Made by a program: the position numbers and the translations under genes. Of a DNA stretch of 64,000 nt, positions 1 through 64,000 are shown piece by piece (positions within the stretch are counted from its first letter, which is position 1; each line of letters begins with the position of its first letter). The notes beneath the pieces are model-generated. The model was not told the DNA's origin. It worked only from the letters and a program-made list of their open reading frames with translations, and did no database searches. This DNA comes from Lysobacter helvus (GTDB lineage: Bacteria > Pseudomonadota > Gammaproteobacteria > Xanthomonadales > Xanthomonadaceae): the NCBI RefSeq assembly GCF_018406645.1, contig NZ_AP024546.1, positions 3,038,001 through 3,102,000 of the forward strand. Reading direction: 5' to 3'.

Positions 1-151
1 CGACGATGGCCGCGACGATGTCCGGGAGGTGGTCGCGCAAGGCGGCGTCATCGAGCGGCGCGCCCACGTCCACCGTCTTCGCGAACACCATCGCGTGGGA
101 AATGATCGTCTCGCTGTGGTGCTCGATGAAATCCGCCAGACCGGTGCCCAT
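1..151 (-). CDS. N-terminus of a sensor-kinase-like protein (RsbRD-type), cut by window edge
   Basis: Only the first 50 or so codons are present; the gene runs off the left edge. The reading begins MGTGLADFIEHHSETIISHAMVF and continues with KTVDVGAPLDDAALRDHLPD. This resembles the N-terminal helical RsbRD-like segment that precedes the kinase core in many proteobacterial hybrid histidine kinases (pattern: sensor helix, 'W/A-x-F-A-x-T', 'LRDHxPxIL'). No kinase motif is visible because the rest lies outside the window. It is divergent from the HD-GYP gene with 126 bp between the starts. No clear Shine-Dalgarno is seen before the ATG at 151. The family call rests on short-segment resemblance only. 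Confidence 0.5.
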   Translation of the reverse strand, partial: MGTGLADFIEHHSETIISHAMVFAKTVDVGAPLDDAALRDHLPDIVAAIV

Positions 152-277
152 GCGCTTTGCCGATCCAGGAGGTTGGACGCGCATCGTAGGGCCAAACCCG
201 CGTGGCCGCCCGACCGGGCGTCCGCCGACGGGCGGCCACGTCCGGAACGCCCCGGCCAACGCGTTAGCTTCGGAACC

Positions 278-862
278 ATGGCCGACCTCGCCCGCGAAAC
301 CGCCGCCGTCCTGCGCGCCCTGCACGAGCGCGACGACAACACGTCCGCGCACTGCGACCGCACCTGCGCGCTGTCCGTGGAAACGGGGCGCGCGCTCGGG
401 CTGTCCGCCGAGGAACTGGGCGTCCTGCACTGGGCCGGGCAGCTCCACGACATCGGCAAGCTCGGCATTCCCGATCGCGTGCTGTTCAAGCCGGCGCGCT
501 ACGACGCCGACGACATCGCGGTGATGCGCACGCATCCGCGCCGCGGCCACGACATCCTGTCGGCGATCCCGGATCCGCGCGTGGCCGCCATCGCCACCGT
601 CGTGCTGCACCACCACGAAGCCATCGATGGCAGCGGCTATCCGGATGGCTTGCGCGGCGACGACATCCCGGTGCTCGCGCGCATCCTCTGCATCGTCGAT
701 GCCTACGACGCCATCGCCACCGTGCGGCCGTATCACGCGCCCAAGCGGCACGACGAGGTGATGCGCATGCTCAACGTCGAGCAGGGACGCAAGTTCGATC
801 CGCATTTGCTGGGGCGCTTCGACAAGACCGTCGCATCGAGTGCATACAAGGCCGTCGGCTAG
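278..862 (+). CDS. HD-GYP domain protein (putative c-di-GMP phosphodiesterase)
   Basis: A 194-residue protein made almost entirely of an HD-GYP domain. Visible motifs are the metal-binding HD of HDIGK (residues 57-61), a downstream H in RTHPRRGHD, HHHE (111-114) followed by DGSGYPDG, and the RILCIVDAYDAI segment typical of the family. HD-GYP enzymes hydrolyse c-di-GMP to GMP or pGpG. There is no receiver or other sensory domain, so input is probably post-translational or at expression. The start at 278 was chosen because the domain begins within 10 residues of it; longer in-frame starts add low-quality sequence overlapping the divergent promoter region. The CHAD gene follows after 8 bp, so co-transcription is likely. 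Confidence 0.85.
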   Translation: MADLARETAAVLRALHERDDNTSAHCDRTCALSVETGRALGLSAEELGVLHWAGQLHDIGKLGIPDRVLFKPARYDADDIAVMRTHPRRGHDILSAIPDPRVAAIATVVLHHHEAIDGSGYPDGLRGDDIPVLARILCIVDAYDAIATVRPYHAPKRHDEVMRMLNVEQGRKFDPHLLGRFDKTVASSAYKAVG

Positions 863-870
863 GCCCCGCG

Positions 871-1674
871 ATGACCACGGAGGCGCTGCGCGACCACGGC
901 CTGGCCGAACTGGCGGCGGCCATCGACCACCTCGGTCGACACGGCAGCCACGTGCACACCGGCATCCACCAGGCACGCAAGGCGATCCGCCGCACGCGCG
1001 CCCTGCTCGCACTCGTGGCCGCGGACGTCGGCCCGGGCGCGAAGCTGATCGATCGTGAATTGCGGCGCGCGAACCGGCGCCTGTCGCCGTTGCGGGATGC
1101 GCATGCACTCGTCGAGACGCTCGATCGCTTGCGCACGAAGGCGCGCGACGAACCGACGCGCACGGCGCTCGCGCACGCGCGCGGCATCGCGCTGCGACGG
1201 CGGGCGGCCATGGCGCATGGACCCGGGTTCGCGCAGGCCCTGCAGCACGAACGCGCGATCCTGGTGACGCTGCGCGCGGGGCTGTCCGGCCTGGCGTGGG
1301 ACAACGTCGCAACGTCGACCGTGGTCGATGCGCTGGCGGCGTCGGCACGCAAGGCCGACGCGGCACGCGACCGCGCCTGTGCGCACGACGACGACCAGGA
1401 CTGGCATCGCTGGCGCCGGCGCATGCGACGGCTTTCGCAGCAGCATCGCGTCGCCCTCGCGGCGGCCTTGCCCCTTTCCGACGCAGGCTTCGACAAACAC
1501 GTCACCGAGCAACTCGGCGTGTTGCAGGACCTGAGCCTGCTCGTCGCGCATTGCGGCAAGGACTCGCCGTTCGGCGAATCCCGCGCCGCGCTGCGACGCT
1601 TTGCCGAACGGGCCCTCGCGCGGCAGCGCAAGCGCATCCGCTCGGTGGTCGCCCCCGTCAGTAGCGTTCCTTGA
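871..1674 (+). CDS. CHAD domain protein (polyphosphate-binding)
   Basis: A 267-residue all-alpha protein with a CHAD domain: a conserved HxxRKAIRRTRALLAL-type helix near residues 30-50, many Arg/His on helical faces, and a C-terminal RRMRRLSQQHR helix. CHAD domains are known to bind inorganic polyphosphate through basic surfaces. The gene's 3' end overlaps the 3' end of the convergent ppk2-type kinase gene by 17 bp. This places a polyphosphate-binding protein directly against a polyphosphate-metabolising enzyme and supports the assignment. It follows the HD-GYP gene by 8 bp. No catalytic function is claimed; its role may be granule association. Confidence 0.85.
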   Translation: MTTEALRDHGLAELAAAIDHLGRHGSHVHTGIHQARKAIRRTRALLALVAADVGPGAKLIDRELRRANRRLSPLRDAHALVETLDRLRTKARDEPTRTALAHARGIALRRRAAMAHGPGFAQALQHERAILVTLRAGLSGLAWDNVATSTVVDALAASARKADAARDRACAHDDDQDWHRWRRRMRRLSQQHRVALAAALPLSDAGFDKHVTEQLGVLQDLSLLVAHCGKDSPFGESRAALRRFAERALARQRKRIRSVVAPVSSVP

Positions 1675-2473
1675 CGTAGCGATACGGATAGTCCGGCTCG
1701 ACGTAATCGCCGCGCTTCTGCCGTTTCGGCAACACCACTTTGTCGCGGGGCAGTTCCTCGTACGGTATCTGGTCGAGCAGGTGCCGGATGATGTTGAGGC
1801 GCGCGCGGCGCTTGTCGTCCGTGCGTGCGACGAACCACGGCGCGTGCGGCGTGTCGGTGGCGGCGAACATGTCGTCGCGCGCCCGCGAGTAGTCGTACCA
1901 GCGCCCGTAGGACTTCAGGTCCATCGGCGTGAGCTTCCACAGCTTGCGCCCGTCGCTGGCGCGCGCTTCCAGGCGCCGCGTCTGCTCGGCTTCGCCCACT
2001 TCCAGCCAGTACTTGAGCAGGATGATGTCCGACTCGACGATCGCGCGCTCCACCAGCGGCGTGATGCGCAGGAAGCGCTGCACCTTCGCTTCCGGCGTGA
2101 AGCCCATCACCCGCTCCACGCCCGCGCGGTTGTACCAGCTGCGATCGAAGATCACGATTTCGCCGGCAGCGGGCAGGTGCTTCATGTAGCGCTGCATGTA
2201 CATCTGGCTCAGCTCGCGCTCGGTCGGCGCCGGCAGGGCGACGACGCGGAACACGCGCGGGCTCACGCGGTCGGTGATGGCCTTGATCGTACCGCCCTTC
2301 CCCGCCGTGTCGCGGCCTTCGAACACGATGCAGACTTTCAGCTGCTTGGCGACCACCCACAGCTGCAGCTTCACCAACTCGGCGTGCAGCTTCTCCAGCG
2401 CCGCCTCGTAGTCCTTGCGCTTCATCTTGTCCGGCGGGGCGTCGGACGCGGTCTTCTTGTCCTCGCGTTTCAT
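1658..2473 (-). CDS. ppk2: Polyphosphate kinase 2 family protein
   Basis: A 271-residue PPK2-family kinase. The Walker A segment FEGRDTAGKGGT lies at residues 51-62, Walker B with the following arginines at VIFDRSWYNRAGVE (107-120), and the lid region ends in SDGRKLWKLTPMDL. PPK2 enzymes transfer phosphate between polyphosphate and nucleoside mono- or diphosphates. The single-domain length fits class I (NDP-phosphorylating), but class cannot be proven by eye. Its ATG (2473) overlaps the TGA of the upstream 91-residue gene (ATGA), implying translational coupling. The 3' end overlaps the convergent CHAD gene. Confidence 0.93.
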   Translation of the reverse strand: MKREDKKTASDAPPDKMKRKDYEAALEKLHAELVKLQLWVVAKQLKVCIVFEGRDTAGKGGTIKAITDRVSPRVFRVVALPAPTERELSQMYMQRYMKHLPAAGEIVIFDRSWYNRAGVERVMGFTPEAKVQRFLRITPLVERAIVESDIILLKYWLEVGEAEQTRRLEARASDGRKLWKLTPMDLKSYGRWYDYSRARDDMFAATDTPHAPWFVARTDDKRRARLNIIRHLLDQIPYEELPRDKVVLPKRQKRGDYVEPDYPYRYVKERY

Positions 2474-2745
2474 GCGCGCTTCTCGTTCTCCAGCGCCTTG
2501 TGCACGATCGCTTCGTACAGTTGCGCGATCTGCGCGCCCAGCGCGTGGACTTCCGGACTGCGCGCAACGTACTTCACCGCGGCCTGCGCATCCTCCAGCG
2601 CCTGCGACAGGAAGCCGATTTCCGAATCGGTCAGGCGTTCGCCGGCATCCACGCGCTTTTTGATATCCAGCGTGCGCGGCAGGCGGAACTTCACGAGGCG
2701 TTCGAGCAACACCTGGATGGTGGGGTCGTCGGTCTGGTCGGACAT
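2470..2745 (-). CDS. Small conserved protein coupled to ppk2
   Basis: A 91-residue, mostly helical, soluble protein beginning MSDQTDDPTIQVLLERLVKF. No signal peptide or known catalytic motif is visible. Its stop codon overlaps the ppk2 start in an ATGA, so the two are almost certainly translated together, and it may modulate or partner the kinase. The start at 2745 was preferred over an upstream in-frame ATG at 2895. The longer version would add 50 residues of low-quality sequence and run over the start of the divergent SulP gene. Family not recognised. Confidence 0.7.
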   Translation of the reverse strand: MSDQTDDPTIQVLLERLVKFRLPRTLDIKKRVDAGERLTDSEIGFLSQALEDAQAAVKYVARSPEVHALGAQIAQLYEAIVHKALENEKRA

Positions 2746-2857
2746 CGCGGTCCCCGGGGCGCAGGACGAGGCGCTATTCTGCTCCGCGCCACGCGCGCCC
2801 GCGACGGACCGTTCGTCCAATGCCGCGTCCCCGCTGCGCGTCCCGAAAGGATGAGCC

Positions 2858-4558
2858 ATGCAACGCTGGCAACGCTGGGTGCCCGGGATCGACACGCTGC
2901 GCCGCTACGAGGCCGCGTGGTTGCCGAACGACATCGTCGCCGGCCTGGTGCTCACCACGATGCTGGTGCCGGTGGGCATTGCGTACGCCGTCGCGTCGGG
3001 CTTGCCGGGGATCAACGGGTTGTACGCGACCATCGTGCCGTTGCTGGCGTACGCCGTGTTCGGGCCCAGCCGCATCCTGGTGCTCGGGCCCGATTCCGCG
3101 CTGGCCGCGGTGATCCTGTCCGTCGTGCTTCCGCTCTCGGCGGGCAGTCCCGAACGCGCGGTCGCGCTCGCCGCGATGATGGCCGTCGTGTCCGGCCTGG
3201 TGTGCATCGTCATCGGCCTGCTGCGGCTGGGCTTCGTGACCGACCTGCTCTCCAAGCCCATCCGCTACGGCTACATGAACGGCATCGCGCTCACGGTGCT
3301 GATCAGCCAATTGCCGAAGTTCTTCGGCTTCTCGATCGAAGGCGCAGGCCCGCTGCGCGACATCGTGCAGGTCGTGCACGCGTTGCTCGACGGCAAGGCG
3401 AACTGGGTCGCCGCCGCCGTCGGCGCCGGCACGCTGGCGACGATCCTGGTGCTCAAGCCGTTCAAGCGCGTGCCCGGGTTGCTGATCGCCGTCGTCGCCG
3501 CCACCGTCGTGGCCGGGCTGCTCGCGCTGGGCGAACGCTTCGGCGTGAAAGTGCTGGGCCCGTTGCCGCAGGGCTTGCCGTCGTTCGCGCTGCCGCACAT
3601 CGCATTCGCGGACCTGGCGCAGGTCGCGATCGGCGGTTGCGCCGTCGCGATGGTGGCCTTCGCCGATACGAGCGTGCTGTCGCGCACGTATGCCGCGAAG
3701 ACGCGCACAGCCGTGGATCCGAACCAGGAAATGATCGGGCTGGGCGCGGCCAACCTCGCCGCGGGCTTGTTCCAGGGCTTCGCGATCAGCAGCAGCGCGT
3801 CGCGCACCCCGGTGGCGGAAGCCGCGGGGGCGAAGACGCAGCTCACCGGCATCGTCGGTGCGGTGAGCGTTGCGCTGCTGCTCCTGCTGGCGCCGAACCT
3901 GCTGAAGGATTTGCCGAACAGCGCGCTGGCCGCGGTCGTGATCGCCGCGGCGATCGGCTTGTTCGAGTTCGCGGACCTGCGCCGCATCTACCGCATCCAG
4001 CGCTGGGAGTTCTGGCTGTCCATCGTGTGCTTCGCGGGCGTGGCGCTGTTCGGTGCGATCCCCGGCATCGGCCTGGCGATCGCCATCGCCGTGATCGAAT
4101 TCCTGTGGGACGGCTGGCGCCCGCACTACGCGGTGCTGGGGCGCGTGGACGGCATCCGCGGCTTCCACGACACCGCGCGCTATCCCGACGCGCGGCGCGT
4201 GCCGGGCCTGGTGCTGTTCCGCTGGGATGCGCCGCTGTTCTTCGCCAACGCCGAACTCTTTCGCCAGCGCGTGCTCGACGCCGTGGCCGCATCGCCGACG
4301 CCGGTGAAGCGCGTCGTCGTGACCGCCGAGCCGGTCACCAGCATCGACGTGACGTCGGCGGACATGCTGGTCGAACTCGTGCAGGCCCTGCGCGAATCCA
4401 ATATCGAACTGCGCTTCGCGGAAATGAAGGACCCGGTCAAGGACAAGCTGCGCCGCTTCGAACTGTTCGACCGCTTCGGCGCAGCCAACTTCCATCCCAC
4501 CGTCGGCGCGGCGGTGGATGATTACGTGGATGCGTACGCGGTGGACTGGAAGCCCTGA
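2858..4558 (+). CDS. SulP family inorganic anion transporter with STAS domain
   Basis: A 566-residue polytopic inner-membrane protein. The N-terminus (PNDIVAGLVLTTMLVPVGIAYA) carries the SulP signature region, and about 10-12 hydrophobic segments run to residue 420. A cytoplasmic STAS-like domain follows (VPGLVLFRWDAPLFFANAE, then VVVTAEPVTSIDVTSADML). SulP proteins carry sulfate, bicarbonate, dicarboxylates or other anions; the substrate here is unknown. AAAGGATG sits just before the ATG. The gene stands alone on the + strand between two - strand groups. Length and domain order are normal. Confidence 0.9.
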   Translation: MQRWQRWVPGIDTLRRYEAAWLPNDIVAGLVLTTMLVPVGIAYAVASGLPGINGLYATIVPLLAYAVFGPSRILVLGPDSALAAVILSVVLPLSAGSPERAVALAAMMAVVSGLVCIVIGLLRLGFVTDLLSKPIRYGYMNGIALTVLISQLPKFFGFSIEGAGPLRDIVQVVHALLDGKANWVAAAVGAGTLATILVLKPFKRVPGLLIAVVAATVVAGLLALGERFGVKVLGPLPQGLPSFALPHIAFADLAQVAIGGCAVAMVAFADTSVLSRTYAAKTRTAVDPNQEMIGLGAANLAAGLFQGFAISSSASRTPVAEAAGAKTQLTGIVGAVSVALLLLLAPNLLKDLPNSALAAVVIAAAIGLFEFADLRRIYRIQRWEFWLSIVCFAGVALFGAIPGIGLAIAIAVIEFLWDGWRPHYAVLGRVDGIRGFHDTARYPDARRVPGLVLFRWDAPLFFANAELFRQRVLDAVAASPTPVKRVVVTAEPVTSIDVTSADMLVELVQALRESNIELRFAEMKDPVKDKLRRFELFDRFGAANFHPTVGAAVDDYVDAYAVDWKP

Positions 4559-4568
4559 ACCGGGCCGG

Positions 4569-4862
4569 TCACTTCACCCGCGACGTCGTCCCGATCTGCA
4601 CGCGCACTTCCTTCGGCTTGTCGACCGTGCCGTCGGCATGCGTCACGGTGACGATGTAGATGCCGGTGGGGATGCGCGGGATGCGGTACTTGCCGTCGGC
4701 TTCCACCTTGATCTCGCGGTGGTAGCCGGTGGCCTGCCGTTCGACGCGCACGACGTCGCCGGCCTTGCCGTCGCCCATGAGGTTGCCGGAGGACTGTTGC
4801 GCCGCAGCCGGCGAAGCCAGCGCCGCGACCAGCAGCGCGATGGTGAAACGGTGCCTGTTCAT
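4569..4862 (-). CDS. Small secreted protein with carboxypeptidase-regulatory-like fold
   Basis: A 97-residue protein with a signal peptide (positive N-terminus, hydrophobic stretch, cleavage near SPAAA/QQ at residue 22). One beta-sandwich-like module follows: GDVVRVERQATGYHREIKVEADGKYR, then PTGIYIVTVTH. This module resembles the CarboxypepD_reg domain fused to the N-terminus of Oar-like TonB receptors in Xanthomonadaceae. Here it stands alone, with no plug or barrel. Function unknown; probably periplasmic or surface-exposed. It lies downstream of the membrane protein at 4911-5369 and may share its transcript. Confidence 0.65.
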   Translation of the reverse strand: MNRHRFTIALLVAALASPAAAQQSSGNLMGDGKAGDVVRVERQATGYHREIKVEADGKYRIPRIPTGIYIVTVTHADGTVDKPKEVRVQIGTTSRVK

Positions 4863-4910
4863 GGGACACCTCCGTCTTGCTGGAACACCGCGATCCTACG
4901 CCCGCGCCGG

Positions 4911-5369
4911 TTACGCAAGCTTCCGATAGAACCGCACGATCAGTTCCTCGACCAGCAGCATCACGACCACCACCACGATCAGCCAGATGATGCCGTGCCA
5001 GGCGCCGGTGAAGCGCACCGTCTCGCCGAACGCCTGCGACAACGCCTCGAGGATCACGAACTTCGACCCGAACAACACCAGCCACGCGAAGAAGAAACGC
5101 AGGAAGGTGTTGAACTTGCCGGGTTTCTTCTTGAAGTACGCGCCGACCTTGTGCTCCACCCAGATCGTCGCCTTCAGCAGCACCTGCAGCAGCACGGCGG
5201 CCAGCAGCGAGATGGAGAACGAATCGACGAAGACTTTGTCCGTGAATTCGACGAACAGGTTCAACACCACCAGGTCCACCAGCGTCCCGGTGAAATACCG
5301 CAGGAACAAACGTTGTGCAGTCGACGGGGCCTCGGCCGAGGCCGGCATCAATTGGTCGCTGGCAGACAT
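4911..5369 (-). CDS. Hypothetical inner-membrane protein, four predicted TM helices
   Basis: A 152-residue protein with four hydrophobic segments: around GTLVDLVVLNLFVEF, SISLLAAVLLQVLLKATIW, FLRFFFAWLVLFGSKFVIL and HGIIWLIVVVVVMLLVEELIV. Between segments 2 and 3 is a basic loop (HKVGAYFKKKPGK). No enzymatic motif is recognised. It is preceded by the outer-membrane protein gene at 5391-6215 with 21 bp between, on the same strand, so it may be the second gene of that transcript. The start at 5369 gives a short polar N-tail before the first helix. Confidence 0.7.
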   Translation of the reverse strand: MSASDQLMPASAEAPSTAQRLFLRYFTGTLVDLVVLNLFVEFTDKVFVDSFSISLLAAVLLQVLLKATIWVEHKVGAYFKKKPGKFNTFLRFFFAWLVLFGSKFVILEALSQAFGETVRFTGAWHGIIWLIVVVVVMLLVEELIVRFYRKLA

Positions 5370-5390
5370 GCAGTGCTCCGGTTGGACCGC

Positions 5391-6215
5391 TTACCAGCGA
5401 TAGACGTAACCCAGCTTCAGGCCGCTGTCGACGAAATCCACGTTGCCGAGGAAATCGGATTTCTTCGCGTCGGCGTTGATCTTGCTGACGGTGTAATCCA
5501 ACGAGAAGCCCGAGCGCTCCCACGGGAACCACTCCACGCCGATGCGTCCGAACGTCACGTTGGCATCCACGTTGTCGACGTTGGCCTGGAAGTAACCGGC
5601 GTCGGCGCCGATGCGCCACTGGCCGTGGCCGCCCGGCGTCCAGCGCCATGCACCGCCGATCGTGATCGAGGGCAGGTCGGCCGAGGCGTCTTCGCGCACC
5701 GCGCCGCCGACGGTCGTGCCCGAGGCATCCACCTGCAACGCGAGCGCGGCATCCATGCGATACCAGATCATGCCCACGCGCGGGCCGAGCGCCCAGTTTT
5801 CCTTCGATGCGGCCCACCACACGTAGTACGCCTCGTACGCATCGATGCCGACGTCGGCGCTGACGATGCTGTTGGTGCGGTACGTGGTGTTCTTGAAAGT
5901 GATGTCGCGCGTGACGGTGCGCGTGGCGTCGGCATCGTTCTGGTAGTACGTGAGGCCGAATTCATGCTTCTCCCACGGCCGCCAGGTGACGCCGACGTAG
6001 CCGATGGCGGCGCTGTCGTCGAGGCCGAAGTCGCGCTTGAAATCCACGTCGGTGCCGCGCGAGGTCGTGCCGTCGGCGCGCACCTTCGTATCCCATGAGG
6101 TGATGTAACCGCCGATGCGGAAACTCACCGTATCCAGCGGCGTGATCTGCTGCGCATGCAATGGTGCGATGGCGAGCAACCCGAGCGTCAACACCGAAAG
6201 ACCTGCGATCTTCAT
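5391..6215 (-). CDS. Putative outer-membrane beta-barrel protein
   Basis: A 274-residue protein with a signal peptide (MKIAGLSVLTLGLLAIAPLHA/QQ). Alternating hydrophobic/polar strands rich in Tyr, Trp and Gly follow, ending in an aromatic C-terminus (LKLGYVYRW) typical of barrel insertion. The start at 6215 is supported by a purine-rich GGGGAAGGGAACC just upstream and by the signal peptide; a longer open frame to 6392 lacks both. The ligand is unknown. It is divergent from the histidine kinase gene at 6428 across about 210 bp, which should hold promoters for both. Confidence 0.75.
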   Translation of the reverse strand: MKIAGLSVLTLGLLAIAPLHAQQITPLDTVSFRIGGYITSWDTKVRADGTTSRGTDVDFKRDFGLDDSAAIGYVGVTWRPWEKHEFGLTYYQNDADATRTVTRDITFKNTTYRTNSIVSADVGIDAYEAYYVWWAASKENWALGPRVGMIWYRMDAALALQVDASGTTVGGAVREDASADLPSITIGGAWRWTPGGHGQWRIGADAGYFQANVDNVDANVTFGRIGVEWFPWERSGFSLDYTVSKINADAKKSDFLGNVDFVDSGLKLGYVYRW

Positions 6216-6427
6216 GGCGGTTCCCTTCCCCTTAGGTTGGTACTGCTCAGTCCTGCGTGGGCCGATGGTATGCCCGCTGCAAGGGCTGCGATAGGTGACC
6301 TTCGGGACACATGACCGTTCGTCGGTCACCCGCTGGATGGATGTCCTCCCACCGAAGATGCTGGCGTTGTGCATCTTGCATAGGGACATCACCGACCACC
6401 GTAATTCGCGGTCAGGAACGCGCGGTT

Positions 6428-7618
6428 ATGGGTCAAAACCAGTTACCCGGTCGCGTCACCGATCCGCCCGGCCCCGGGTTGCGCGCCGGGATTTCGCACG
6501 TCTGGGGATTGCTGCACCGCATGGGCCAATCGCCCCGGCGTCGCGCATTCAGCAGCGATGCCTCGCTGCTCGCGCATGCCACGCCCGACGACGTCCGCGC
6601 CCTGCTCGATGCCGCGCCGACGGGCATGCTGCTGATCGACGCGAACGGCTACATCGCCGTGGCGAACGCGACCGCAGCGCACATGCTGGGCGACCCGCCG
6701 CAAGGCCTGCACGGGATCCACGTGCACGACGCATTGCCGGGTTGCGGGCACGATGGCGAGCAGACCGCGGTGCAACCCGACGGCCGGCTCACGCCCATCG
6801 GCGTCGAAGCCCGCTCCGTGCGACTGGCGGGTCGCGATGTCCTGCTGCTGGTGCTGGCCGACGTCGCTGAATGGCGGCGCCGGGAACACGAAGCGGCGCG
6901 CCAGCGCGACGAGATCGCACACCTCTCGCGCGTGGCGATGCTGGGCGAACTCTCCGGCGCCCTCGCCCACGAACTCAACCAGCCGCTCGCGACCATCCTG
7001 ACCAACGCGCAGGCCGCGCAGCGCCTGTTGCGGGCGCGTGGCGCGGAGGCCTCGCAACGGGTGCTCGACGAAATCCTGGCCGACATCGTGGCCGAAGGCC
7101 GGCGCGCGGGCGAAGTGATCCACCGGTTGCGCCAGTGGCTGCGCAAGGAACACGCCGACCACGTGCCGCTGGTCGTCAACGAGGTCGTGATCGATGCGCT
7201 GCACCTGGTGCGCAACGACCTGCTGCACCGCGGCGTGGACGTGCAGCTCGAACTCGCCGGCCACCTGCCGGCGATCGATGGCGACCGCATCCTGCTGCAG
7301 CAGGTCCTCCTCAACTTCGTCATCAACGGGTGCGACGCCATGGAAGACACCGAAGGCCCGCACCTGCTGCGCGTGCGATCGCGTGCCAGCGAGGATGGCA
7401 GCGTGCGCGTGGACGTGATCGACCACGGCCACGGCATCGACCCGGCGATCCTGCCGGTGATGTTCGAACCGTTCGAGACCACCAAGCCAGGCGGCATGGG
7501 CATGGGCCTGGCGGTCTGCCGCAACATCATCGAATCCCACGGCGGGCGCGTGTCCGCGCGCGTGGTGCCCGAAGGCGGCGCGTGCGTCGGCTTCGAACTG
7601 CCGGCGCGCGTGCAATGA
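6428..7618 (+). CDS. Soluble PAS-type sensor histidine kinase (FixL-like architecture)
   Basis: A 396-residue kinase with no membrane segments. A short PAS-like region spans about residues 55-145 (APTGMLLIDANGYIAVANATA). It is followed by the HisKA helix with H181 in AHELNQPLATIL, then N-box (NFVINGCDAME), G1 (DHGHGID) and G2 (GGMGMGLAVC). This H-box style is typical of FixL/TodS/DctB-like kinases that pair with FixJ/NarL regulators. The PAS region does not show the FixL haem-ligand pattern, so an oxygen-sensing role is not supported; the signal is unknown. The start at 6428 has AGGAA upstream. Its stop overlaps the response regulator start (ATGA at 7615), so kinase and regulator are translationally coupled. 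Confidence 0.9.
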   Translation: MGQNQLPGRVTDPPGPGLRAGISHVWGLLHRMGQSPRRRAFSSDASLLAHATPDDVRALLDAAPTGMLLIDANGYIAVANATAAHMLGDPPQGLHGIHVHDALPGCGHDGEQTAVQPDGRLTPIGVEARSVRLAGRDVLLLVLADVAEWRRREHEAARQRDEIAHLSRVAMLGELSGALAHELNQPLATILTNAQAAQRLLRARGAEASQRVLDEILADIVAEGRRAGEVIHRLRQWLRKEHADHVPLVVNEVVIDALHLVRNDLLHRGVDVQLELAGHLPAIDGDRILLQQVLLNFVINGCDAMEDTEGPHLLRVRSRASEDGSVRVDVIDHGHGIDPAILPVMFEPFETTKPGGMGMGLAVCRNIIESHGGRVSARVVPEGGACVGFELPARVQ

Positions 7619-8256
7619 GCGCGATGACGCCCGTCGTGCACCTGGTCGACAACGACCCGCGCATCCTGCGATCGCTGGCGCGCCTGTTCGAGATCGAGGG
7701 CATCGCCACCACTTCGAGTACCTCGGCGAAGGAATTCCTGGCGCATTACGACGCCGACGTGCCGGGCTGCCTCGTGCTGGACCTGGCGATGCCGGGCGAA
7801 AGCGGCCTGGAATTGCAGGAGGCCCTGCATCGCAGCGCCGTGCCGGTGCCGGTGGTGTTCCTCTCCGGCTGCGGCGACGTGCCCTCGAGCGTGAATGCGA
7901 TGAAACACGGCGCGGTGGACTTCCTGACCAAGCCCGTCGATGCCGATGCCCTGCTCGGCGCCGTGCAACGCGCGATCGAGCAGGACCTCGCGCAACGCGC
8001 GCGTGCCGCCGACGACGCCCGCGTGCGTGCCGCGCTGGACCGGCTGACGCCGCGCGAGCACGAGATCCTGCCGTGGCTGGTGTCGGGCAAGCTCAACAAG
8101 CAGATCGCCGCGGAGCTGGGCGTGGTCGAGAAGACCGTGAAGGTGCATCGCATGCACGTGATGGAAAAGCTGGGCCTGCACAGCCTGGCCGACCTGGTGC
8201 GCCTCGTCGAACGCCAGCGCATCGCGCCAGCGCCCGTTGGGCCAACGCCCAATTGA
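7615..8256 (+). CDS. FixJ/NarL-family response regulator
   Basis: A 213-residue regulator. The receiver domain has acidic pocket VDND, phospho-acceptor D56 (VLDLAMP), the switch Ser/Thr in VFLSGCG and K in FLTKPVD. The C-terminal LuxR-type helix-turn-helix lies at about residues 143-200 (LTPREHEILPWLVSGKLNKQIAAELGVVEKTVKVHRMHVM). It is the cognate partner of the kinase at 6428. The last codons overlap a 20-bp inverted-repeat promoter element (8236-8255) that drives the next gene. The same element occurs upstream of the CDF and potE genes. The simplest inference is that this protein binds those sites and activates them. Confidence 0.92.
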   Translation: MSAMTPVVHLVDNDPRILRSLARLFEIEGIATTSSTSAKEFLAHYDADVPGCLVLDLAMPGESGLELQEALHRSAVPVPVVFLSGCGDVPSSVNAMKHGAVDFLTKPVDADALLGAVQRAIEQDLAQRARAADDARVRAALDRLTPREHEILPWLVSGKLNKQIAAELGVVEKTVKVHRMHVMEKLGLHSLADLVRLVERQRIAPAPVGPTPN

Positions 8257-8283
8257 ACGCGGCGCTGCGCGGGCCTAGCGTCC
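8236..8283 (+). promoter_or_regulatory. Island promoter element, copy 1 (upstream of receiver-only gene)
   Basis: GTTGGGCCAACGCCCAATTG at 8236-8255 is a near-perfect inverted repeat (TTGGGC/GCCCAA). After exactly 20 nt comes TAGCGTCC at 8276-8283, with a likely -10 of CCTAGC at 8274-8279. The same 20-bp element, 20-nt gap and TAGSGTCS occur at 11172-11219 (+) and 22176-22129 (-). A transcript from this -10 would begin around 8286-8288, immediately before the ATG at 8289, so the mRNA may be leaderless. Confidence 0.75.
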
Positions 8284-8288
8284 GCGCC

Positions 8289-8666
8289 ATGCAGTCGCGC
8301 GCGCCCGTCATCGCGATCGTCGACGACGAACCCGGCGTTCGCCGAGCGTTGGAGCGGCTGCTCGGCCTGTCGGGATTCGAATCCCGCCTCTTCGCGAGTG
8401 GCAGTGATTTCATGGAACACCTCGAGGGCATCGACGGCGTGATCCTCGACCTGCACCTGCCGGGCATGTCGGGCTTCGACGTGCAGAAGGCGCTCGCGGT
8501 GCGCGAAGCGCCGATCCCCGTCGTGGTGCTCACCGGCAACGACACGCCCGCCAACCGCGCGCGCAGCCTCGCCGAAGGTGCGCGCGCGTACCTGACCAAA
8601 CCCGTCGACGACGAAGAACTCTTGCAGGCGTTGCGCATGCTCGCCCCCGCGGCTTCACGTAGATGA
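8289..8666 (+). CDS. Receiver-only response regulator
   Basis: A 125-residue protein that is only a receiver domain: VDDEP pocket, phospho-acceptor D54 in VILDLHLPG, Thr in VVLTGND, Lys in YLTKPVDD. There is no output domain. It follows the FixJ-type regulator by 32 bp and has its own promoter element ending just before the ATG. Receiver-only proteins act as phosphate sinks, as kinase inhibitors (FixT-like), or as relays to another kinase. Placement under the same promoter element as the transporter genes suggests feedback on the kinase-regulator pair, but this is inference. No Shine-Dalgarno is evident, consistent with a leaderless start. Confidence 0.88.
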   Translation: MQSRAPVIAIVDDEPGVRRALERLLGLSGFESRLFASGSDFMEHLEGIDGVILDLHLPGMSGFDVQKALAVREAPIPVVVLTGNDTPANRARSLAEGARAYLTKPVDDEELLQALRMLAPAASRR

Positions 8667-8743
8667 CCCGACCGTTGGCCGCCACATCACATTCTTCCCG
8701 TCGTCATTCCCTACAGCTGCTGATTCCACATAAGGAGGACCGC

Positions 8744-10213
8744 ATGGACACCCCACGGACGCACACCGCAACGCGGCGCGACGCGCCCTTGCTGGCGTTG
8801 CGCATCACGGCACTCGCCGCATGCGTGCTGGCCATGGGCATCGCGGTCGATGCACGCGCGCAGGCCGCGCCACCCGCCGGCCAGTCGACCGCAACGCCGT
8901 CGACGCTGACGCAGCAGGACGTGTTCTCGAAAGAAGAACTCGCCCAGGCGCTCGCGCCCGTCGCGTTGTATCCCGACGCCCTGCTCGCGCAGGTGCTGAT
9001 GGCCTCGACGTATCCGGGCGATGTCGCCGATGCGGCCAAGTGGTCGAAGGCACATCCCGACGTGAAAGGCGACGCCGCGGTCAAGGGCGTCGCGACGGAA
9101 GACTGGGATCCGAGCGTGCAGGCGCTGGTCGCATTTCCGCAGGTGGTGCTGATGCTCGGGCACGACATCGCGTGGACGCAGAAGCTCGGCGATGCGTTCC
9201 TGGCCCAGCCCGATGACGTCATGAACACCGTGCAGGAATTGCGCCGCAAGGCGCAGGCCGCGGGCAACCTCAAGTCGGACGAGCACCAGAAGGTGTCGCA
9301 GGAAGCCGCGACCGGTACCGCTGCCGCTGCGTACCCGCAGACGATCATCATCGAGTCCTCGGAGCCGGAGAAGGTCTACGTGCCCACGTACGACCCCTCG
9401 TACATGTACGGCGCGTGGGGCTATCCCGCCTACCCGCCCTACTACTACCCGCCGGGCGCGTACTGGTATCCCGGCGCCGCGCTCGTGGGCGGCATCATGT
9501 GGGGCATCGGCATCGGCATCGCCGGCGGCCTGTGGGGCGATTGCAACTGGGGCAACGGCGACATCAACATCAATTCGAACCGCTACAACAACTTCGAACG
9601 CAACATCGACCGTGAACGCGGCGAGCGCGGGGATCGCGGCAACCGCAGCGACCGCGTCGCCAACCGGGAAAACAACAACGGCAGGTTCCAGCACGACAGT
9701 TCGCGTCGCGACGGCGTGCCCTACCGCGACCAGGCCAGCCGCGAGAAATTCGGCAACCGCCAGGCGGGTGCGGAGAATCGCGCCGGCTTCCGCGGCGACG
9801 ATGCGCGCCGCTCGCAGGCGCGGCAATCGATGGAACGCCAGGGCATGCAGCCGGCGCGCAACAACCAGCAGGCACGCGACTTCTCCAACACCGCGTCGCG
9901 CGATCCGCGTTCGTCGCAGGCCGGTGGCGGGCGCGTGGATCGCGGACCCGGTGGTTCCGCGTCGTCGTCGTACCGGCAGAACGGCGCGACCAACATGGGC
10001 TCGCGGGATGCAGCGCGTTCGCAGTACGGCGGCGGCGGCAGCTACGGGGGGTCGCGCAACAACGCGTTCTCCGGTGCGGGCAATTCCGGCGCATCGCGCG
10101 CGGCGTCCAACCGCGGCAGTTCCAGCCGGTCGGGTGCGGGCAGGAGTTCCGGAGCGGGTCGCTCGATGAGCCGACCAGCGCGTGGCGGTGGTGGCGGAGG
10201 GCGTCGTCGATGA
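8744..10213 (+). CDS. DUF3300 family secreted protein with RGN-rich tail
   Basis: A 489-residue protein. Residues 1-39 form a long signal peptide (cleavage near DARAQ/AA). Residues 57-230 match the DUF3300 pattern: EELAQALAPVALYPDALLAQVLMASTYPGDV, then QALVAFPQVVLMLGHDIAWTQKLG and YVPTYDPSYMYG. A Tyr/Pro/Gly segment with a short hydrophobic stretch follows. About 200 residues rich in Arg, Gly, Asn and Ser end in GGGGGRRR. The strong RBS TAAGGAGG supports the start. The function of DUF3300 is unknown; the basic low-complexity tail suggests binding to nucleic acid or an anionic polymer, or envelope association. Its stop overlaps the start of the DUF2950 gene (ATGA). Confidence 0.85.
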   Translation: MDTPRTHTATRRDAPLLALRITALAACVLAMGIAVDARAQAAPPAGQSTATPSTLTQQDVFSKEELAQALAPVALYPDALLAQVLMASTYPGDVADAAKWSKAHPDVKGDAAVKGVATEDWDPSVQALVAFPQVVLMLGHDIAWTQKLGDAFLAQPDDVMNTVQELRRKAQAAGNLKSDEHQKVSQEAATGTAAAAYPQTIIIESSEPEKVYVPTYDPSYMYGAWGYPAYPPYYYPPGAYWYPGAALVGGIMWGIGIGIAGGLWGDCNWGNGDININSNRYNNFERNIDRERGERGDRGNRSDRVANRENNNGRFQHDSSRRDGVPYRDQASREKFGNRQAGAENRAGFRGDDARRSQARQSMERQGMQPARNNQQARDFSNTASRDPRSSQAGGGRVDRGPGGSASSSYRQNGATNMGSRDAARSQYGGGGSYGGSRNNAFSGAGNSGASRAASNRGSSSRSGAGRSSGAGRSMSRPARGGGGGGRRR

Positions 10214-11115
10214 ACACGATCCAGACAATCCGGATGTCGTTGCTTGCTGCATCGCTCGCGTGCGCGTCGACCGCGTTCGCACAGCAGGCCTACCCCTCGC
10301 CCGACGCCGCCGGCGACGCACTCGTCGCGGCGCTCGGCCAGGACCACGCCGACCAGGCGAAGCTCGCCACCGTGCTCGGCGCGGGCTGGAAGGATTACGT
10401 GCCCGTCGGCGGCATCGATCGCAAGGACGTCGATGCGTTCCTGGTGAAGTACCGCGAGAAGCACGCGTATGAAGCGCGCAAGGACGGACGCAAAACCCTC
10501 GTCGTCGGCAACGATCCCTACTCGCTCCCGGTCCCGCTGACGAAGGACGGCAGCGGGTGGCACTTCGACCTGGCCGCCGGCCAGGATGAAATCCGCACGC
10601 GCCGCATCGGCCGCAACGAACTCGACGTCGAACAGGCGGTGCGCGCCTACAAGGACGCGCAGGACGACTACGCCGAAAAGGACCGCGACGGCGACGGCGT
10701 GCTCGAGTACGCGCAGAAGTTCACCAGCACCGACGGCAAGCACGACGGCCTGTACTGGGCCGAGGACGACAGCGGCGAAATCAGCCCGCTCGGCCCGCTG
10801 TTCGGCGACGACACGCCGAAGGGCATCTTCCACGGCTATCGCTTCCGCATCCTCACCGCACAAGGGCCGTCCGCGCCGGGTGGCGCGTTCGACTACAAGT
10901 TCGGCGACAACATGAGCCGCGGCTACGCGCTGGTCGCGTGGCCCGCCGAGTACGGCGAAACCGGCGTGATGACCTTCATGATCGGCTACGACGGCCAGGT
11001 GTTCGAACGCGACCTCGGCCAGCAGACCGACAGCACCGTCAAGGCGATGAAGACCTACGACCCCGACAGTGCGTGGAAGGAAGTGCCGGACGACGCGGTG
11101 GCCGCCAAGCCCTGA
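10210..11115 (+). CDS. DUF2950 family secreted protein
   Basis: A 301-residue protein with a signal peptide (cleavage near TAFA/QQ, residue 24). The body is typical of DUF2950: YPSPDAAGDALVAALGQ, then RKTLVVGNDPYSLPVPL, GWHFDLAAGQDEIRTRRIGRNEL and GYALVAWPAEYGETGVMTFMI. DUF3300 and DUF2950 genes are recurrently adjacent in proteobacteria; here they overlap by ATGA. Biochemical function is unknown, location likely periplasmic. The 185 bp that follow hold the second island promoter element. Confidence 0.88.
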   Translation: MNTIQTIRMSLLAASLACASTAFAQQAYPSPDAAGDALVAALGQDHADQAKLATVLGAGWKDYVPVGGIDRKDVDAFLVKYREKHAYEARKDGRKTLVVGNDPYSLPVPLTKDGSGWHFDLAAGQDEIRTRRIGRNELDVEQAVRAYKDAQDDYAEKDRDGDGVLEYAQKFTSTDGKHDGLYWAEDDSGEISPLGPLFGDDTPKGIFHGYRFRILTAQGPSAPGGAFDYKFGDNMSRGYALVAWPAEYGETGVMTFMIGYDGQVFERDLGQQTDSTVKAMKTYDPDSAWKEVPDDAVAAKP

Positions 11116-11171
11116 CGCCGCGGCGCAACGTCGTCGCCACCGGCAGCAGCGCGCGCAATCCATGCGCGCGC

Positions 11172-11219
11172 GTTGGGCAAACGTCCAATTGAGCGAGGTA
11201 TGCCGCGGGTATAGCGTCG
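11172..11219 (+). promoter_or_regulatory. Island promoter element, copy 2 (upstream of CDF exporter)
   Basis: GTTGGGCAAACGTCCAATTG at 11172-11191, then 20 nt, then TAGCGTCG at 11212-11219. The -10 candidate TATAGC at 11210-11215 is the best of the three copies. Seventeen of the 20 element positions are identical in all three copies. GG at the same distance before the -10 is also conserved. Transcription would start near 11222, giving a leader of about 80 nt before the CDF ATG at 11301. Confidence 0.78.
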
Positions 11220-11300
11220 AGGTTGCAGCCATGAGCCTCGAAAACGCCATCGCGATGGAATGCCTGAGCGGTTCGCCGACCGCTCCGGCGCGGGATAGCC

Positions 11301-12203
11301 ATGGATACGCGCGCCGAACAACGACTGCTCCGGGCGTCCATCTTCGTCACGACGCTCGTGGGCGCCGGCGCACTCATCGCGGGCTGGATCCTCAACGCCT
11401 CGGCCATCATGTTCGATGGCATCTACAGCCTGATCGACGTGCTGGTGACGACGGGCTCGCTCACCGTCTCGCGCCTGCTGTCCAACCCGGCGAGCCGGCG
11501 TTTCCAGTACGGCTTCTGGCACCTGGAACCGCTGGTGGAAACCGTCGGCGGCGCGATCCTCGCCACGGCCTGCGTGTACGCGGGCATCGATGCGGTCGAG
11601 GGTCTGCTGCGCGGCGGGCATGTCATCGAATTCGGCACCGCGATCGCTTGGGCGGCGACGCTGGGCGTGGTCGGCATCGGCATGTCCACGTTCATGCGCA
11701 GGCAATCGCGCAGGTTGGGCTCGCCGTTGCTGGCGATGGATTCGCGCACGTGGATGGTCAGCGCGATGCTCAGCTTCGCGTTGCTCGCCGGCTTCGGGCT
11801 GGCGATCGCGATGGCAGGCACGCGCTTCGCGCGCTGGATCCCGCTCGTGGATCCGGCGGTGCTGCTGGCGGTCTCGATGGTCACGCTGCCGGTGCCGCTG
11901 CTCGGCACGGTGCGCGCGTTCCGCGAAATCCTGCAGGTCGCGCCCACCGAACTGGACCGCAAGGTGCGCGCGGTGATGGATGCGGTGATGGCCGAGCGCG
12001 GCTTCCTGGATTACGCCAGCCACGTGCAGAAAGTCGGGCGCGGGCAGTTCATCGAGATCCACGTGCTGCTGCCGGACACGCACGTGTTCTCACCGATTTC
12101 CATGGCCGATGCGCTGCGCGACGAGATCGCCGCGCGCCTGGGCGAGGACACCGCCACGACGTGGCTCACCATCGATTTCACCGGGGATCGCGCGTGGTTG
12201 TAA
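11301..12203 (+). CDS. Cation diffusion facilitator (CDF) family transporter, atypical metal site
   Basis: A 300-residue polytopic protein with CDF layout: TM2 carries MFDGIYSLIDVL, a YGFWHLEPLVE loop precedes TM3, and a cytoplasmic C-terminal domain (DRKVRAVMDAVMAERGF ... GRGQFIEIHVLL) follows six TM segments. CDF proteins export divalent metals by proton antiport. In canonical members two Asp in TM2 and HxxxD in TM5 bind the metal. Here TM2 keeps one Asp in register (Y-S-L-I-D) plus an earlier Asp, and the TM5 segment reads MDSRTWMVSAM, lacking a clear HxxxD. Substrate is therefore uncertain. It lies under the second copy of the island promoter element. Confidence 0.8.
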   Translation: MDTRAEQRLLRASIFVTTLVGAGALIAGWILNASAIMFDGIYSLIDVLVTTGSLTVSRLLSNPASRRFQYGFWHLEPLVETVGGAILATACVYAGIDAVEGLLRGGHVIEFGTAIAWAATLGVVGIGMSTFMRRQSRRLGSPLLAMDSRTWMVSAMLSFALLAGFGLAIAMAGTRFARWIPLVDPAVLLAVSMVTLPVPLLGTVRAFREILQVAPTELDRKVRAVMDAVMAERGFLDYASHVQKVGRGQFIEIHVLLPDTHVFSPISMADALRDEIAARLGEDTATTWLTIDFTGDRAWL

Positions 12204-12278
12204 GCCGCCCGTCCCTCGTCCCAACCGCCGTCCGCGCGTAGCGGACGCGTGCCCGACTGCCACCGGAAGGAGACTGCC

Positions 12279-13760
12279 ATGCGCTCCCCGCAGGATCGAA
12301 TCGCATCGATGAAGTTGCATCTGCTCGGCGTTGCCCTGGCCGCCGCGATCGCACCCGGCGTCGCCGCCGCGCAATCGAAGGACGCCACCACGGCCGAACT
12401 GAAGGAACAGATCGCGAAGATGCAGGCGCAGCTGCAACAGCAGCAGCAGGCGATGCAGCAGATGCAGCAGCGCCTGTCGGAACTGGAGACGACGCAGCAG
12501 GCGCAGGCCGCCGCCGCGCCCACCGTCGCGCCCGCGGTCGCCGCCGCGGCGCAGCCGGTCACCGACGCCGACATCCCGCAGCAGGAACCGGCCTCGCGCA
12601 TCCACAAGCCGCCCTCGGCGCTGGCCGGCGTCGAAGAGCCGCCACCCTCGGGCTACGTGCGCCTGGGCGATTCGGGGAACATGGTGAAGCTGGATGTCGT
12701 CGCGCAGACCGACATGATGTTCGACAACAAGCTGATGCCCTACAAGGACCTGTTCATCCCGGCGGGCATCCCGGTGGAAGGCCAGCCCTTCCACGACTCG
12801 CACATGCAGAGCAACCTCAGCGCCAAGCAGAGCGTGGTGCGCATGGACTTCCGCCGCGACACGCCCTATGGCCTGTTGAAGGTCGTCTACAAGAACAACT
12901 TCTTCGGGTTCGGCGGTCCGGACATGGACTACAACCTGCAGTACCTGTACGGCGAACTGGAAGCGAAGGACTACTCGATCCTCGCCGGCTACTACCTGTC
13001 CGGCTTCACCGACATCAGCGTGTTCCCCAACACGCTCGATTACGAGGGCCCGAATTCCTTCACCTTCAAGTACGCGCCGCAGTTCCGCTACACGCCGGTC
13101 ATCTGGCGCCACGGCGAAGGCCGCCTGACGCTGCCGATGACGCTGGAAAAACCCAACGCCGACATCGCGCTCATCAGCGACAACCAGACGTATTCGAAAT
13201 ACCCGGACGTGACCCTGGGCCTGCGTTACGAAGCCCCCGACTGGCACATCCAGTGGTCCAACCTGTTCCGCAACCTGGCAGTGCAGAGCGCCTCGAGCGA
13301 CCGCACGCGTTCCACCGAAGCCTACGCCACGCAACTGACCTTCGCCGCCGGCGTGTTCGGCGACGACAGCGTCCAGGGCTGGGTGAGCACGGGCAAGGGC
13401 TATGCGAACTTCCTGCAGGACATCACCGGCTTCGGCCTGGATGCGGCGTTCAACCCATCGCTGGACCTGGAGGCGACCGACGCCTACGCCTGGGGCATGG
13501 GCTACACGCACGCCTGGAGCGACGCGGTCAGCTCGAGCGCGTCGTACGGCTACCTGAACATCAACCCGGACTTCAACGTCTTCATCGACCAGTCGTTGCC
13601 CGACACCACGCAGTACGCCTCGCTCAACGTCGCCTGGCAGTTCAGCGAGCGCGCGATGGTCGGCGCCGAATGGCTGTGGGGACACAACAAGACCCTGGCC
13701 GGTGATACCGGCGATGCGCAACGCCTGCAGATGACCTTCCGCTACGACCTCAACCCCTGA
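12279..13760 (+). CDS. DcaP-like trimeric outer-membrane porin
   Basis: A 493-residue protein with an N-terminal signal peptide and a Gln-rich coiled coil (residues about 40-75, LKEQIAKMQAQLQQQQQAM). A barrel of many Tyr/Trp-rich strands follows and ends QMTFRYDLNP. Coiled coil plus barrel is the layout of the DcaP family of outer-membrane channels, known for uptake of anionic/dicarboxylic compounds and other small solutes. GGAAGGAG precedes the ATG at 12279; an upstream in-frame ATG (12249) lacks this. It is the first gene of a tight cluster: 11 bp to the first decarboxylase. It may admit substrate or release product for the decarboxylases. Confidence 0.85.
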   Translation: MRSPQDRIASMKLHLLGVALAAAIAPGVAAAQSKDATTAELKEQIAKMQAQLQQQQQAMQQMQQRLSELETTQQAQAAAAPTVAPAVAAAAQPVTDADIPQQEPASRIHKPPSALAGVEEPPPSGYVRLGDSGNMVKLDVVAQTDMMFDNKLMPYKDLFIPAGIPVEGQPFHDSHMQSNLSAKQSVVRMDFRRDTPYGLLKVVYKNNFFGFGGPDMDYNLQYLYGELEAKDYSILAGYYLSGFTDISVFPNTLDYEGPNSFTFKYAPQFRYTPVIWRHGEGRLTLPMTLEKPNADIALISDNQTYSKYPDVTLGLRYEAPDWHIQWSNLFRNLAVQSASSDRTRSTEAYATQLTFAAGVFGDDSVQGWVSTGKGYANFLQDITGFGLDAAFNPSLDLEATDAYAWGMGYTHAWSDAVSSSASYGYLNINPDFNVFIDQSLPDTTQYASLNVAWQFSERAMVGAEWLWGHNKTLAGDTGDAQRLQMTFRYDLNP

Positions 13761-13771
13761 GGGCTGCCGCA

Positions 13772-16084
13772 ATGTCGATGAACGCCCCATGGATCCTCGT
13801 GGTCACCAGCGACCCGCCGGACAGCGGATCGGTGTTCCGCTTCGCGCTGCAACGCCTCGGCGAGGCGATGAAGCAGCAAGGCATCGAGGTGGTGCCCACG
13901 CATTCGTGGGAGGACGGCCTGGGCGTGGCGCGCGGTTCGGCGACCTACTCGGGCGTGGCGATCGACTGGAACCTCGGCGAGACCGCGAAGCCGCGCGAAG
14001 ACGAAGTGCTCGCGATCATCCACGCGGTGCGCCGCAAGTCGCTGCGCATCCCGATCTTCCTGCTGACGCGCGACCTCACCGAGGGTTCCATCCCCTGGAG
14101 CATCGTCTCGGAAGTGCGCGAGTACGTGAACCTCGCCGGCGAGACGCCCGAGTTCTTCGCGCGCCGCGCGCAGTTCGCCATCGACGAATACCACGAAGCG
14201 TTGCTGCCGCCCTACTTCAAGGCGCTGAAGAAACTCACCGAGGAAGGCACCTACCAGTGGGATGCGCCCGGACACATGGGCGGCGCGGCCTACCTCAAGC
14301 ATCCGGCCGGCGCGGAGTTCCATCGCTTCTTCGGCGAGAACCTGATGCGCGCCGACATCGGCATCTCCAACGTCGAGCTGGGCTCGTGGCTCGACATCGA
14401 AGGCCCGCCGGCGGAATCGCAGCGCATGGCCGCGCGCGTGTTCGGCGCCGACTGGACGTTCTACGTGCTCGCCGGCTCGTCCGCCTCCAACCGCATCGTG
14501 ATCCAGGCCTGCGTGGGCCAGGACGAGATGGTGGTGGTGGATCGCAACTGCCACAAATCGCTGAACCACGCGATGACGCTCGCGCGGTCGCGGCCGGTGT
14601 ACTTCCAGCCGAGCCGCAACGGCTACGGCATGATCGGATTGATTCCGCCAAGCCGCTTCACCGCCGCGCACATCGCGGGGCTGGTGAAGGATTCGCCGTT
14701 GTCGAAGGGCGCGCGTTCCACCGAAGCGGTGCATGCCGTGGTCACCAACCCGACCTACGACGGCATCCTCTACAACGTGGATCGCGTCGCCAAGCTGCTG
14801 TCCGACAGCGTGCCGCGCGTGCACTTCGACGAAGCCTGGTATGCGTACGGCAAGTTCCATCCGCTGTACCGCCACCGCTACGCCATGGGCGTACCGCGCG
14901 ACATGCCGAAGCGCCCGACGGTCTTCAGCGTGCAGTCGACGCACAAGATGCTGCCGGCCTTCTCGATGGCCTCGTACATCCACGTCAGCAACAGCGAGCG
15001 CGGCAAGGTCGCATGGTCTCCGTTGAAGGAGGCCTTCATGATGCACGGCACCACCTCGCCGTTCTACCCGCTGATCGCCTCGCTCGACATCGCCAGCGCG
15101 ATGATGGATGCACCCACCGGGCCGGCGTTGCTGGAAGAGACCGTCGGTTATGCGATCGACTTCCGCAAGCGCGTCGCCGCCGCGGCCGCGCGCTACGCGA
15201 AGGCAGGCGAATGGAGCTTCAGGCTCTACCAGCCCGACAGCGTGCGCATCGACGGCAAGCAGGTCCCCTTCCAGGAGGCACCGACCGACACGCTGTGCAA
15301 CGACGCGCAGTGCTGGACGATGCGCGTGGGCGAGGACTGGCACGGCTTGCCGGATGAAGTGGTCGCCGACGACTTCGCGATGCTCGACCCCACCAAGGTC
15401 ACCATCCTGTGCCCCGGCACCGACGCGCAGGGCAAGATCGCCAAGCTCGGCATCCCCGGCACCATCCTCAGCAAGTTCCTCGATGCGCGGCGCCAGGAAA
15501 TCGCGCGCACGGGCGACTACACGGTGCTGATCCTGTTCTCCGTCGGCACCACGCAAGGCAAGTCCGGCACGCTGCTCGAAACGCTGCTCGCGTTCAAGCG
15601 CCTGTACGACCGCGACGCATCGATCGAGGAAGCCCTGCCGGAACTCGCGCGCGCCTACCCCGACCGCTACGGCACGATGACGTTGCGCGGGCTGTGCGAA
15701 GAAATGCACCAGGCGATGACCGAGCTCGACCTGCAGGCGATGGCCAACCACGCGGGCGAAGTCATTTCCGAACAGGTGCTCACGCCTTCGGATGCCTACC
15801 AGCACCTGATCCACGGCCGCACCGAAGAGGTGCGCATCCGCGACCTGCCCGGCCGCGTGGCGGCGCTGATGATCGTCCCGTATCCGCCGGGCATCCCGGT
15901 GCTGATGCCGGGCGAACGCGTCGACCCCAAGGGCGGCACCATCCTGAAGTTCCTCGAAGCCGTCGAAGCATTCGGCAAGCGCTTCCCGGGCTTCAGCCGC
16001 GAAGTCCAGAACATCCATCCCGACGCCAACGGCGACATGTGGGCGACGGTCGTCGCCAACGACGCCCTCGCCTCGGGGCGCTGA
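13772..16084 (+). CDS. Inducible-type Orn/Lys/Arg decarboxylase, nearest lysine type (decarboxylase 1)
   Basis: A 770-residue fold-type I PLP decarboxylase of the large acid-resistance class. The N-terminal receiver-like wing domain (about 1-130) is followed by the PLP domain with APGHMGG, SSASNRI, VDRNCHKSLNH, TNPTYDGILYN, HFDEAWYAYG and the PLP lysine K392 in STHKML. The C-terminal domain carries HGRTEEVRIRDLPGR and PYPPGIPVLMPGE. These resemble E. coli CadA (HGMTEEV..., PYPPGVPLVMPGE) more than AdiA, so lysine to cadaverine is the favoured reaction, but specificity cannot be fixed by eye. A second decarboxylase gene starts 11 bp downstream, and the AdiC-type antiporter follows. Confidence 0.88.
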   Translation: MSMNAPWILVVTSDPPDSGSVFRFALQRLGEAMKQQGIEVVPTHSWEDGLGVARGSATYSGVAIDWNLGETAKPREDEVLAIIHAVRRKSLRIPIFLLTRDLTEGSIPWSIVSEVREYVNLAGETPEFFARRAQFAIDEYHEALLPPYFKALKKLTEEGTYQWDAPGHMGGAAYLKHPAGAEFHRFFGENLMRADIGISNVELGSWLDIEGPPAESQRMAARVFGADWTFYVLAGSSASNRIVIQACVGQDEMVVVDRNCHKSLNHAMTLARSRPVYFQPSRNGYGMIGLIPPSRFTAAHIAGLVKDSPLSKGARSTEAVHAVVTNPTYDGILYNVDRVAKLLSDSVPRVHFDEAWYAYGKFHPLYRHRYAMGVPRDMPKRPTVFSVQSTHKMLPAFSMASYIHVSNSERGKVAWSPLKEAFMMHGTTSPFYPLIASLDIASAMMDAPTGPALLEETVGYAIDFRKRVAAAAARYAKAGEWSFRLYQPDSVRIDGKQVPFQEAPTDTLCNDAQCWTMRVGEDWHGLPDEVVADDFAMLDPTKVTILCPGTDAQGKIAKLGIPGTILSKFLDARRQEIARTGDYTVLILFSVGTTQGKSGTLLETLLAFKRLYDRDASIEEALPELARAYPDRYGTMTLRGLCEEMHQAMTELDLQAMANHAGEVISEQVLTPSDAYQHLIHGRTEEVRIRDLPGRVAALMIVPYPPGIPVLMPGERVDPKGGTILKFLEAVEAFGKRFPGFSREVQNIHPDANGDMWATVVANDALASGR

Positions 16085-16095
16085 AGGAGAACGCA

Positions 16096-18396
16096 ATGCG
16101 CGCCAGCACCGACCAGCCCCAACGTTTCCGCGTCCTCATTGCCCATCGGCAGGTCGGGACCGACACCGCGAGCGGACGCGCGTGCGCGGCGCTGGCCGAG
16201 GAATTCGCGCGCCGCAACGTCGAGACGGTGACCGCCGCCGAAGGCAGCGACGCGCAAGGGATTGCCACTTCCGACACCGGGCTGCACGCCATGCTCGTCG
16301 ACTGGTCGATGCCCGTGGGCGACGACGCGTCGGGCGATGCGGCCGCGCTGGTCGATGCGATCCGCGCGCGCAACGAGCGCGTGCCCATCTTCCTGCTGAC
16401 CGAACCGGAAAAGGCGAAGACGCTCAACGCCGAGAAGCTGCGGCAAATCGACGAACTGGTGTGGCTGCTGGAGGACACGGCGCCTTTCATGTGCGGCCGC
16501 GTCGAATCCGCCATGCGCATCTACGCCGAGGGCCTGTTCGGCCCGATGGTCACCGCGCTCTCGCGGTTCCATCGCGTGCACGCGTACTCGTGGCACACGC
16601 CGGGGCACACCGGCGGCACCGCGTTCCTCAAGCACCCGGCCGGGCGCGCGTTCTTCGATTTCTACGGCGAGAACGTGTTCCGCACCGACCTGTCCATCAG
16701 CGTGGGCAGCCTGGGCTCGCTGCTGGACCACACCGGTCCGATCGGCGAGAGCGAGAAGTACATCTCCCGCATCTTCGGATCGCACCGCAGCTACACCGTC
16801 ACCAACGGCTCGTCCACGTCCAACCGCATCATCTTCATGGCGTGCATCGGCCGCGACCAGGTGGTGCTGTGCGACCGCAACTGCCACAAGTCGCTCGAGC
16901 ACGGGCTGATCATGAGCGGCGGCATCCCGCAGTACATGATCCCCTCGCGCAACCGGTACGGCCTGATGGGGCCGATCTATCCCGGGCGCTTCGACGAGAA
17001 GACGGTGCGCAAGGCGATCGCGGACACGCCGTTGTCGAAAGGCCTGGAGGACCAGCAGCCCGCGTTCGCCGTGGTCACCAATTCCACGTACGACGGGCTT
17101 TGCTACAAGGTGGACCGCGTGCTCTCGCAGCTCGGACCGTGGGTGGACCGGGTGCATTTCGACGAAGCGTGGTTCGGCTATGCGCGGTTCAATCCGTTGT
17201 ATGCCGGGCGCATGGCGATGCGCGGGGATCCGTCGGCGCACGATCCGAACGGCCCCACGGTGTTCTGCACGCATTCCACGCACAAGCTGCTGGCCGCGTT
17301 CTCGCAGGCCTCGTACATCCACGTGCGCGATGGCCGCAACGCGATCCCGCATCCGCGCTTCAATGAAACCTTCATGCTGCACGGCTCCACGTCGCCGTTC
17401 TATCCGATCATCGCGTCCAACGAAATGGCCGCCACGATGATGGACGGCGCGAGCGGCGCGGCGCTGACGCGCGAGTCCATCGACGAGGCGATCCATTTCC
17501 GCCAGCTGGTCGGCCGGCTGCGCCGCCAGGCGGAGGCGAAGAAGGATTGGTTCTTCCGCACCTGGAATGCCGACACGGTGCACGACCCGTCCAGCGGCAA
17601 GCGCGTGAATTTCGAAGACGCATCTCCGGAACTGCTGGGCACCGACCAGCAGTGCTGGGTGCTGCATCCGGGCGATGCGTGGCATGGCTTCGACGACCTC
17701 GAAGACGACTACTGCATGCTCGATCCGATCAAGGTCACCGTGCTGATGCCGGGCGTGCAGGACGATGGGTCGCTCGGGCCGAAGGGCTTCCCCGCCTCGC
17801 TGCTCACCGCCTACCTCCACGCGCGCGGCATCGAAGTGGAGAAGACCAGCGACTTCGGCGTGTTGTTCCTGTTCTCGCTGGGCATCACCAAGGCCAAGTG
17901 GAGCACGCTGCTCGCGGCGATGCTCGACTTCAAGCACGACTACGACCAAGACACGCCGTTGTCGCGGATCATGCCGCACCTCGTCGCCGACTATCCGGAC
18001 ACCTACACCGGCCTCGGGCTGCGCGGGTTGGGCGATCGCATGTTCGAAGAGCTGCGCCGCACCTCGCAGATGCAGAACCTGCAGAAGGCGTTCCAGTCGA
18101 TCCCCGAAGCGCGCATGTCGCCGGCCGATGCGTACCAGGCGCTCATCCGCAACCGCATCGAGCGCGTGCCGTTGTCGCAGCTGGCCGACCGCACGATCGC
18201 CACGAGCGTCGTGCCCTACCCGCCCGGCATTCCGATGATGATGCCCGGCGAAACCGCGGGCGCGGCGGACGGGCCGTACATCGGATACCTGAAAGCGCTC
18301 AAGAGCTGGGACAAGACCTTCCCCGGCTTCGGCCACGACACGCACGGCGTGGAAGTGCACGACGGCGAGTACTACGTGCAGTGCGTGAAGGACTAG
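16096..18396 (+). CDS. adiA: AdiA-type arginine decarboxylase (decarboxylase 2)
   Basis: A 766-residue biosynthetic/degradative-type PLP decarboxylase. Segments match E. coli AdiA closely: LLEDTAPFMCGR in the wing, SWHTPGHTGG, GSLGSLLDHTGPIGESEKY, PSRNRYGLMGPIYP, NSTYDGLCYKVDRV, HFDEAWFGYARFNPLYA, and PLP lysine K397 in THSTHKLLAAFSQASYIHVR. The C-terminus is GVEVHDGEYYVQCVKD. The expected reaction is arginine + H+ to agmatine + CO2, consuming a cytoplasmic proton. The start at 16096 has AAGGAG overlapping the end of the upstream gene. An AdiC-type antiporter gene begins 4 bp after its stop, the classic arginine acid-resistance pairing. Confidence 0.9.
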   Translation: MRASTDQPQRFRVLIAHRQVGTDTASGRACAALAEEFARRNVETVTAAEGSDAQGIATSDTGLHAMLVDWSMPVGDDASGDAAALVDAIRARNERVPIFLLTEPEKAKTLNAEKLRQIDELVWLLEDTAPFMCGRVESAMRIYAEGLFGPMVTALSRFHRVHAYSWHTPGHTGGTAFLKHPAGRAFFDFYGENVFRTDLSISVGSLGSLLDHTGPIGESEKYISRIFGSHRSYTVTNGSSTSNRIIFMACIGRDQVVLCDRNCHKSLEHGLIMSGGIPQYMIPSRNRYGLMGPIYPGRFDEKTVRKAIADTPLSKGLEDQQPAFAVVTNSTYDGLCYKVDRVLSQLGPWVDRVHFDEAWFGYARFNPLYAGRMAMRGDPSAHDPNGPTVFCTHSTHKLLAAFSQASYIHVRDGRNAIPHPRFNETFMLHGSTSPFYPIIASNEMAATMMDGASGAALTRESIDEAIHFRQLVGRLRRQAEAKKDWFFRTWNADTVHDPSSGKRVNFEDASPELLGTDQQCWVLHPGDAWHGFDDLEDDYCMLDPIKVTVLMPGVQDDGSLGPKGFPASLLTAYLHARGIEVEKTSDFGVLFLFSLGITKAKWSTLLAAMLDFKHDYDQDTPLSRIMPHLVADYPDTYTGLGLRGLGDRMFEELRRTSQMQNLQKAFQSIPEARMSPADAYQALIRNRIERVPLSQLADRTIATSVVPYPPGIPMMMPGETAGAADGPYIGYLKALKSWDKTFPGFGHDTHGVEVHDGEYYVQCVKD

Positions 18397-18400
18397 CGGC

Positions 18401-19717
18401 ATGCACGGCGGCACCGGCGACAAGAAGATGGGGCTGGTGGCGGCGACGTCGCTGGTCGTCGCCAACATGGTCGGCACGGGCTTGTTCCTGCTGCCGTCCA
18501 GCCTGGCCGCCGTCGGCAGCATTTCGGTGTTCGGGTGGCTGGTGTCGACGCTGGGCGCCACGGCGCTCGGCCTGGTGTTCGTGCGCCTGAGTTCTTCTGC
18601 ACCCAAAGCCGGCGGACCGTACGCGTATGCGCGCGATGCCGTCGGTCCCTTCGCGGCGTTCCAGACGAACACGCTCTACTGGGGCGCCAGCGTGCTGGGC
18701 AACGTGGCGATCGCGGTGTCGGTGACGGGCTATCTCGCCGTGTTCGCACACGTCCTGGAATCGCCGGTGCCGGCGTGCATCTGCACCATCCTCGTGATCT
18801 GGCTGTTCGTGTGGCTCAACACGCGCGGCGCGTCGTCGGTCGGGCACTTCACCACGATCACCACGGTCGCCGGCATCCTGCCGGTCGCGGTCGTGGGATT
18901 GCTCGGCTGGTTCTGGTTCGACCGCGGCGTGTTCGATGCGGGATGGAATCCGTCGAACATGCCCGCCGCATCGGCCGTGATGACGAGCGCGTCGATCGCG
19001 TTGTGGGCGTTCCTCGGGGTGGAGAGCGCGGCGGTGTCGGCGGGCGTGATCGAGAATCCGAAGCGCAACGTGCCGCTGGCCACGATCATGGGACTGGCTA
19101 TCTCCGCGGTGATCTACGTCTCGTGCTGCACGGTGATCATGGGCATCCTGCCCAACGCCCAGTTGCAGTCCTCGCATGCGCCCTTCGCCGAAGTGGCCAG
19201 CGTGATGCTCGGCCCGTGGGCCGGCAGCGTGATCGCCATCGCCGCGATCCTCAAGGCATCGGGCTCGCTGGTGGGCTGGATCCTGATCGCCGCGCAGTCG
19301 TCGCAGGCGGCGGCCACCGACGGCATGTTCCCGCAGTCGTTCTCGCGCCTCAACGCGAACGGCATGCCGGCGCGCAACCTGGTGGTCACCGGCGTGCTGA
19401 TGACGGCGCTGGTGATCCTGACCGCGTCGCCGACCCTGTCCGAGCAGTTCTCGCGCATCACCAACGCCACGGTCATCCTGATGGCGCTGCCGTACATCTA
19501 TTCGGTCATGGCGATGTGGCGGATGGATCGCGCCGCGCACCGGACCGACCACCTCGCGGCCTCGATCGTCGTCGGCGTCGCGGCGTGCCTGTACTGCGTC
19601 GGCGTCGCGATCGGGCAATCGCACGACCTGGTGTTCAAGGCGATGATCGCGTTGCTGCTGACCACGCCGCTGTTCGCGCTGGTGCGCCTGCAGGACGGAC
19701 AACCCCGCGTCGGGTAG
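18401..19717 (+). CDS. adiC: AdiC-type amino acid/polyamine antiporter (APC superfamily)
   Basis: A 438-residue inner-membrane APC transporter with about 12 TM segments. It tracks E. coli AdiC along its length: MVGTGLFLLPSSLAAVGS in TM1 (the GSG/GTG unwound motif), AGGPYAYARDAVGPF, TNTLYWGASVLGNVA, LWAFLGVESAAVSAGVIENPKRNVP, and SGSLVGWILIAAQSSQAAATDGMFP. The two substrate-stacking tryptophans of AdiC have counterparts in LWAF and VGWI. It should exchange external arginine for internal agmatine. It could also serve the adjacent lysine-type enzyme. Four bp from the adiA-like gene. Confidence 0.9.
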   Translation: MHGGTGDKKMGLVAATSLVVANMVGTGLFLLPSSLAAVGSISVFGWLVSTLGATALGLVFVRLSSSAPKAGGPYAYARDAVGPFAAFQTNTLYWGASVLGNVAIAVSVTGYLAVFAHVLESPVPACICTILVIWLFVWLNTRGASSVGHFTTITTVAGILPVAVVGLLGWFWFDRGVFDAGWNPSNMPAASAVMTSASIALWAFLGVESAAVSAGVIENPKRNVPLATIMGLAISAVIYVSCCTVIMGILPNAQLQSSHAPFAEVASVMLGPWAGSVIAIAAILKASGSLVGWILIAAQSSQAAATDGMFPQSFSRLNANGMPARNLVVTGVLMTALVILTASPTLSEQFSRITNATVILMALPYIYSVMAMWRMDRAAHRTDHLAASIVVGVAACLYCVGVAIGQSHDLVFKAMIALLLTTPLFALVRLQDGQPRVG

Positions 19718-19730
19718 GTGCAACGCAAAC

Positions 19731-19748
19731 GGCGCCGCAAGCGGCGCC
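19731..19748. terminator. Hairpin between convergent genes (weak bidirectional terminator)
   Basis: GGCGCCG, a CAAG loop and CGGCGCC form a seven-pair GC-only hairpin between the AdiC-type gene (+) and the binding-protein gene (-). No T-run follows on either strand, so intrinsic termination is plausible but weak. Confidence 0.4.
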
Positions 19749-19774
19749 GCTGTCGGTGGTTGCAACGGATCGGC

Positions 19775-20689
19775 TCAGTCGGGTTCGGCGAGGCGGCGGA
19801 AGAACATCCGCGTGGATTCGCCGGCGGGGCCGAAGTGCGTCGCGTACAGCTGCTCGAACTTGCCCGTGCGATACGTGCGGCTCAGCACGCGGTCGACCAG
19901 CAACCGGAAGTCCTCGTCGCCGCGCCGCAGCGCGAACGCGTAGGACGTCGGGTCGAACTCGCGATCGATGACCATCACGTCGCCCGCGCCCTGCCCGTTG
20001 CGCGCCAGGTCCATCAGCACGTTGCGGTCCGACACCAGCGCATCGGACTTGCCGGACACCACGCGCGCCAGGCCTTCGGCCATGCTGGTCACGGGCGTGA
20101 TCTTGAAGTTGACACCGATCTCCTGCCGGCGCGCCTCCAGCAACTTCGCCGACGCCGTGCCCGGCACCACCGCGAAGTCCCGCTGCTGCAGCGCCGCCAG
20201 TTGCGGCGAGCCGCGCCAGATCGGTTGCGCGCCCGGCTTGCGGCCTTCCAGCAGGTTGCGCAGCGCGGGCGAGACGTTCTTGCGCACCAGGATGCCGGTG
20301 CCGCCCGGCATGACCGGGATGGAGAAGTCCACCGACGCGCGGCGCGTCAGCGTCGCCTGCATCGGCGTGCACGACATGTCGATGCGGCCCGCGGCGAGCG
20401 CCGCCGCCGGATCTTCGTCAAGCGGCACGAACTCCACTTTCAGGCCGGGCTGCTTGAGCTGCAGGCGCACCGCTTCGGCGACGAGGCGGCACAGCGAGAT
20501 GGCATAGCCTTCCGCGGCACCCGAGTCGTTGCGCCACGTCAGCGGGCGTGCGCCCGGCAGGTAACCGAACGACAGCGTGCCGGCGTCCCGCGCATGCGCG
20601 AAGGTGGCCTGGGCCTGCGCCGGCATGGGGGCGAGCATCGCGAGCGCCAGGGCCGTGGATGCGAACGCGAGAGTGCGGGCGGTGTGCAT
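19775..20689 (-). CDS. Periplasmic amino-acid-binding-type protein (SBP family 3), orphan
   Basis: A 304-residue protein with a signal peptide (cleavage near AQA/QA, residue 26). The fold is a family-3 solute-binding protein: GTLSFGYLPGARPLTW, EGYAISLCRLVAEAV, GRIDMSCTPMQATLTRRASVDFSIPVMPGGTGILVRK, then a second lobe with SDALVSDRNVLMDL. Such proteins bind amino acids for ABC importers or feed periplasmic sensors. No permease or ATPase gene is nearby. It follows potE by 35 bp, so it probably shares that transcript and may capture ornithine, arginine or lysine. GGAGGT precedes the ATG at 20689. Confidence 0.85.
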   Translation of the reverse strand: MHTARTLAFASTALALAMLAPMPAQAQATFAHARDAGTLSFGYLPGARPLTWRNDSGAAEGYAISLCRLVAEAVRLQLKQPGLKVEFVPLDEDPAAALAAGRIDMSCTPMQATLTRRASVDFSIPVMPGGTGILVRKNVSPALRNLLEGRKPGAQPIWRGSPQLAALQQRDFAVVPGTASAKLLEARRQEIGVNFKITPVTSMAEGLARVVSGKSDALVSDRNVLMDLARNGQGAGDVMVIDREFDPTSYAFALRRGDEDFRLLVDRVLSRTYRTGKFEQLYATHFGPAGESTRMFFRRLAEPD

Positions 20690-20724
20690 GGAATACCTCC
20701 AGATCGCGGGCGCTTGCGCCTTGG

Positions 20725-22098
20725 TCATGCCGTGCGCGCGGGGCCGGTGCTCGCCGGCGGCGGGGACTTGGTTGCCATGAAGCCGTAGATGATGAAGGTC
20801 AGCGCCATCACGATGGTGCCGCCCATCACGGCGTCTCCGCCCGACGCGTAGATCGCGTACGTGCTGTACAGCATGCCCACGACGGCGACGAACATGTTCT
20901 TGCGGTACGTGCCCTGCGGGACGCCGCCGGCCTTGCGCATGATCACCCCGAGGGCCGACAGCGCGATGATGTAGGGAATGACGTTGGTGACCACGGCCAG
21001 GCCCACCAGCGCGGAGAACTGCTCGCTCAGCGACGGCGAAATGGTCGACAGCGCGAGGATGGTCTGCACCACGCCCATCACGATCATGCCGGTGACCGGC
21101 GCGAGCATGCGGTTGGTCTTGGCGAAGAACGCAGGGAACAGGCCTTCGCCCGCCGCCGTCTTGGCGGTCTGCGCGATCGTGAACTGCCAGCCCAGCAGCG
21201 AGCCCAGGCACGCGAGGATCGCCAGCGCGCGGATGATGGTGCCCACGGTGCCGCCGAACATCTGCGCATACGCGTCGGCGAACGGACCCGTCGAGGCGGC
21301 GAGAAGCTTGTTGGGCACGATGCCCTGGATGACGGTGGTCGACAGGATGTAGACGACCGCCGCGCCGAGCGTGCCGAACATGCACGCCAGCGGCACGTTG
21401 CGCTTCGGGTTCTCCACCGCATCGGAGTTCTGCGCCGCCGACTCCATGCCCAGGAACGCCCACAGCGTCAGCGCGATGCTCGATCCCATGCCGGCGCCGA
21501 GGCTCAGGCCCTGCGGATTCCACGCTTGCTTGAACGTCGTGCCGCTGAAGAAGAACCAGCCGATCACGCAGATGCCCGCCACCGGGATGATGACGCCCCA
21601 CACCGTGATGCTGCCGATCTTGCCGGTGATGTTCGGGCCGCCGAAATTGGCGACGGTGGTGAGCCACACCAGCACGATCACGCCGATGCACGTGGCGATC
21701 GGGGCCGAGGACAGCCACGGGATGAAGGCCGCCAGGTACCCCACGGCGGAGATCGCGATGGCGACGTTGCCGATCGCCAGCGACAGGAAGTACAGGAAGA
21801 ACGTCAGGAAGTAGCCATCGCGTCCGTACGCGTCCTCCGCGTACGCCGCCATGCCGCCGGCCTTGGAATTGAAGACGCCCGCCTGCGCGAACCCGTAGGC
21901 GATCGCCATCGAGCCCAGCGCGGTCACGCCCCACGACAGCAGCGAGATCGCGCCCACCTGCGCCATGTTCGCGGGGAGCATGATGATGCCCGAGCCCATC
22001 ATGTTGACGGCCACCAGCAGCGTGAGCTGCACGAGGCTCATCTTCTTGGTGGCGGGCGTGGAAGTGGCGGAGCTCGTTGCGGTGGCCGTCGTGTTCAT
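20725..22098 (-). CDS. potE: PotE-type putrescine/ornithine antiporter
   Basis: A 457-residue APC transporter with about 12 TM segments. It is very close to E. coli PotE: LVAVNMMGSGIIMLPANMAQ in TM1, GGMAAYAEDAYG, GNVAIAISAVGYL, VANFGGPNITGKIGSITVWGVIIP, SSIALTLWAFLGMESAAQNSDAVENPKRNVP, GSLLGWQFTIAQTAKTA, and TISPSLSEQFSALVGLAVVTNVIPY. PotE exports putrescine in exchange for ornithine and pairs with the ornithine decarboxylase SpeF. A SpeF-like gene lies upstream on the same strand, separated by the VIT-like gene. potE has its own promoter with the third copy of the island element. Confidence 0.92.
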   Translation of the reverse strand: MNTTATATSSATSTPATKKMSLVQLTLLVAVNMMGSGIIMLPANMAQVGAISLLSWGVTALGSMAIAYGFAQAGVFNSKAGGMAAYAEDAYGRDGYFLTFFLYFLSLAIGNVAIAISAVGYLAAFIPWLSSAPIATCIGVIVLVWLTTVANFGGPNITGKIGSITVWGVIIPVAGICVIGWFFFSGTTFKQAWNPQGLSLGAGMGSSIALTLWAFLGMESAAQNSDAVENPKRNVPLACMFGTLGAAVVYILSTTVIQGIVPNKLLAASTGPFADAYAQMFGGTVGTIIRALAILACLGSLLGWQFTIAQTAKTAAGEGLFPAFFAKTNRMLAPVTGMIVMGVVQTILALSTISPSLSEQFSALVGLAVVTNVIPYIIALSALGVIMRKAGGVPQGTYRKNMFVAVVGMLYSTYAIYASGGDAVMGGTIVMALTFIIYGFMATKSPPPASTGPARTA

Positions 22099-22128
22099 GT
22101 CGCTTCCCGGACGCGTCCAGACTCGGAC

Positions 22129-22176
22129 GGACCCTAGACCTGCCGCATGGCCCCAGCAATTGGCCGTTTGCCCAAT
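22129..22176 (-). promoter_or_regulatory. Island promoter element, copy 3 (upstream of potE)
   Basis: Read on the - strand: ATTGGGCAAACGGCCAATTG (22176-22157), then exactly 20 nt, then TAGGGTCC (22136-22129). The -10 candidate is TCTAGG (22138-22133). Transcription would start near 22126, giving a leader of about 28 nt with GGGAAG before the potE ATG at 22098. It sits in the 86-bp gap after the VIT-like gene, so potE can be induced apart from the upstream speF unit. Confidence 0.78.
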
Positions 22177-22184
22177 GCGGCGGC

Positions 22185-22847
22185 TCAGCCGCCGAGCGCG
22201 ATCGTCATGGCCACGAGCACGCAGCCCAGCACCACCATGATCGATCCGATGAGCCACCCCCGGCCGCCCACGGCGCGCGCGTACAGGGCGCCGGCGACGA
22301 ACAGCATCGCGATCGCGATGCCGTTGGACACGCGCATGGCCAGCGGCACCTCGTGGAACACCAGGAACGGCAGCGCGATCGGCAGCGTGCTGCCGAACAC
22401 CAGGCACGCCACGCCGAGCCCCGCCAGCAGGTCGCGCACGCCCATGCGAGGCGGCGGCATGGCGGCAGCGGGCACGTCCGACAGGCGGACGCGCACGCGT
22501 TCGAGTTGCTCGTCGGTCAACACCGCGACGACTTCGTCGGGCAGCGCCTTCGACAGCAGCTGCCGGGCCTGCGCCGGATCGGTGGCCTCGCGCACCGCCT
22601 GCACCGCCAGCGAATCGCCGCGGCGATCGGCGAACCCGATCATCACGTAGAAGATCCCGTCGATCAGGCCCCACGCGATGTTGCAGCCCAGCGCGCCGAT
22701 CAGCATCGCGCGCACATCGTTGCGGCCCGCGTCCGAAATGCTGAGCGAGCCGGTGAACGTGAGCGCCATGATCAGCCCGAACATCACCTCGGCGATCCGG
22801 TCGGCCGGCTCGAGGATCTGCTGGAACCTGCGCGTGCGCCAGGCCAT
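22185..22847 (-). CDS. VIT1/CCC1-like membrane protein
   Basis: A 220-residue protein that begins MAWRTRRFQQILEPADRIAEVMFGLIMALTFTGSLS. This has the feel of VIT/CCC1 proteins, whose first helix carries a conserved acidic residue ahead of a G-rich TM. A second TM (MLIGALGCNIAWGLIDGIFYVMIGF) follows, then a soluble middle region of about 70 residues and three C-terminal TMs. VIT/CCC1 members move iron or manganese. The start at 22847 lies 4 bp after the ornithine decarboxylase stop, so the two are one transcript. A metal role beside a PLP decarboxylase is unexpected, and the substrate is unknown. Confidence 0.7.
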   Translation of the reverse strand: MAWRTRRFQQILEPADRIAEVMFGLIMALTFTGSLSISDAGRNDVRAMLIGALGCNIAWGLIDGIFYVMIGFADRRGDSLAVQAVREATDPAQARQLLSKALPDEVVAVLTDEQLERVRVRLSDVPAAAMPPPRMGVRDLLAGLGVACLVFGSTLPIALPFLVFHEVPLAMRVSNGIAIAMLFVAGALYARAVGGRGWLIGSIMVVLGCVLVAMTIALGG

Positions 22848-22851
22848 CGCC

Positions 22852-25116
22852 TCAGCCACCGTCGAGCTTGCGCGAGACCACGTACGTGTGGAACCGCACG
22901 CGCCCGCCGTCTTCGATCGCGTACACACCCTGCACTTCGTTGGCGAAGCCCGGGAAGCGGTTGGCGCTTTCCTCGAAGGCGAGGAAGTAATCGACCATCG
23001 GTTTCGCGCGTTCGTCCCAGCGCTCGCCCGGCACGATGATGCCGATGCCCGGCGGATAGATCAGCGCCAGCGTGGCGGCGACGCGGCCGGACACCTCCGC
23101 GATGGGCACCATGTCGACGTCGCCGCCGACCAGCGCCGCGTTCGCCGCGCGCGCGGACATCGCCTGCTCGGGGAAGGATTCGTAGCGGAAGCTTTCGCGC
23201 TGCAGGTCCTTGATCCCGCGCGAGACGTAGAACTCGTGCATCTCCTGCGCGAGCCGGCCGATCGTGTAGCCCGCATAGCGTTGCGGGAAGCGCCGGCACA
23301 GCATCGGCAGCACCGCCTGCAGCGGGCTGTCGAGCGCCACGTGTTCGCGGAAGTTCTCCAGCGCGGCGAGCAACATCGCCATCTTCCCCTCGCCCACCGC
23401 GGGCGTGAGCAGGAACAGGATGCTGTTGAGGTCGTTCTTCTCCGGGATGACCTGGTTCTCGCGCAGGTAGTTGGCCAGGATCGTGGCGGGGATGCCGGTG
23501 CCGGCGTAGTCGCCCGTGCGCACGTCGATGCCCGGCGTGGTCAGCAGCAGCTTCGTCGGGTCCTGCATCGCGGCGTCCTGGCCGAGATGCCGATAGCCAT
23601 GCCAGGTCTGCCCCGGTTCCAGTTGCCAGTAGCGCTGTTCCCGGGCCAACACGTCGGTGGGCACGTCTTCCCACGGCACGCGCGCGCCCTGGTAGTCGAC
23701 CACGTCGGGCACGAACGCGTCGACGAATCCGCTGAAGCGCCGGCGCACGGCTTTGCGCGCTTCGATGCCGAGGCGCACCGCGTCGTCCCACAACACGCGG
23801 CCGGCCTTGTCGCCGTGCATCTGCGCGTTGATGTCGAGGCTGGAGAAGAGCGGATAGAACGGCGACGTGGACGCATGCATCAGGAACGCTTCGTTGAAGC
23901 GCCGATGCCCGACGCGGAACGGTTCGTCGGCGATGTGCGCATCGCGCACGTGGATCTGCGAAGCCTGCGAGAACCCCGCCAGTTGCTTGTGCGTGGACTG
24001 GGTCGCGATCACGCCGGGATCGCCGGGCTTGAGCGCCAGCCCCATCGCGAAGTGATCCTCCATCAACGGATGGAACGCGCCGAACCCCGCCCACGCTTCG
24101 TCGAAGTGGATGTATTCGCACAGGTGGCCGATCTTCTCGAGCACCTTGCGCGCGTTGTACACGGTGCCGTCGTAGGTGCACTGCTCGATGATCGCCACGC
24201 GGATCGGGCGCGGCTGCTTCCAGCGGTCGGTGTCGCGCAGCCGGGGATGGGCGCGGATGCGCGCGCGGATGGTGTCTTCGTCCAGTGCGCTCCAGTCGAC
24301 GGGCCCCACCAGGCCGAAGCCGTTGCGGTCCGCTTCCAGGAACACGGGGATCGCCTCGGCCATCACCAGCGCGCCGTGGTGGTTGGACTTGTGGTTGTTG
24401 CGGTCGAACAACACGATGTCGCCTGCGCGCAGCAGCGCGGTGTTGACCACCTTGTTCGACGTGGACGTGCCGTTGAGCACGAAGTACGTGCGCTCGGCGC
24501 CGAAGACGCGTGCGGCGGCGCGTTGGGCCTCGAGGGCCGGCCCCTCGTGGATCAGCAGGTCGCCGAGCGACACCATCGCGTTGCAGATGTCGTCGCGGAA
24601 CACGTTCTCGCCCATGTGCTGGTAGAACAGGCGCCCCGCCGGGTGGTGGCGGAACATCTGGCCGCCCTGGTGGCCGGGGCACGCCCAGGTGCGGTTGGCG
24701 TCGTAGTCGTACTGCATCAGCGCGCCGAAGAACGGCGTCATCAGCGACTGCGCGTAGCGTTCGACTTCCGAGACGAGGCGCTTCTCGTAGAAGTTCCGGC
24801 TTTCCAGGCCTTCCACCAGGATGCCGTCGAGCGCGCCGAGGTACGGCGCCGACAACGTGCCCGCATCGCGCGCGCCGAGCAGGAAGATCGGCATGCGCAT
24901 GCCGCGGTCGTTGCGCGCGGCCACCACGTCGCCGGCGTCGCCTTCCGACACGACGATCGCCCCGAGGTCCGCGCCGCCGCGGATGGCTTCCGCGGCGCGG
25001 GCCGCGGGCACCAGCGTGACGGTGAAACGCAGTTCGTCTTCGATGATCTCCTTGACGGGCGCGTTCTGTTCGCCGACAACGAGGATCCTGAAAAGCTCAG
25101 CTACGGGAATGGACAT
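22852..25116 (-). CDS. speF: SpeF-like ornithine decarboxylase (decarboxylase 3)
   Basis: A 754-residue PLP decarboxylase with wing, PLP and C-terminal domains. It tracks E. coli SpeF: TWACPGHQGGQMFRHHPAGR, ENVFRDDICNAMVSLGDLLIHEG, YFVLNGTSTSNKVV, LFDRNNHKSNHHGALV, TYDGTVYNARKVLEKIGHLCEYIHFDEAW, PLP lysine K377 in TQSTHKQLAGFSQ, and LLLTTPGID then NDLNSILFLLTPA. Expected reaction: ornithine to putrescine + CO2. The start at 25116 has GGAG upstream. The VIT-like gene follows after 4 bp and the potE unit after that. It is divergent from the OprD-like porin with 96 bp between starts. Confidence 0.92.
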   Translation of the reverse strand: MSIPVAELFRILVVGEQNAPVKEIIEDELRFTVTLVPAARAAEAIRGGADLGAIVVSEGDAGDVVAARNDRGMRMPIFLLGARDAGTLSAPYLGALDGILVEGLESRNFYEKRLVSEVERYAQSLMTPFFGALMQYDYDANRTWACPGHQGGQMFRHHPAGRLFYQHMGENVFRDDICNAMVSLGDLLIHEGPALEAQRAAARVFGAERTYFVLNGTSTSNKVVNTALLRAGDIVLFDRNNHKSNHHGALVMAEAIPVFLEADRNGFGLVGPVDWSALDEDTIRARIRAHPRLRDTDRWKQPRPIRVAIIEQCTYDGTVYNARKVLEKIGHLCEYIHFDEAWAGFGAFHPLMEDHFAMGLALKPGDPGVIATQSTHKQLAGFSQASQIHVRDAHIADEPFRVGHRRFNEAFLMHASTSPFYPLFSSLDINAQMHGDKAGRVLWDDAVRLGIEARKAVRRRFSGFVDAFVPDVVDYQGARVPWEDVPTDVLAREQRYWQLEPGQTWHGYRHLGQDAAMQDPTKLLLTTPGIDVRTGDYAGTGIPATILANYLRENQVIPEKNDLNSILFLLTPAVGEGKMAMLLAALENFREHVALDSPLQAVLPMLCRRFPQRYAGYTIGRLAQEMHEFYVSRGIKDLQRESFRYESFPEQAMSARAANAALVGGDVDMVPIAEVSGRVAATLALIYPPGIGIIVPGERWDERAKPMVDYFLAFEESANRFPGFANEVQGVYAIEDGGRVRFHTYVVSRKLDGG

Positions 25117-25171
25117 GGCAATGCTCCGCCGCCGCGGTCCGCACGAGCCTCCCGCAGGGGCAGGCGGCGGG

Positions 25172-25191
25172 CAATTGCCCGTTCGGGACAC
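25172..25191 (-). promoter_or_regulatory. Degenerate copy of the island element upstream of speF
   Basis: On the - strand the sequence ends AACGGGCAATTG, which matches the right half of the island element (AACGNCCAATTG with one change). The left half (TTGGGC) is not conserved. At the 20-nt position the expected TAGSGTCS reads GAGGCTCG, a poor match. The distance to the speF ATG (about 56 nt) equals that of copy 3 to potE (about 59 nt). It may be a weak site for the same regulator. Confidence 0.35.
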
Positions 25192-25212
25192 GAGCGGGCG
25201 TTGCGGAACGCG

Positions 25213-26550
25213 ATGAACCCCGGCCGTCGATGGCGCGTCGTCCTCGCGGCGGCCGCCGGCCTGTGCACGGCGACGTGCGCGTTCGCGCAACAGGCCACGC
25301 CGCCCGGCGACATCGACCAGCCGCAGGACTCCACCGAACAGGGCCAGACGCACCTGGACCAGAGCTTCGGCCCGAAGTCGCACGACGACTGGGTGCGCGA
25401 CACGCGCCGCAAGGCGTGGGAAGACACCGACTGGACCGTCCAGCTCCGCAGTTACTACCTCGACCGCGACAAGTACGACGACAGCGAAAGCGAAGCGTGG
25501 GCGCTCGGCGGTTCGGCGGGATTGAAGACGGGGTATTTCCGGGATCGCGTCGCCTTCGGCGCGACCGTGTACGGCTCCGCGCCGCTGTACGCGCCGGACG
25601 ACAAGGACGGCACCACGTTGCTCAAGCCCGGCCAGCAGGGCTTCGCCGTGCTCGGCGAGGCCTATGCCGAAGTGCTGCTGGCCGACGACGTGCAGATGAC
25701 GGTCGGCGCGCGCGGCTTCGACACGCCCTACCTCAACAGGAACGACTCGCGCATGGCGCCCAACACGTTCCTGGCCGCCGTGGTGCAGGGCCTGCACGGC
25801 GATGGCGAACGGACCGCGCAATGGCGCTGGGGCGCGGGCTACTTCGACAAGATCAAGGAACGCAACAGCGACGAATTCGTGTCGATGTCCACCGACGCAG
25901 GCGCCGACATCAAGCGCGGCGTGTACGCGGCCGGCCTCAACTACAGCCTCGGGGACGTGTCGCTGGGCGCGGTGGATTACTGGAGCAGCAATGTCATCAA
26001 TATCTTCTACACCGAAGCCAAGTACGGGTTTCCGCTGGGCGAACACGCCACGCTGGAGGTGGCCGCGCAGTATTCCGACCAGCGCAGCGTCGGCAACCAC
26101 CGTCTCACCGGCAGCGCGTTCGATGCGCACCAGTGGGGGCTGAAGGCGGACCTCGCGGTCGCCGGCGCCTTGCTCACGGCCGGCTACACCGATGCGCGCG
26201 GCGACCACGACATGACGGCGCCGTGGAGCGGCTATCCCGGCTACACGAGCGTGCAGGTCGAGGATTTCAACCGCGCCGGCGAAGACGCCTGGCTGCTGCG
26301 CGCGCAATACACCTTCCCCGGGCACACCGGCTTCAGCGCGTACGCGTTGCACGTCGCCGGCTCCGATCCGGATGCGCCGTCGGCCCATGCGCAGGGCGAG
26401 ACGGACTTCAACGTGCAGTGGTCGCCGCCGGACGGCCCGCTGCAGGGCTTGCTCGTCCGGCTGCGCTACGCGCGCGTGGCGCGCGACGACCGGGGCGACA
26501 CGGACCTGCAGGACCTGCGCGTGATGGTCTTCTACGACCTGCCGTTGTGA
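25213..26550 (+). CDS. OprD-family outer-membrane porin
   Basis: A 445-residue porin. Signal peptide ends near TCAFA/QQ (residue 26). OprD-like features are DWTVQLRSYYLDRDK at the first strand, PLYAPDDKDGTTLLKPGQQGFAVLGEAYAE, FDTPYLNRNDSRMAPNTF, and the closing LQDLRVMVFYDLPL. OprD-family channels carry basic amino acids and small carboxylates. Next to an ornithine decarboxylase, uptake of ornithine, arginine or lysine is the natural guess. It is divergent from speF. The antisense strand is also open over this gene, but codon logic, signal peptide and family match favour the + strand. Confidence 0.88.
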   Translation: MNPGRRWRVVLAAAAGLCTATCAFAQQATPPGDIDQPQDSTEQGQTHLDQSFGPKSHDDWVRDTRRKAWEDTDWTVQLRSYYLDRDKYDDSESEAWALGGSAGLKTGYFRDRVAFGATVYGSAPLYAPDDKDGTTLLKPGQQGFAVLGEAYAEVLLADDVQMTVGARGFDTPYLNRNDSRMAPNTFLAAVVQGLHGDGERTAQWRWGAGYFDKIKERNSDEFVSMSTDAGADIKRGVYAAGLNYSLGDVSLGAVDYWSSNVINIFYTEAKYGFPLGEHATLEVAAQYSDQRSVGNHRLTGSAFDAHQWGLKADLAVAGALLTAGYTDARGDHDMTAPWSGYPGYTSVQVEDFNRAGEDAWLLRAQYTFPGHTGFSAYALHVAGSDPDAPSAHAQGETDFNVQWSPPDGPLQGLLVRLRYARVARDDRGDTDLQDLRVMVFYDLPL

Positions 26551-26717
26551 ACGTTCACGGGCGTTCCCGGCGGCGTTAGCCCAAGAGCCAATGGAAAGGC
26601 CTCGGGCCTGGGTGGTGTCATACGCTGCCCCGGCCCGCGGCATCGTCGCATCGGGTTTCCCCGACCTGGCGCACGATCGGTCGCACAGCGGGAGACCCAT
26701 CCCGGGAGGGACGCACC

Positions 26718-27254
26718 ATGAAACGCATTCCGAACACGTTGGCGATCGTGCTGGTGGCGATGCTCGCGGCCTGCGCGAGCGGCAAGCCGGTCGTGCAGAC
26801 CGACCAGGCCGCCGGCGTCGACCTCACGCACTACCGCACCTACACCTGGGTCGAAGAACCGCAGACGCAGTCGCCGATCGTGCGCGACAAGCTCGTGCGC
26901 GCCATCGACGCGCAACTGGCCGCCAAGGGCATGCAGCGCGTCGCCGATGGCGAGATCGCGCTCGTCGGCCACCTCGAAACGCGCGAGGACGTCAGCTACA
27001 ACCACTTCTCGCTGGGCTTCGGCCTCGGCGGCTGGGGCAACAACGGCGGCGCGGGCGTCGGCACCAGCACCGGCACCTCGGTACCGAAGACCAACCTCGT
27101 CGGCACGCTGGTCCTGGACATGTACGACGCGAAGACCAAGCGGGCGCTCTGGCGCGCCACCGCCAACGGCGACGTGCCGCAGACCCCGGAAGCGATGGAC
27201 GCGGCGATCGGCCAGTACGTGCCGAAGATGTTCGAGAAGTTTCCGTCGCGGTGA
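26718..27254 (+). CDS. DUF4136 family lipoprotein
   Basis: A 178-residue lipoprotein: basic start, hydrophobic stretch, lipobox LAAC at residues 16-19. The DUF4136 pattern follows (GVDLTHYRTYTWVEEP, IVRDKLVRAIDAQLAAKGMQRV, DGEIALVGHLETREDV, LVLDMYDAKTKRALWRATANG). Members are outer-membrane or periplasmic lipoproteins of unknown function. GGGAGGGACG precedes the ATG. The 167-bp upstream gap holds a poor relative of the island element (26575-26594) that I do not count. A small gene follows after 10 bp. Confidence 0.85.
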   Translation: MKRIPNTLAIVLVAMLAACASGKPVVQTDQAAGVDLTHYRTYTWVEEPQTQSPIVRDKLVRAIDAQLAAKGMQRVADGEIALVGHLETREDVSYNHFSLGFGLGGWGNNGGAGVGTSTGTSVPKTNLVGTLVLDMYDAKTKRALWRATANGDVPQTPEAMDAAIGQYVPKMFEKFPSR

Positions 27255-27264
27255 TCGCAACGCC

Positions 27265-27531
27265 ATGACCCCGGAACAGTTCGAACACCTCAACGCGATC
27301 CTGCGCGACCAGAACGTCGGGCTGGACGTCACGACCGTGGCGCTGATTGCGCTGTTCGCCACGCACCCGGACAAGGCGCGGCTCGGCGAGGTGTTCCATC
27401 ACTGGCTGGCGCTGCACGCCAACGATGCGACCGATCTTGCGAAGCAAGGCACGGTGCCGCGCACCGGCAAGCTGCTCAATGCGCTGGAGATTGCGTTGCA
27501 GGGCGGATTCCAGCCGCCGCGCAATGGGTGA
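27265..27531 (+). CDS. Small hypothetical protein
   Basis: An 88-residue soluble protein starting MTPEQFEHLNAILRDQNVGLDVTTVALIALFATHPDKARLGEVFHHW, mostly helical. No domain recognised. It lies 10 bp after the DUF4136 gene and 19 bp before the next lipoprotein gene on the same strand, so the three are probably one transcript. The start was chosen at the first ATG after the upstream stop. Confidence 0.6.
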   Translation: MTPEQFEHLNAILRDQNVGLDVTTVALIALFATHPDKARLGEVFHHWLALHANDATDLAKQGTVPRTGKLLNALEIALQGGFQPPRNG

Positions 27532-27550
27532 GGTGTCGCCGCGGAGGTGC

Positions 27551-27988
27551 ATGTCGGTTCGGCGCATCGCGTGCTGCGTCGCCGCGTTGCTGGCGCTGCA
27601 GGGCTGCGCGAAACCGATGCCGGACGCGAAGTACCTGACGCGCGTGGAGGTCTACTTCCGCGACTTCGACGCGCCGAGCCAGGAAACGCACACGGCCGAC
27701 TCCCTGCCGCGCGCCGCGACGACCAAGGCCGACCTCACCGATGCACCGAGCATCGCGCGCGTGATGGCGGCGGTGACACTGCAATGCGCGGCGGGCGCCA
27801 GCAAGGGCGACGACCCGATGGACCTGTACCTGCTGGTGCGCGCGTACGAAGGCAAGCGCATGGTCGGCGTGCGGCGCGCCTCGCGGAACAACATCGACCA
27901 GGTGCCGGAAGGCCGGCGGTGCCCGCTGACCGATGCGGACCGCGCGCGGATCACGCAGGTGATGGCGTCGTTGCCGCCGCCGCGCTAG
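27551..27988 (+). CDS. Hypothetical lipoprotein
   Basis: A 145-residue protein with a lipobox (LALQGC, Cys at residue 19) after a short hydrophobic signal. GGAGGT sits 6 nt upstream of the ATG at 27551. The mature part (TRVEVYFRDFDAPSQETH ... VMAAVTLQCAAGASKG) has no family I recognise. Third gene of the 26718-27988 run. Likely anchored in the outer membrane or periplasm. Confidence 0.65.
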   Translation: MSVRRIACCVAALLALQGCAKPMPDAKYLTRVEVYFRDFDAPSQETHTADSLPRAATTKADLTDAPSIARVMAAVTLQCAAGASKGDDPMDLYLLVRAYEGKRMVGVRRASRNNIDQVPEGRRCPLTDADRARITQVMASLPPPR

Positions 27989-27998
27989 CGCCGGCGAT

Positions 27999-28379
27999 TC
28001 AACAGGTCCAGTAGATCCGCTTCGCCAGGTCGATCACTTCGGGCCCGCCCGAACAGCCGCCGACTTCGGGGGCCTTCGCGTCGGCCGGCGTGTCGCCGAT
28101 GATCCATTGCTGCGTTGCCGGATGCCACAGCAGCAGGCCTTCGTCGACGACGCCTTTTTCGAAGGCGCTCGACACCGATTCGTTGGTCACCACGATGTGG
28201 CCCTTGCGGATGCGCACGTGCATCGAAACGCTCGGCATGCTGGGCTGCTCGGCGAACCGGTGCGCGAACGTGTAATCACCATCCGCCAAGGGCTTCGGCG
28301 CCACCGGCTTCGCCGCGATCGCCACCGTGCAACACACTGACAGCGCGACGGGCAGCAGCCGTCGCGCCATCGAGGCCAT
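27999..28379 (-). CDS. Hypothetical secreted protein
   Basis: A 126-residue protein with a signal peptide (MASMARRLLPVALSVCCTVAIAA). The mature part reads LADGDYTFAHRFAEQPSMPSVSMHVRIRKGHIVVTNES, ends IDLAKRIYWTC and contains a second Cys (VGGCSGG), allowing a disulfide. No family recognised. It lies just after the membrane gene at 28384-29337 on the same strand and could be its third-gene partner. The start at 28379 was preferred over 28397, which would overlap the upstream gene. Confidence 0.6.
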   Translation of the reverse strand: MASMARRLLPVALSVCCTVAIAAKPVAPKPLADGDYTFAHRFAEQPSMPSVSMHVRIRKGHIVVTNESVSSAFEKGVVDEGLLLWHPATQQWIIGDTPADAKAPEVGGCSGGPEVIDLAKRIYWTC

Positions 28380-28383
28380 GCGC

Positions 28384-29337
28384 TCAACGTCCCGCATGGA
28401 CCTCGCCCTTCGGATTCGGGCGCACCGCGCGGTATTCGCGGATCGCCACGGTCGCCAGCGATACGCCCGTGATGAGCACGAGGAAGAACTTCGTCATCTC
28501 GTCGCTCGGCTTCGTCATGAAGATCGGGCCATCCAGCACCGCCCACGTCATCACCGCGCAGAGCAGCAACGTGCCGACGGTTTCGATGCGGCGCATGCGC
28601 GGCGTCCAGCGGCCCTGCACGATCACCACCAGGAACATCGGCACGTTGAGCAGCAGCAACAGCAGCAGCCACGGCGCCTGGCGATGGAGGAAGGTGTCGG
28701 TGTACGTCAGCGCCTGGTACGCCACCGGCGCGGCGTGGCCCCGCCAGACCACGTCGAGCAACCACGTCGGCTGCACCAGGATGTACAGGCCGCACAGGAT
28801 GCCGACGATCGCGAGCACCAGCGAGGCGCGGCTGCCGGCGATGCGATCGCCCGCGCGCGGTTTCCACTCGCCCGTCTGCGGCCAGCGGCGACGCAGCCAC
28901 GCCGACGACGCGAAGCCCAGCAGCAACATGCCCGGCCACCACAGCGAGAACACGACGGTCGCGCCCCACCACTGGCCGAGTGCGGTCCAGAATTCGCCGG
29001 CGGTGCCGATCGGCTGCTGCAGGCGCAGGAACAGGCCCACGCCCCAGATCACCGCCAGGCCGAGGAGCGTGGCGCGCGCGAACGCGTGCCCGTCGGCCGG
29101 ATCGATGATCGTCAGCGTGGGCTGGTAACGCGCGGCGACATCCGCGGGGCGGCCATGTTCGCGCAGCATGCGGATCGCCATCTCGGCATCCGGCTCGCGC
29201 CCGGCATCGCCTGCGCGTTCCTGCAGTTCCTCGTTGAGCAGCGCGCGCAATTCGAACGCCACATCGTTGCGCTGCTTGCGCGGCAACTGCACGGCTACGT
29301 CGGTGACGTAGGACTCGATCACGTCGTTCGCATTCAT
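28384..29337 (-). CDS. PadR-linked inner-membrane protein
   Basis: A 317-residue protein with a cytoplasmic helical N-terminus (MNANDVIESYVTDVAVQLPRKQRNDVAFELRALLNEELQERA). This resembles the HAAS-type module found in membrane proteins encoded with PadR regulators. About seven TM segments follow from residue 90. The PadR gene ends 3 bp upstream of this start. Such pairs are common in bacteria, and the membrane protein is often the regulated product. Transport function is not shown. Confidence 0.72.
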   Translation of the reverse strand: MNANDVIESYVTDVAVQLPRKQRNDVAFELRALLNEELQERAGDAGREPDAEMAIRMLREHGRPADVAARYQPTLTIIDPADGHAFARATLLGLAVIWGVGLFLRLQQPIGTAGEFWTALGQWWGATVVFSLWWPGMLLLGFASSAWLRRRWPQTGEWKPRAGDRIAGSRASLVLAIVGILCGLYILVQPTWLLDVVWRGHAAPVAYQALTYTDTFLHRQAPWLLLLLLLNVPMFLVVIVQGRWTPRMRRIETVGTLLLCAVMTWAVLDGPIFMTKPSDEMTKFFLVLITGVSLATVAIREYRAVRPNPKGEVHAGR

Positions 29338-29340
29338 CGA

Positions 29341-29676
29341 TCAGCCCTCTTCCAGGAGTCGGTCCATGGCGGAGTTCATGCCCTGCCAGGATTCGGTGAG
29401 CTTCTTCAGCAACTTGCGGCCGTCGGCATTGAGCGCGTAGTAGCGCCGCGGCGGTCCGTCCTCGATCTTCCATTCGCTCTTCAGCAGGCCCTGCGTCTCG
29501 AGGCGGCGCAACAGCGGATACAGCGTGCCCTCCTCGATCGGCATGCCGCTTTCCGAGAGCGCCTGGCGCAGCTCGTAGCCATAGCGCGGGGCCCGCAGCT
29601 GCGAGAGCGTGGCAAGCACCACCACGCCGCGCCGCAGCTCGAGTTCCAGTTTTCCGAAGGTGTCGGGGGTGCCCAT
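29341..29676 (-). CDS. PadR family transcriptional regulator
   Basis: A 111-residue protein with the PadR winged helix: ELRRGVVVLATLSQLRAPRYGYELRQAL, EEGTLYPLLRRLETQGLLKSEW, and PPRRYYALNADGRKLL in the wing. It lacks a long C-terminal dimer domain (PadR-s2 type). The start at 29676 was selected because the domain begins there. A repeated GTACTGTGC with an embedded inverted repeat lies directly upstream (29683-29711), a likely operator for autorepression of this operon. Confidence 0.88.
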   Translation of the reverse strand: MGTPDTFGKLELELRRGVVVLATLSQLRAPRYGYELRQALSESGMPIEEGTLYPLLRRLETQGLLKSEWKIEDGPPRRYYALNADGRKLLKKLTESWQGMNSAMDRLLEEG

Positions 29677-29682
29677 GGCGCG

Positions 29683-29711
29683 GCACAGTACTGTACGTCG
29701 CACAGTACGTC
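29683..29711 (-). promoter_or_regulatory. Probable PadR operator
   Basis: On the - strand GTACTGTGC occurs twice, separated by GACGTACA-type sequence, so that TACTGT and ACAGTA also form an inverted repeat with a 7-nt spacer. The last repeat ends 7 nt before the padR ATG (29676), where it would block initiation. This fits PadR autorepression; binding is inferred. Confidence 0.55.
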
Positions 29712-29752
29712 AACGGATTCGGCATCCCCCGGTCGGGGGAGCCGACGAGTGG

Positions 29753-30292
29753 CTATGGCCGCTGGGGCGAGCGCTCCACGCGGATACGCGTGAAATACTC
29801 GCGCGTGTGCAGGTCGGGCGTCTCCGATCCGGCTGGCCCGCCCGTGTAGATCCAGAACGTGTTTGCGTCGATGAAATTGAACGTCGTGACCTGCGTGCCG
29901 ATGAACCGCGACTCGCTTCGCACGACCACCACGTGCGCGCCTGCGTGCAGCACCTCGTAGGGCTGCGGCTCGTCCATGGCGGCCATGGCGTACTGCTTGC
30001 CTTTCACCGACACCTGGAACGCGGGCATCACGGCGCGCATCGTGCGGTCGTCGAAGGCAAGGGTTTGGCGCCCGAGCAACTGGTCCAGGAATTCGATCGT
30101 CTCGGGCTTGAGCTTCGCGTTCGCGCGATTGAAGTCCATCGAACGCTGCCGGTCCGACACCCAGGTGCCACGGAGGCTGGCGACGTCCCCGGAGGCCGGT
30201 GCGCTCTGCGGGGCGCGCTCGCACCCCGACGTGGCAACGAACACCAGCATGGCAAGCCACGCCGTCCGGAAGGCTTGTGCAAAATCCCGCAT
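29753..30292 (-). CDS. Hypothetical lipoprotein
   Basis: A 179-residue protein with a signal and lipobox (FVATSGC, Cys at residue 24). The mature part begins ASLRGTWVSDRQRSMDFNRANAKLKPETIEFLDQLLG and has lipocalin-like beta pattern (VVVVRSESRFIGTQVTTFNFIDANTFWIYTGG). No specific family recognised. It is divergent from the thioesterase gene with 50 bp between starts. Confidence 0.65.
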   Translation of the reverse strand: MRDFAQAFRTAWLAMLVFVATSGCERAPQSAPASGDVASLRGTWVSDRQRSMDFNRANAKLKPETIEFLDQLLGRQTLAFDDRTMRAVMPAFQVSVKGKQYAMAAMDEPQPYEVLHAGAHVVVVRSESRFIGTQVTTFNFIDANTFWIYTGGPAGSETPDLHTREYFTRIRVERSPQRP

Positions 30293-30342
30293 CCCCGGTC
30301 ACCCCTGTCCGCGCACCCCTGCGCGCCACGTACTCTAAGCCC

Positions 30343-30795
30343 ATGACCCCCAATCCCGCCTACGTCGCCGCCATCCAGGCCAGCGTGCATGCCGCGCCCT
30401 ATCCGGAATTGATCGGCTTGCAGATCGCCGAGCTCGAACTCGATCGCTGCCGCATCGACCTCGAACTCGCGCTGCGCCACATGCAACCGTTCGGCATCGT
30501 GCATGGCGGCGTGCTCGCGACGCTGATCGACACCGCGACGTTCTGGGCGGCCTTCATGCGCCTGCCCGAAGACGCGGGCCTGGTGAACGTGGACCTCAAG
30601 CTCAATTACCTGAAAGCGGTGACGCGCGGACACTTGCGCGCGGAAGGCCGCTGCCTGCGCGCGGGACGGCAGATCAGTTACACGGAAGCCGCCGTGTACG
30701 ACGAAGCCAACGAACTCGTCGCGCACGGCACGTCGACGCTGATGGCGCTGCCGGGCAAGGGGCTGCAGGTCGGCGTGCCGAAGTTCCTGGACTGA
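30343..30795 (+). CDS. PaaI-type hotdog thioesterase
   Basis: A 150-residue single hotdog-fold protein. The catalytic region reads MQPFGIVHGGVLATLIDTATFWAA, with the HGG and the downstream Asp typical of the PaaI group. VNVDLKLNYLKAVTRGHLRAEGRCLRAGRQISYTEAAVYD matches the core sheet. These enzymes hydrolyse acyl- or aryl-CoA thioesters; the substrate is unknown. The start at 30343 was chosen because the domain begins shortly after; longer in-frame starts overlap the divergent lipoprotein gene. Confidence 0.85.
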   Translation: MTPNPAYVAAIQASVHAAPYPELIGLQIAELELDRCRIDLELALRHMQPFGIVHGGVLATLIDTATFWAAFMRLPEDAGLVNVDLKLNYLKAVTRGHLRAEGRCLRAGRQISYTEAAVYDEANELVAHGTSTLMALPGKGLQVGVPKFLD

Positions 30796-30816
30796 ACCGC
30801 GCGGCGGCTGCCAGGG

Positions 30817-31392
30817 TTATTTCACCGGCACCATCAGGTGCTGGTACGGCGTGCCGGCCCACATGACGTACGGCATCGCGGTGTCGGGCGACGCCTCGTG
30901 CGGATACATCGCATAGAACGACTGGTCGGCGCCGACGATCATCACGTGCGGTCCCGTTTCGACCCAGTGGTTCGCCTGCGTGGGCGCGGTCGCGTACGGA
31001 TCGGTGTTGCTGGCGTCGGTCCCGCCCGAGAGCATGTACATCAAGCCGATCTTGCCCGTCGGCGGCGCCTGCTTGCCCATCCAGGCTTTCGCCCAGTCCA
31101 TCGCGGCGCTGTCCAGGCACATCGGATCGGGGCCGGGCGTGGTCGGGTTGTCGGGCATGCACGTGAATCCGTTGTGGCCTTCGCGCAACGTGCGCATGGC
31201 GCCCTTGTCGTCGATCGCGACGATCGTCGCGTCGTGGGCGACCTTCGCGGGCGCGGCGGTCATGGCGCTTTCGATGCGCTTGGCATCGGACGCCGGCGCC
31301 GCGGCGGGTTTCATCTTTTCGGCGGCGGGCGCCTGCAGCACGAACAAGGCGAGCGCCGCGGCGAGCGGCGCGAAGCGGGACTGGCGGGTCAT
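30817..31392 (-). CDS. Hypothetical secreted protein
   Basis: A 191-residue protein with a signal peptide (MTRQSRFAPLAAALALFVLQAPAA). The mature domain contains IESAMTAAPAKVAHDATIVAID, then GHNGFTCMPDNPTTPGPDPMCLDSAAMDWAKAWM and HVMIVGADQSFYAMYPHEASPDTAMPYVMWAGTPYQHLMVPVK. Similar proteins are found widely as uncharacterised exported proteins; no function can be given. Two Cys may pair. A 165-bp gap with a GGGTTAACCC palindrome separates it from the divergent gene at 31558. Confidence 0.65.
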   Translation of the reverse strand: MTRQSRFAPLAAALALFVLQAPAAEKMKPAAAPASDAKRIESAMTAAPAKVAHDATIVAIDDKGAMRTLREGHNGFTCMPDNPTTPGPDPMCLDSAAMDWAKAWMGKQAPPTGKIGLMYMLSGGTDASNTDPYATAPTQANHWVETGPHVMIVGADQSFYAMYPHEASPDTAMPYVMWAGTPYQHLMVPVK

Positions 31393-31557
31393 GGCGCACC
31401 TCGGCGTGTCGGGGGAACGCGCGGGCATGCAGCCCGGGCGATGCATCGAACGTCCGCGGGCGCGTCCGCCGGCCGCAACGTGCGCACCGACGATGGGTTA
31501 ACCCGCGCGCGTGGCCGGGAGTACAGTGCGGCCACGCATTCCGGGGAGGGAATCGCC

Positions 31558-32094
31558 ATGCAGCAGGCCGTCGTCCGTTCGCAGTTCGTCACCGCGGTGG
31601 CGTGGGTGTTCATCGTGCTGTCGGGCTTCGGCACGCTCATCGCGATCGGGCAGAACGTGATGATGCAGGTGATGTTCGCCACGCCGGAGATCCAGGGCGC
31701 GATGTCGCAGGCGGATACCGCGCCGGGTGCACCGCCATACGCGGGACTCCTGCTAGGCGGGACGCGCTACATCTTCCTGTTCGTGCTGCTGATGGCGGTG
31801 GGCACGCTGGCGGCGTCGATCGGACTGCTGCGCCGGAACAACATCGCGCGCGTGGCCTTCATCGTCTTCCTCGCGCTGGGCATCGCCTGGCAGGTGCTGG
31901 GGCTGGGCCTGCAGGTGCTGATGTATTCGCACATGCCCTTCCAGGACATGTCGGCGGAAGGCGGGCCCGACATGCGGTCGATGTTCCGGGTGATCTCTGC
32001 CTTCACCGCCGTGCTGGCGCTGGCGGTCGCCGTCGTGTTCGGCTGGCTCATCAAGCGGTTGCGTTCGCCGGCGGTCCGGGCGGAGTTCCACTGA
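31558..32094 (+). CDS. Hypothetical inner-membrane protein, four TM helices
   Basis: A 178-residue protein with four hydrophobic segments: VTAVAWVFIVLSGFGTLIAIG, YIFLFVLLMAVGTLAASIGLL, VAFIVFLALGIAWQVLGLGLQVL and VISAFTAVLALAVAVVFGWLI. GGGGAGGGAATCGCC precedes the ATG. No family recognised. Its 3' end overlaps the 3' end of the convergent gene at 32051-32479 by 44 bp. Confidence 0.65.
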   Translation: MQQAVVRSQFVTAVAWVFIVLSGFGTLIAIGQNVMMQVMFATPEIQGAMSQADTAPGAPPYAGLLLGGTRYIFLFVLLMAVGTLAASIGLLRRNNIARVAFIVFLALGIAWQVLGLGLQVLMYSHMPFQDMSAEGGPDMRSMFRVISAFTAVLALAVAVVFGWLIKRLRSPAVRAEFH

Positions 32095-32479
32095 ACCCCG
32101 CGTCGCCCTCGCCTTCCCCCAGCACGAAATCCGCGGCGCGCTCCAGCGTCTCCAGCAGGCGCCATCGGTGCTGGCCGTACACGCCGAAGAAGATGGCGCG
32201 CGCGGCCACGTCGCCATGCACTTCACGCAAGGGCAGCAATCCCTGCGTGGCCGCATGGGCCTCCACCTGCATGCAGCCCAGCGCGATGCGATACGACAGG
32301 CGGCGCACTTCGCCCCAGTGGCCGTGCGCCGCGGCGTGTTCCATCGCCACCAGGTCCGTCATCGTGCTGCGGTAGAACGCGGCGATGACGCGCCGCAGGC
32401 TTTCGCGATGGTGCCCCAGGGCACGCGCGAGTTCGGCGAACTCGCGCGGCACGTCGCTGCAATGTTCCTCGGATGACAC
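32051..32479 (-). CDS. HPt-like four-helix protein lacking the phospho-histidine
   Basis: A 142-residue helical protein. The region ESLRRVIAAFYRSTMTDLVAMEHAAAHGHWGEVRRLSYRIALGCMQV follows the layout of a histidine phosphotransfer domain (helix, acidic loop, 'GD/GW', then AHxLKG). Where HPt proteins carry the phosphorylated His, this one reads SYRIALGC. It could be a non-phosphorylated binder of a receiver domain, or an unrelated bundle. Gene ends overlap the convergent membrane gene. Confidence in the ORF is higher than in the HPt comparison. Confidence 0.55.
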   Translation of the reverse strand: MSSEEHCSDVPREFAELARALGHHRESLRRVIAAFYRSTMTDLVAMEHAAAHGHWGEVRRLSYRIALGCMQVEAHAATQGLLPLREVHGDVAARAIFFGVYGQHRWRLLETLERAADFVLGEGEGDAGFSGTPPGPPANATA

Positions 32480-32571
32480 GTGGCTGGATGACTCCTCCGC
32501 GGGCTGCGCACGTTAGGCGCAGGCCCGCGTCGCGCGCGACTGTTCCTGCGGGCAGCCTGCCCGCGCGTGCA

Positions 32572-33042
32572 TCAGTGGAAGGCGGTGAGGTCGCGCGGCA
32601 CGATGCCGTGCTGCGTGCAGTACGCGGTGTAACGCTCCAGCGCGGTCTTCCAGTTCTCGATCGCGACCACGTTGTCCTGCTCGTCCAGGTACACCAGGTC
32701 GCCGGACACGATGTTGAGCGCGATCACTTCGCCCGCGGCATCGGACGCCTGCGGCGTGTGCGAGGAGGCTGCGGTTTCGTACACGATGCTGCCGGGCGTG
32801 GCGGTCCAGTCGTGTTCCTGGTACTTCCACTCGCCGGCGATGGTGTACACGATGACGGTGCCGGAGTGGTAATGGCGCGGCATCACGGTGCTGGCCGGCG
32901 CCTTGAGCATGGCGATGACTTCACCGCGGACCGGGTCGAGCTTGAAGTACTTGACCATCACCGTATCGCTGTAGGGCGCGAACGGGATCCACGGAAGCGA
33001 GGCGTCGTCGATGACCGCGGTTTCGATGCGGGCTGGAAGCAT
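32572..33042 (-). CDS. Cupin protein, 2,4'-dihydroxyacetophenone dioxygenase-like
   Basis: A 156-residue single-domain cupin. The first cupin motif is PRHYHSGTVIVYTIAGEW (two His and downstream residues for metal). VYETAASSHTPQA carries the second His. It resembles the ChrR/2,4'-dihydroxyacetophenone dioxygenase group, which use iron to cleave carbon-carbon bonds next to a ketone, but many relatives are uncharacterised. It lies 84 bp downstream of the TonB receptor gene on the same strand. Confidence 0.75.
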   Translation of the reverse strand: MLPARIETAVIDDASLPWIPFAPYSDTVMVKYFKLDPVRGEVIAMLKAPASTVMPRHYHSGTVIVYTIAGEWKYQEHDWTATPGSIVYETAASSHTPQASDAAGEVIALNIVSGDLVYLDEQDNVVAIENWKTALERYTAYCTQHGIVPRDLTAFH

Positions 33043-33126
33043 GGGGGTTTCCTCGATGGCGGAAGGGAAGCGCGGCCACTCTAGGCACCGCGCCCCTACG
33101 CCAACATGCGAAAACGCCCGATCCCG

Positions 33127-35238
33127 TCAGCGCCGCATCTCGAATCCCGCGTACACACCGCGGCCATCGCCGGGCAACACGTGGCGCCCGTCGACGCCGA
33201 ACGCATTGGCGACCACGTTGGTGCCCGCCACCCAGCGCCGGTCGAAGACGTTGCGCACTTCGGCGAACCAGTGCCAGCGCGCGCCCGCTTCGCCACCGAC
33301 GCGCAGGCCCCACACCGCCGCGCCCGGCGCCTGCAGCGTGTTGGCGTGGTCGATCCAGGTGCGATCGAACGCATCCACGTTCGCGGCCACGTAGAACGTC
33401 GCGACCGGCGAGAAGCGCACTTCCGAGCGCACCTGCTGGCGCGGCACGCCCGCGAGCGCGTTGTCGCCGAACACCGGGTCGCCGTCGAAACGGAAATCGT
33501 TGAACAGGTAATTCACGCTCAGGCGCCAGTGATCGGACCAGTCGCGCGACCCGCCCAGTTCGACGCCCTGGTGCACCGTGCGGTCGGCGTTGACGGTGCC
33601 GCGCGGATTGCCCAGCGCATCGTTGAGCGCGAGCAGTTCGCCGTCCAGGCGCGCGCGGTACACGGCCGCATCCAGCCACCACGTCGCGCGCTGCACGCGC
33701 GTGCCGAGTTCGGCGGTGACGCCGCGTTGCTTGTCCACCTGGGTCACGCCCGGCCCGCCGGTGAGTTCGCCGAAGCTCGGCGGCTCCAGGCTGCGGCTGA
33801 TGTTGGCGAACACCTGCGCGCCGTCGTCGATGCGATAGCGCAGGCCAACCTTCGGGCTCACGCCCGAATACGTCACGTCGAAACTCTCGTCGCGCCCGCC
33901 GGTGATGAACAGGTCCCGCGAACGCCGCACCGAATGCAGCCCCTGCGCGCCCAGCGCGAGCGTCCAGCGCGCATCGAACGCGAACTGGTCCTCGATGTAC
34001 GCCACGCTGTCGCGCGCATGCTGGTCGAACGTGTTGGTGCGCGCGCCATGCTGGCCGCCGACGTTGACGAAGCGATCGTCGTGCAGCGTGCCGTTGGCGA
34101 CGCGCAGGCCCGCGACCAGCACGTTCGCGTGGCCGTTCCAGGTCGATTCGCCGCGCCAGCGCAGGTCGGCGCCGACGTCGCGCGAGTCCTGTTCCAGCAC
34201 CTGGAAGATCGGATGGTGCAGGTCTTTGTCGGACACGAACACCGACAACACGAGCTGCCGGTGCGCATCCGGCGTCCACGCGAGCTTGCCCGCGAAGCGT
34301 TGGAGGACGAAGTCGCGACGCTGGTCCATCGCGACGTTGGCGGGTGCGGCCTGCGTCGGATCGTTGCGCCATTCGGCGAACGTGAGATTGCCCGGCAATT
34401 GCGATCGCGAGTCCACCTTCGTCGCATACAGGCGCCCGTCGAGCGTGTCGCTGAAGCGCAGGCCGGCGTTGCCGAAGAAGCGATAGGTCTCCTGCACCGC
34501 GTGTTCGCGGAACCCTTCCTGCGACATGCCGGTGAGGCTGGCGTAGCCATCGGCGCGATCGTGCGTGCCGGCGACCGCGACCTGCCCGCGCCGGTAATCG
34601 AACGCACCGGCTTCGCCACGCAGCGTCAGCGCGGGCGCATCGAAGCCGGTCGGCGACACGAAGTCCACCGCGCCGCCCAGCGTCGCCGCGCCGTATTCGA
34701 GCGCGTTCGCCCCGCGATGGATGCTGATGTAACGCGCGGACAACGGTTCGATCGCCTGGAAATCCACCGCGCCATCGGCGAGGTTGAGCGGCGTGCCGTC
34801 CTGCAGCAGCACCAGGCCGCGTCCGTGGAAGGTGCGCTGCAGCCCCGAGCCGCGGATCGAGATGCGCGCTTCCTCCGCGCCGAAGCGCGATTGCACGAAC
34901 ACGCCGGGCGCATAGCCCAGCGCGTCGGACAAGGTGCTGGCGCGACGATCGCGGTAACTCTCGCCATCGACGAGCGCCGTGCCGCCGGCCTTCTCGTCGA
35001 GGCGCTTGCGCGCGGTCTCGATGTCTTCGGTGGTGTTGACGGGGCGCACGCCCTCGACGCGGACCGGATCCAGGTCGACGGGCTGGCGGTGTTGCGGGCC
35101 GTCGTCCGCGACGGGCGCGGGCGTGACGGCATAGGCGCGCGGCATCAGCAGCGCGTGGAGGATGAGCAGGGACAGCGGCGCGAGCGACACGGCGCGCGAA
35201 CGCGACGCGCCGCGGGGCGCGGCAACAGCGGATGGCAT
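33127..35238 (-). CDS. TonB-dependent outer-membrane receptor
   Basis: A 703-residue receptor. After a signal peptide (cleavage near RAYA/VT, residue 37) comes a TonB-box-like DLDPVRVEGV. The plug includes STLSDALGYAPGVFVQSRFGAEEARISIRGSGLQRTFHGRGLVLLQDGTPLN, and a 22-strand-type barrel closes with GRGVYAGFEMRR. These receptors import metal chelates or other large ligands using TonB energy. The ligand is unknown. The upstream neighbour is a DUF2946 protein, a combination sometimes seen with copper or other metal receptors, which hints at a metal role. The start at 35238 begins at the signal peptide. Confidence 0.88.
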   Translation of the reverse strand: MPSAVAAPRGASRSRAVSLAPLSLLILHALLMPRAYAVTPAPVADDGPQHRQPVDLDPVRVEGVRPVNTTEDIETARKRLDEKAGGTALVDGESYRDRRASTLSDALGYAPGVFVQSRFGAEEARISIRGSGLQRTFHGRGLVLLQDGTPLNLADGAVDFQAIEPLSARYISIHRGANALEYGAATLGGAVDFVSPTGFDAPALTLRGEAGAFDYRRGQVAVAGTHDRADGYASLTGMSQEGFREHAVQETYRFFGNAGLRFSDTLDGRLYATKVDSRSQLPGNLTFAEWRNDPTQAAPANVAMDQRRDFVLQRFAGKLAWTPDAHRQLVLSVFVSDKDLHHPIFQVLEQDSRDVGADLRWRGESTWNGHANVLVAGLRVANGTLHDDRFVNVGGQHGARTNTFDQHARDSVAYIEDQFAFDARWTLALGAQGLHSVRRSRDLFITGGRDESFDVTYSGVSPKVGLRYRIDDGAQVFANISRSLEPPSFGELTGGPGVTQVDKQRGVTAELGTRVQRATWWLDAAVYRARLDGELLALNDALGNPRGTVNADRTVHQGVELGGSRDWSDHWRLSVNYLFNDFRFDGDPVFGDNALAGVPRQQVRSEVRFSPVATFYVAANVDAFDRTWIDHANTLQAPGAAVWGLRVGGEAGARWHWFAEVRNVFDRRWVAGTNVVANAFGVDGRHVLPGDGRGVYAGFEMRR

Positions 35239-35306
35239 GGATTGGCTCCCGAACGCGAAAAACCATCGCACCCTGAATGCGGGGCGCGTGTGAAGGGCGT
35301 TGCGAC

Positions 35307-35717
35307 TCAGGAGAGAACGGGCGGACCGCGGGAACCGAGGCCAGCCGGATGGCGGAACGGGAGCGCGACGGACCGGGATTGGACCGGCGGACCGACGGGC
35401 CCGAGCGAGGCCGGCACCACGGCGAGCACGGCCTGCGGCACCTGCAGCGATTGCAGCAGCGGGCAGTACGCGCAATCGCCCTGCCCCGCGTGGTCGGCCG
35501 GATGTCCCGGATGGCGTGCGGGATCGTGGGCCGGGTCGACGGCGACCTGCACCAGCCCCGCCACCGTGCACATCGCGGTCCAGGCCTGCGACGGCGTGGC
35601 CTCGGTGGCCTGCGCGATGCGCCCCAGCGTCGGCACCAGCGCAAGCGCCAGCGTCGCCGTCAGCGACAGCCGCAGGAACCAGCGTTGGAGGGCAGCGGTG
35701 CGCATTAAGCCGCGCAT
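35307..35717 (-). CDS. DUF2946 family protein
   Basis: A 136-residue protein with a signal-like hydrophobic N-terminus (RWFLRLSLTATLALALVPTLGRIAQA). The hallmark CxYCPLL appears as CAYCPLLQSLQVPQ, with histidines (DHAGQGD) before it. DUF2946 proteins carry His/Cys clusters suited to metal binding and often sit beside TonB receptors, as here (68 bp upstream of the receptor start). Two in-frame starts, 35717 and 35705, are possible; the longer is given. Confidence 0.75.
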   Translation of the reverse strand: MRGLMRTAALQRWFLRLSLTATLALALVPTLGRIAQATEATPSQAWTAMCTVAGLVQVAVDPAHDPARHPGHPADHAGQGDCAYCPLLQSLQVPQAVLAVVPASLGPVGPPVQSRSVALPFRHPAGLGSRGPPVLS

Positions 35718-35746
35718 TCTAATGGAGTGCTTGCAGGCGCGACACG

Positions 35747-36823
35747 TCAGGGACGCGCGGGCGAACCGCCGGGCCGGCGCAAGCGCGACCGGTTGCTGCG
35801 CAGCGCCTTCACCGACTTCGGCACGTCGCCGCTGCGGTCGCGTTCGCGCGAGAACGCCACCACGCGATCGCGCCCGCGCGACTTGGCGAGGTAGCACATC
35901 TCGTCCGCGCGATAGAGCAACTCGTACGCCGTGAGCTTGCCGTCCGCGAATTCGAGCTGTCCGATGCTGGCGCCGATGCGGAAGATGTCGCCCTGCCAGT
36001 CGAACTGGTAGGCCGCGATCGCGCGACGCACCTTCTCCGCCACGAACGTCGCCTGCTCCGCCGTCACGTCTTCCAGCAGCACCGCGAACTCGTCGCCGCC
36101 CAGGCGTGCCAGCGCATCGCCTTCGCGCAACTGCGTGCGCAGCAGCTTCGCCAGCTGCCGCAGCAGTTCATCGCCCGCGGCGTGGCCGGCCGTGTCGTTC
36201 ACCGGCTTGAAGTTGTCGAGGTCGAAGTACAGCAACGCGTGGCGCGACTGGAGTTCCTTCGCCGTCTGCACCGCGCGGCGCAGGCGCGATTCGAACGCGC
36301 GCCGGTTCGGCAGGCCCGTCAGCGGATCGTGGTGCGCCTGGTGCTTCAGCTCGTCGGTGAGGCGCTTGGCCGCGGTGACGTTGCGGAAGGTGATCACCGA
36401 ACCGAGCGAATGACGCATGTCGTCGACGATGCTCGCCACCGTGCCGTCCACCAGCACCACGTGGCCATCGCGGCGACGCAGCGACGTGAAATGCCAGGTC
36501 GAATCCGGCGACAGCGGATCGATGCCGTTGCCCGCTTCATCGACGAAGCGCACCACGTCGCCGAGCGGCCGGCCGATCGATTCCTGTTCGGTCCATCCGG
36601 TGAGGTGCGCGGCGACGGGATTGAGCAGCGACACCTGCCCCTCCAGGTCCACGATCACCACCGCGTCCGAAATCGCGCGCAGTGCCGCGTCGCCGAACCG
36701 GCTCTGCTGCCGACATGCGTTCAGTTCGCGCCGGGCCTGTGCCAGCGCCTCGTCCGCCGCGGGGGGCGGTGTCTCCTGCTGCTCGTCCACGGATCTCGGG
36801 GGAAAGAACCTTACGGGTTGCAC
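35747..36823 (-). CDS. PAS-GGDEF diguanylate cyclase
   Basis: A 358-residue protein. A PAS domain occupies residues 42-155 (ALRAISDAVVIVDLEGQVSLLNPVAAHLTGW ... SVITFRNVTAAKRL). The GGDEF domain follows (HHDPLTGLPNRRAF, then YFDLDNFKPVNDTAGHAAGDELL and the intact active motif LGGDEFAVL). It should make c-di-GMP from two GTP. No TM segment, so it is cytoplasmic. The start codon is GTG at 36823; a second in-frame GTG at about residue 12 is possible. It ends 29 bp before the DUF2946 gene, so it may head that transcript. It opposes the HD-GYP and EAL proteins elsewhere in the window. Confidence 0.88.
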   Translation of the reverse strand: MQPVRFFPPRSVDEQQETPPPAADEALAQARRELNACRQQSRFGDAALRAISDAVVIVDLEGQVSLLNPVAAHLTGWTEQESIGRPLGDVVRFVDEAGNGIDPLSPDSTWHFTSLRRRDGHVVLVDGTVASIVDDMRHSLGSVITFRNVTAAKRLTDELKHQAHHDPLTGLPNRRAFESRLRRAVQTAKELQSRHALLYFDLDNFKPVNDTAGHAAGDELLRQLAKLLRTQLREGDALARLGGDEFAVLLEDVTAEQATFVAEKVRRAIAAYQFDWQGDIFRIGASIGQLEFADGKLTAYELLYRADEMCYLAKSRGRDRVVAFSRERDRSGDVPKSVKALRSNRSRLRRPGGSPARP

Positions 36824-36979
36824 AGCCTAAATTTGGCTTTGCATACAGGGGGTGACGTTCCCCCGGGCCGGGCGGCGATCGCGTTGGCTGAATGGCGCGG
36901 CATGACGATTGGTCCATGCGTTCCCCCGCGGCCCGCGGGGTATGGTGGCGCTCCTTCCGACCCGGACGAGTCCCGACCC

Positions 36980-39091
36980 ATGCAGCAACGCACTGGCTGG
37001 ATCCTCACCACCGCGCTGGTTTCGGCGTGCACCCTTGCGGCCTGCAAGCCGCAGCCCGCCGCCACCACCACGCCCGAAGCGAAGACGCCCCCGGCGACCG
37101 CGTCCACCGCCGCGCCCACCATCGGCATCGACCTGGCCGGCATCGACAAGGGCGTCAAGCCCGGCGACGACTTCGACGAATACGCCAACGGCGCATGGCG
37201 CAAGACCGCCGAGATCCCGGCCGATCGCGCGAGCACCGGCACGTTCCTCGTCGTGTTCGAGAAGGCCGAAAAGCGTAACGCCGAAATCATCCAGAACGCC
37301 GGCAAGGACAATCCCGCCGCCGGCACGCCGGCGCGCAAGATCGCCGACTACTACGCCGCCTACATGGACGAAGGCGCCATCGAGAAGCGCGGCCTCGCCG
37401 CCATCGATGCGGACCTGAAGGCCATCGACGCCATCGCCGACAAGACGGCGCTGTCGAAGGCGCTCGGCGAACAGGTGCGCGCGGACGTCGATCCGCTCAA
37501 CTCCACCAACTTCGACACCGAACACCTGTTCGGCGTGTTCGTCTCGCAAGGCCTGAAGGATCCCGCGCACAACGTCGCCACCCTGCTGCAGGGCGGCCTG
37601 GGCATGCCGAACCGCGACTATTACATCGGCGCCGGCAAGGAAATGGCCGATGCGCGCACCAAGTACCAGGCCTACGTGACCAAGCTGCTCGAACTCTCGG
37701 GCACGCCGGACGCCGCCGCCAAGGCGAAGGCCGTGTACGACCTGGAGATGAAGATCGCCAAGGCGCACGCCAGCGTGATCGAAAGCAACGACATCCACGC
37801 CATCCCCGATGCGTGGCCGGTGGCCGACTGGACCAAGCAGGCCCCGGGCATCGACTGGCCGGCGTTCTTCGAAGGCGCGAGCCTCTCCGGCCAGTCCTCG
37901 GCCGTGGCGTGGCAGGCGGCGGCGATCAAGAAGCTGTCCGCGCTCGTCGCGTCCGAACCGCTCGACACATGGAAGGCGTGGCTGCGCTTCCATGAGATCA
38001 ACCACGGCGCCGGCCTGTTGCCGAAGGCCTACGCCGATGCGGCGTTCGACTTCTACGGCACCACGCTCAGCGGCACGCCGAAGCAGCAGGACCGCTGGAA
38101 GCGCGCGATCGGCGCGACCAACAACGACCTCGGCGACGCGGTGGGCAAGCTGTACGTCGATCGCTTCTTCCCGGCCTCGTCGAAGGCGAAGGTCGAGGAA
38201 ATGGTGTCGAACATCGTGGCCTCGTTCGACGAACGCCTCGCGAAGCTCGACTGGATGACGCCGGCGACGAAGGACAAGGCGCGCGCGAAGGTGAAGGCCA
38301 TGCGCGTGTCGGTGGGCTATCCGGACACGTGGCGCGATTACGGTTCGCTGGAGATCCGCCCCGACGACGCGCTGGGCAACCGCATGCGCGCCGAGAAGTT
38401 CGAATACCAGCACCAGCTCGCCAAGCTCGGCGCACCGATCGACCGCGGCGAGTGGTGGATGACGCCGCAGACGGTCAACGCGGTGAACCTGCCGCTGCAG
38501 AACGCGCTGAACTTCCCCGCCGCGATCCTCGAAGCGCCGTTCTTCGATCCCAACGCCGACGCCGCCGCCAACTACGGCTCGATCGGTGCGGTGATCGGCC
38601 ACGAAATCAGCCACAGCTTCGACAACACCGGCGCCGAGTTCGACGCCGACGGTGCGTTGCGCAACTGGTGGACGAAGGAAGACATGGCGCACTTCAAGGC
38701 CGCCGCCGATCGCCTCGTGAAGCAGTACGACGCGTACGAACCGCTGCCGGGCCTGCACCTGAAGGGCGCGCAGGTGCTGGGCGAGAACATCGCGGACGTG
38801 GCCGGCCTCAACGCGGCGCACATGGCGTACGTGAAGTCGCTCGGTGGCAAGCCGGCGCCGGTGATCGATGGCCTCACGGGCGACCAGCGCTTCTTCCTGG
38901 CGTTCGCGCAGGCATGGCGCGGCAAGACGCGCGATGCGGCGCTGCGTGCGCAGATCATCGGCGACGGCCATGCGCCGGGCCGCTATCGCGCGCAGACGGT
39001 GCGCAACATCGATGCGTGGTACGACGCGTTCGGTGCGAAGGCCGGCGAAGCGCTGTACCTCAAGCCCGAGGATCGCGTGCAGGTCTACTGA
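36980..39091 (+). CDS. M13 family zinc metallopeptidase (PepO-like) lipoprotein
   Basis: A 703-residue neprilysin-family peptidase. Residues 1-22 form a lipoprotein signal (TLAAC, Cys 22). The zinc site is HEISH at 541-545 with the third ligand in ENIAD near 602-606. The substrate-binding NAVNLPLQNALNFPAAIL precedes it, and the C-terminal APGRYRAQTVRN is typical. M13 enzymes cleave small peptides; in bacteria they are periplasmic or surface-exposed. Length is normal. A clean intrinsic terminator follows (39115-39143). Confidence 0.93.
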   Translation: MQQRTGWILTTALVSACTLAACKPQPAATTTPEAKTPPATASTAAPTIGIDLAGIDKGVKPGDDFDEYANGAWRKTAEIPADRASTGTFLVVFEKAEKRNAEIIQNAGKDNPAAGTPARKIADYYAAYMDEGAIEKRGLAAIDADLKAIDAIADKTALSKALGEQVRADVDPLNSTNFDTEHLFGVFVSQGLKDPAHNVATLLQGGLGMPNRDYYIGAGKEMADARTKYQAYVTKLLELSGTPDAAAKAKAVYDLEMKIAKAHASVIESNDIHAIPDAWPVADWTKQAPGIDWPAFFEGASLSGQSSAVAWQAAAIKKLSALVASEPLDTWKAWLRFHEINHGAGLLPKAYADAAFDFYGTTLSGTPKQQDRWKRAIGATNNDLGDAVGKLYVDRFFPASSKAKVEEMVSNIVASFDERLAKLDWMTPATKDKARAKVKAMRVSVGYPDTWRDYGSLEIRPDDALGNRMRAEKFEYQHQLAKLGAPIDRGEWWMTPQTVNAVNLPLQNALNFPAAILEAPFFDPNADAAANYGSIGAVIGHEISHSFDNTGAEFDADGALRNWWTKEDMAHFKAAADRLVKQYDAYEPLPGLHLKGAQVLGENIADVAGLNAAHMAYVKSLGGKPAPVIDGLTGDQRFFLAFAQAWRGKTRDAALRAQIIGDGHAPGRYRAQTVRNIDAWYDAFGAKAGEALYLKPEDRVQVY

Positions 39092-39114
39092 GTACTGCGC
39101 AAGCGTGACAAGCG

Positions 39115-39143
39115 ACGGGCCGCGCAAGCGGCCCGTTTCCTTT
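39115..39143 (+). terminator. Intrinsic terminator after the M13 peptidase gene
   Basis: ACGGGCCGC, a GCAA loop and GCGGCCCGT form a nine-pair stem at 39115-39136, followed by TTTCCTTT. Placed 24 nt after the stop codon. Confidence 0.75.
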
Positions 39144-39258
39144 GTGTTGAATGTTGGTCGCTGGTGAGCGTCGTTCTCCCTGACATGCCGCGTTGACTCG
39201 GCAACAACATCCCGTGGCGTACAGGTGGGATGCGCTGAACAGGGGTATCAGGGGGCTC

Positions 39259-41091
39259 ATGGATCGACAGGTCGCGCAGAACGCGAAAGACCGACAACGC
39301 CAGCGCGGCGTGCTGCTCGCGGGCCTCGTGCTCGGGGTCGCGCTGGTCGCGGGCCTCGCGCTCCTGGCCTGGCAACAGAACCTGCGCGCGCAAGGCACGC
39401 AAGCCTTCGCCGATCGCACCGCGACGCTCCTGCAGGGCGCGCTCTCGCTCGAAGCCGCCAGCGGCGCGATGGAAGCGCACCACCGCGGCTATCTCATCAC
39501 CGGACAGCAACGCTTCGTCGACCGCCGCGAGCGCGCCTTCGCCGATGGCATGCACGTGGCCGCCACGCTGCTGCGCGCCGTGGAAGGCGATCCGGTCCAG
39601 CATCGCCGCGCACGCGACGCGCGGCTGGCCCTGATGCAACGCCACGCCTTCATGCTGCAGGCGGCCGCGCACGTCGAGAACGAAGGGCTCGCCGCGGCGC
39701 GGGCGCGTTTCAGCGGGCTCGGTGTCGGGTCGTACGACTGGATGCTCGGCGAACTCGGCGCGCTGCGCGCGGATGCCGAAACCCGGCTGCTCGAACGCAC
39801 GCGGCACGCCGCGACCAGCGCGCGCCGCTTCGAACGCACGCTCCTGCTCGGCACGCTGGCCGCGCTCTCGCTGCTGGTCATCACCTCATGGCTGCTGTGG
39901 CGGCAGTTGCAACGCAACATGCGCATCCGCGCGCAGCACGAACGCGCCCTCGTGCTGCAGAACGCGATCCTCGACGTCGCGGGCTACATGATCATCGCCG
40001 CCGACGAAACCGGCCGCACGCTGTTGTTCAACCGCGCGGCGGCCGATGCGCTGGGCTACGCGCCCGACGCCGTCATCGGCCAGCCGGTGCCGGCGATCCA
40101 CGATCCGGACGAACTGCGCGTACGCGCGGGCGCCCTCGGGATGGACGTGCCCGCGGACGGCCCGCTCTCGTTCGACACCACCGTCGCCCTGGTGCACAAC
40201 CACGGCGAGGAAGCCGCGTGGACCTACATCGCGCGCGACGGCCAGCGCTTCCCGGTGCTGCTCACCGTCAACGAACTGCGCGATGCCGACGGCACGCGGG
40301 TCGGCTTCGTCGGCATGGCCCGCGACATCACGCAACGCCGCGCGGCGGAACAGGCCATCCTCGAACTCAACCAGCAGCTCACGCAGAACGCCGACACGCT
40401 GGCGCGCACAAACCGCGAACTGGAAGCCTTCAGCTACACGGTCTCGCACGACCTGCGCGCCCCGCTCCGCCACATCGATGGCTACGCGCGGATGCTGCGC
40501 GAGGATGCCGAGGCAGTGCTGGATCCGGAAATGCGGCGCTACCTCGATGCGATCAGCGACGGCGCACGCCACATGGGCTCGCTGATCGACGACCTGCTCG
40601 CGTTCTCGCGCCTGGGCCGCAAGCCGCTGGAATGCACGCACGTCGACATGCGCGACCTCGCGCGCCATGCGCTCGTCGAAGCCGGCGGCCTGCATTCGCC
40701 GGCCGAGGTCGACATCGGCCCCCTGCCCGACGCCTACGCCGATCCGGTGCTGCTGCGCCAGGTGTGGGTGAACCTGCTGTCGAACGCGCTGAAGTACAGC
40801 GGCCCGCGCGGCCATGATGCGCGCGTGGCCGTGGCCGGCGAACGCATCGGCGACCGCGTGCGCTACACCGTGCGCGACAACGGCGTGGGCTTCGACATGC
40901 GCTATGCCGACAAGTTGTTCGGCGTGTTCCAGCGCCTGCATCCGCAGGACGAATTCGAAGGCACCGGCGTGGGCCTGGCGATCGTGGAGCGCATCCTCGC
41001 GCGCCACGGCGGCCACGTCTCCGCCGACGCGAGCCCGGGCCACGGCGCGGCATTCACCATCGAACTGCCCGCCGAAGAGGAACCCGCATGA
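39259..41091 (+). CDS. Membrane sensor histidine kinase with CHASE3-like and PAS domains
   Basis: A 610-residue kinase. TM1 lies near residues 17-38 and TM2 near 185-210; the segment between them (helical, MEAHHRGYLITGQQRFVDRRERAF) is typical of a periplasmic CHASE3 domain. A PAS domain follows (ILDVAGYMIIAADETGRTLLFNRAAADALGYAPD ... GMARDITQRR). H397 lies in SYTVSHDLRAPLRHIDGYARML, the H-box style of phytochrome-like kinases, then VNLLSNALKYSG, DNGVGFDM and GTGVGLAIV. The start at 39259 puts a short cytoplasmic tail before TM1. Its stop overlaps the next response regulator (ATGA). Confidence 0.9.
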   Translation: MDRQVAQNAKDRQRQRGVLLAGLVLGVALVAGLALLAWQQNLRAQGTQAFADRTATLLQGALSLEAASGAMEAHHRGYLITGQQRFVDRRERAFADGMHVAATLLRAVEGDPVQHRRARDARLALMQRHAFMLQAAAHVENEGLAAARARFSGLGVGSYDWMLGELGALRADAETRLLERTRHAATSARRFERTLLLGTLAALSLLVITSWLLWRQLQRNMRIRAQHERALVLQNAILDVAGYMIIAADETGRTLLFNRAAADALGYAPDAVIGQPVPAIHDPDELRVRAGALGMDVPADGPLSFDTTVALVHNHGEEAAWTYIARDGQRFPVLLTVNELRDADGTRVGFVGMARDITQRRAAEQAILELNQQLTQNADTLARTNRELEAFSYTVSHDLRAPLRHIDGYARMLREDAEAVLDPEMRRYLDAISDGARHMGSLIDDLLAFSRLGRKPLECTHVDMRDLARHALVEAGGLHSPAEVDIGPLPDAYADPVLLRQVWVNLLSNALKYSGPRGHDARVAVAGERIGDRVRYTVRDNGVGFDMRYADKLFGVFQRLHPQDEFEGTGVGLAIVERILARHGGHVSADASPGHGAAFTIELPAEEEPA

Positions 41092-41525
41092 CCCTGCGCC
41101 AGGTCGAGATCCTGCTGGTCGAAGACTCCACCGCCGATGCGGAGATGACGATGCGCACGCTCAAGCGGCGCGGCATCGCCAACCACGTGGTGTGGGTGCG
41201 CGACGGCGTGGAAGCGCTGGAGTACCTGTTCCGCGAAGGCGAGCACGCCGGCCGCGACACCGGCGATCCGAAGCTGGTGCTGCTGGACATCAAGATGCCG
41301 CGCATGGACGGCCTGCAGGTGCTGGAGAAACTCAAGAAGGACACGCGCACGCAGCGCATCCCGGTGGTGATGATGACGTCCTCGCGCGAGGAGTTCGACC
41401 TGCTGGCCAGCTACACGCTCGGCGTGAACAGCTACGTGGTCAAGCCGGTGGACTTCGATGCGTTCGCCACGGTCGTGGCGCAGGTGGGCATGTACTGGAT
41501 GCTCGCCAACGAGGTGCCGGACTGA
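41088..41525 (+). CDS. Rcp1-type single-domain response regulator
   Basis: A 145-residue receiver domain: LVEDS acidic pocket, an insertion typical of Rcp1-like regulators (FREGEHAGRDTGDPKLVLLDIKMPRMDG), phospho-acceptor D67, Thr in VMMTSSREE, Lys in YVVKPVDF. There is no output domain. Rcp1-type regulators pair with phytochrome-like kinases, matching the upstream gene. Start and stop overlap both neighbours (ATGA upstream, TGATG downstream), so three signalling genes are translated as a block. Confidence 0.9.
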   Translation: MTLRQVEILLVEDSTADAEMTMRTLKRRGIANHVVWVRDGVEALEYLFREGEHAGRDTGDPKLVLLDIKMPRMDGLQVLEKLKKDTRTQRIPVVMMTSSREEFDLLASYTLGVNSYVVKPVDFDAFATVVAQVGMYWMLANEVPD

Positions 41526-44122
41526 TGGATTACCGGACCACGCCCCTGTACGTGCTGATGGTGGAGGACTCGCCGGCCGACGCCGAGCTGATCCTGCGCG
41601 CCATGCGCGAGCTGGGCGCGCCGGTCGAACACCAGCGCGTGAGCAGCGAAGCGTCGTTGCGCGCGGCGCTGCACGCGCGCCTGCCGGACATCATCCTCAG
41701 CGACTTCGCGATGCCCGGCTTCGGCGGCCAGGACGCGTTGCGCATCGCGCAGGAACTGGCGCCCGACATCCCGTTCCTGTTCGTGTCCGGCACCATCGGC
41801 GAAGAACTGGCGATCGAAGCGCTGCAACGCGGCGCCGACGACTACGTACTGAAGGACAACCTGCGCCGCCTGCCCTCGGCGATGGAACGCGCCCTGCGCG
41901 CCGCGCGGCAACGCAGCGACCGCGAAGGCATGGCGGTCGCGTTGCAGGAAAGCGAAGAGCGCTTCCGCAGCATCGTGGAATCGAGCCTCGACTGGATCTG
42001 GGAGATCGACGCCAACGGGCGCATCGTCTACACCAACGACGCCGTGCGCGACATGCTCGGCTACGCGCCGCAGGACCTCATCGGACGCAGCATGCTGGAC
42101 CTGCTGGCCCGCGACACCCGCGCCGCGGTGGAAGCCCTGATCCCGCATTACCGTACCGGCGCCAATCGCTGGCGCCGTCGCACGCTGAAGTTCTGCCACA
42201 AGGACGGCGGCGTGCGCACGATCATCAGCAACGCGCGTTCCATCCACGATGCACAGGGCCACGTCACCGGTTTCCGCGGCGCGCACCACGACGACACCGA
42301 GCGCCGCGCGCAGGACGCCCGGATCCGCCAGCTCGTGCGCATCCATACCGTGCTCAGCGCATTCGGCACGCAGGTGCTGCGCGCGTCGCACCGGCAGGAA
42401 GTGCTCGACTGCGCGTGCGCGATCACCGTCGGCCAGGGCGGGTTCCAGGCCGCGGTGGTCGGCAAGCTGGTGGCGAAGGACGTGGTGTCCTTCGTCGCCA
42501 AGTGCGGCGACCCGGCGGTACTCGCGCCGATCGTGCGCGGGGATCTCGTCGCGATCGATGCCAGCAGCCGTTACCACGCCTTCCCGGGGGCCGTTGCGAT
42601 GCGCGAGCGCCGCATGGTGGTGGTGCCCGATTTCCAGGCGGACGAGGTGAACCCCGCACTGCGCGCGATGATGGGGCCGACCGGTGCGCGCTCGGAGATC
42701 GCCTTGCCGCTCGGCACGGACCCGTGGGGCTTCCTGGTGCTGATCTCCGAGACCGTGCATCGCAATGACGCGGAAGAAATCGAATTGCTGCAACGCCTGG
42801 CCGGCGACATCGCGCATGCCTGCGATTTCCTCGAGCAGAGCGAGCGCCTGGAATTCCTCGCCTACCACAACCCCGTCACCGGCCTGCCGAATCGCGCCGA
42901 GTTCCGCGCGCGCCTGCTGCCCGCGATGCTGCGCGCGCACGCCCACGTGGCGGTCGCGGTGCTCGACGTCGAAGGCTTCGGCCGCGTCAACGATTCGCGC
43001 GGGCGCCAGTACGGCGATCAATTGCTGCGACAGGTGGGCGAAGCGCTGGCGGGCGTGGCGCCGAACGCGGTTGTCGCGCACCCGGAGTCGGATGATTTCG
43101 TCGTGGCCTGGCCCGTGGACACGCAGGATCCGGATGTCGTGGCCGCGCAGCTCGACCTGTTCCTGCAAGCGTTCGGGCAGCAACCGTTCGTGGTCGACGA
43201 TGAAACCGTGTTCGTCGGCCTGTGGTCGGGCCTGGCGCTCGCGCCAGCGCATGGCGACGACGGCGAACACCTCGAACGCAACGCCCTCGCCGCGCTGGCC
43301 GACGGCAAGAAGCGGCGCCAGCGCGTGCTCGCCTTCACCGATGCGATGCGCGGGCGCGCGACGCGGCGCCTCACGCTGGAACGCGACCTGCGCCACGCGA
43401 TCGAAGCCGGCGAGTTCGTCCTGCATTACCAGCCGAAATTCCACGCCGGCACGCAACGCCTGCTCGGCGCCGAAGCGTTGCTGCGCTGGCAGCACGGCGA
43501 CACGCTCGTGCCGCCGTCGGAGTTCATCCCCGTGCTGGAGGAAACCGGCCTCATCGTGCCGGTCGGCCGCTGGGTGGCGCACCACGCGCTGGAAACCGCG
43601 CTGCGCTGGCGCGCGCTCCACCATCCGAGCATCCGCATCGCGGTGAATCTGTCCGCACGCGAGTTGCGCAGCGCGGATTTCGTCGAGGCCTATACCGCGA
43701 TCCTCGGCCCGCATGCCGGCGACCAACCGATCGACATCGAGGTGACCGAGAGTTTGCTGATGGACGACGTCGACCACAGCACGCACCTGCTCGACAGCCT
43801 GCGCGAACTCGGCTGCCGCGTGGCCATCGACGACTTCGGCACCGGCTATTCCTCGCTCAACTACCTGGCGCGCCTGCCGGCCGACGAGATCAAGATCGAC
43901 CAGTCCTTCATCGCGCTGCTCGCGCATTCGCCCGAGACGATGGGCCTGGTCACCAACATCATCACCCTCGCCCACTCGCTGTCGCTGCAGGTGGTCGCCG
44001 AAGGCGTGGAAGAGGAAGAACAGGCGAAGCTGCTGCGCCTGCTGCGCTGCGACGCGGTGCAGGGATTCCTGTTCGGGAAGCCGATGTCGGCCAAGGACTT
44101 CGGGGCGCGGTTCTTCAATTAG
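41525..44122 (+). CDS. REC-PAS-GAF-(degenerate GGDEF)-EAL c-di-GMP phosphodiesterase
   Basis: An 865-residue response regulator. Receiver 8-125 with phospho-acceptor D60; PAS about 140-265 (RFRSIVESSLDWIWEIDANGRIVYTNDA); GAF about 285-430; a GGDEF-like domain about 440-600 whose active motif reads HPESDDF and is therefore not catalytic; EAL domain from about 610. The EAL site looks intact: GAEALLRW, NLSARELRS, IEVTESLLMDD, DDFGTGYSSLNYL, KIDQSFI and VVAEGVE. It should hydrolyse c-di-GMP under control of the upstream kinase. Convergent with the OmpA gene across a terminator. Confidence 0.9.
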   Translation: MDYRTTPLYVLMVEDSPADAELILRAMRELGAPVEHQRVSSEASLRAALHARLPDIILSDFAMPGFGGQDALRIAQELAPDIPFLFVSGTIGEELAIEALQRGADDYVLKDNLRRLPSAMERALRAARQRSDREGMAVALQESEERFRSIVESSLDWIWEIDANGRIVYTNDAVRDMLGYAPQDLIGRSMLDLLARDTRAAVEALIPHYRTGANRWRRRTLKFCHKDGGVRTIISNARSIHDAQGHVTGFRGAHHDDTERRAQDARIRQLVRIHTVLSAFGTQVLRASHRQEVLDCACAITVGQGGFQAAVVGKLVAKDVVSFVAKCGDPAVLAPIVRGDLVAIDASSRYHAFPGAVAMRERRMVVVPDFQADEVNPALRAMMGPTGARSEIALPLGTDPWGFLVLISETVHRNDAEEIELLQRLAGDIAHACDFLEQSERLEFLAYHNPVTGLPNRAEFRARLLPAMLRAHAHVAVAVLDVEGFGRVNDSRGRQYGDQLLRQVGEALAGVAPNAVVAHPESDDFVVAWPVDTQDPDVVAAQLDLFLQAFGQQPFVVDDETVFVGLWSGLALAPAHGDDGEHLERNALAALADGKKRRQRVLAFTDAMRGRATRRLTLERDLRHAIEAGEFVLHYQPKFHAGTQRLLGAEALLRWQHGDTLVPPSEFIPVLEETGLIVPVGRWVAHHALETALRWRALHHPSIRIAVNLSARELRSADFVEAYTAILGPHAGDQPIDIEVTESLLMDDVDHSTHLLDSLRELGCRVAIDDFGTGYSSLNYLARLPADEIKIDQSFIALLAHSPETMGLVTNIITLAHSLSLQVVAEGVEEEEQAKLLRLLRCDAVQGFLFGKPMSAKDFGARFFN

Positions 44123-44126
44123 CGCG

Positions 44127-44160
44127 CCAAAAAAAACGGGGCCGCCGAAGCGACCCCGTT
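44127..44160 (-). terminator. Strong intrinsic terminator of the OmpA-type lipoprotein gene
   Basis: On the - strand AACGGGG pairs with CCCCGTT around a GC-rich loop, followed by a run of eight T (44134-44127). Located 26 nt past the stop of the 44186-44878 gene and between convergent genes. Confidence 0.85.
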
Positions 44161-44185
44161 CGTGCTCGCGTTGGACTGCGATCGA

Positions 44186-44878
44186 TCAGCCGCCCTGGAC
44201 CTGCTGCGCTTCGACCGGGACCAGCGTGATTTCCACGCGGCGGTTCTGCGCACGGCCCGACTCGGTGTCGTTGCTGGCGATCGGACGCGACTCGCCGGCG
44301 CCGACGGTGATCATGCGCTGCTGCATCACGCCGTGGCCGCCCAGGTACGCGGCGACGGAATTGGCGCGACGCTGCGACAGGCCCTGGTTGTAGGCATCGG
44401 TGCCGACGCTGTCGGTGTGGCCGGCGATCTCCACGACGGTCTGGTTGTACTGCACCAGCGTCTGCGCGACGTTGTCGAGCACCGGCTGGAACTGCGGCTG
44501 CACGCTCGCGCTGTCGAAACCGAAGGTGATGCCGCTCGGCATGTTCAGCGTGATGTTGTCGCCCTGGCGCACGACTTCCACGCCCGTGCCCTGCATCTTG
44601 CGGCGCAGCTCGGCTTCCTGGCGATCCTGGTAGGCGCCGATCGAACCACCGGCGAGCGCACCGACGCCCACGCCCACGAGCGCGCGCTGGCGGCGTTCGA
44701 CGGCGTCGCCGCCGCTGAGCAGGCCGGCCGCGGCGCCGATGGCGGCACCGATCAACGCGCCACGCTGGGTGCGGTTCGGGTCGTCGGGGGCGTTGGTCTG
44801 GCCGGTGTAGGTGGCGCAACCGGAGACGGTGAGCGCGAGGCCCGCTGCAACGACGCCGGCGATCATCGAATACTTCAT
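44186..44878 (-). CDS. OmpA-family lipoprotein with glycine zipper
   Basis: A 230-residue lipoprotein: lipobox TVSGC (Cys 21), then a glycine-zipper segment (GALIGAAIGAAAGLLSGG ... GVGVGALAGGSIGAYQDRQEAELR). The C-terminal OmpA-like peptidoglycan-binding domain follows (ITFGFDSASVQPQF, EIAGHTDSVGTDAYNQGLSQRRANSVAAYL, GESRPIASNDTESGRAQNRRVEI). It resembles the YiaD group: outer-membrane anchored, peptidoglycan bound. AAGGAG precedes the ATG at 44878. Monocistronic, with a strong terminator. Confidence 0.92.
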   Translation of the reverse strand: MKYSMIAGVVAAGLALTVSGCATYTGQTNAPDDPNRTQRGALIGAAIGAAAGLLSGGDAVERRQRALVGVGVGALAGGSIGAYQDRQEAELRRKMQGTGVEVVRQGDNITLNMPSGITFGFDSASVQPQFQPVLDNVAQTLVQYNQTVVEIAGHTDSVGTDAYNQGLSQRRANSVAAYLGGHGVMQQRMITVGAGESRPIASNDTESGRAQNRRVEITLVPVEAQQVQGG

Positions 44879-45008
44879 GGATACAACTCCTTGTTGGGGG
44901 ATCCGCAAGACACATCTGAATGCGGGGGCCAAGCTAAGCAGTTGTGTGTCGCCGTTGGGTGATTGGCGTATTCAGCGTTCAAGATCGAGTCATGCAGGAA
45001 ACGCGCTC

Positions 45009-46454
45009 TTACGGCATCAACGCGTCCGCGGCGACGCTGTCCAGGTCGTGGTCCCAGTCGCCCATCAGCGCGAGGTACAGCAGCTTTTCGAACTCCGGCC
45101 CGAAGCGGCGGATCACCGCGTCCGGATCCGGCACCAGCTTCGCGTCGCCGATCAGGCCGAAATGCACGCGGCCGTTGTAGCTGAGGATCGAGATGCCCAC
45201 GCCGATCGAGCCGGTCTGCGGCACCCAGAACATCATTTCGCGCACCATGCAGCCCGCCATGTACAGCGGTTGCTGCGGGCCCGGCACGTTTGTCGCGACC
45301 GCCGTGGCCTTGCGGCTCAGCAACTCCAGCGCGATCGATTGCACCGCCGGCGGCGCGATGCCCAGCGCGGCCAGCAAACCGAAGGCGACGATCGCCTGCC
45401 GCGAATGCTTCAACTGGTGCATGCATTCGCCGACGAACTCCAGGCGCCGGATCGGATTGGATTCGCCCACCGGCAGGTCGAGGAACACCAGGCCGAAATG
45501 GTTGCCGAGTTTCTTCGCGTGTTCGAGCGGTCGCAGGTTGACGGGCACGGTCGCGCGCAGCGTCACGCCGTCGAGGTCCGCGCCGCGTTCGAGCATGTAC
45601 CCGCGCAGCGCGCCGGCGGCCGCGGCCATCAGCACGTCGTTGACCGTGCAGCCGCATGCGCGGCCGACGGCTTTCACTTCTTCGAGGTCCAGCGGCTCGG
45701 CCCACGCCACGCGCTTGCTGACGCCGAGGTCGCCGCGCAGCAGCGACGGCGGATCATCGGGCAACGCGAGCGCCTGCAGCAGCTCGCGCGCGATCTCGCC
45801 GCCTTCCTTCGCCAGCATGCCGGCGAGCGTGGGATCGCGGTACATCGCCATGCCCTGCTCGAGCACCTTGCCGCCGAGTTTCATCGCGCGTTGCGCGGCG
45901 CCGACGCGTTGCGCGACGGGCGCGGCCTGTTCCTTCAGCCACGCCTTGTCGAGGTCGCTGCCCTTCACCGGCGTGGGCGAGGTATCGGTGAGCGACAGCA
46001 GCACCTGCACGAGCGCGATGCCGTCGGCGTAGCTGTGGTGGATGCGCGCGATGAGCGCCGACCCGCCTTCGTATTTTTCGACGAGGTGGAATTGCCACAA
46101 CGGCTTGCCCGGATCCAGCGGGCTGGAGGCAAGCTGGCTCACGTAGCGTTCGAGCGCGCGCTTGTCGCCCTTGCCGGGCAGCGCGGCGAGTTGCACGTGC
46201 CAATCGAGGTCGAAGTGTTCGTCGTCCTGCCAGTACGCGCCCGCGGGCGTGTCGACGGGCTTCTGGCGGAAGCGCGCGTAATCCAGGAACCGTTGCTTGA
46301 CGACCTGCTTCAGCGCCTTGAGCGACATCGCCGATTCGAACATCAGCACGCCGGTGATCATCATCGGGTTGGTGCCGCGCTCCATGCGCAGCCAGGCGGT
46401 ATCGACCCGCGACATCGGTTCGCGCGTGGCGCGCCTGCGTGCCTTCTTCGCCAT
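45009..46454 (-). CDS. Wax ester synthase/diacylglycerol acyltransferase (WS/DGAT)
   Basis: A 481-residue acyltransferase. The catalytic HHxxxDG is HHSYADG at residues 139-145. The family's second block, NDVLMAAAAGALRGYMLERG, and the closing TNVPGPQQPLYMAGC, GIGVGISILSYNGRVHFGLIGD are present. It makes wax esters or triacylglycerol from acyl-CoA and alcohol or diglyceride. A basic N-tail (MAKKARRRATR) precedes the domain. GGGAGAGG supports the start at 46454. The membrane-protease gene lies 49 bp upstream on the same strand. Confidence 0.9.
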   Translation of the reverse strand: MAKKARRRATREPMSRVDTAWLRMERGTNPMMITGVLMFESAMSLKALKQVVKQRFLDYARFRQKPVDTPAGAYWQDDEHFDLDWHVQLAALPGKGDKRALERYVSQLASSPLDPGKPLWQFHLVEKYEGGSALIARIHHSYADGIALVQVLLSLTDTSPTPVKGSDLDKAWLKEQAAPVAQRVGAAQRAMKLGGKVLEQGMAMYRDPTLAGMLAKEGGEIARELLQALALPDDPPSLLRGDLGVSKRVAWAEPLDLEEVKAVGRACGCTVNDVLMAAAAGALRGYMLERGADLDGVTLRATVPVNLRPLEHAKKLGNHFGLVFLDLPVGESNPIRRLEFVGECMHQLKHSRQAIVAFGLLAALGIAPPAVQSIALELLSRKATAVATNVPGPQQPLYMAGCMVREMMFWVPQTGSIGVGISILSYNGRVHFGLIGDAKLVPDPDAVIRRFGPEFEKLLYLALMGDWDHDLDSVAADALMP

Positions 46455-46503
46455 CGATGCCTCTCCCTGAGGCCGCAAGTGGATCACGCGCGGCGCAAAG
46501 GGG

Positions 46504-47211
46504 TCAACGCAAGGCGGCGGCCACCGGGGACGCGGGCCGCGGCGCGACGAGCAGGCGCAGGGCCAGCAACGCCACCAGCACCAGCCCTTCGATGCACCAG
46601 ACCGACCACGGCACGCCGAACGCCGCCGCGAGGCATTGCTTCCCATCGATCCATGCGCCGTACACCGCGCGGTCGATGAAGGGCACCGGCAGCAGCGGCA
46701 ACATCGGCAACACGAACGCGGCGGCGAACACGCGCCCGCGATGCTGCGGCTTCAACGCGCGCCAGCAGGTCCACAGCGGCGGCAGCGACAAGGCGAGCAC
46801 GGTGGCCGTGGCCAGCCAGCGCCCCGCGACGGGAAATGCCAGGTCCCACAACACGCCTTCATCGCCGCCGCCCATGCCCGCGGTGAGCAGGCGCAGGAAG
46901 GGTTTGTTCGCGATCACCAGCGCGAAGCCCCACCACGGATCGCCGCCGCGGCGCGCCGCCACGACGATCCACGCCAGGCCGATCCACATCAGCAGGTAGC
47001 TCAATGCCGGGCCCGCCGCGATGGTCCACGGCCAGCGCGTGCCGCACTCCGCATCGTTCGCGAACAGGCTCAGGCTCATGCGCCCCACGCCGTTGCAGAT
47101 CAGCGCACCGCTCGCGTGGTGCGTGAATTCATGCGCGAACGAGGCCAGCCACGCGAACGCGACCAGTGCGAGCAGGTGCCGCAGGTCGAAGGGGAATCGA
47201 TAGGTGCCCAT
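46504..47211 (-). CDS. Putative integral-membrane zinc metalloprotease
   Basis: A 235-residue protein with about six hydrophobic segments. HEFTHH (HExxH) sits in the first, after LVAFAWLASFA, as in membrane-embedded M50-type or similar proteases. A later Asp-containing segment (PVPFIDRAVYG) might supply another ligand, but no clear LDG motif is seen. Substrate unknown. It could instead be a non-proteolytic member of this superfamily. Located between alr and the WS/DGAT gene. Confidence 0.65.
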   Translation of the reverse strand: MGTYRFPFDLRHLLALVAFAWLASFAHEFTHHASGALICNGVGRMSLSLFANDAECGTRWPWTIAAGPALSYLLMWIGLAWIVVAARRGGDPWWGFALVIANKPFLRLLTAGMGGGDEGVLWDLAFPVAGRWLATATVLALSLPPLWTCWRALKPQHRGRVFAAAFVLPMLPLLPVPFIDRAVYGAWIDGKQCLAAAFGVPWSVWCIEGLVLVALLALRLLVAPRPASPVAAALR

Positions 47212-47274
47212 GGTGCCGCCCGCAGGATGGAGACCTTCGGGGGATACGCCGGGGGCGGCGGCGGTTTACCGGCC

Positions 47275-48366
47275 TCAGGCTTCGACGAACCGCACGCGGC
47301 GCGTGATCGAGCAGACGAGCTCGTAGCCGATGGTCCCGGCCGCGGCCGCGATGGTTTCCACGGGGAGGCCTTCGCCCCACAGCTGCACGGGATCGCCGGG
47401 TTGCGCGTCGGGCTGGCCGCGCAGGTCGAGGGTCATCAGGTCCATCGAGACGCGGCCGACGATCGCGGTCGGCTTGCCGTTGAGCAGCACCGGCGTGCCG
47501 GTGGGCACGTGGCGCGGATAGCCGTCGCCGTACCCGATGGCCGCGACGCCGACCGGCATGTCTTCCGGGCACGTCCACGTCGCCGAATAGCCGATGCGTT
47601 CGCCCTTGCGCACGCGGTTGACCGCGATCAGGCGCGTGCCCAGCGTCATCGCGGGGCGCAGGCCGAAGTCCGCGCCGGTGGTGCCGTCGACGACCGAGAT
47701 GCCGTACAGCGCCCCGCCCGGCCGCACCCAGTCGGCGTGCGCATCGGCCCAGCCGAGCACCGCGGCGGAATTGGCGAGCGAACGCGCGCCCGCCAGGCCC
47801 GCCGTCGCATCGGCGAACACCTGCATCTGCGCGCGCGTCTGCGCGCCGCCGCCGGCCTTGCCTTCGAATTCGTCGGAGCTCGCGAAATGATTCATCAGCA
47901 CGATGTCGTCGGCGACCGCCGGCATCGCGCGCAGGCGCGCATGCGCCTCGCGCACGGCCTCCGGCGCGAAGCCGAGGCGATGCATGCCGCTGTCCACTTT
48001 CAGCCAGCAGCGGATCGGGTCGCCGTCGACCGCCTGTTCCAGCATTGCCAGCTGCGTGGCGTGGTGCACGACGGTTTCGACATTGAGGCGGCGCAGTTGC
48101 GGGATGTCGTCGGCTTCGTTGAAGCCCGACAGCAGCACGATCGGTTGCGACAGGCCCGCCGCGCGCAGGCGTTCGGCATCGCTCAGCGCCGCGACGCCGA
48201 ACGCATCGGCGCCCTGCAACGCACGCGCGACGCGTTCGAGCCCGTGCCCGTAGCCATCGGCCTTGACCACCGCCATGACGCGGCTGCGCGGCGCCAGCGC
48301 GCGTACGCGCGACAGGTTGTGCCGCAGGGCATCGGTGTGGATCGTCGCGGAGGTCGGGCGGGCCAT
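47275..48366 (-). CDS. alr: Alanine racemase
   Basis: A 363-residue PLP racemase. PLP lysine K35 lies in MAVVKADGYGHG; the second catalytic base Y260 is in ERIGYSATW. HFASSDE, RPGGALYG and GRVSMDLMTLDL are as expected. It supplies D-alanine for peptidoglycan. It lies downstream of dnaB and the small 66-codon gene, an order common in gammaproteobacteria (dnaB-alr). The start at 48366 begins directly at the domain. Confidence 0.95.
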   Translation of the reverse strand: MARPTSATIHTDALRHNLSRVRALAPRSRVMAVVKADGYGHGLERVARALQGADAFGVAALSDAERLRAAGLSQPIVLLSGFNEADDIPQLRRLNVETVVHHATQLAMLEQAVDGDPIRCWLKVDSGMHRLGFAPEAVREAHARLRAMPAVADDIVLMNHFASSDEFEGKAGGGAQTRAQMQVFADATAGLAGARSLANSAAVLGWADAHADWVRPGGALYGISVVDGTTGADFGLRPAMTLGTRLIAVNRVRKGERIGYSATWTCPEDMPVGVAAIGYGDGYPRHVPTGTPVLLNGKPTAIVGRVSMDLMTLDLRGQPDAQPGDPVQLWGEGLPVETIAAAAGTIGYELVCSITRRVRFVEA

Positions 48367-48409
48367 GCGGGGATTGTCCGTGAAGCGGCCCGCGCGCGAA
48401 AGCGCCCGC

Positions 48410-48610
48410 TCAGATGGCCTGCGGGATGTCCTGTCGAAAGACCTTGAACATGTCGATGCTGTTCGCATCGACGGTCGGATCCTGGAGCGCCAGCAACTGG
48501 CGGGCCAGCTGCAGCGCCTCGTAGCGATCCTCCGCGAGGACGTGTTTTCGGACCGGATCCTGCACCGACATCGCGTCGAACAGGAACTCCACCAGGTACA
48601 CGTGCGCCAT
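48410..48610 (-). CDS. Small conserved hypothetical protein between dnaB and alr
   Basis: A 66-residue acidic protein (MAHVYLVEFLFDAMSVQDPVRKHVLAEDRYEALQLARQLL) with one beta-strand-like start and helices. It has a GAGGCGGC purine stretch upstream. Position between dnaB (31 bp) and alr (43 bp) on the same strand supports a real gene. No function known. Confidence 0.6.
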   Translation of the reverse strand: MAHVYLVEFLFDAMSVQDPVRKHVLAEDRYEALQLARQLLALQDPTVDANSIDMFKVFRQDIPQAI

Positions 48611-48641
48611 CGCCGGCCGCCTCCTTCGCAGGTTGGGGGAA

Positions 48642-50054
48642 CTACTCGAAGCTGCCCACCGAATCGTGGGCCAGGTTGTCGAACCGCGTGTATTCGCCGA
48701 AGAACTTCAGCTTGATCGAACCGGTCGGGCCGTTACGCTGCTTGCCGATGATCACTTCGGCCAGGCCCTTGTCCGGCGAGTTTTCCTTGTTGTAGTACTC
48801 GTCGCGGTAGATGAAGACGATCACGTCCGCGTCCTGCTCGATGGCGCCGGATTCGCGCAGGTCGGCCATCACGGGGCGCTTGTCGGTGCGCGTTTCCAGC
48901 GAGCGGTTGAGCTGCGAGAGCGCGATCACCGGCACGTTGAGTTCCTTCGCCAGGCCCTTGAGCGAGCGCGAGATCTCGGAGATCTCGGTCGCGCGGTTCT
49001 CGCTGTTGCCCGGCACCGCCATCAGCTGCAGGTAGTCGATGACGATCAGGCCCAGGTCGTGCTCGCGCTTGAGGCGACGCGACTTGGCGCGCAGCATGTC
49101 GGGCGACAGCGCCGGCGTGTCGTCGATGAAGATCTTCGCGTCGCGCAGCAGGCGGATCGCACTGGTCACGCGGCTCCAGTCCTCGTCCTCGAGCTGGCCG
49201 GTGCGCAGGCGCGTGGCGTTGACGCGGCCGGTGGAGGAAATCAGGCGCAGTGCAAGCTGCGAGGCCGACATTTCCATCGAGAAGACCGCGACGGCCTTCT
49301 TGGTCTTCATCGCCGCGTACTCGGCCATGTTCAGCGCGAGCGTGGTCTTGCCCATCGCGGGGCGCGCGGCGAGGATCAGCAGGTCGGTGGGCTGCAGGCC
49401 CGCCGTCATTTCGTCGAATTCGGTGTAGCCCGTCGGCAGGCCGGTGACGCTGCCGCCGCTCTCGTAGCGCTTCTGCAGCACGTCGAAGGCTTCCGACAGC
49501 GCCTTGGTCACCGGGGTGAAGTCGGTGCGGCCGCGCGCGCCGGCTTCGGCGATCGCGAACACGTCCTGCTCGGCCTTGGCGAGGATCTCGGTGCTGTCGC
49601 GGCCGTCGGGCAGGAAGCCATCGTTGACGATGCCGGTGCCGACGTCGATCAGCTGCCGCAGCACGGCCTTGTCGCGCACGATGTCGGCGTAGGCCTTGAT
49701 GTTGGCCGCCGACGGCGTGGTGCTGGCGAGTTCGATCAGGTACGCGCCGCCGGCCACCTGCTCCGACAGGCCCATCGACTCGAACCATTCGCCCAGCGTC
49801 ACCGCGTCGTAGGGCTTGTTGCGTTCGGCCAGCTCGCGGATCGCGCGGAAGATCAGCTGGTGGTCGCGGCGGTAGAAGTCGGTTTCGACCAGGGCGTCGG
49901 CGACGCGGTCGTAGGCTTCCGGGGAAAGCATGAGCCCGCCGAGGACGGCCTGCTCGGCCTCCACCGACTGCGGGGGAATGCGCAACCGCTCGACGCGGTC
50001 ATCGTTCCGCGTGGAGAACGCGGCATCGGAACGCAAACCCTGGCGCACGCTCAT
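48642..50054 (-). CDS. dnaB: Replicative DNA helicase DnaB
   Basis: A 470-residue RecA-fold helicase. The N-terminal domain starts PPQSVEAEQAVLGGLMLSPEAYDRVAD. Walker A is ARPAMGKTTLALN, Walker B region LGLIVIDYLQLM, followed by ALSQLNRSLETRTDKRP (H4 motif) and FIYRDEYYN. It unwinds DNA ahead of the fork and recruits primase. It is followed by the small gene and alr. The 250-bp upstream region contains a perfect DnaA box (50170-50178). Confidence 0.97.
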   Translation of the reverse strand: MSVRQGLRSDAAFSTRNDDRVERLRIPPQSVEAEQAVLGGLMLSPEAYDRVADALVETDFYRRDHQLIFRAIRELAERNKPYDAVTLGEWFESMGLSEQVAGGAYLIELASTTPSAANIKAYADIVRDKAVLRQLIDVGTGIVNDGFLPDGRDSTEILAKAEQDVFAIAEAGARGRTDFTPVTKALSEAFDVLQKRYESGGSVTGLPTGYTEFDEMTAGLQPTDLLILAARPAMGKTTLALNMAEYAAMKTKKAVAVFSMEMSASQLALRLISSTGRVNATRLRTGQLEDEDWSRVTSAIRLLRDAKIFIDDTPALSPDMLRAKSRRLKREHDLGLIVIDYLQLMAVPGNSENRATEISEISRSLKGLAKELNVPVIALSQLNRSLETRTDKRPVMADLRESGAIEQDADVIVFIYRDEYYNKENSPDKGLAEVIIGKQRNGPTGSIKLKFFGEYTRFDNLAHDSVGSFE

Positions 50055-50169
50055 CTGTTGATTCGCTCCCCTGCCGCGACGTCATGGCGTCACGTTGTTT
50101 TCGTGATCGCCTCGGCGGCGACAGGCGGCAATCCTAGTCGTCCGCTGGCCAATGTGTTGCAGATAACCC

Positions 50170-50178
50170 TGTGGATAA
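50170..50178 (-). promoter_or_regulatory. DnaA box upstream of dnaB
   Basis: TTATCCACA on the - strand (TGTGGATAA on +) is a perfect consensus DnaA box. It lies about 116 bp upstream of the dnaB start and is followed by a second, imperfect copy (TTATCTGCA, 50165-50157). DnaA could adjust dnaB transcription to initiation status. This gap otherwise holds the rplI terminator and a T-run at 50233-50239. Confidence 0.6.
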
Positions 50179-50244
50179 CCGGTGCAAATCTCACGGGCTG
50201 CGATTGCGAGAGCAATAGGGACGGACGGTCGGTTTTTTTGGTCG

Positions 50245-50280
50245 CGCAAACGGAAACGGGCGCCTTCGCAGGCGCCCGTC
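50245..50280 (-). terminator. Intrinsic terminator of the rpsF-rpsR-rplI operon
   Basis: ACGGGCGCCT and AGGCGCCCGT form a ten-pair stem around a four-base loop (50256-50279), followed on the - strand by TTCCGTTT. Begins 25 nt after the rplI stop. Confidence 0.75.
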
Positions 50281-50304
50281 CGTTCAACGCGTTGTCGCGA
50301 TCGC

Positions 50305-50757
50305 TTACGCGGCTTCGGCGACGACGATGACCTTGACGGTCGTCTCGATGTCGGCGTGCAGGTGCACGAGGACGTCGTATTCGCCGATGTTGCGCAGCGG
50401 GCCTTCGCCCATCACGACTTCCGACTTCTCCACCGGCGTGCCGGCGGCGGTCAGGGCTTCTGCGATGTCGCGCGGGCCGACCGAGCCGTACAGCTTGCCT
50501 TCCGTCGACGCATTGGCGGCGATGGTGACCGAGGTGCCTTCCAGCTTCGCCTTGCGGCCTTCGGCGCCGTCCAGCGAGGCCTTGGCCTTGGCTTCGTACT
50601 CGGCGCGCTTGGCTTCGAACTCGGCGACGTTGGCGGCGGTGGCCGGCACGGCCTTGCCCTGCGGCACGAGGAAGTTGCGGCCGTAACCCGGCTTCACTTT
50701 GACCTTGTCGCCGAGGTTGCCGAGGTTGGTGACTTTCTGCAGGAGGATCAGATCCAT
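50305..50757 (-). CDS. rplI: 50S ribosomal protein L9
   Basis: A 150-residue L9: [36 protein letters not shown] at the RNA-binding N-domain, a long connecting helix ([25 protein letters not shown]), and a C-domain with [16 protein letters not shown]. Last gene of rpsF-rpsR-rplI, closed by the terminator at 50245-50280. Normal length. Confidence 0.97.
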
Positions 50758-50841
50758 GGTGGTGCTCCGTATTCGTTAGCGGCGCGCACCGGCGCGCCGC
50801 AACTGGGTTGCTGTCCGAATGGACGGCGAACGAACCAACGC

Positions 50842-51072
50842 TTACGCGTTGTGGTTGTCCGTGTAGGGAATCAGCGCGAGGAAGCGCGAACGCTTGACGG
50901 CGGTCTGCAGCTGGCGCTGGTACTTCGACTTGGTACCCGTGATGCGGCTCGGCACGATCTTGCCGGTCTCGGTCAGGTACTGGCGGAGCGTGTTGAGATC
51001 CTTGTAATCGATCTCCTTGACACCCTCGGCGGTGAACTTGCAGAACTTGCGGCGGCGGAAGAACTTGGACAT
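50842..51072 (-). CDS. rpsR: 30S ribosomal protein S18
   Basis: A 76-residue S18: [70 protein letters not shown]. It forms a heterodimer with S6 on the 30S platform. It lies 12 bp after rpsF and 84 bp before rplI. Confidence 0.97.
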
Positions 51073-51084
51073 GGTCAGGATTCC

Positions 51085-51504
51085 TTAGGCGGCTTCGGCG
51101 GAGTCGTCGGTGTCGGCAACGCCAATGGCGCCGTCTTCATCGCGGCGGCGACGTTCGCCACGCTCGGGCTTGTCGCCCTTCTCGTCCTTGTTCTTCATGA
51201 TCAGCGACTGCTCGGTGACCGCGTCGTCGCGCTTCATGACCAGGTGGCGCAGCACCGCGTCGTTGAAGCGGAAGGTATCGACGAGCTCGGTGAGCACGGC
51301 CTGGTCGGCTTCGATGTTCAGCAGCACGTAGTGCGCCTTCACCAGGTTTTCGATCGGGTACGCCAGCTGGCGGCGGCCCCAGTCTTCCAGGCGGTGGATC
51401 TTGCCGTTGCCGTTCTCGATGAGCGACTTGTAGCGCTCGACCATGGCCGGCACCTGCTCGCTCTGGTCCGGATGGACCAGGAACACGATTTCGTAATGAC
51501 GCAT
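51085..51504 (-). CDS. rpsF: 30S ribosomal protein S6
   Basis: A 139-residue S6: [55 protein letters not shown], then a charged tail ([17 protein letters not shown]) as in other gammaproteobacteria. The start at 51504 is the family start; an upstream in-frame ATG (51534) adds a non-family extension. First gene of the operon. Confidence 0.96.
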
Positions 51505-51630
51505 CGGTATTTCCTTGTGGATGTGGCCCGTCATGCACGGACCTGACAGCCCCCCGGGGAGTGCAGCGATACCGCCGCCCGGTGGAGCAAGGGACCTCGA
51601 CAGGCCGGTGGGCCGGAACGAGGGCGCGAA

Positions 51631-51659
51631 ATTATGGGGGAATCAGGGGCTTACGGCAA
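51631..51659 (-). promoter_or_regulatory. Predicted sigma-70 promoter of rpsF operon
   Basis: TTGCCG (51659-51654), a 17-nt spacer and CATAAT (51636-51631) match the -35/-10 pattern. This gives a leader of about 120 nt before rpsF. S6:S18 autoregulatory RNA elements occur in such leaders in other bacteria; I cannot confirm one here. Confidence 0.5.
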
Positions 51660-51671
51660 GCCCGCGGGGCT

Positions 51672-52010
51672 TCAGGCCGCGTCGGCCTTGGTCGTGAAGC
51701 TCTCGCCGCAGCCGCATTCGGCGGTGACGTTGGGGTTCTCGAAGACGAACTGCTCCGACAGGCCCTGCTTCCGGAAGTCGATCAGGGTGCCGTCCACCAG
51801 GCCCAGGCTGTCGGCATCCACGAACACCTTCACGCCCGAATCGTCGAACACCGTGTCGCCGGGGCGCTCTTCGCGGGCCAGGTCGGCGATGTAGCCCCAG
51901 CCCGAACAGCCGGTCTTCTGCACGCCGAAGCGCAGGCCCAGCGCGCCGGGATCGGCGGCGAGGAACCCGCGGATGCGGTCGAGGGCGGCAGGGGCGAGGC
52001 GGATGGACAT
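51672..52010 (-). CDS. IscA/HesB-type iron-sulfur carrier protein
   Basis: A 112-residue A-type carrier. The three conserved cysteines are C35 (KTGCSGWGY) and C99/C101 (ECGCG). It accepts and transfers Fe-S clusters. Gene context (divergent from asnS, no isc genes) does not decide between ErpA-like and other A-type roles. The start at 52010 begins at the domain ([13 protein letters not shown]). Confidence 0.9.
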
Positions 52011-52119
52011 GCGGGACTCCGGGAACGTGCGTCGGATTGTAAGCGTGCGGCGGGGCGCAATCCCGCTCCGGTACACTTCGCCGTTCACAGTTGGCGGTCG
52101 AGCGAAGAGGAATCAAGGC

Positions 52120-53520
<1,401 letters not shown>

Positions 53521-53524
53521 TCCG

Positions 53525-53830
53525 TTGATCCTCTTCTTCGCCCTGCTCTTCGTCGCCATCGCCATCGCGGGCGCCACCGCGTTCGTGATCTTCTGGCCGC
53601 TGGCGCTGGTGCACGTGCGCGACAAGCATCCGCCGATCGCGGCGCAGCTCGGCACCGGTGCGTTCCTCAAGCCGGCCGCGCTCGCGTGGCTGCTGCGCGG
53701 CGGCTATCGCGAGGCGCGCGACCGCAACCTCAGCGGGCTGGCCACGCCGGCGCGCGTGTCGCTGATCATCATCTTCGCGGGCCTCATCGCCGCGGCGCTG
53801 CTGTGGGCCTGGTCGGTGGTGTATGTCTGA
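53525..53830 (+). CDS. Small inner-membrane protein
   Basis: A 101-residue protein starting at TTG (53525). Two TM segments (MILFFALLFVAIAIAGATAFVIFWPLALV and VSLIIIFAGLIAAALLWAW) flank a cytoplasmic loop with RDKHPP and REARDRNLSG. It follows asnS by 4 bp and overlaps the next gene, so it is probably co-transcribed. Function unknown. Confidence 0.65.
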   Translation: MILFFALLFVAIAIAGATAFVIFWPLALVHVRDKHPPIAAQLGTGAFLKPAALAWLLRGGYREARDRNLSGLATPARVSLIIIFAGLIAAALLWAWSVVYV

Positions 53831-54134
53831 AGAGATGCTCCACGCACAGTGGTGGCTGGCGACGCTCGGTCGCACGGTGGTCTGGGCGCGCCTGCGCGTG
53901 CGCGAGGCCGGCACGGCGGAAGTGTTCGACAGCGACGGCAACACGCTGGTGTACGACAGCGAAGACACCGCACGCGCGGCGTTGATGGATGCCGAGTTCG
54001 TCGAATGGGACGGCCTGGACAGCGACGATGCGATCGACCGCGGCATCGACCTCGACACCGTCGCCCCGCCCCGCGCGGAGACGGACGAGGCCCTGCGCCC
54101 GCTGATGGTCCAGCAACTCGCACCGCGCCACTGA
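53823..54134 (+). CDS. Small acidic hypothetical protein
   Basis: A 103-residue soluble protein: MSEEMLHAQWWLATLGRTVVWARLRVREAGTAEVFDSDGNTLVYDSEDTARAALMDAEFVEWDGLD. The start overlaps the end of the upstream membrane gene by 8 bp. The pattern of a strand-rich domain with DSDGNTLVYDSEDTARA is conserved in Xanthomonadaceae-type proteins, but I know no function. Confidence 0.6.
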   Translation: MSEEMLHAQWWLATLGRTVVWARLRVREAGTAEVFDSDGNTLVYDSEDTARAALMDAEFVEWDGLDSDDAIDRGIDLDTVAPPRAETDEALRPLMVQQLAPRH

Positions 54135-54159
54135 CGCGCACGCCCCCGGAACGAATGCG

Positions 54160-54804
54160 ATGTACCTCCCCCGCGCCTTCGCCGACCACGACCCCGCCGC
54201 ACTCGATGCGCTGATCGCGCAGGACGCCTTCATCACCCTGGTCACCGTCGTTGACGGCGTGCCGACGGTGAGCCACCTGCCCGTCCTGTACCGCCGCGAT
54301 GGCGCGCGCATCGAACTGCGCGGCCACTGGGCGAAACCGAACCCGCAGTCCACGCATACCGGCCCCGCGCTCGCGATCGTGCACGGCCCGCACGCGTACG
54401 TGTCGCCGTCCTGGTATCCCGACAAGGAGGAAGCCTCGCGCGTGCCGACGTGGAATTACGTCGTCGCGCACCTGCACGGCACGCTCGAGCGCCTCGACGA
54501 CGAAGCCTCGCTCGCCGCGATCGTGTCCGACCTGACCGCGAAGCACGAAGCGAGCGTGGGCCAAGCCTGGGAATTCGAACACGAACGCGATTCGCATCGT
54601 GCGCTCCTGCGCGGCATCACCGGCTTCCGCATGTTGTGCGATCGCGTCGAACTGAAAGCCAAGCTCAGCCAGAACCACCCCGATGCGAACCGCGAAGCCG
54701 TCATCGCGCAACTGGGTGCCCAAACCTCCGACGCCAGCCGCGCCGTCGCGCGCCTGATGCGCGCCACGCTCGACCGTACGACCGATCCGGTCGCAGGAGA
54801 CTGA
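54160..54804 (+). CDS. PaiB-type FMN-binding regulator
   Basis: A 214-residue protein of the FMN-binding split-barrel type: MYLPRAFADHDPAALDALI, then FITLVTVVDGVPTVSHLPVLY, HWAKPNPQ, VSPSWYPDKEEASRVPTWNYVVAHLHGTLE, and GFRMLCDRVELKAKLSQNHPD. PaiB family members are called negative regulators, though a flavin or haem-degradation role is also possible. It precedes the SDR gene by 1 bp. Confidence 0.88.
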   Translation: MYLPRAFADHDPAALDALIAQDAFITLVTVVDGVPTVSHLPVLYRRDGARIELRGHWAKPNPQSTHTGPALAIVHGPHAYVSPSWYPDKEEASRVPTWNYVVAHLHGTLERLDDEASLAAIVSDLTAKHEASVGQAWEFEHERDSHRALLRGITGFRMLCDRVELKAKLSQNHPDANREAVIAQLGAQTSDASRAVARLMRATLDRTTDPVAGD

Positions 54805-54805
54805 T

Positions 54806-55591
54806 TTGGACCTGAACCTTTCCGGCAAGCACGCCCTCGTCTGCGGCGCCTCCGAGGGCATCGGCCGCGCGACCGCGCACGAACTCGCATTGCTCGGCGC
54901 CGACGTCACCGTGCTCGCGCGCCGCGCCGACGCGCTGGAAGCGGTGGTCGCCGAATTGCCGAGCACGGGATCGCAGGCGCACGGCTACCTCAGCGCCGAC
55001 GTGCTCGACACCGATCGGCTCCACGCGCAAGCGCAGGCGCTCGCGAACGGCAAGCGCGTGCACATCCTGGTCAACAACACCGGCGGCCCGCCCGGCGGCC
55101 CCGCGAATGCGGCGGACGCGGCGAGCTTCGAACGCGCGTTCCGCCAGCACCTGCTCGCCAACCAGGCGCTCGTGCAGGCCGTGCTGCCCGGCATGCAGGC
55201 CGCGGGCTTCGGCCGCATCGTCAACGTGATCTCGACCTCGGTGAAGGAACCCATCGCCAACCTCGGCGTGTCCAACACCATCCGCGGCGCGGTCGCCAGC
55301 TGGGCGAAGACGCTCGCCACCGAGCTCGGCGGCTTCGGCATCACCGTCAACAACGTGCTGCCGGGCTACACGCGCACGCAGCGCCTCGACCAGATCCTGC
55401 ACGACCGCGCGCAAGCCACCGGCAAGCCCGAGTCCGCAATCGCCGACGGCATGCTCGCGACGGTGCCGGCCGGGCGCTTCGCCGACGCGAGTGAACTCGC
55501 CGCGGTGATCGCCTTCCTGTGTTCGCCCGCGGCGGGCTACGTCAACGGCATCAACGTGCCGGTCGACGGCGGCCGCACGAAGTCGCTGTAA
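54806..55591 (+). CDS. Atypical SDR-family protein lacking the catalytic Tyr-Lys
   Basis: A 261-residue Rossmann protein starting at TTG. The NAD(P) site GASEGIG (residues 14-20), NNTGG, S143 (VISTS) and PVDGGRTKSL end are present. In place of YxxxK, the sequence is S156-NTI-R160 (GVSNTIRGAV). This pattern occurs in an uncharacterised SDR subgroup near aromatic-degradation genes. Without the Tyr, classic hydride transfer chemistry is doubtful. Located at the head of the kynurenine-pathway genes, 10 bp before the ALDH gene. Confidence 0.85.
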   Translation: MDLNLSGKHALVCGASEGIGRATAHELALLGADVTVLARRADALEAVVAELPSTGSQAHGYLSADVLDTDRLHAQAQALANGKRVHILVNNTGGPPGGPANAADAASFERAFRQHLLANQALVQAVLPGMQAAGFGRIVNVISTSVKEPIANLGVSNTIRGAVASWAKTLATELGGFGITVNNVLPGYTRTQRLDQILHDRAQATGKPESAIADGMLATVPAGRFADASELAAVIAFLCSPAAGYVNGINVPVDGGRTKSL

Positions 55592-55601
55592 GCTGCCGCG
55601 C

Positions 55602-57053
55602 ATGCAACTCACGCACTGGATCGATGGCCAGGCACGACCGGCGGCGAACGGCCGGTGGCTGGACGTGTTCGACCCCGCCACCGCGCAGCCGTACGCGCAG
55701 GTCGCCGCGGGCGATGCGCGCGACGTCGACGCCGCGATCAGCGCCGCGGCGCGCGCCTTCCCGATGTGGTCGCAACTGCCCAACGCCGAACGCGCGCGCT
55801 GGATGGAACGCCTGGCCGATGCGCTGGAAGCGCGGCTGGAGGATTTCGCGCAGGCCGAATCGCGCGATGGCGGCAAGCCCATCAAGCTGGCGCGCGAGGT
55901 GGAGATCCCGCGCGCGATCAGCAACCTGCGGTTCTTCGCGCACGCCGCCACGCAGTTCTCCAGCGAATCGCACCACGGCCAGGCCGGGCTCAACTACACC
56001 TTGCGCATGCCGCTGGGCGTGGTCGCCACGATCTCGCCGTGGAATCTGCCGTTGTACCTGTTCACCTGGAAGATCGCGCCCGCGCTCGCGGCCGGCAACA
56101 CGGTGGTGGCCAAGCCTTCCGAGATCACGCCGCACACGGCGACGATGCTCGCCGCACTCGCCGCGGAGATCGGGTTCCCCGCCGGCGTGCTCAACGTCGT
56201 GCATGGCCTCGGCCCGGACGTCGGCGAACCGATGGTGCTGGACGCGCGCACCAAAGCGGTGTCGTTCACCGGCAGCACGCTGGTCGGCAAGCGCATCGCG
56301 ACGATGGCCGCGCCGCTGCTGAAGAAAGTGTCGCTGGAGCTGGGCGGCAAGAATCCCACGCTCGTCTTCGCCGACAGCGACTGGGAACGCAACCTGGACA
56401 CGATCGTGCGCTCGGCGTTCCAGAACAGCGGACAGATCTGCCTCTGCGGTTCGCGCCTGTTGGTGCAGCGCTCCATCTACGCGGAATTCCGCGATGCGTT
56501 CGTCGAGCGCGCGCGCGCCCTGAAGGTCGGCAATCCCGGCGAGCCCGGCACCGAACTCGGCCCGCTCGTCTCGCAGGCGCATTTCGACAAGGTCGTGGCC
56601 GCCATCGCGCGCGCGAAGGACGAAGGCGGCCAGGTGCGTTGCGGTGGCGGCGTGATCGATCGCCCGGGCTGGTTCGTCGCGCCCACGGTGATCGATGGCC
56701 TCGGCCCCGATTGCGCCACCAATCGCGAAGAAATCTTCGGCCCCGTCGCAACGCTGCAGGCGTTCGAAGACGACGCCGACGCCTTGCAACGCGCCAACGC
56801 CGGCGACTACGGCCTGTCCGCGTCCGTGTGGACGCGCGACCTCGATCGCGCCCACCACATCGCCGCGCAGCTGCACTGCGGCATGGTGTGGATCAACACC
56901 TGGCTGATGCGCGACCTGCGCACGCCGTTCGGCGGCACCGGCCAGTCCGGTCTCGGCCGCGAAGGCGGCATGGAAGCCATGCGTTTCTTCACCGAACCCC
57001 GCAACATCGGCATCGCATTGCGAAGCCCTGCCCTTCCGGAGCCCGTGCGATGA
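55602..57053 (+). CDS. 2-aminomuconic-6-semialdehyde dehydrogenase (ALDH family)
   Basis: A 483-residue aldehyde dehydrogenase. Catalytic Cys C280 in NSGQICLCGSR; catalytic Glu in LELGGKNPTL; NAD site region FTGSTLVGKRI; PWNLPLYLFTWKIAPALAAGNTVVAKPSE. Closest in style to ALDH8 and hydroxy-/amino-muconic semialdehyde dehydrogenases. With ACMSD, deaminase and haaO nearby, it most likely oxidises 2-aminomuconic semialdehyde to 2-aminomuconate. Stop overlaps the carbonic anhydrase start (ATGA). Confidence 0.88.
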   Translation: MQLTHWIDGQARPAANGRWLDVFDPATAQPYAQVAAGDARDVDAAISAAARAFPMWSQLPNAERARWMERLADALEARLEDFAQAESRDGGKPIKLAREVEIPRAISNLRFFAHAATQFSSESHHGQAGLNYTLRMPLGVVATISPWNLPLYLFTWKIAPALAAGNTVVAKPSEITPHTATMLAALAAEIGFPAGVLNVVHGLGPDVGEPMVLDARTKAVSFTGSTLVGKRIATMAAPLLKKVSLELGGKNPTLVFADSDWERNLDTIVRSAFQNSGQICLCGSRLLVQRSIYAEFRDAFVERARALKVGNPGEPGTELGPLVSQAHFDKVVAAIARAKDEGGQVRCGGGVIDRPGWFVAPTVIDGLGPDCATNREEIFGPVATLQAFEDDADALQRANAGDYGLSASVWTRDLDRAHHIAAQLHCGMVWINTWLMRDLRTPFGGTGQSGLGREGGMEAMRFFTEPRNIGIALRSPALPEPVR

Positions 57054-57715
57054 CCCGTCGCCTCGAAGACCTGCTGAAGAACAACCGCGAATGGGCCGAA
57101 CAGGTCCGCCGCGACGACCCGGGCTTCTTCAAGCGTCTGTCGAGCCAGCAATCGCCGAAGTACCTGTGGATCGGCTGTTCGGATTCGCGCGTGCCCGCCA
57201 ACCAGATCATGCGGCTGGATCCGGGCGAGGTGTTCGTCCACCGCAACATCGCCAACGTGGTGGTGCACGCGGACCTCAATTGCCTGTCGGTCATCCAGTT
57301 CGCGGTGGACCTGCTGAAGGTCGAGCACATCCTGGTCACCGGCCACTACGGCTGCAGCGGCGTGCACGCGAGCATGACGGGCAAGCGCGTGGGCCTGGCG
57401 GACAACTGGCTGCGGCACGTAGGCGACGTGGCGAACAAGCACGCGGCGCTGCTCGACGAAGTGGACACCGAGTCGATGCGCCACGCGCGCCTGTGCGAAC
57501 TCAACGTCATCGAGCAGGTCGCCAACGTCTGCCAGACCACGATCGTGCAGGATGCCTGGGCGCGCGGGCAGACGCTGAGCGTGCATGGCTGGTGCTATTC
57601 GCTGCTGGACGGGCGCGTCAACGACCTCGAACTCGGCGTGTCCGCCTCGGACGAACTGCAACCGGCGTACGACAGCGCGCTGGCGCGCATCCGCAAGTCG
57701 AAGGCCCGCGAATGA
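57050..57715 (+). CDS. Beta-class carbonic anhydrase
   Basis: A 221-residue beta-CA. Zinc ligands C43, H99 and C102 ([10 protein letters not shown] and [10 protein letters not shown]), with D45/R47 dyad. It interconverts CO2 and bicarbonate. It sits between two kynurenine-pathway genes with ATGA overlaps at both ends, implying co-translation with them. The pathway's ACMSD step releases CO2, which may explain the placement, but this is inference. Confidence 0.93.
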
Positions 57716-58161
57716 GCGACGTGGACATGTCCAATACCATCCGGACCAGCGCCGCCCCCGCCCCCGTCGGCGCGTATCCGCACGCGCGGCGCGTCGGCGA
57801 GTTGCTGTTCCTCTCCGGCATCGGCCCGCGCGACGCGGCCACCAACGCGATCCCGGGCAACGATTATTTCGCCGACGGCCGCGTGCGCAAGTACGACATC
57901 GATGCGCAGGCGCGCGCGGTGTTCGCCAACGTGCGCGCGGTGCTGGAAGCCAGTGGCGCGCGTTGGGAAGACCTGGTCGACGTCACCGTCTACCTCACCG
58001 ACATGGCGCGCGACTTCAAGGCCTACAATGCGGTGTGGGCCGAACATTTCCCCGATCCTGCGACGGCGCCGTGCCGCACCACGCTCGGCATCACCGCGTT
58101 GCCGACACCGATCGCGATCGAACTCAAGTGCGTGGCCGCCCTGCCGCGCGGAGGCGCGTGA
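57712..58161 (+). CDS. RidA-family 2-aminomuconate deaminase
   Basis: A 149-residue RidA/YjgF fold protein: [83 protein letters not shown]. In this operon it should deaminate 2-aminomuconate to 4-oxalocrotonate (2-oxo-3-hexenedioate). Overlaps carbonic anhydrase by ATGA; haaO follows after 2 bp. Confidence 0.85.
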
Positions 58162-58163
58162 GC

Positions 58164-58709
58164 ATGCTGCCCGATCCCATCGACCTGCAGGCCTGGATCG
58201 AAGAACACCGGCACCTGCTGAAGCCGCCGGTCGGCAACAAGGTGGTCTTCGCCGGCGATTTCATCGTGATGGTGGTCGGCGGCCCGAACCAGCGCACCGA
58301 TTACCACTGGGACGAAGGCGCCGAGTGGTTCTACCAGCTCGAAGGCGAGATGGTGCTGCGCATCCAGGAGCATGGTGATGACGGCGTCGGCCGCGTGCGC
58401 GACATCCCGATCCGCGCGGGCCAGACGTTCCTGCTGCCGCCGCGCGTGCCGCATTCGCCGCAGCGCATGCCCGACTCGGTGGGCCTGGTGATCGAACGCC
58501 GCCGCCTGCCGCACGAACTCGACGGGCTGATGTGGTTCTGCGAGCAGTGCAACGGCAAGCTGTTCGAGGAATTCTTCAAGCTGCACGACATCGAGCAGGA
58601 CTTCCCGCCGGTGTTCGACCGCTTCTATTCCTCGCTCGAACACCGCACGTGCAAGCAGTGCGGGCACGTGAACCCCGCCCCGTCGAAGTACGTGATGCCG
58701 GATACCTGA
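58164..58709 (+). CDS. haaO: 3-hydroxyanthranilate 3,4-dioxygenase
   Basis: A 181-residue cupin dioxygenase. Iron ligands H48, E54 and H97 fit [16 protein letters not shown] and PPRVPHSPQ. The bacterial C-terminal rubredoxin-like site has C126, C129, C163 and C166 (CEQC and CKQC). It opens 3-hydroxyanthranilate to 2-amino-3-carboxymuconate semialdehyde, the ACMSD substrate. Last of the tightly linked + strand run. Confidence 0.93.
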
Positions 58710-58728
58710 TCCGGCACCACGCCGGGCC

Positions 58729-59622
58729 TCAGGCCGCGAGCGGTTGCGGCATGTTGCCGCTGTCGTCCACCGCGCAGACGTCGCGCCACATCCGGTAGGC
58801 GAAGGCGAACCACACCGCGTACATCACCACCATCGCCGCGAGATAGAACGCGCCAAGCACCACGACCAAGGCGACGGTGCCGAGCGCCTTCAAGGCCATG
58901 CCGAGCAGCGCGGCCACGACGCCGATGATCAGCGCGAGCACGATCCCCACCACCAGCACGCCGATCATCAGGATCCACAGCACGTGCAGGTTCTTCAGGC
59001 CGCCGGCGAAGCCGTCGGCCAACGCGCCAAGCACGCCGCGGCCGGCGATCGCGACCTGCGCGTAGCCGATCGCGGTCAGCGCCACGAACATCGGCGAGAA
59101 CAGCACGAAGAGCGCGATGAACGCACCGAAGTGCGGCGGCAGCGCGGCGTGGCCGCCCGGATGCGCCTGTTGCGCCACCATCTGCTGCCACGCAGCGAAC
59201 CACCCGCTGGCGCCCAGCACCAGCGCCACGACGAGGACCAGCGCGATGAAGACCACCAGGATCGCGACGGCAAACCCCACCAGCGGCCAGAACTGGTCCG
59301 CATGCCGGTACGGCGTGAACACATCGCGCGCCCGCACCGGGCGATCGTTGGCGATCGCATCCAGCACCTGGAGCATGCCGCCCTGCATCGGGGCGAGCGC
59401 CAGGCCTGCCAGCAGGGAAAACACCATCACGCCCATCATCACCGGGATGGACTGCTGGAACTGCAATTGCAACGGCAACGTGATCGCCGTGGGCAGCAGG
59501 GACAGCGCCAGGAAGAACCCGATGGCCCCGAACAGGGTCGCGGGTTTGCGGTCCAGCAAGCGCATGCCATCCACCAGCCAGCCATAGCCGGCGAGCGGCC
59601 TCGTCGTACGCGTCGTCATCAT
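58729..59622 (-). CDS. BPSS1780-type inner-membrane protein
   Basis: A 297-residue protein with about six TM segments (ATLFGAIGFFLALSLLPTAITLPL, PVMMGVMVFSLLAGLALAP, PLVGFAVAILVVFIALVLVVAL, and three more). The start is one of two consecutive ATG at 59622/59619. Resembles the BPSS1780 family, uncharacterised membrane proteins. Convergent with haaO. Confidence 0.65.
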   Translation of the reverse strand: MMTTRTTRPLAGYGWLVDGMRLLDRKPATLFGAIGFFLALSLLPTAITLPLQLQFQQSIPVMMGVMVFSLLAGLALAPMQGGMLQVLDAIANDRPVRARDVFTPYRHADQFWPLVGFAVAILVVFIALVLVVALVLGASGWFAAWQQMVAQQAHPGGHAALPPHFGAFIALFVLFSPMFVALTAIGYAQVAIAGRGVLGALADGFAGGLKNLHVLWILMIGVLVVGIVLALIIGVVAALLGMALKALGTVALVVVLGAFYLAAMVVMYAVWFAFAYRMWRDVCAVDDSGNMPQPLAA

Positions 59623-59704
59623 CGAAACTCCCCCGGAATCGTGCGGCGATTGGGCCATGCCCGGGGCGGGCGCGCAACCCGCCCACCGGGACGCCGGTCC
59701 GGTT

Positions 59705-60220
59705 TCAGCGCTTCCAGGGCGACCAGCCCGCATGCTTGATGTAGGCCGGCGCGTCTTCGTCCTTGTGCTTCGCACATTGCTGCGCGAGCCATTCGAACCA
59801 CTCGGCCCACGAAGGTTGCGACTGCTCCGCGCGGATCTGCTGCAGCCACGGCCCGAGCTTGCGCCACATCACCACGATGATCCCGCCCGCCAGTTCCACC
59901 ACCAGCGGGAACGGCGCGATGCGCTTGTACACCAGCACGCCGAGCGTTTCGAACGTGGTGCACACCAGCACGGCGGCGTATTCGGCCTCGAAGCCTTCGT
60001 CGCGCAAGCGTTCGGCCGACACCGCATCGGGCAGGCCGCGCAGGATCGTCAGCGCGCGCGCCAGTTCCGCGCCGATGAAGGTATGCATGACCTCGGCCGC
60101 CACCGCGTCGGCGCGCTGCTTCTTGTATTCAAAGAACTGCACCAGGCCGAACACGGCGCCGCCGATGAGCGTGACCGTGCCGGCCAGCTGGGCGATGTCG
60201 ACGGCGGCGTGCAAGTCCAT
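59705..60220 (-). CDS. Hypothetical membrane-anchored protein
   Basis: A 171-residue protein with an N-terminal TM (VDIAQLAGTVTLIGGAVFGLVQFFEY) and a second hydrophobic stretch (FPLVVELAGGIIVVMW), otherwise helical and ending PAYIKHAGWSPWKR. It resembles DUF4760-type proteins. Function unknown. Confidence 0.6.
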   Translation of the reverse strand: MDLHAAVDIAQLAGTVTLIGGAVFGLVQFFEYKKQRADAVAAEVMHTFIGAELARALTILRGLPDAVSAERLRDEGFEAEYAAVLVCTTFETLGVLVYKRIAPFPLVVELAGGIIVVMWRKLGPWLQQIRAEQSQPSWAEWFEWLAQQCAKHKDEDAPAYIKHAGWSPWKR

Positions 60221-60306
60221 GCCGCAGGCAACGGCGGATTGCGGGCGGACCGGACGCTGGCTTTGCTATAAACGCCCACGACGGCCGGGCCGCCGGGGAT
60301 CCCATC

Positions 60307-60600
60307 GTGCGCATGCTGCTGAAATGCCTTGCCGTCGCGGAAGCGACGTTGTGCATCCCTTGCGCGGTGCTGGCGGCGAAGGGCTTCGCCTTCGCCCGCG
60401 TGCCTCCGCCCGACGATCCTGACCCCAGCCGGAGCGGCTACCTGTATGCCGCGGGCCTGTTCGCAGGCCTGGCGGTGTTGTTCGCGATCGCCGCACGCCA
60501 CCTGCATCGCACCCGGCGCATGAACCCATGGGTGCACCTGGCGCCGTGGGCGTTCTTCCTGCTCGCCTTCGGTGGCCTCCTGCTGGTGCGACCGGCATGA
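60307..60600 (+). CDS. Small membrane protein, start GTG or ATG
   Basis: A 97-residue protein with three hydrophobic segments (LLKCLAVAEATLCIPCAVLAA, YLYAAGLFAGLAVLFAIAA, PWVHLAPWAFFLLAFGGLLLV). Start at GTG 60307 or ATG 60313. Its stop overlaps the next gene's start (ATGA). Not recognised. Confidence 0.55.
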   Translation: MRMLLKCLAVAEATLCIPCAVLAAKGFAFARVPPPDDPDPSRSGYLYAAGLFAGLAVLFAIAARHLHRTRRMNPWVHLAPWAFFLLAFGGLLLVRPA

Positions 60601-60953
60601 AGCTCGACCGCGCCACGCACGATCCCGCGGTCATCGCGGCATGGGCCGCGCGCGTTGCGCAGCGCGCACGCGGGATCGGCCGATTCCAGCATGGGTTGAT
60701 GCTGGCCATGGCGCTGTCGGCGATGGCGGCGGTCTTGTTGCAGAGCGGGACGTGGGGCCGGGTTTTCGCGACCCTCTTCATCCCGCTCCTGGTCGCGCGG
60801 ATCGTGGACCGGTTGACCCTGCTGTGTCCGCACTGCAATCGCCCGCCGATCGGCGTGCTGCAACGGGGCCCGCCCGAGGGCGTCGACTACTGCCAGCAAT
60901 GCCACTACTGGCTCCGCAGTCCCTACGGCATCCATCGCCACGCACCGGACTGA
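60597..60953 (+). CDS. Membrane protein with C-terminal zinc ribbon
   Basis: A 118-residue protein with one or two TM segments (GLMLAMALSAMAAVLLQSG, FATLFIPLLVARIV). The C-terminal CxxC-x(n)-CxxC pair (CPHCNRPP and CQQCHYW) should bind zinc. Coupled to the previous gene. Function unknown. Confidence 0.6.
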   Translation: MKLDRATHDPAVIAAWAARVAQRARGIGRFQHGLMLAMALSAMAAVLLQSGTWGRVFATLFIPLLVARIVDRLTLLCPHCNRPPIGVLQRGPPEGVDYCQQCHYWLRSPYGIHRHAPD

Positions 60954-60965
60954 TCGCCTCGCCGC

Positions 60966-61376
60966 TCAACGCCAGGGATCCACCACCTCCAGCCCCAGCC
61001 CCGCGAAGTCGCGGACGTTGCGCGTGGCGAGCGTGGCGCCGGCGGCCAGGCACGTGGCGGCGATCATCGCGTCGGCGATCGCGAGCTTGCGGCCGCGCGA
61101 TTCCTGCAACGCGGCGATGGCGGCGTAGTCCACCGCGGCGGCATCGTCGAACGGGAGCACCATCAGGTCTTCGTCGAAGGTCTGCGCCGCGGCGACTTCC
61201 AGGCCCGTGCGCCGTGCGCCCTTCGGCAATCGCGCGATGCCGCACAGCACTTCCGCAACGGTAATCGCGGTGACCACCACCGTCTCCGCAGGCTGCGCAT
61301 CCACCCAGCGCAGCACGCGCGGTTCGGGTTTGGCGCGCATGAGCTCGGAGACGACGTTGGTGTCGAGCACGATCAT
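60966..61376 (-). CDS. fitB: PIN-domain toxin (FitB/VapC type)
   Basis: A 136-residue PIN domain: MIVLDTNVVSELMRAKPEPRVLRW (acidic D5, E12), AITVAEVLCGIARLP, and LAIADAMIAATCLAAGATLATRNVRDF. PIN toxins are RNases held by a cognate antitoxin. The upstream gene (61373-61621) overlaps it by ATGA. The FitB style (AETVVVTAITVAEVLCGIARLPKG) is clear. Confidence 0.88.
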   Translation of the reverse strand: MIVLDTNVVSELMRAKPEPRVLRWVDAQPAETVVVTAITVAEVLCGIARLPKGARRTGLEVAAAQTFDEDLMVLPFDDAAAVDYAAIAALQESRGRKLAIADAMIAATCLAAGATLATRNVRDFAGLGLEVVDPWR

Positions 61377-61621
61377 GGCCGCAGCTTGGCAGCGCGCGTG
61401 CGCTCGCGCCGTGCCGGCGGTTCGAGATTCGCGCCACCCAGTTCCGCGAATCGTGCGTGGATGCGCTGGCCGAGCGGGGTTTTCGCCGAGGGCGTCCCGG
61501 TGAGCGCGCGCCGCAGGATCGCGCGCACTTCTTCTTCCATCGAATGGCCGTGCGCGGCGGCTTCCATGCGCAGGCGCGCCTTGAGATCGTCGGGCAGGTT
61601 GCGGACGGTGATCGTGCTCAT
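61373..61621 (-). CDS. fitA: Ribbon-helix-helix antitoxin (FitA type)
   Basis: An 82-residue protein: MSTITVRNLPDDLKARLRMEAAAHGHSMEEEVRAILRRAL is an RHH DNA-binding domain; the tail wraps the toxin. Overlaps the fitB start. FitA/FitB complexes bind their own promoter. The 90-bp gap to the divergent ACMSD gene is the likely operator region. Confidence 0.88.
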   Translation of the reverse strand: MSTITVRNLPDDLKARLRMEAAAHGHSMEEEVRAILRRALTGTPSAKTPLGQRIHARFAELGGANLEPPARRERTRAAKLRP

Positions 61622-61711
61622 GCGGGCCTCCGCTGGCAATGCTGTCGATGCCTGCAATGCTAGCAGCGCGACCGGGGCGTCGCCAAGGCCGCCTCGGGTA
61701 TCGTATGCACC

Positions 61712-62722
61712 ATGCTCAAGATCGATACCCACGCCCATTTCCTGCCGCGCGACTGGCCCGACCTCGCGGCCAAGTACGGCGACCTGCGCTTCCCCGTGAT
61801 CCACCACGGCGACGACGGCCGCCATCGCATCTACAAGGACGGCAAGTTCTTCCGCGAGATCTGGCCGAAGACCTGGGACCCGCAGATCCGCCTGGACGAC
61901 TACGCGCGCTTCGGCGTGCAGGTGCAGGTGATCAGCACGGTGCCGGTGATGTTCAGTTACTGGGCCAAGCCGCACCACGCGCTCGAACTGCACCAGTCGC
62001 TCAACGACCACACCGCGCAGGCGTGCCGCGACTTCCCGCGCCACTACGCCGGCATCGGCACGGTGCCGCTGCAGTCGCCGTCGCTGGCGGTGCGCGAACT
62101 CGAACGCTGCATGGACGAACTGGACCTGCAGGGCGTGCAGATCGGCTCGCACGTCAACGACTGGAACCTCGACGCGCCGGAACTGTTCGAGTTCTTCGAA
62201 GCGGCGAGCGAACTCGGCGCGGCGGTGCTCGTGCATCCGTGGGACATGATGGGCACCGACTCGATGCCGAAGTACTGGCTGCCGTGGCTCGTCGGCATGC
62301 CCGCCGAGCAATCGCGCGCCGCGTGCTGCCTGGTGTTCGGCGGCGTGCTGGAGCGCCTGCCCAACCTGAAGATCTGCCTCGCGCACGGCGGCGGCAGCTT
62401 CCCGTACACCATCGGCCGCATCGAGCACGGCTTCAACATGCGGCCGGACCTGGTGGCCACCGACAACTTCCGCAACCCGCGCGAATACCTCTCGCGCCTG
62501 TACTTCGATTCGTGGGTCGCCGATCCGCGCGCGCTGGAATACCTGATCGACACCTGCGGCGCGTCGCGCGTGATGCTGGGCACCGACTATCCCTTCCCGC
62601 TCGGCGAGCAGGAACCGGGCGCCGGCATCGCCGCGCTCGACCTTTCCGCAACGGACCAGGCGCGCCTCTACCACGGCACTGCGCTGGAATGGCTCGGCTT
62701 GCCTGCTTCACGCTTTGCTTGA
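61712..62722 (+). CDS. Aminocarboxymuconate-semialdehyde decarboxylase (ACMSD)
   Basis: A 336-residue amidohydrolase-fold decarboxylase. Metal ligands: H7 and H9 in DTHAHF, H in VHPWDMMG, D in GTDYPFPLG. SHVNDWNLD and YFDSWVADPRAL are family-like. It removes CO2 from 2-amino-3-carboxymuconate semialdehyde, diverting flux from quinolinate to aminomuconate. Kynureninase follows after 8 bp. Confidence 0.93.
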   Translation: MLKIDTHAHFLPRDWPDLAAKYGDLRFPVIHHGDDGRHRIYKDGKFFREIWPKTWDPQIRLDDYARFGVQVQVISTVPVMFSYWAKPHHALELHQSLNDHTAQACRDFPRHYAGIGTVPLQSPSLAVRELERCMDELDLQGVQIGSHVNDWNLDAPELFEFFEAASELGAAVLVHPWDMMGTDSMPKYWLPWLVGMPAEQSRAACCLVFGGVLERLPNLKICLAHGGGSFPYTIGRIEHGFNMRPDLVATDNFRNPREYLSRLYFDSWVADPRALEYLIDTCGASRVMLGTDYPFPLGEQEPGAGIAALDLSATDQARLYHGTALEWLGLPASRFA

Positions 62723-62730
62723 GTGATTCG

Positions 62731-64000
62731 ATGACCGATTCCCTGTTCGACCCCGCGCGCATCGCTGCGCTCGACGCCGCCGATCCGCTGCGCGGCTTCC
62801 GCGACGAATTCCACCTGCCGTTGCACGACGGCGCGCCCCAGGCCTACTTCTGCGGCAACTCGCTCGGCCTGCAGCCGAAGGGTGCGCGCGCCATGGTCGA
62901 GGAAGTCCTCGGCAAGTGGGCGCACGAAGCGGTGGAAGGCCATTTCCTCGAACCCGCGCCGTGGATGCCGTACCACGCGCTGGTGCGCGATGCGCTCGCG
63001 AACGTGGTCGGTGCCGAACCGTCGGAAGTCGTCGCGATGAATTCGCTGACGACCAACCTGCACCTGATGCTCGTCAGCTTCTATCGCCCCACGCACGAGC
63101 GGCCGGCGATCCTGATGGAAGCCGGCGCGTTCCCGTCCGATCGCCATGCGCTGGAATCGCAGGTGCGCTTCCACGGCTTCGATCCGGAAACCGACCTGAT
63201 CGAACTGCGGCCGGACGAAGCCGACGGCACGATCTCGATGGATGCCATCGCCGCCGCGATCGCCGAACACGGCCACCGCCTGGCCGCGATCGTGTGGCCC
63301 GGCGTGCAGTACCGCACCGGGCAGGCGTTCGACCTGAAGGAAATCGCGCGGCTCGGCCATGCGGCCGGTGCGATCGTCGGCTTCGACCTCGCGCATGCGG
63401 TCGGCAACGTGCCGGTGCACCTCCACGACAGCGACGCGGACTTCGCGGTGTGGTGCCACTACAAGTACATGAATTCCGGGCCGGGCGCCGTCGCAGGATG
63501 CTTCGTGCATGCGCGGCATGCGCATACCGCGCGTCCGCGTTTCGCGGGCTGGTGGGGGCATGACCAGGCGTCGCGCTTCAAGATGGACGGCAAGTTCGTG
63601 GCCACGCCAGGGGCCGAAGGCTGGCAGTTGAGCAATCCGCCGATCCTCGGGCTGGCGCCGTTGCGTGCGTCGCTCGAGGTGTTCTCGCGGGCCGGGATGC
63701 CGGCGTTGCGTGCGCGTTCGCTGGAGCTCACCGCGTATCTCGAAGCGCTGATCCGCGCGCGCCTGGCCGACACGCTGCAGATCGTGACGCCGGGCGAACC
63801 CGAACGTCGCGGCGCACAGTTGTCGTTGCGCGTGTTGCAGGGTCGCGGGTTGACGGGCCGCGCCGCGGGCCGCGACCTGTTCGACTTCCTCGCCACGCGC
63901 GGCGTGATCGGCGACTGGCGCGAGCCGGATGTCATCCGCATCTCGCCGGCGCCGTTGTACAACAACCGCGCGGACATCCTGCGCTTCGCGACCGAAGTCG
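62731..64000 (+). CDS. kynU: Kynureninase, cut by right window edge
   Basis: The first 423 codons are present. PLP lysine K245 lies in HYKYMNSGPGA; YFCGNSLGLQPKGARAMVEEVL, NSLTTNLHLMLVSFYRP and GFDLAHAVGNVPVHLHD are family segments. It cleaves (3-hydroxy)kynurenine to (3-hydroxy)anthranilate and alanine, feeding haaO. The stop lies beyond the window. No frameshift seen. Confidence 0.95.
   Translation, partial: MTDSLFDPARIAALDAADPLRGFRDEFHLPLHDGAPQAYFCGNSLGLQPKGARAMVEEVLGKWAHEAVEGHFLEPAPWMPYHALVRDALANVVGAEPSEVVAMNSLTTNLHLMLVSFYRPTHERPAILMEAGAFPSDRHALESQVRFHGFDPETDLIELRPDEADGTISMDAIAAAIAEHGHRLAAIVWPGVQYRTGQAFDLKEIARLGHAAGAIVGFDLAHAVGNVPVHLHDSDADFAVWCHYKYMNSGPGAVAGCFVHARHAHTARPRFAGWWGHDQASRFKMDGKFVATPGAEGWQLSNPPILGLAPLRASLEVFSRAGMPALRARSLELTAYLEALIRARLADTLQIVTPGEPERRGAQLSLRVLQGRGLTGRAAGRDLFDFLATRGVIGDWREPDVIRISPAPLYNNRADILRFATEV

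Follow-up and report, generated by a model that had tools for sequence, protein, structure and literature searches.

A FixLJ-type kinase-regulator pair in Lysobacter helvus and a conserved dyad element before its receiver-only gene

Introduction

A histidine kinase, a response regulator and a receiver-only protein are encoded side by side in Lysobacter helvus. Which genes do they control, what does the kinase sense and what does the receiver do? We analysed these genes within a window of 64,000 nucleotides of the genome, which is a single contig of 3,270,620 bases. An earlier note on this DNA had described a soluble PAS kinase coupled to a FixJ-type regulator, with a receiver standing alone behind a regulon element. 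It had likened the three to FixL-FixJ with a FixT-like feedback protein and had proposed them as the controller of the surrounding island. In Caulobacter and Sinorhizobium, FixT inhibits FixL autophosphorylation, and phosphorylation of FixT itself was not seen, according to excerpts of PMC7078487; the same excerpts give Caulobacter FixT a 4-Cys motif that Sinorhizobium FixT does not have. The FixJ site, TAAGTAATTTCCCTTA, is a 16-bp imperfect dyad (excerpts of PMC4999443).

Results

A FixL-type kinase core with a variable sensor half

The genes and domains of the locus are as follows.

6428..7618, + strand: soluble FixL-type histidine kinase, 396 aa (Pfam, NCBIfam, PDB sequence match, hydropathy)
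About 6590-6862, within the kinase gene: incomplete PAS domain
6941-7150, within the kinase gene: HisKA domain with H181
7280-7606, within the kinase gene: HATPase_c domain
7615..8256, + strand: FixJ/StyR-type response regulator, receiver 7636-7965 and GerE 8041-8205 (Pfam, NCBIfam, PDB sequence match)
8289..8666, + strand: receiver-only protein, 125 aa, D54, T82 and K104 present, Pfam receiver domain alone
8744..11115, + strand: DUF3300 and DUF2950 genes 3' of the receiver gene (Pfam)

The kinase is predicted to have no membrane segment, since its maximum 19-residue mean hydropathy is 1.19, and the ATG of the regulator gene (7615) overlaps the stop codon of the kinase gene. Together with the Pfam and NCBIfam domains, this bears out the earlier description of a soluble PAS kinase paired with a FixJ-type regulator. 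The kinase start at 6428 is favoured over 6521 because the alignment of relatives begins at residue 16-17. For the kinase half, the top NCBIfam model of 69 families was FixL, at 168.6 bits and short of the FixL equivalog cut-off of 850, and the nearest chains among solved structures were FixL-containing (PDB sequence match, 132 bits). The regulator joins a receiver to GerE (Pfam), which is the FixJ domain architecture; its top NCBIfam model was FixJ (174 bits, below the equivalog cut-off of 255). Its best match among solved structures was 1yio (157 bits, residues 5-201), followed by FixJ 5xso (119 bits). The PDB annotates 1yio only as a response regulatory protein; we take it to be StyR. A kinase match adjoined the regulator in all 30 loci compared (L010-L039).

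The sensor half is a different matter. The PAS profile of Pfam has 113 positions, of which the match (7e-8, residues 55-109) spans only 2-56. In an alignment with its relatives, about 20 residues are missing from the window PAS at the haem-bearing stretch of FixL; the deletion is nearly identical in G102 and G127 and smaller in G075. A haem-binding PAS with a proximal His, a feature of FixL, is therefore absent from the window kinase, in agreement with the earlier note, which had seen no haem-binding pattern there. The full-length PAS of the G196 kinase, aligned to solved FixL, has Arg at the haem-His column, a column picked from what we take to be the position of that His in the FixL PAS. Two PAS stretches and hydrophobic N-termini are found in the kinases of G105, G010 and G180. 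The N-terminus is also hydrophobic in G039, which has no Pfam PAS, and in G038, which has no PAS. Judging from these alignments, the sensor half of the kinase is not conserved even inside the genus. Given this deletion and the exchange of sensor halves within the genus, haem sensing of the FixL type is not supported. A search of genome contigs with the kinase yielded 8 relatives, all distant, and the structure model of the kinase, built on a thin alignment of 8 sequences, had pLDDT <50 at residues 1-147 and is uninformative on the PAS.

In the receiver-only protein the phosphorylation residues are intact, as they are in the relatives read. Its top NCBIfam model was again FixJ (75.6 bits; next model 57.5), and no FixT-named model was among its best 25 NCBIfam matches. 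It contains no Cys, against 1-3 in the relatives' receivers read, and the 4-Cys Fe-S motif of the Caulobacter FixT form is not present. The DUF3300 and DUF2950 genes possibly share the receiver transcript. The order receiver-DUF3300-DUF2950 recurs in G127, and across genomes receiver genes are joined to differing neighbours (DUF3300/DUF2950, decarboxylase). Elsewhere in the window, ORF calling outlined a second signalling cluster at 39310-44122, made up of two large genes, one of them receiver-like, and a small receiver-like gene (41088-41525).

A dyad element with fixed promoter spacing

Between the regulator and receiver genes, and at two further places in the window, pattern searches located a dyad followed by promoter-like boxes.

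8237-8252, + strand: dyad TTGGGCCAACGCCCAA, proposed regulator site, overlapping the 3' end of the regulator gene (pattern searches, footprint in relatives)
8253..8281, + strand: predicted receiver promoter, -35 TTGAAC 8253-8258, -10 TAGCGT 8276-8281, ATG at 8289
11173..11217, + strand: second element, dyad 11173-11188, TTG at 11189, -10 TAGCGT 11212-11217
22131..22175, - strand: third element, dyad 22160-22175, TTG 22159-22157, -10 TAGGGT 22136-22131

In all three window copies TTG directly abuts the dyad and TAGCGT or TAGGGT follows 20 bases on, and the spacing from the dyad to the -35 and -10 boxes is fixed across sites. At the receiver gene, the stop codon of the regulator gene sits inside the -35 box, and a leaderless transcript is expected because only 7 bases separate the end of the -10 box from the ATG. 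A fourth copy, changed at one position and with a 21-base spacer, lies outside the window; it starts at G000:2844906, and the aligned ccoN start is 83 bp further on.

Genome-wide, TTGGGCNAACGNCCAA has exactly three perfect copies (8237, 11173 and, on the minus strand, 22160), all inside the window. The pattern GGNCNAANGNCCAATTG has four copies in the genome; its reversed control has none there or in any of the 198 family genomes, which places the element beyond chance. A scan of the window alone that allowed up to 3 mismatches gave 3 sites against 0.49 expected. Only strict matches to the dyad were counted, because looser patterns matched controls at least as often as true sites (own genome, 10 vs 11 and 56 vs 160). 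A weak element-like site at 26576-26596, before a gene at 26718, scored 17.7 bits vs 28.2-36.1 for the training sites and was left uncounted. With three sites within 14 kb, the earlier proposal of island-wide control gains sequence support.

The element accompanies the regulator and precedes the receiver-only gene

The element was compared with the regulator across 198 genomes of the same family, our own included. The regulator found matches in 44 genomes at 1e-40; 18 of these, including our own, matched at 5.6e-57 or better and were taken to have the close regulator, the cut being placed by eye between 5.6e-57 and 5.1e-51. The pattern GGNCNAANGNCCAATTG was present in 19 of the 198 genomes: 13 of the 18 with the close regulator vs 6 of the 180 others (Fisher 2.6e-12, kinship ignored). 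Counted by genus, the element occurred in 4 of 7 with the close regulator vs 3 of 47 without (p 0.003), and all five genomes of our own genus in the set carried it.

In every one of the 13 genomes with both the close regulator and the exact element, the element lay directly 5' of a receiver-only gene, called by length and likeness. The arrangement described in the earlier note, a bare receiver behind the element, is thus seen in other genomes too. None of the six genomes without the close regulator had the element before a receiver-only gene, and at least four of those six matches we judged, by reading them, to be chance. Five close-regulator genomes had no exact element. One of them, G078, has a near match at the same place; of the remaining four, three have no separate receiver within 1.5 kb, and in G021 the receiver is 36% identical. 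In a search with a loose pattern, four regulator loci from elsewhere in the order (L117-L120) were without the element. Predicted control of the receiver gene by the regulator is well supported by comparison, because the element co-occurs with the regulator and stands before the receiver gene in 13/13 genomes.

Decarboxylation is a recurrent proposed target

Behind the second and third elements lie two sets of proposed target genes.

11301..19717, + strand: proposed target run of cation efflux, DcaP porin, two Orn/Lys/Arg decarboxylase and amino-acid permease genes (ORF calling, Pfam)
19775..22098, - strand: proposed target, amino-acid permease 20725-22098 and solute-binding protein 19775-20689 (ORF calling, Pfam)

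We infer that the 11301..19717 run forms one operon. The stretch 13772-25116 as a whole clusters three Orn/Lys/Arg decarboxylases, two amino-acid permeases, an amino-acid-type binding protein and an OprD-type porin gene.

Decarboxylase genes are found near the element in relatives too. A 918-aa Orn/Lys/Arg-type decarboxylase is encoded right 3' of the receiver in G102, and in G101, where the regulator is only 46% identical, a decarboxylase of this type follows the element with a -10-like box. Decarboxylases of the relatives share only 26-29% identity with the window ones, and the genus mates had no further exact element before decarboxylase genes. Other genes found 3' of the element in relatives were of OmpA type, sodium/calcium-exchanger type and EF-hand type, one of each scanned. 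From the genes found behind the element in the window and in relatives, the receiver is the predicted core target, and decarboxylation recurs among the predicted targets. As side observations, a gene of one look stands repeatedly 3' of the element (L043, L045, L049, L060, L062, L067, L069), the L049 gene being of the OmpA family with a weak DUF5666 match, and G105 has a dyad copy without TTG, apparently before a decarboxylase homologue (L103 13540-13555).

A dyad in place of an FNR box before the cbb3 oxidase genes

The fourth copy of the element makes the proposed regulon wider than in the earlier note, since this copy precedes a set of cbb3 oxidase genes that lie beyond the island.

L001 4907-7119, own genome, outside the window: cbb3 oxidase genes, with the dyad in place of an FNR box

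ccoN was found in 16 of the 19 genomes searched, and only in our own was the dyad 5' of it (1/16). In the 600 bp scanned, no FNR box precedes this ccoN even when 2 mismatches are allowed. A perfect FNR box precedes 14 of the other 15 ccoN genes and the dyad none of them (0/15), in a count that omits a paralogue (L086, 31% identical). The perfect FNR box, TTGATNNNNATCAA, does not occur at all in our 3.27-Mb genome and occurs 2-7 times in each of eight relatives. All three Crp-family matches of our genome were read; they include one Cys-rich protein of FNR type (L108). A second FNR-type protein, read in 4/4 genus mates, for which only some Crp-family matches were fetched, is not among these three.

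The ccoN gene itself is 60-64% identical to the ccoN of the other genomes searched, genus mates included; among the genus mates the identity is 87-89%. Its nearest relatives belong to another family of the order (f12), at up to 79%, and two genomes of its own family reach 74%. The dyad was absent from all 29 nearest ccoN loci fetched, all of them from f12, where the best site agreed at 12 of 20 positions. An FNR-like box at 0-1 mismatch was present in 9 of these 29 loci, in one case 459 bp away. Since the relatives' ccoN genes have no dyad and our ccoN is closest to that of f12, our lineage appears to have acquired the dyad before ccoN, and the operon looks foreign or fast-changed.

Discussion

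The reading that we favour, and consider somewhat probable, is a switch of FixLJ type with a built-in loop, made up of the kinase, the regulator, the dyad targets and receiver feedback. The soluble kinase, by its family, would phosphorylate the FixJ/StyR-type regulator. The phosphorylated regulator would then bind the dyad TTGGNCNAANGNCCAA, centred about 44 bp before the expected transcription start and abutting the -35 box, and activate RNA polymerase there, the comparison of 198 genomes providing the link between regulator and element. The receiver-only gene would be its first target. Next would come the island's decarboxylase and permease genes, with the cbb3 genes added in this species. 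The receiver, produced in step with the output of the pathway, may dock on the kinase in the regulator's place and damp it, either by FixT-like inhibition or as a phosphate sink. The sink is an equally possible role because the phosphorylation residues are kept; FixT itself was not seen to be phosphorylated, according to the excerpts cited above. The input is probably something other than oxygen bound by PAS haem, most likely a cue of redox, respiratory or acid nature that is read by other means.

The module shares with FixL-FixJ-FixT of Sinorhizobium and Caulobacter the kinase core and the regulator family, a single-domain receiver as a transcriptional target of the pathway (predicted here from the element) and a cbb3-type oxidase in the predicted output. 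It differs in that the PAS lacks the haem stretch, and in that the proposed site immediately precedes the receiver gene and, in this genome, the cbb3 genes, with no FixK step seen. The likeness drawn in the earlier note held in part: a FixL/FixJ-type pair and a bare receiver behind the element stand by sequence, and phosphotransfer, binding of the element by the regulator and feedback of the receiver on the kinase are predictions. Neither equivalog cut-off was reached. In size TTGGGCNAACGNCCAA, to which the regulator would bind, is similar to the TAAGTAATTTCCCTTA site given in excerpts of PMC4999443, but its sequence is another. The receiver, without Cys, also differs from Caulobacter FixT, although Sinorhizobium FixT too is without the 4-Cys motif in the excerpts of PMC7078487. 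In its best solved relative, 1yio, the regulator resembles a second type of system. This we presume to be the StyS-StyR / TodS-TodT type, from which the proposed targets (receiver, decarboxylase, permease, cbb3) depart in not being aromatic degradation genes. FNR-type regulation of cbb3 genes performs the same task, which the dyad would have taken over at our ccoN; that gene has the dyad and no FNR box, unlike the 14 of 15 others with a perfect box.

The role of the receiver is where an alternative carries most weight. The regulator might control the element as proposed and the receiver be an output that, once phosphorylated, acts on another protein in a feed-forward arrangement. Its intact phosphorylation residues fit this, whereas FixT was not seen phosphorylated (excerpts of PMC7078487), and so does the pairing of receiver genes with different neighbours in different genomes. 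The receiver is, however, most like FixJ receivers and adjoins the kinase in the genus, and it is the sole target kept in 13/13 genomes, as would suit a part of the loop itself; we hold the output role to be rather unlikely. It seems more improbable still that another regulator, travelling with the pair, reads the element while the pair controls something else. Binding of the element by the regulator is a prediction, and the element does occur in 6 of 180 genomes without the close regulator, in G101 before a decarboxylase. Yet the element co-occurs steeply with the close regulator and adjoins it, most of the six stray matches look like chance on reading, and the size of the dyad suits FixJ-family dimers (16 bp for the FixJ site in excerpts of PMC4999443).

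That the kinase is a true FixL, with a PAS that binds haem and senses oxygen directly, we regard as very improbable. The nearness of the kinase half to FixL chains (132 bits) and to the FixL NCBIfam model, and the cbb3 genes within the proposed regulon, would fit such a sensor. The haem-His stretch, however, is deleted in the window kinase, the column is Arg in G196, and the G039 kinase has no Pfam PAS at all.

We therefore return to the FixLJ-type switch with its loop. The regulatory module is real and well conserved, and it belongs to the FixLJ kind, not to a separate one; it is possibly a haem-independent low-oxygen or redox switch of that kind. The dyad before ccoN gives the best hint, though from one genome, that the circuit may be active when a high-affinity oxidase is useful. 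A bolder version, that a low-oxygen/redox circuit of FixLJ type without haem sensing took, in this species, a foreign-type cbb3 operon from FNR-type control by means of the dyad and joined it to amino-acid decarboxylation, is tentative and in our view doubtful. In this version kinase core, regulator, receiver and dyad would be kept and the sensor half freely exchanged, so that the input may enter through the kinase core or the receiver. Searches of open-licence literature turned up no title on such a system; subscription journals lay outside them. The system offers a defined DNA element, few target promoters and a natural rewiring, in the form of a ccoN with a dyad instead of an FNR box. It makes testable whether oxygen or the respiratory state is what a haem-less relative of FixLJ senses, and whether FixJ-type circuits beyond Alphaproteobacteria include receiver-only feedback proteins.
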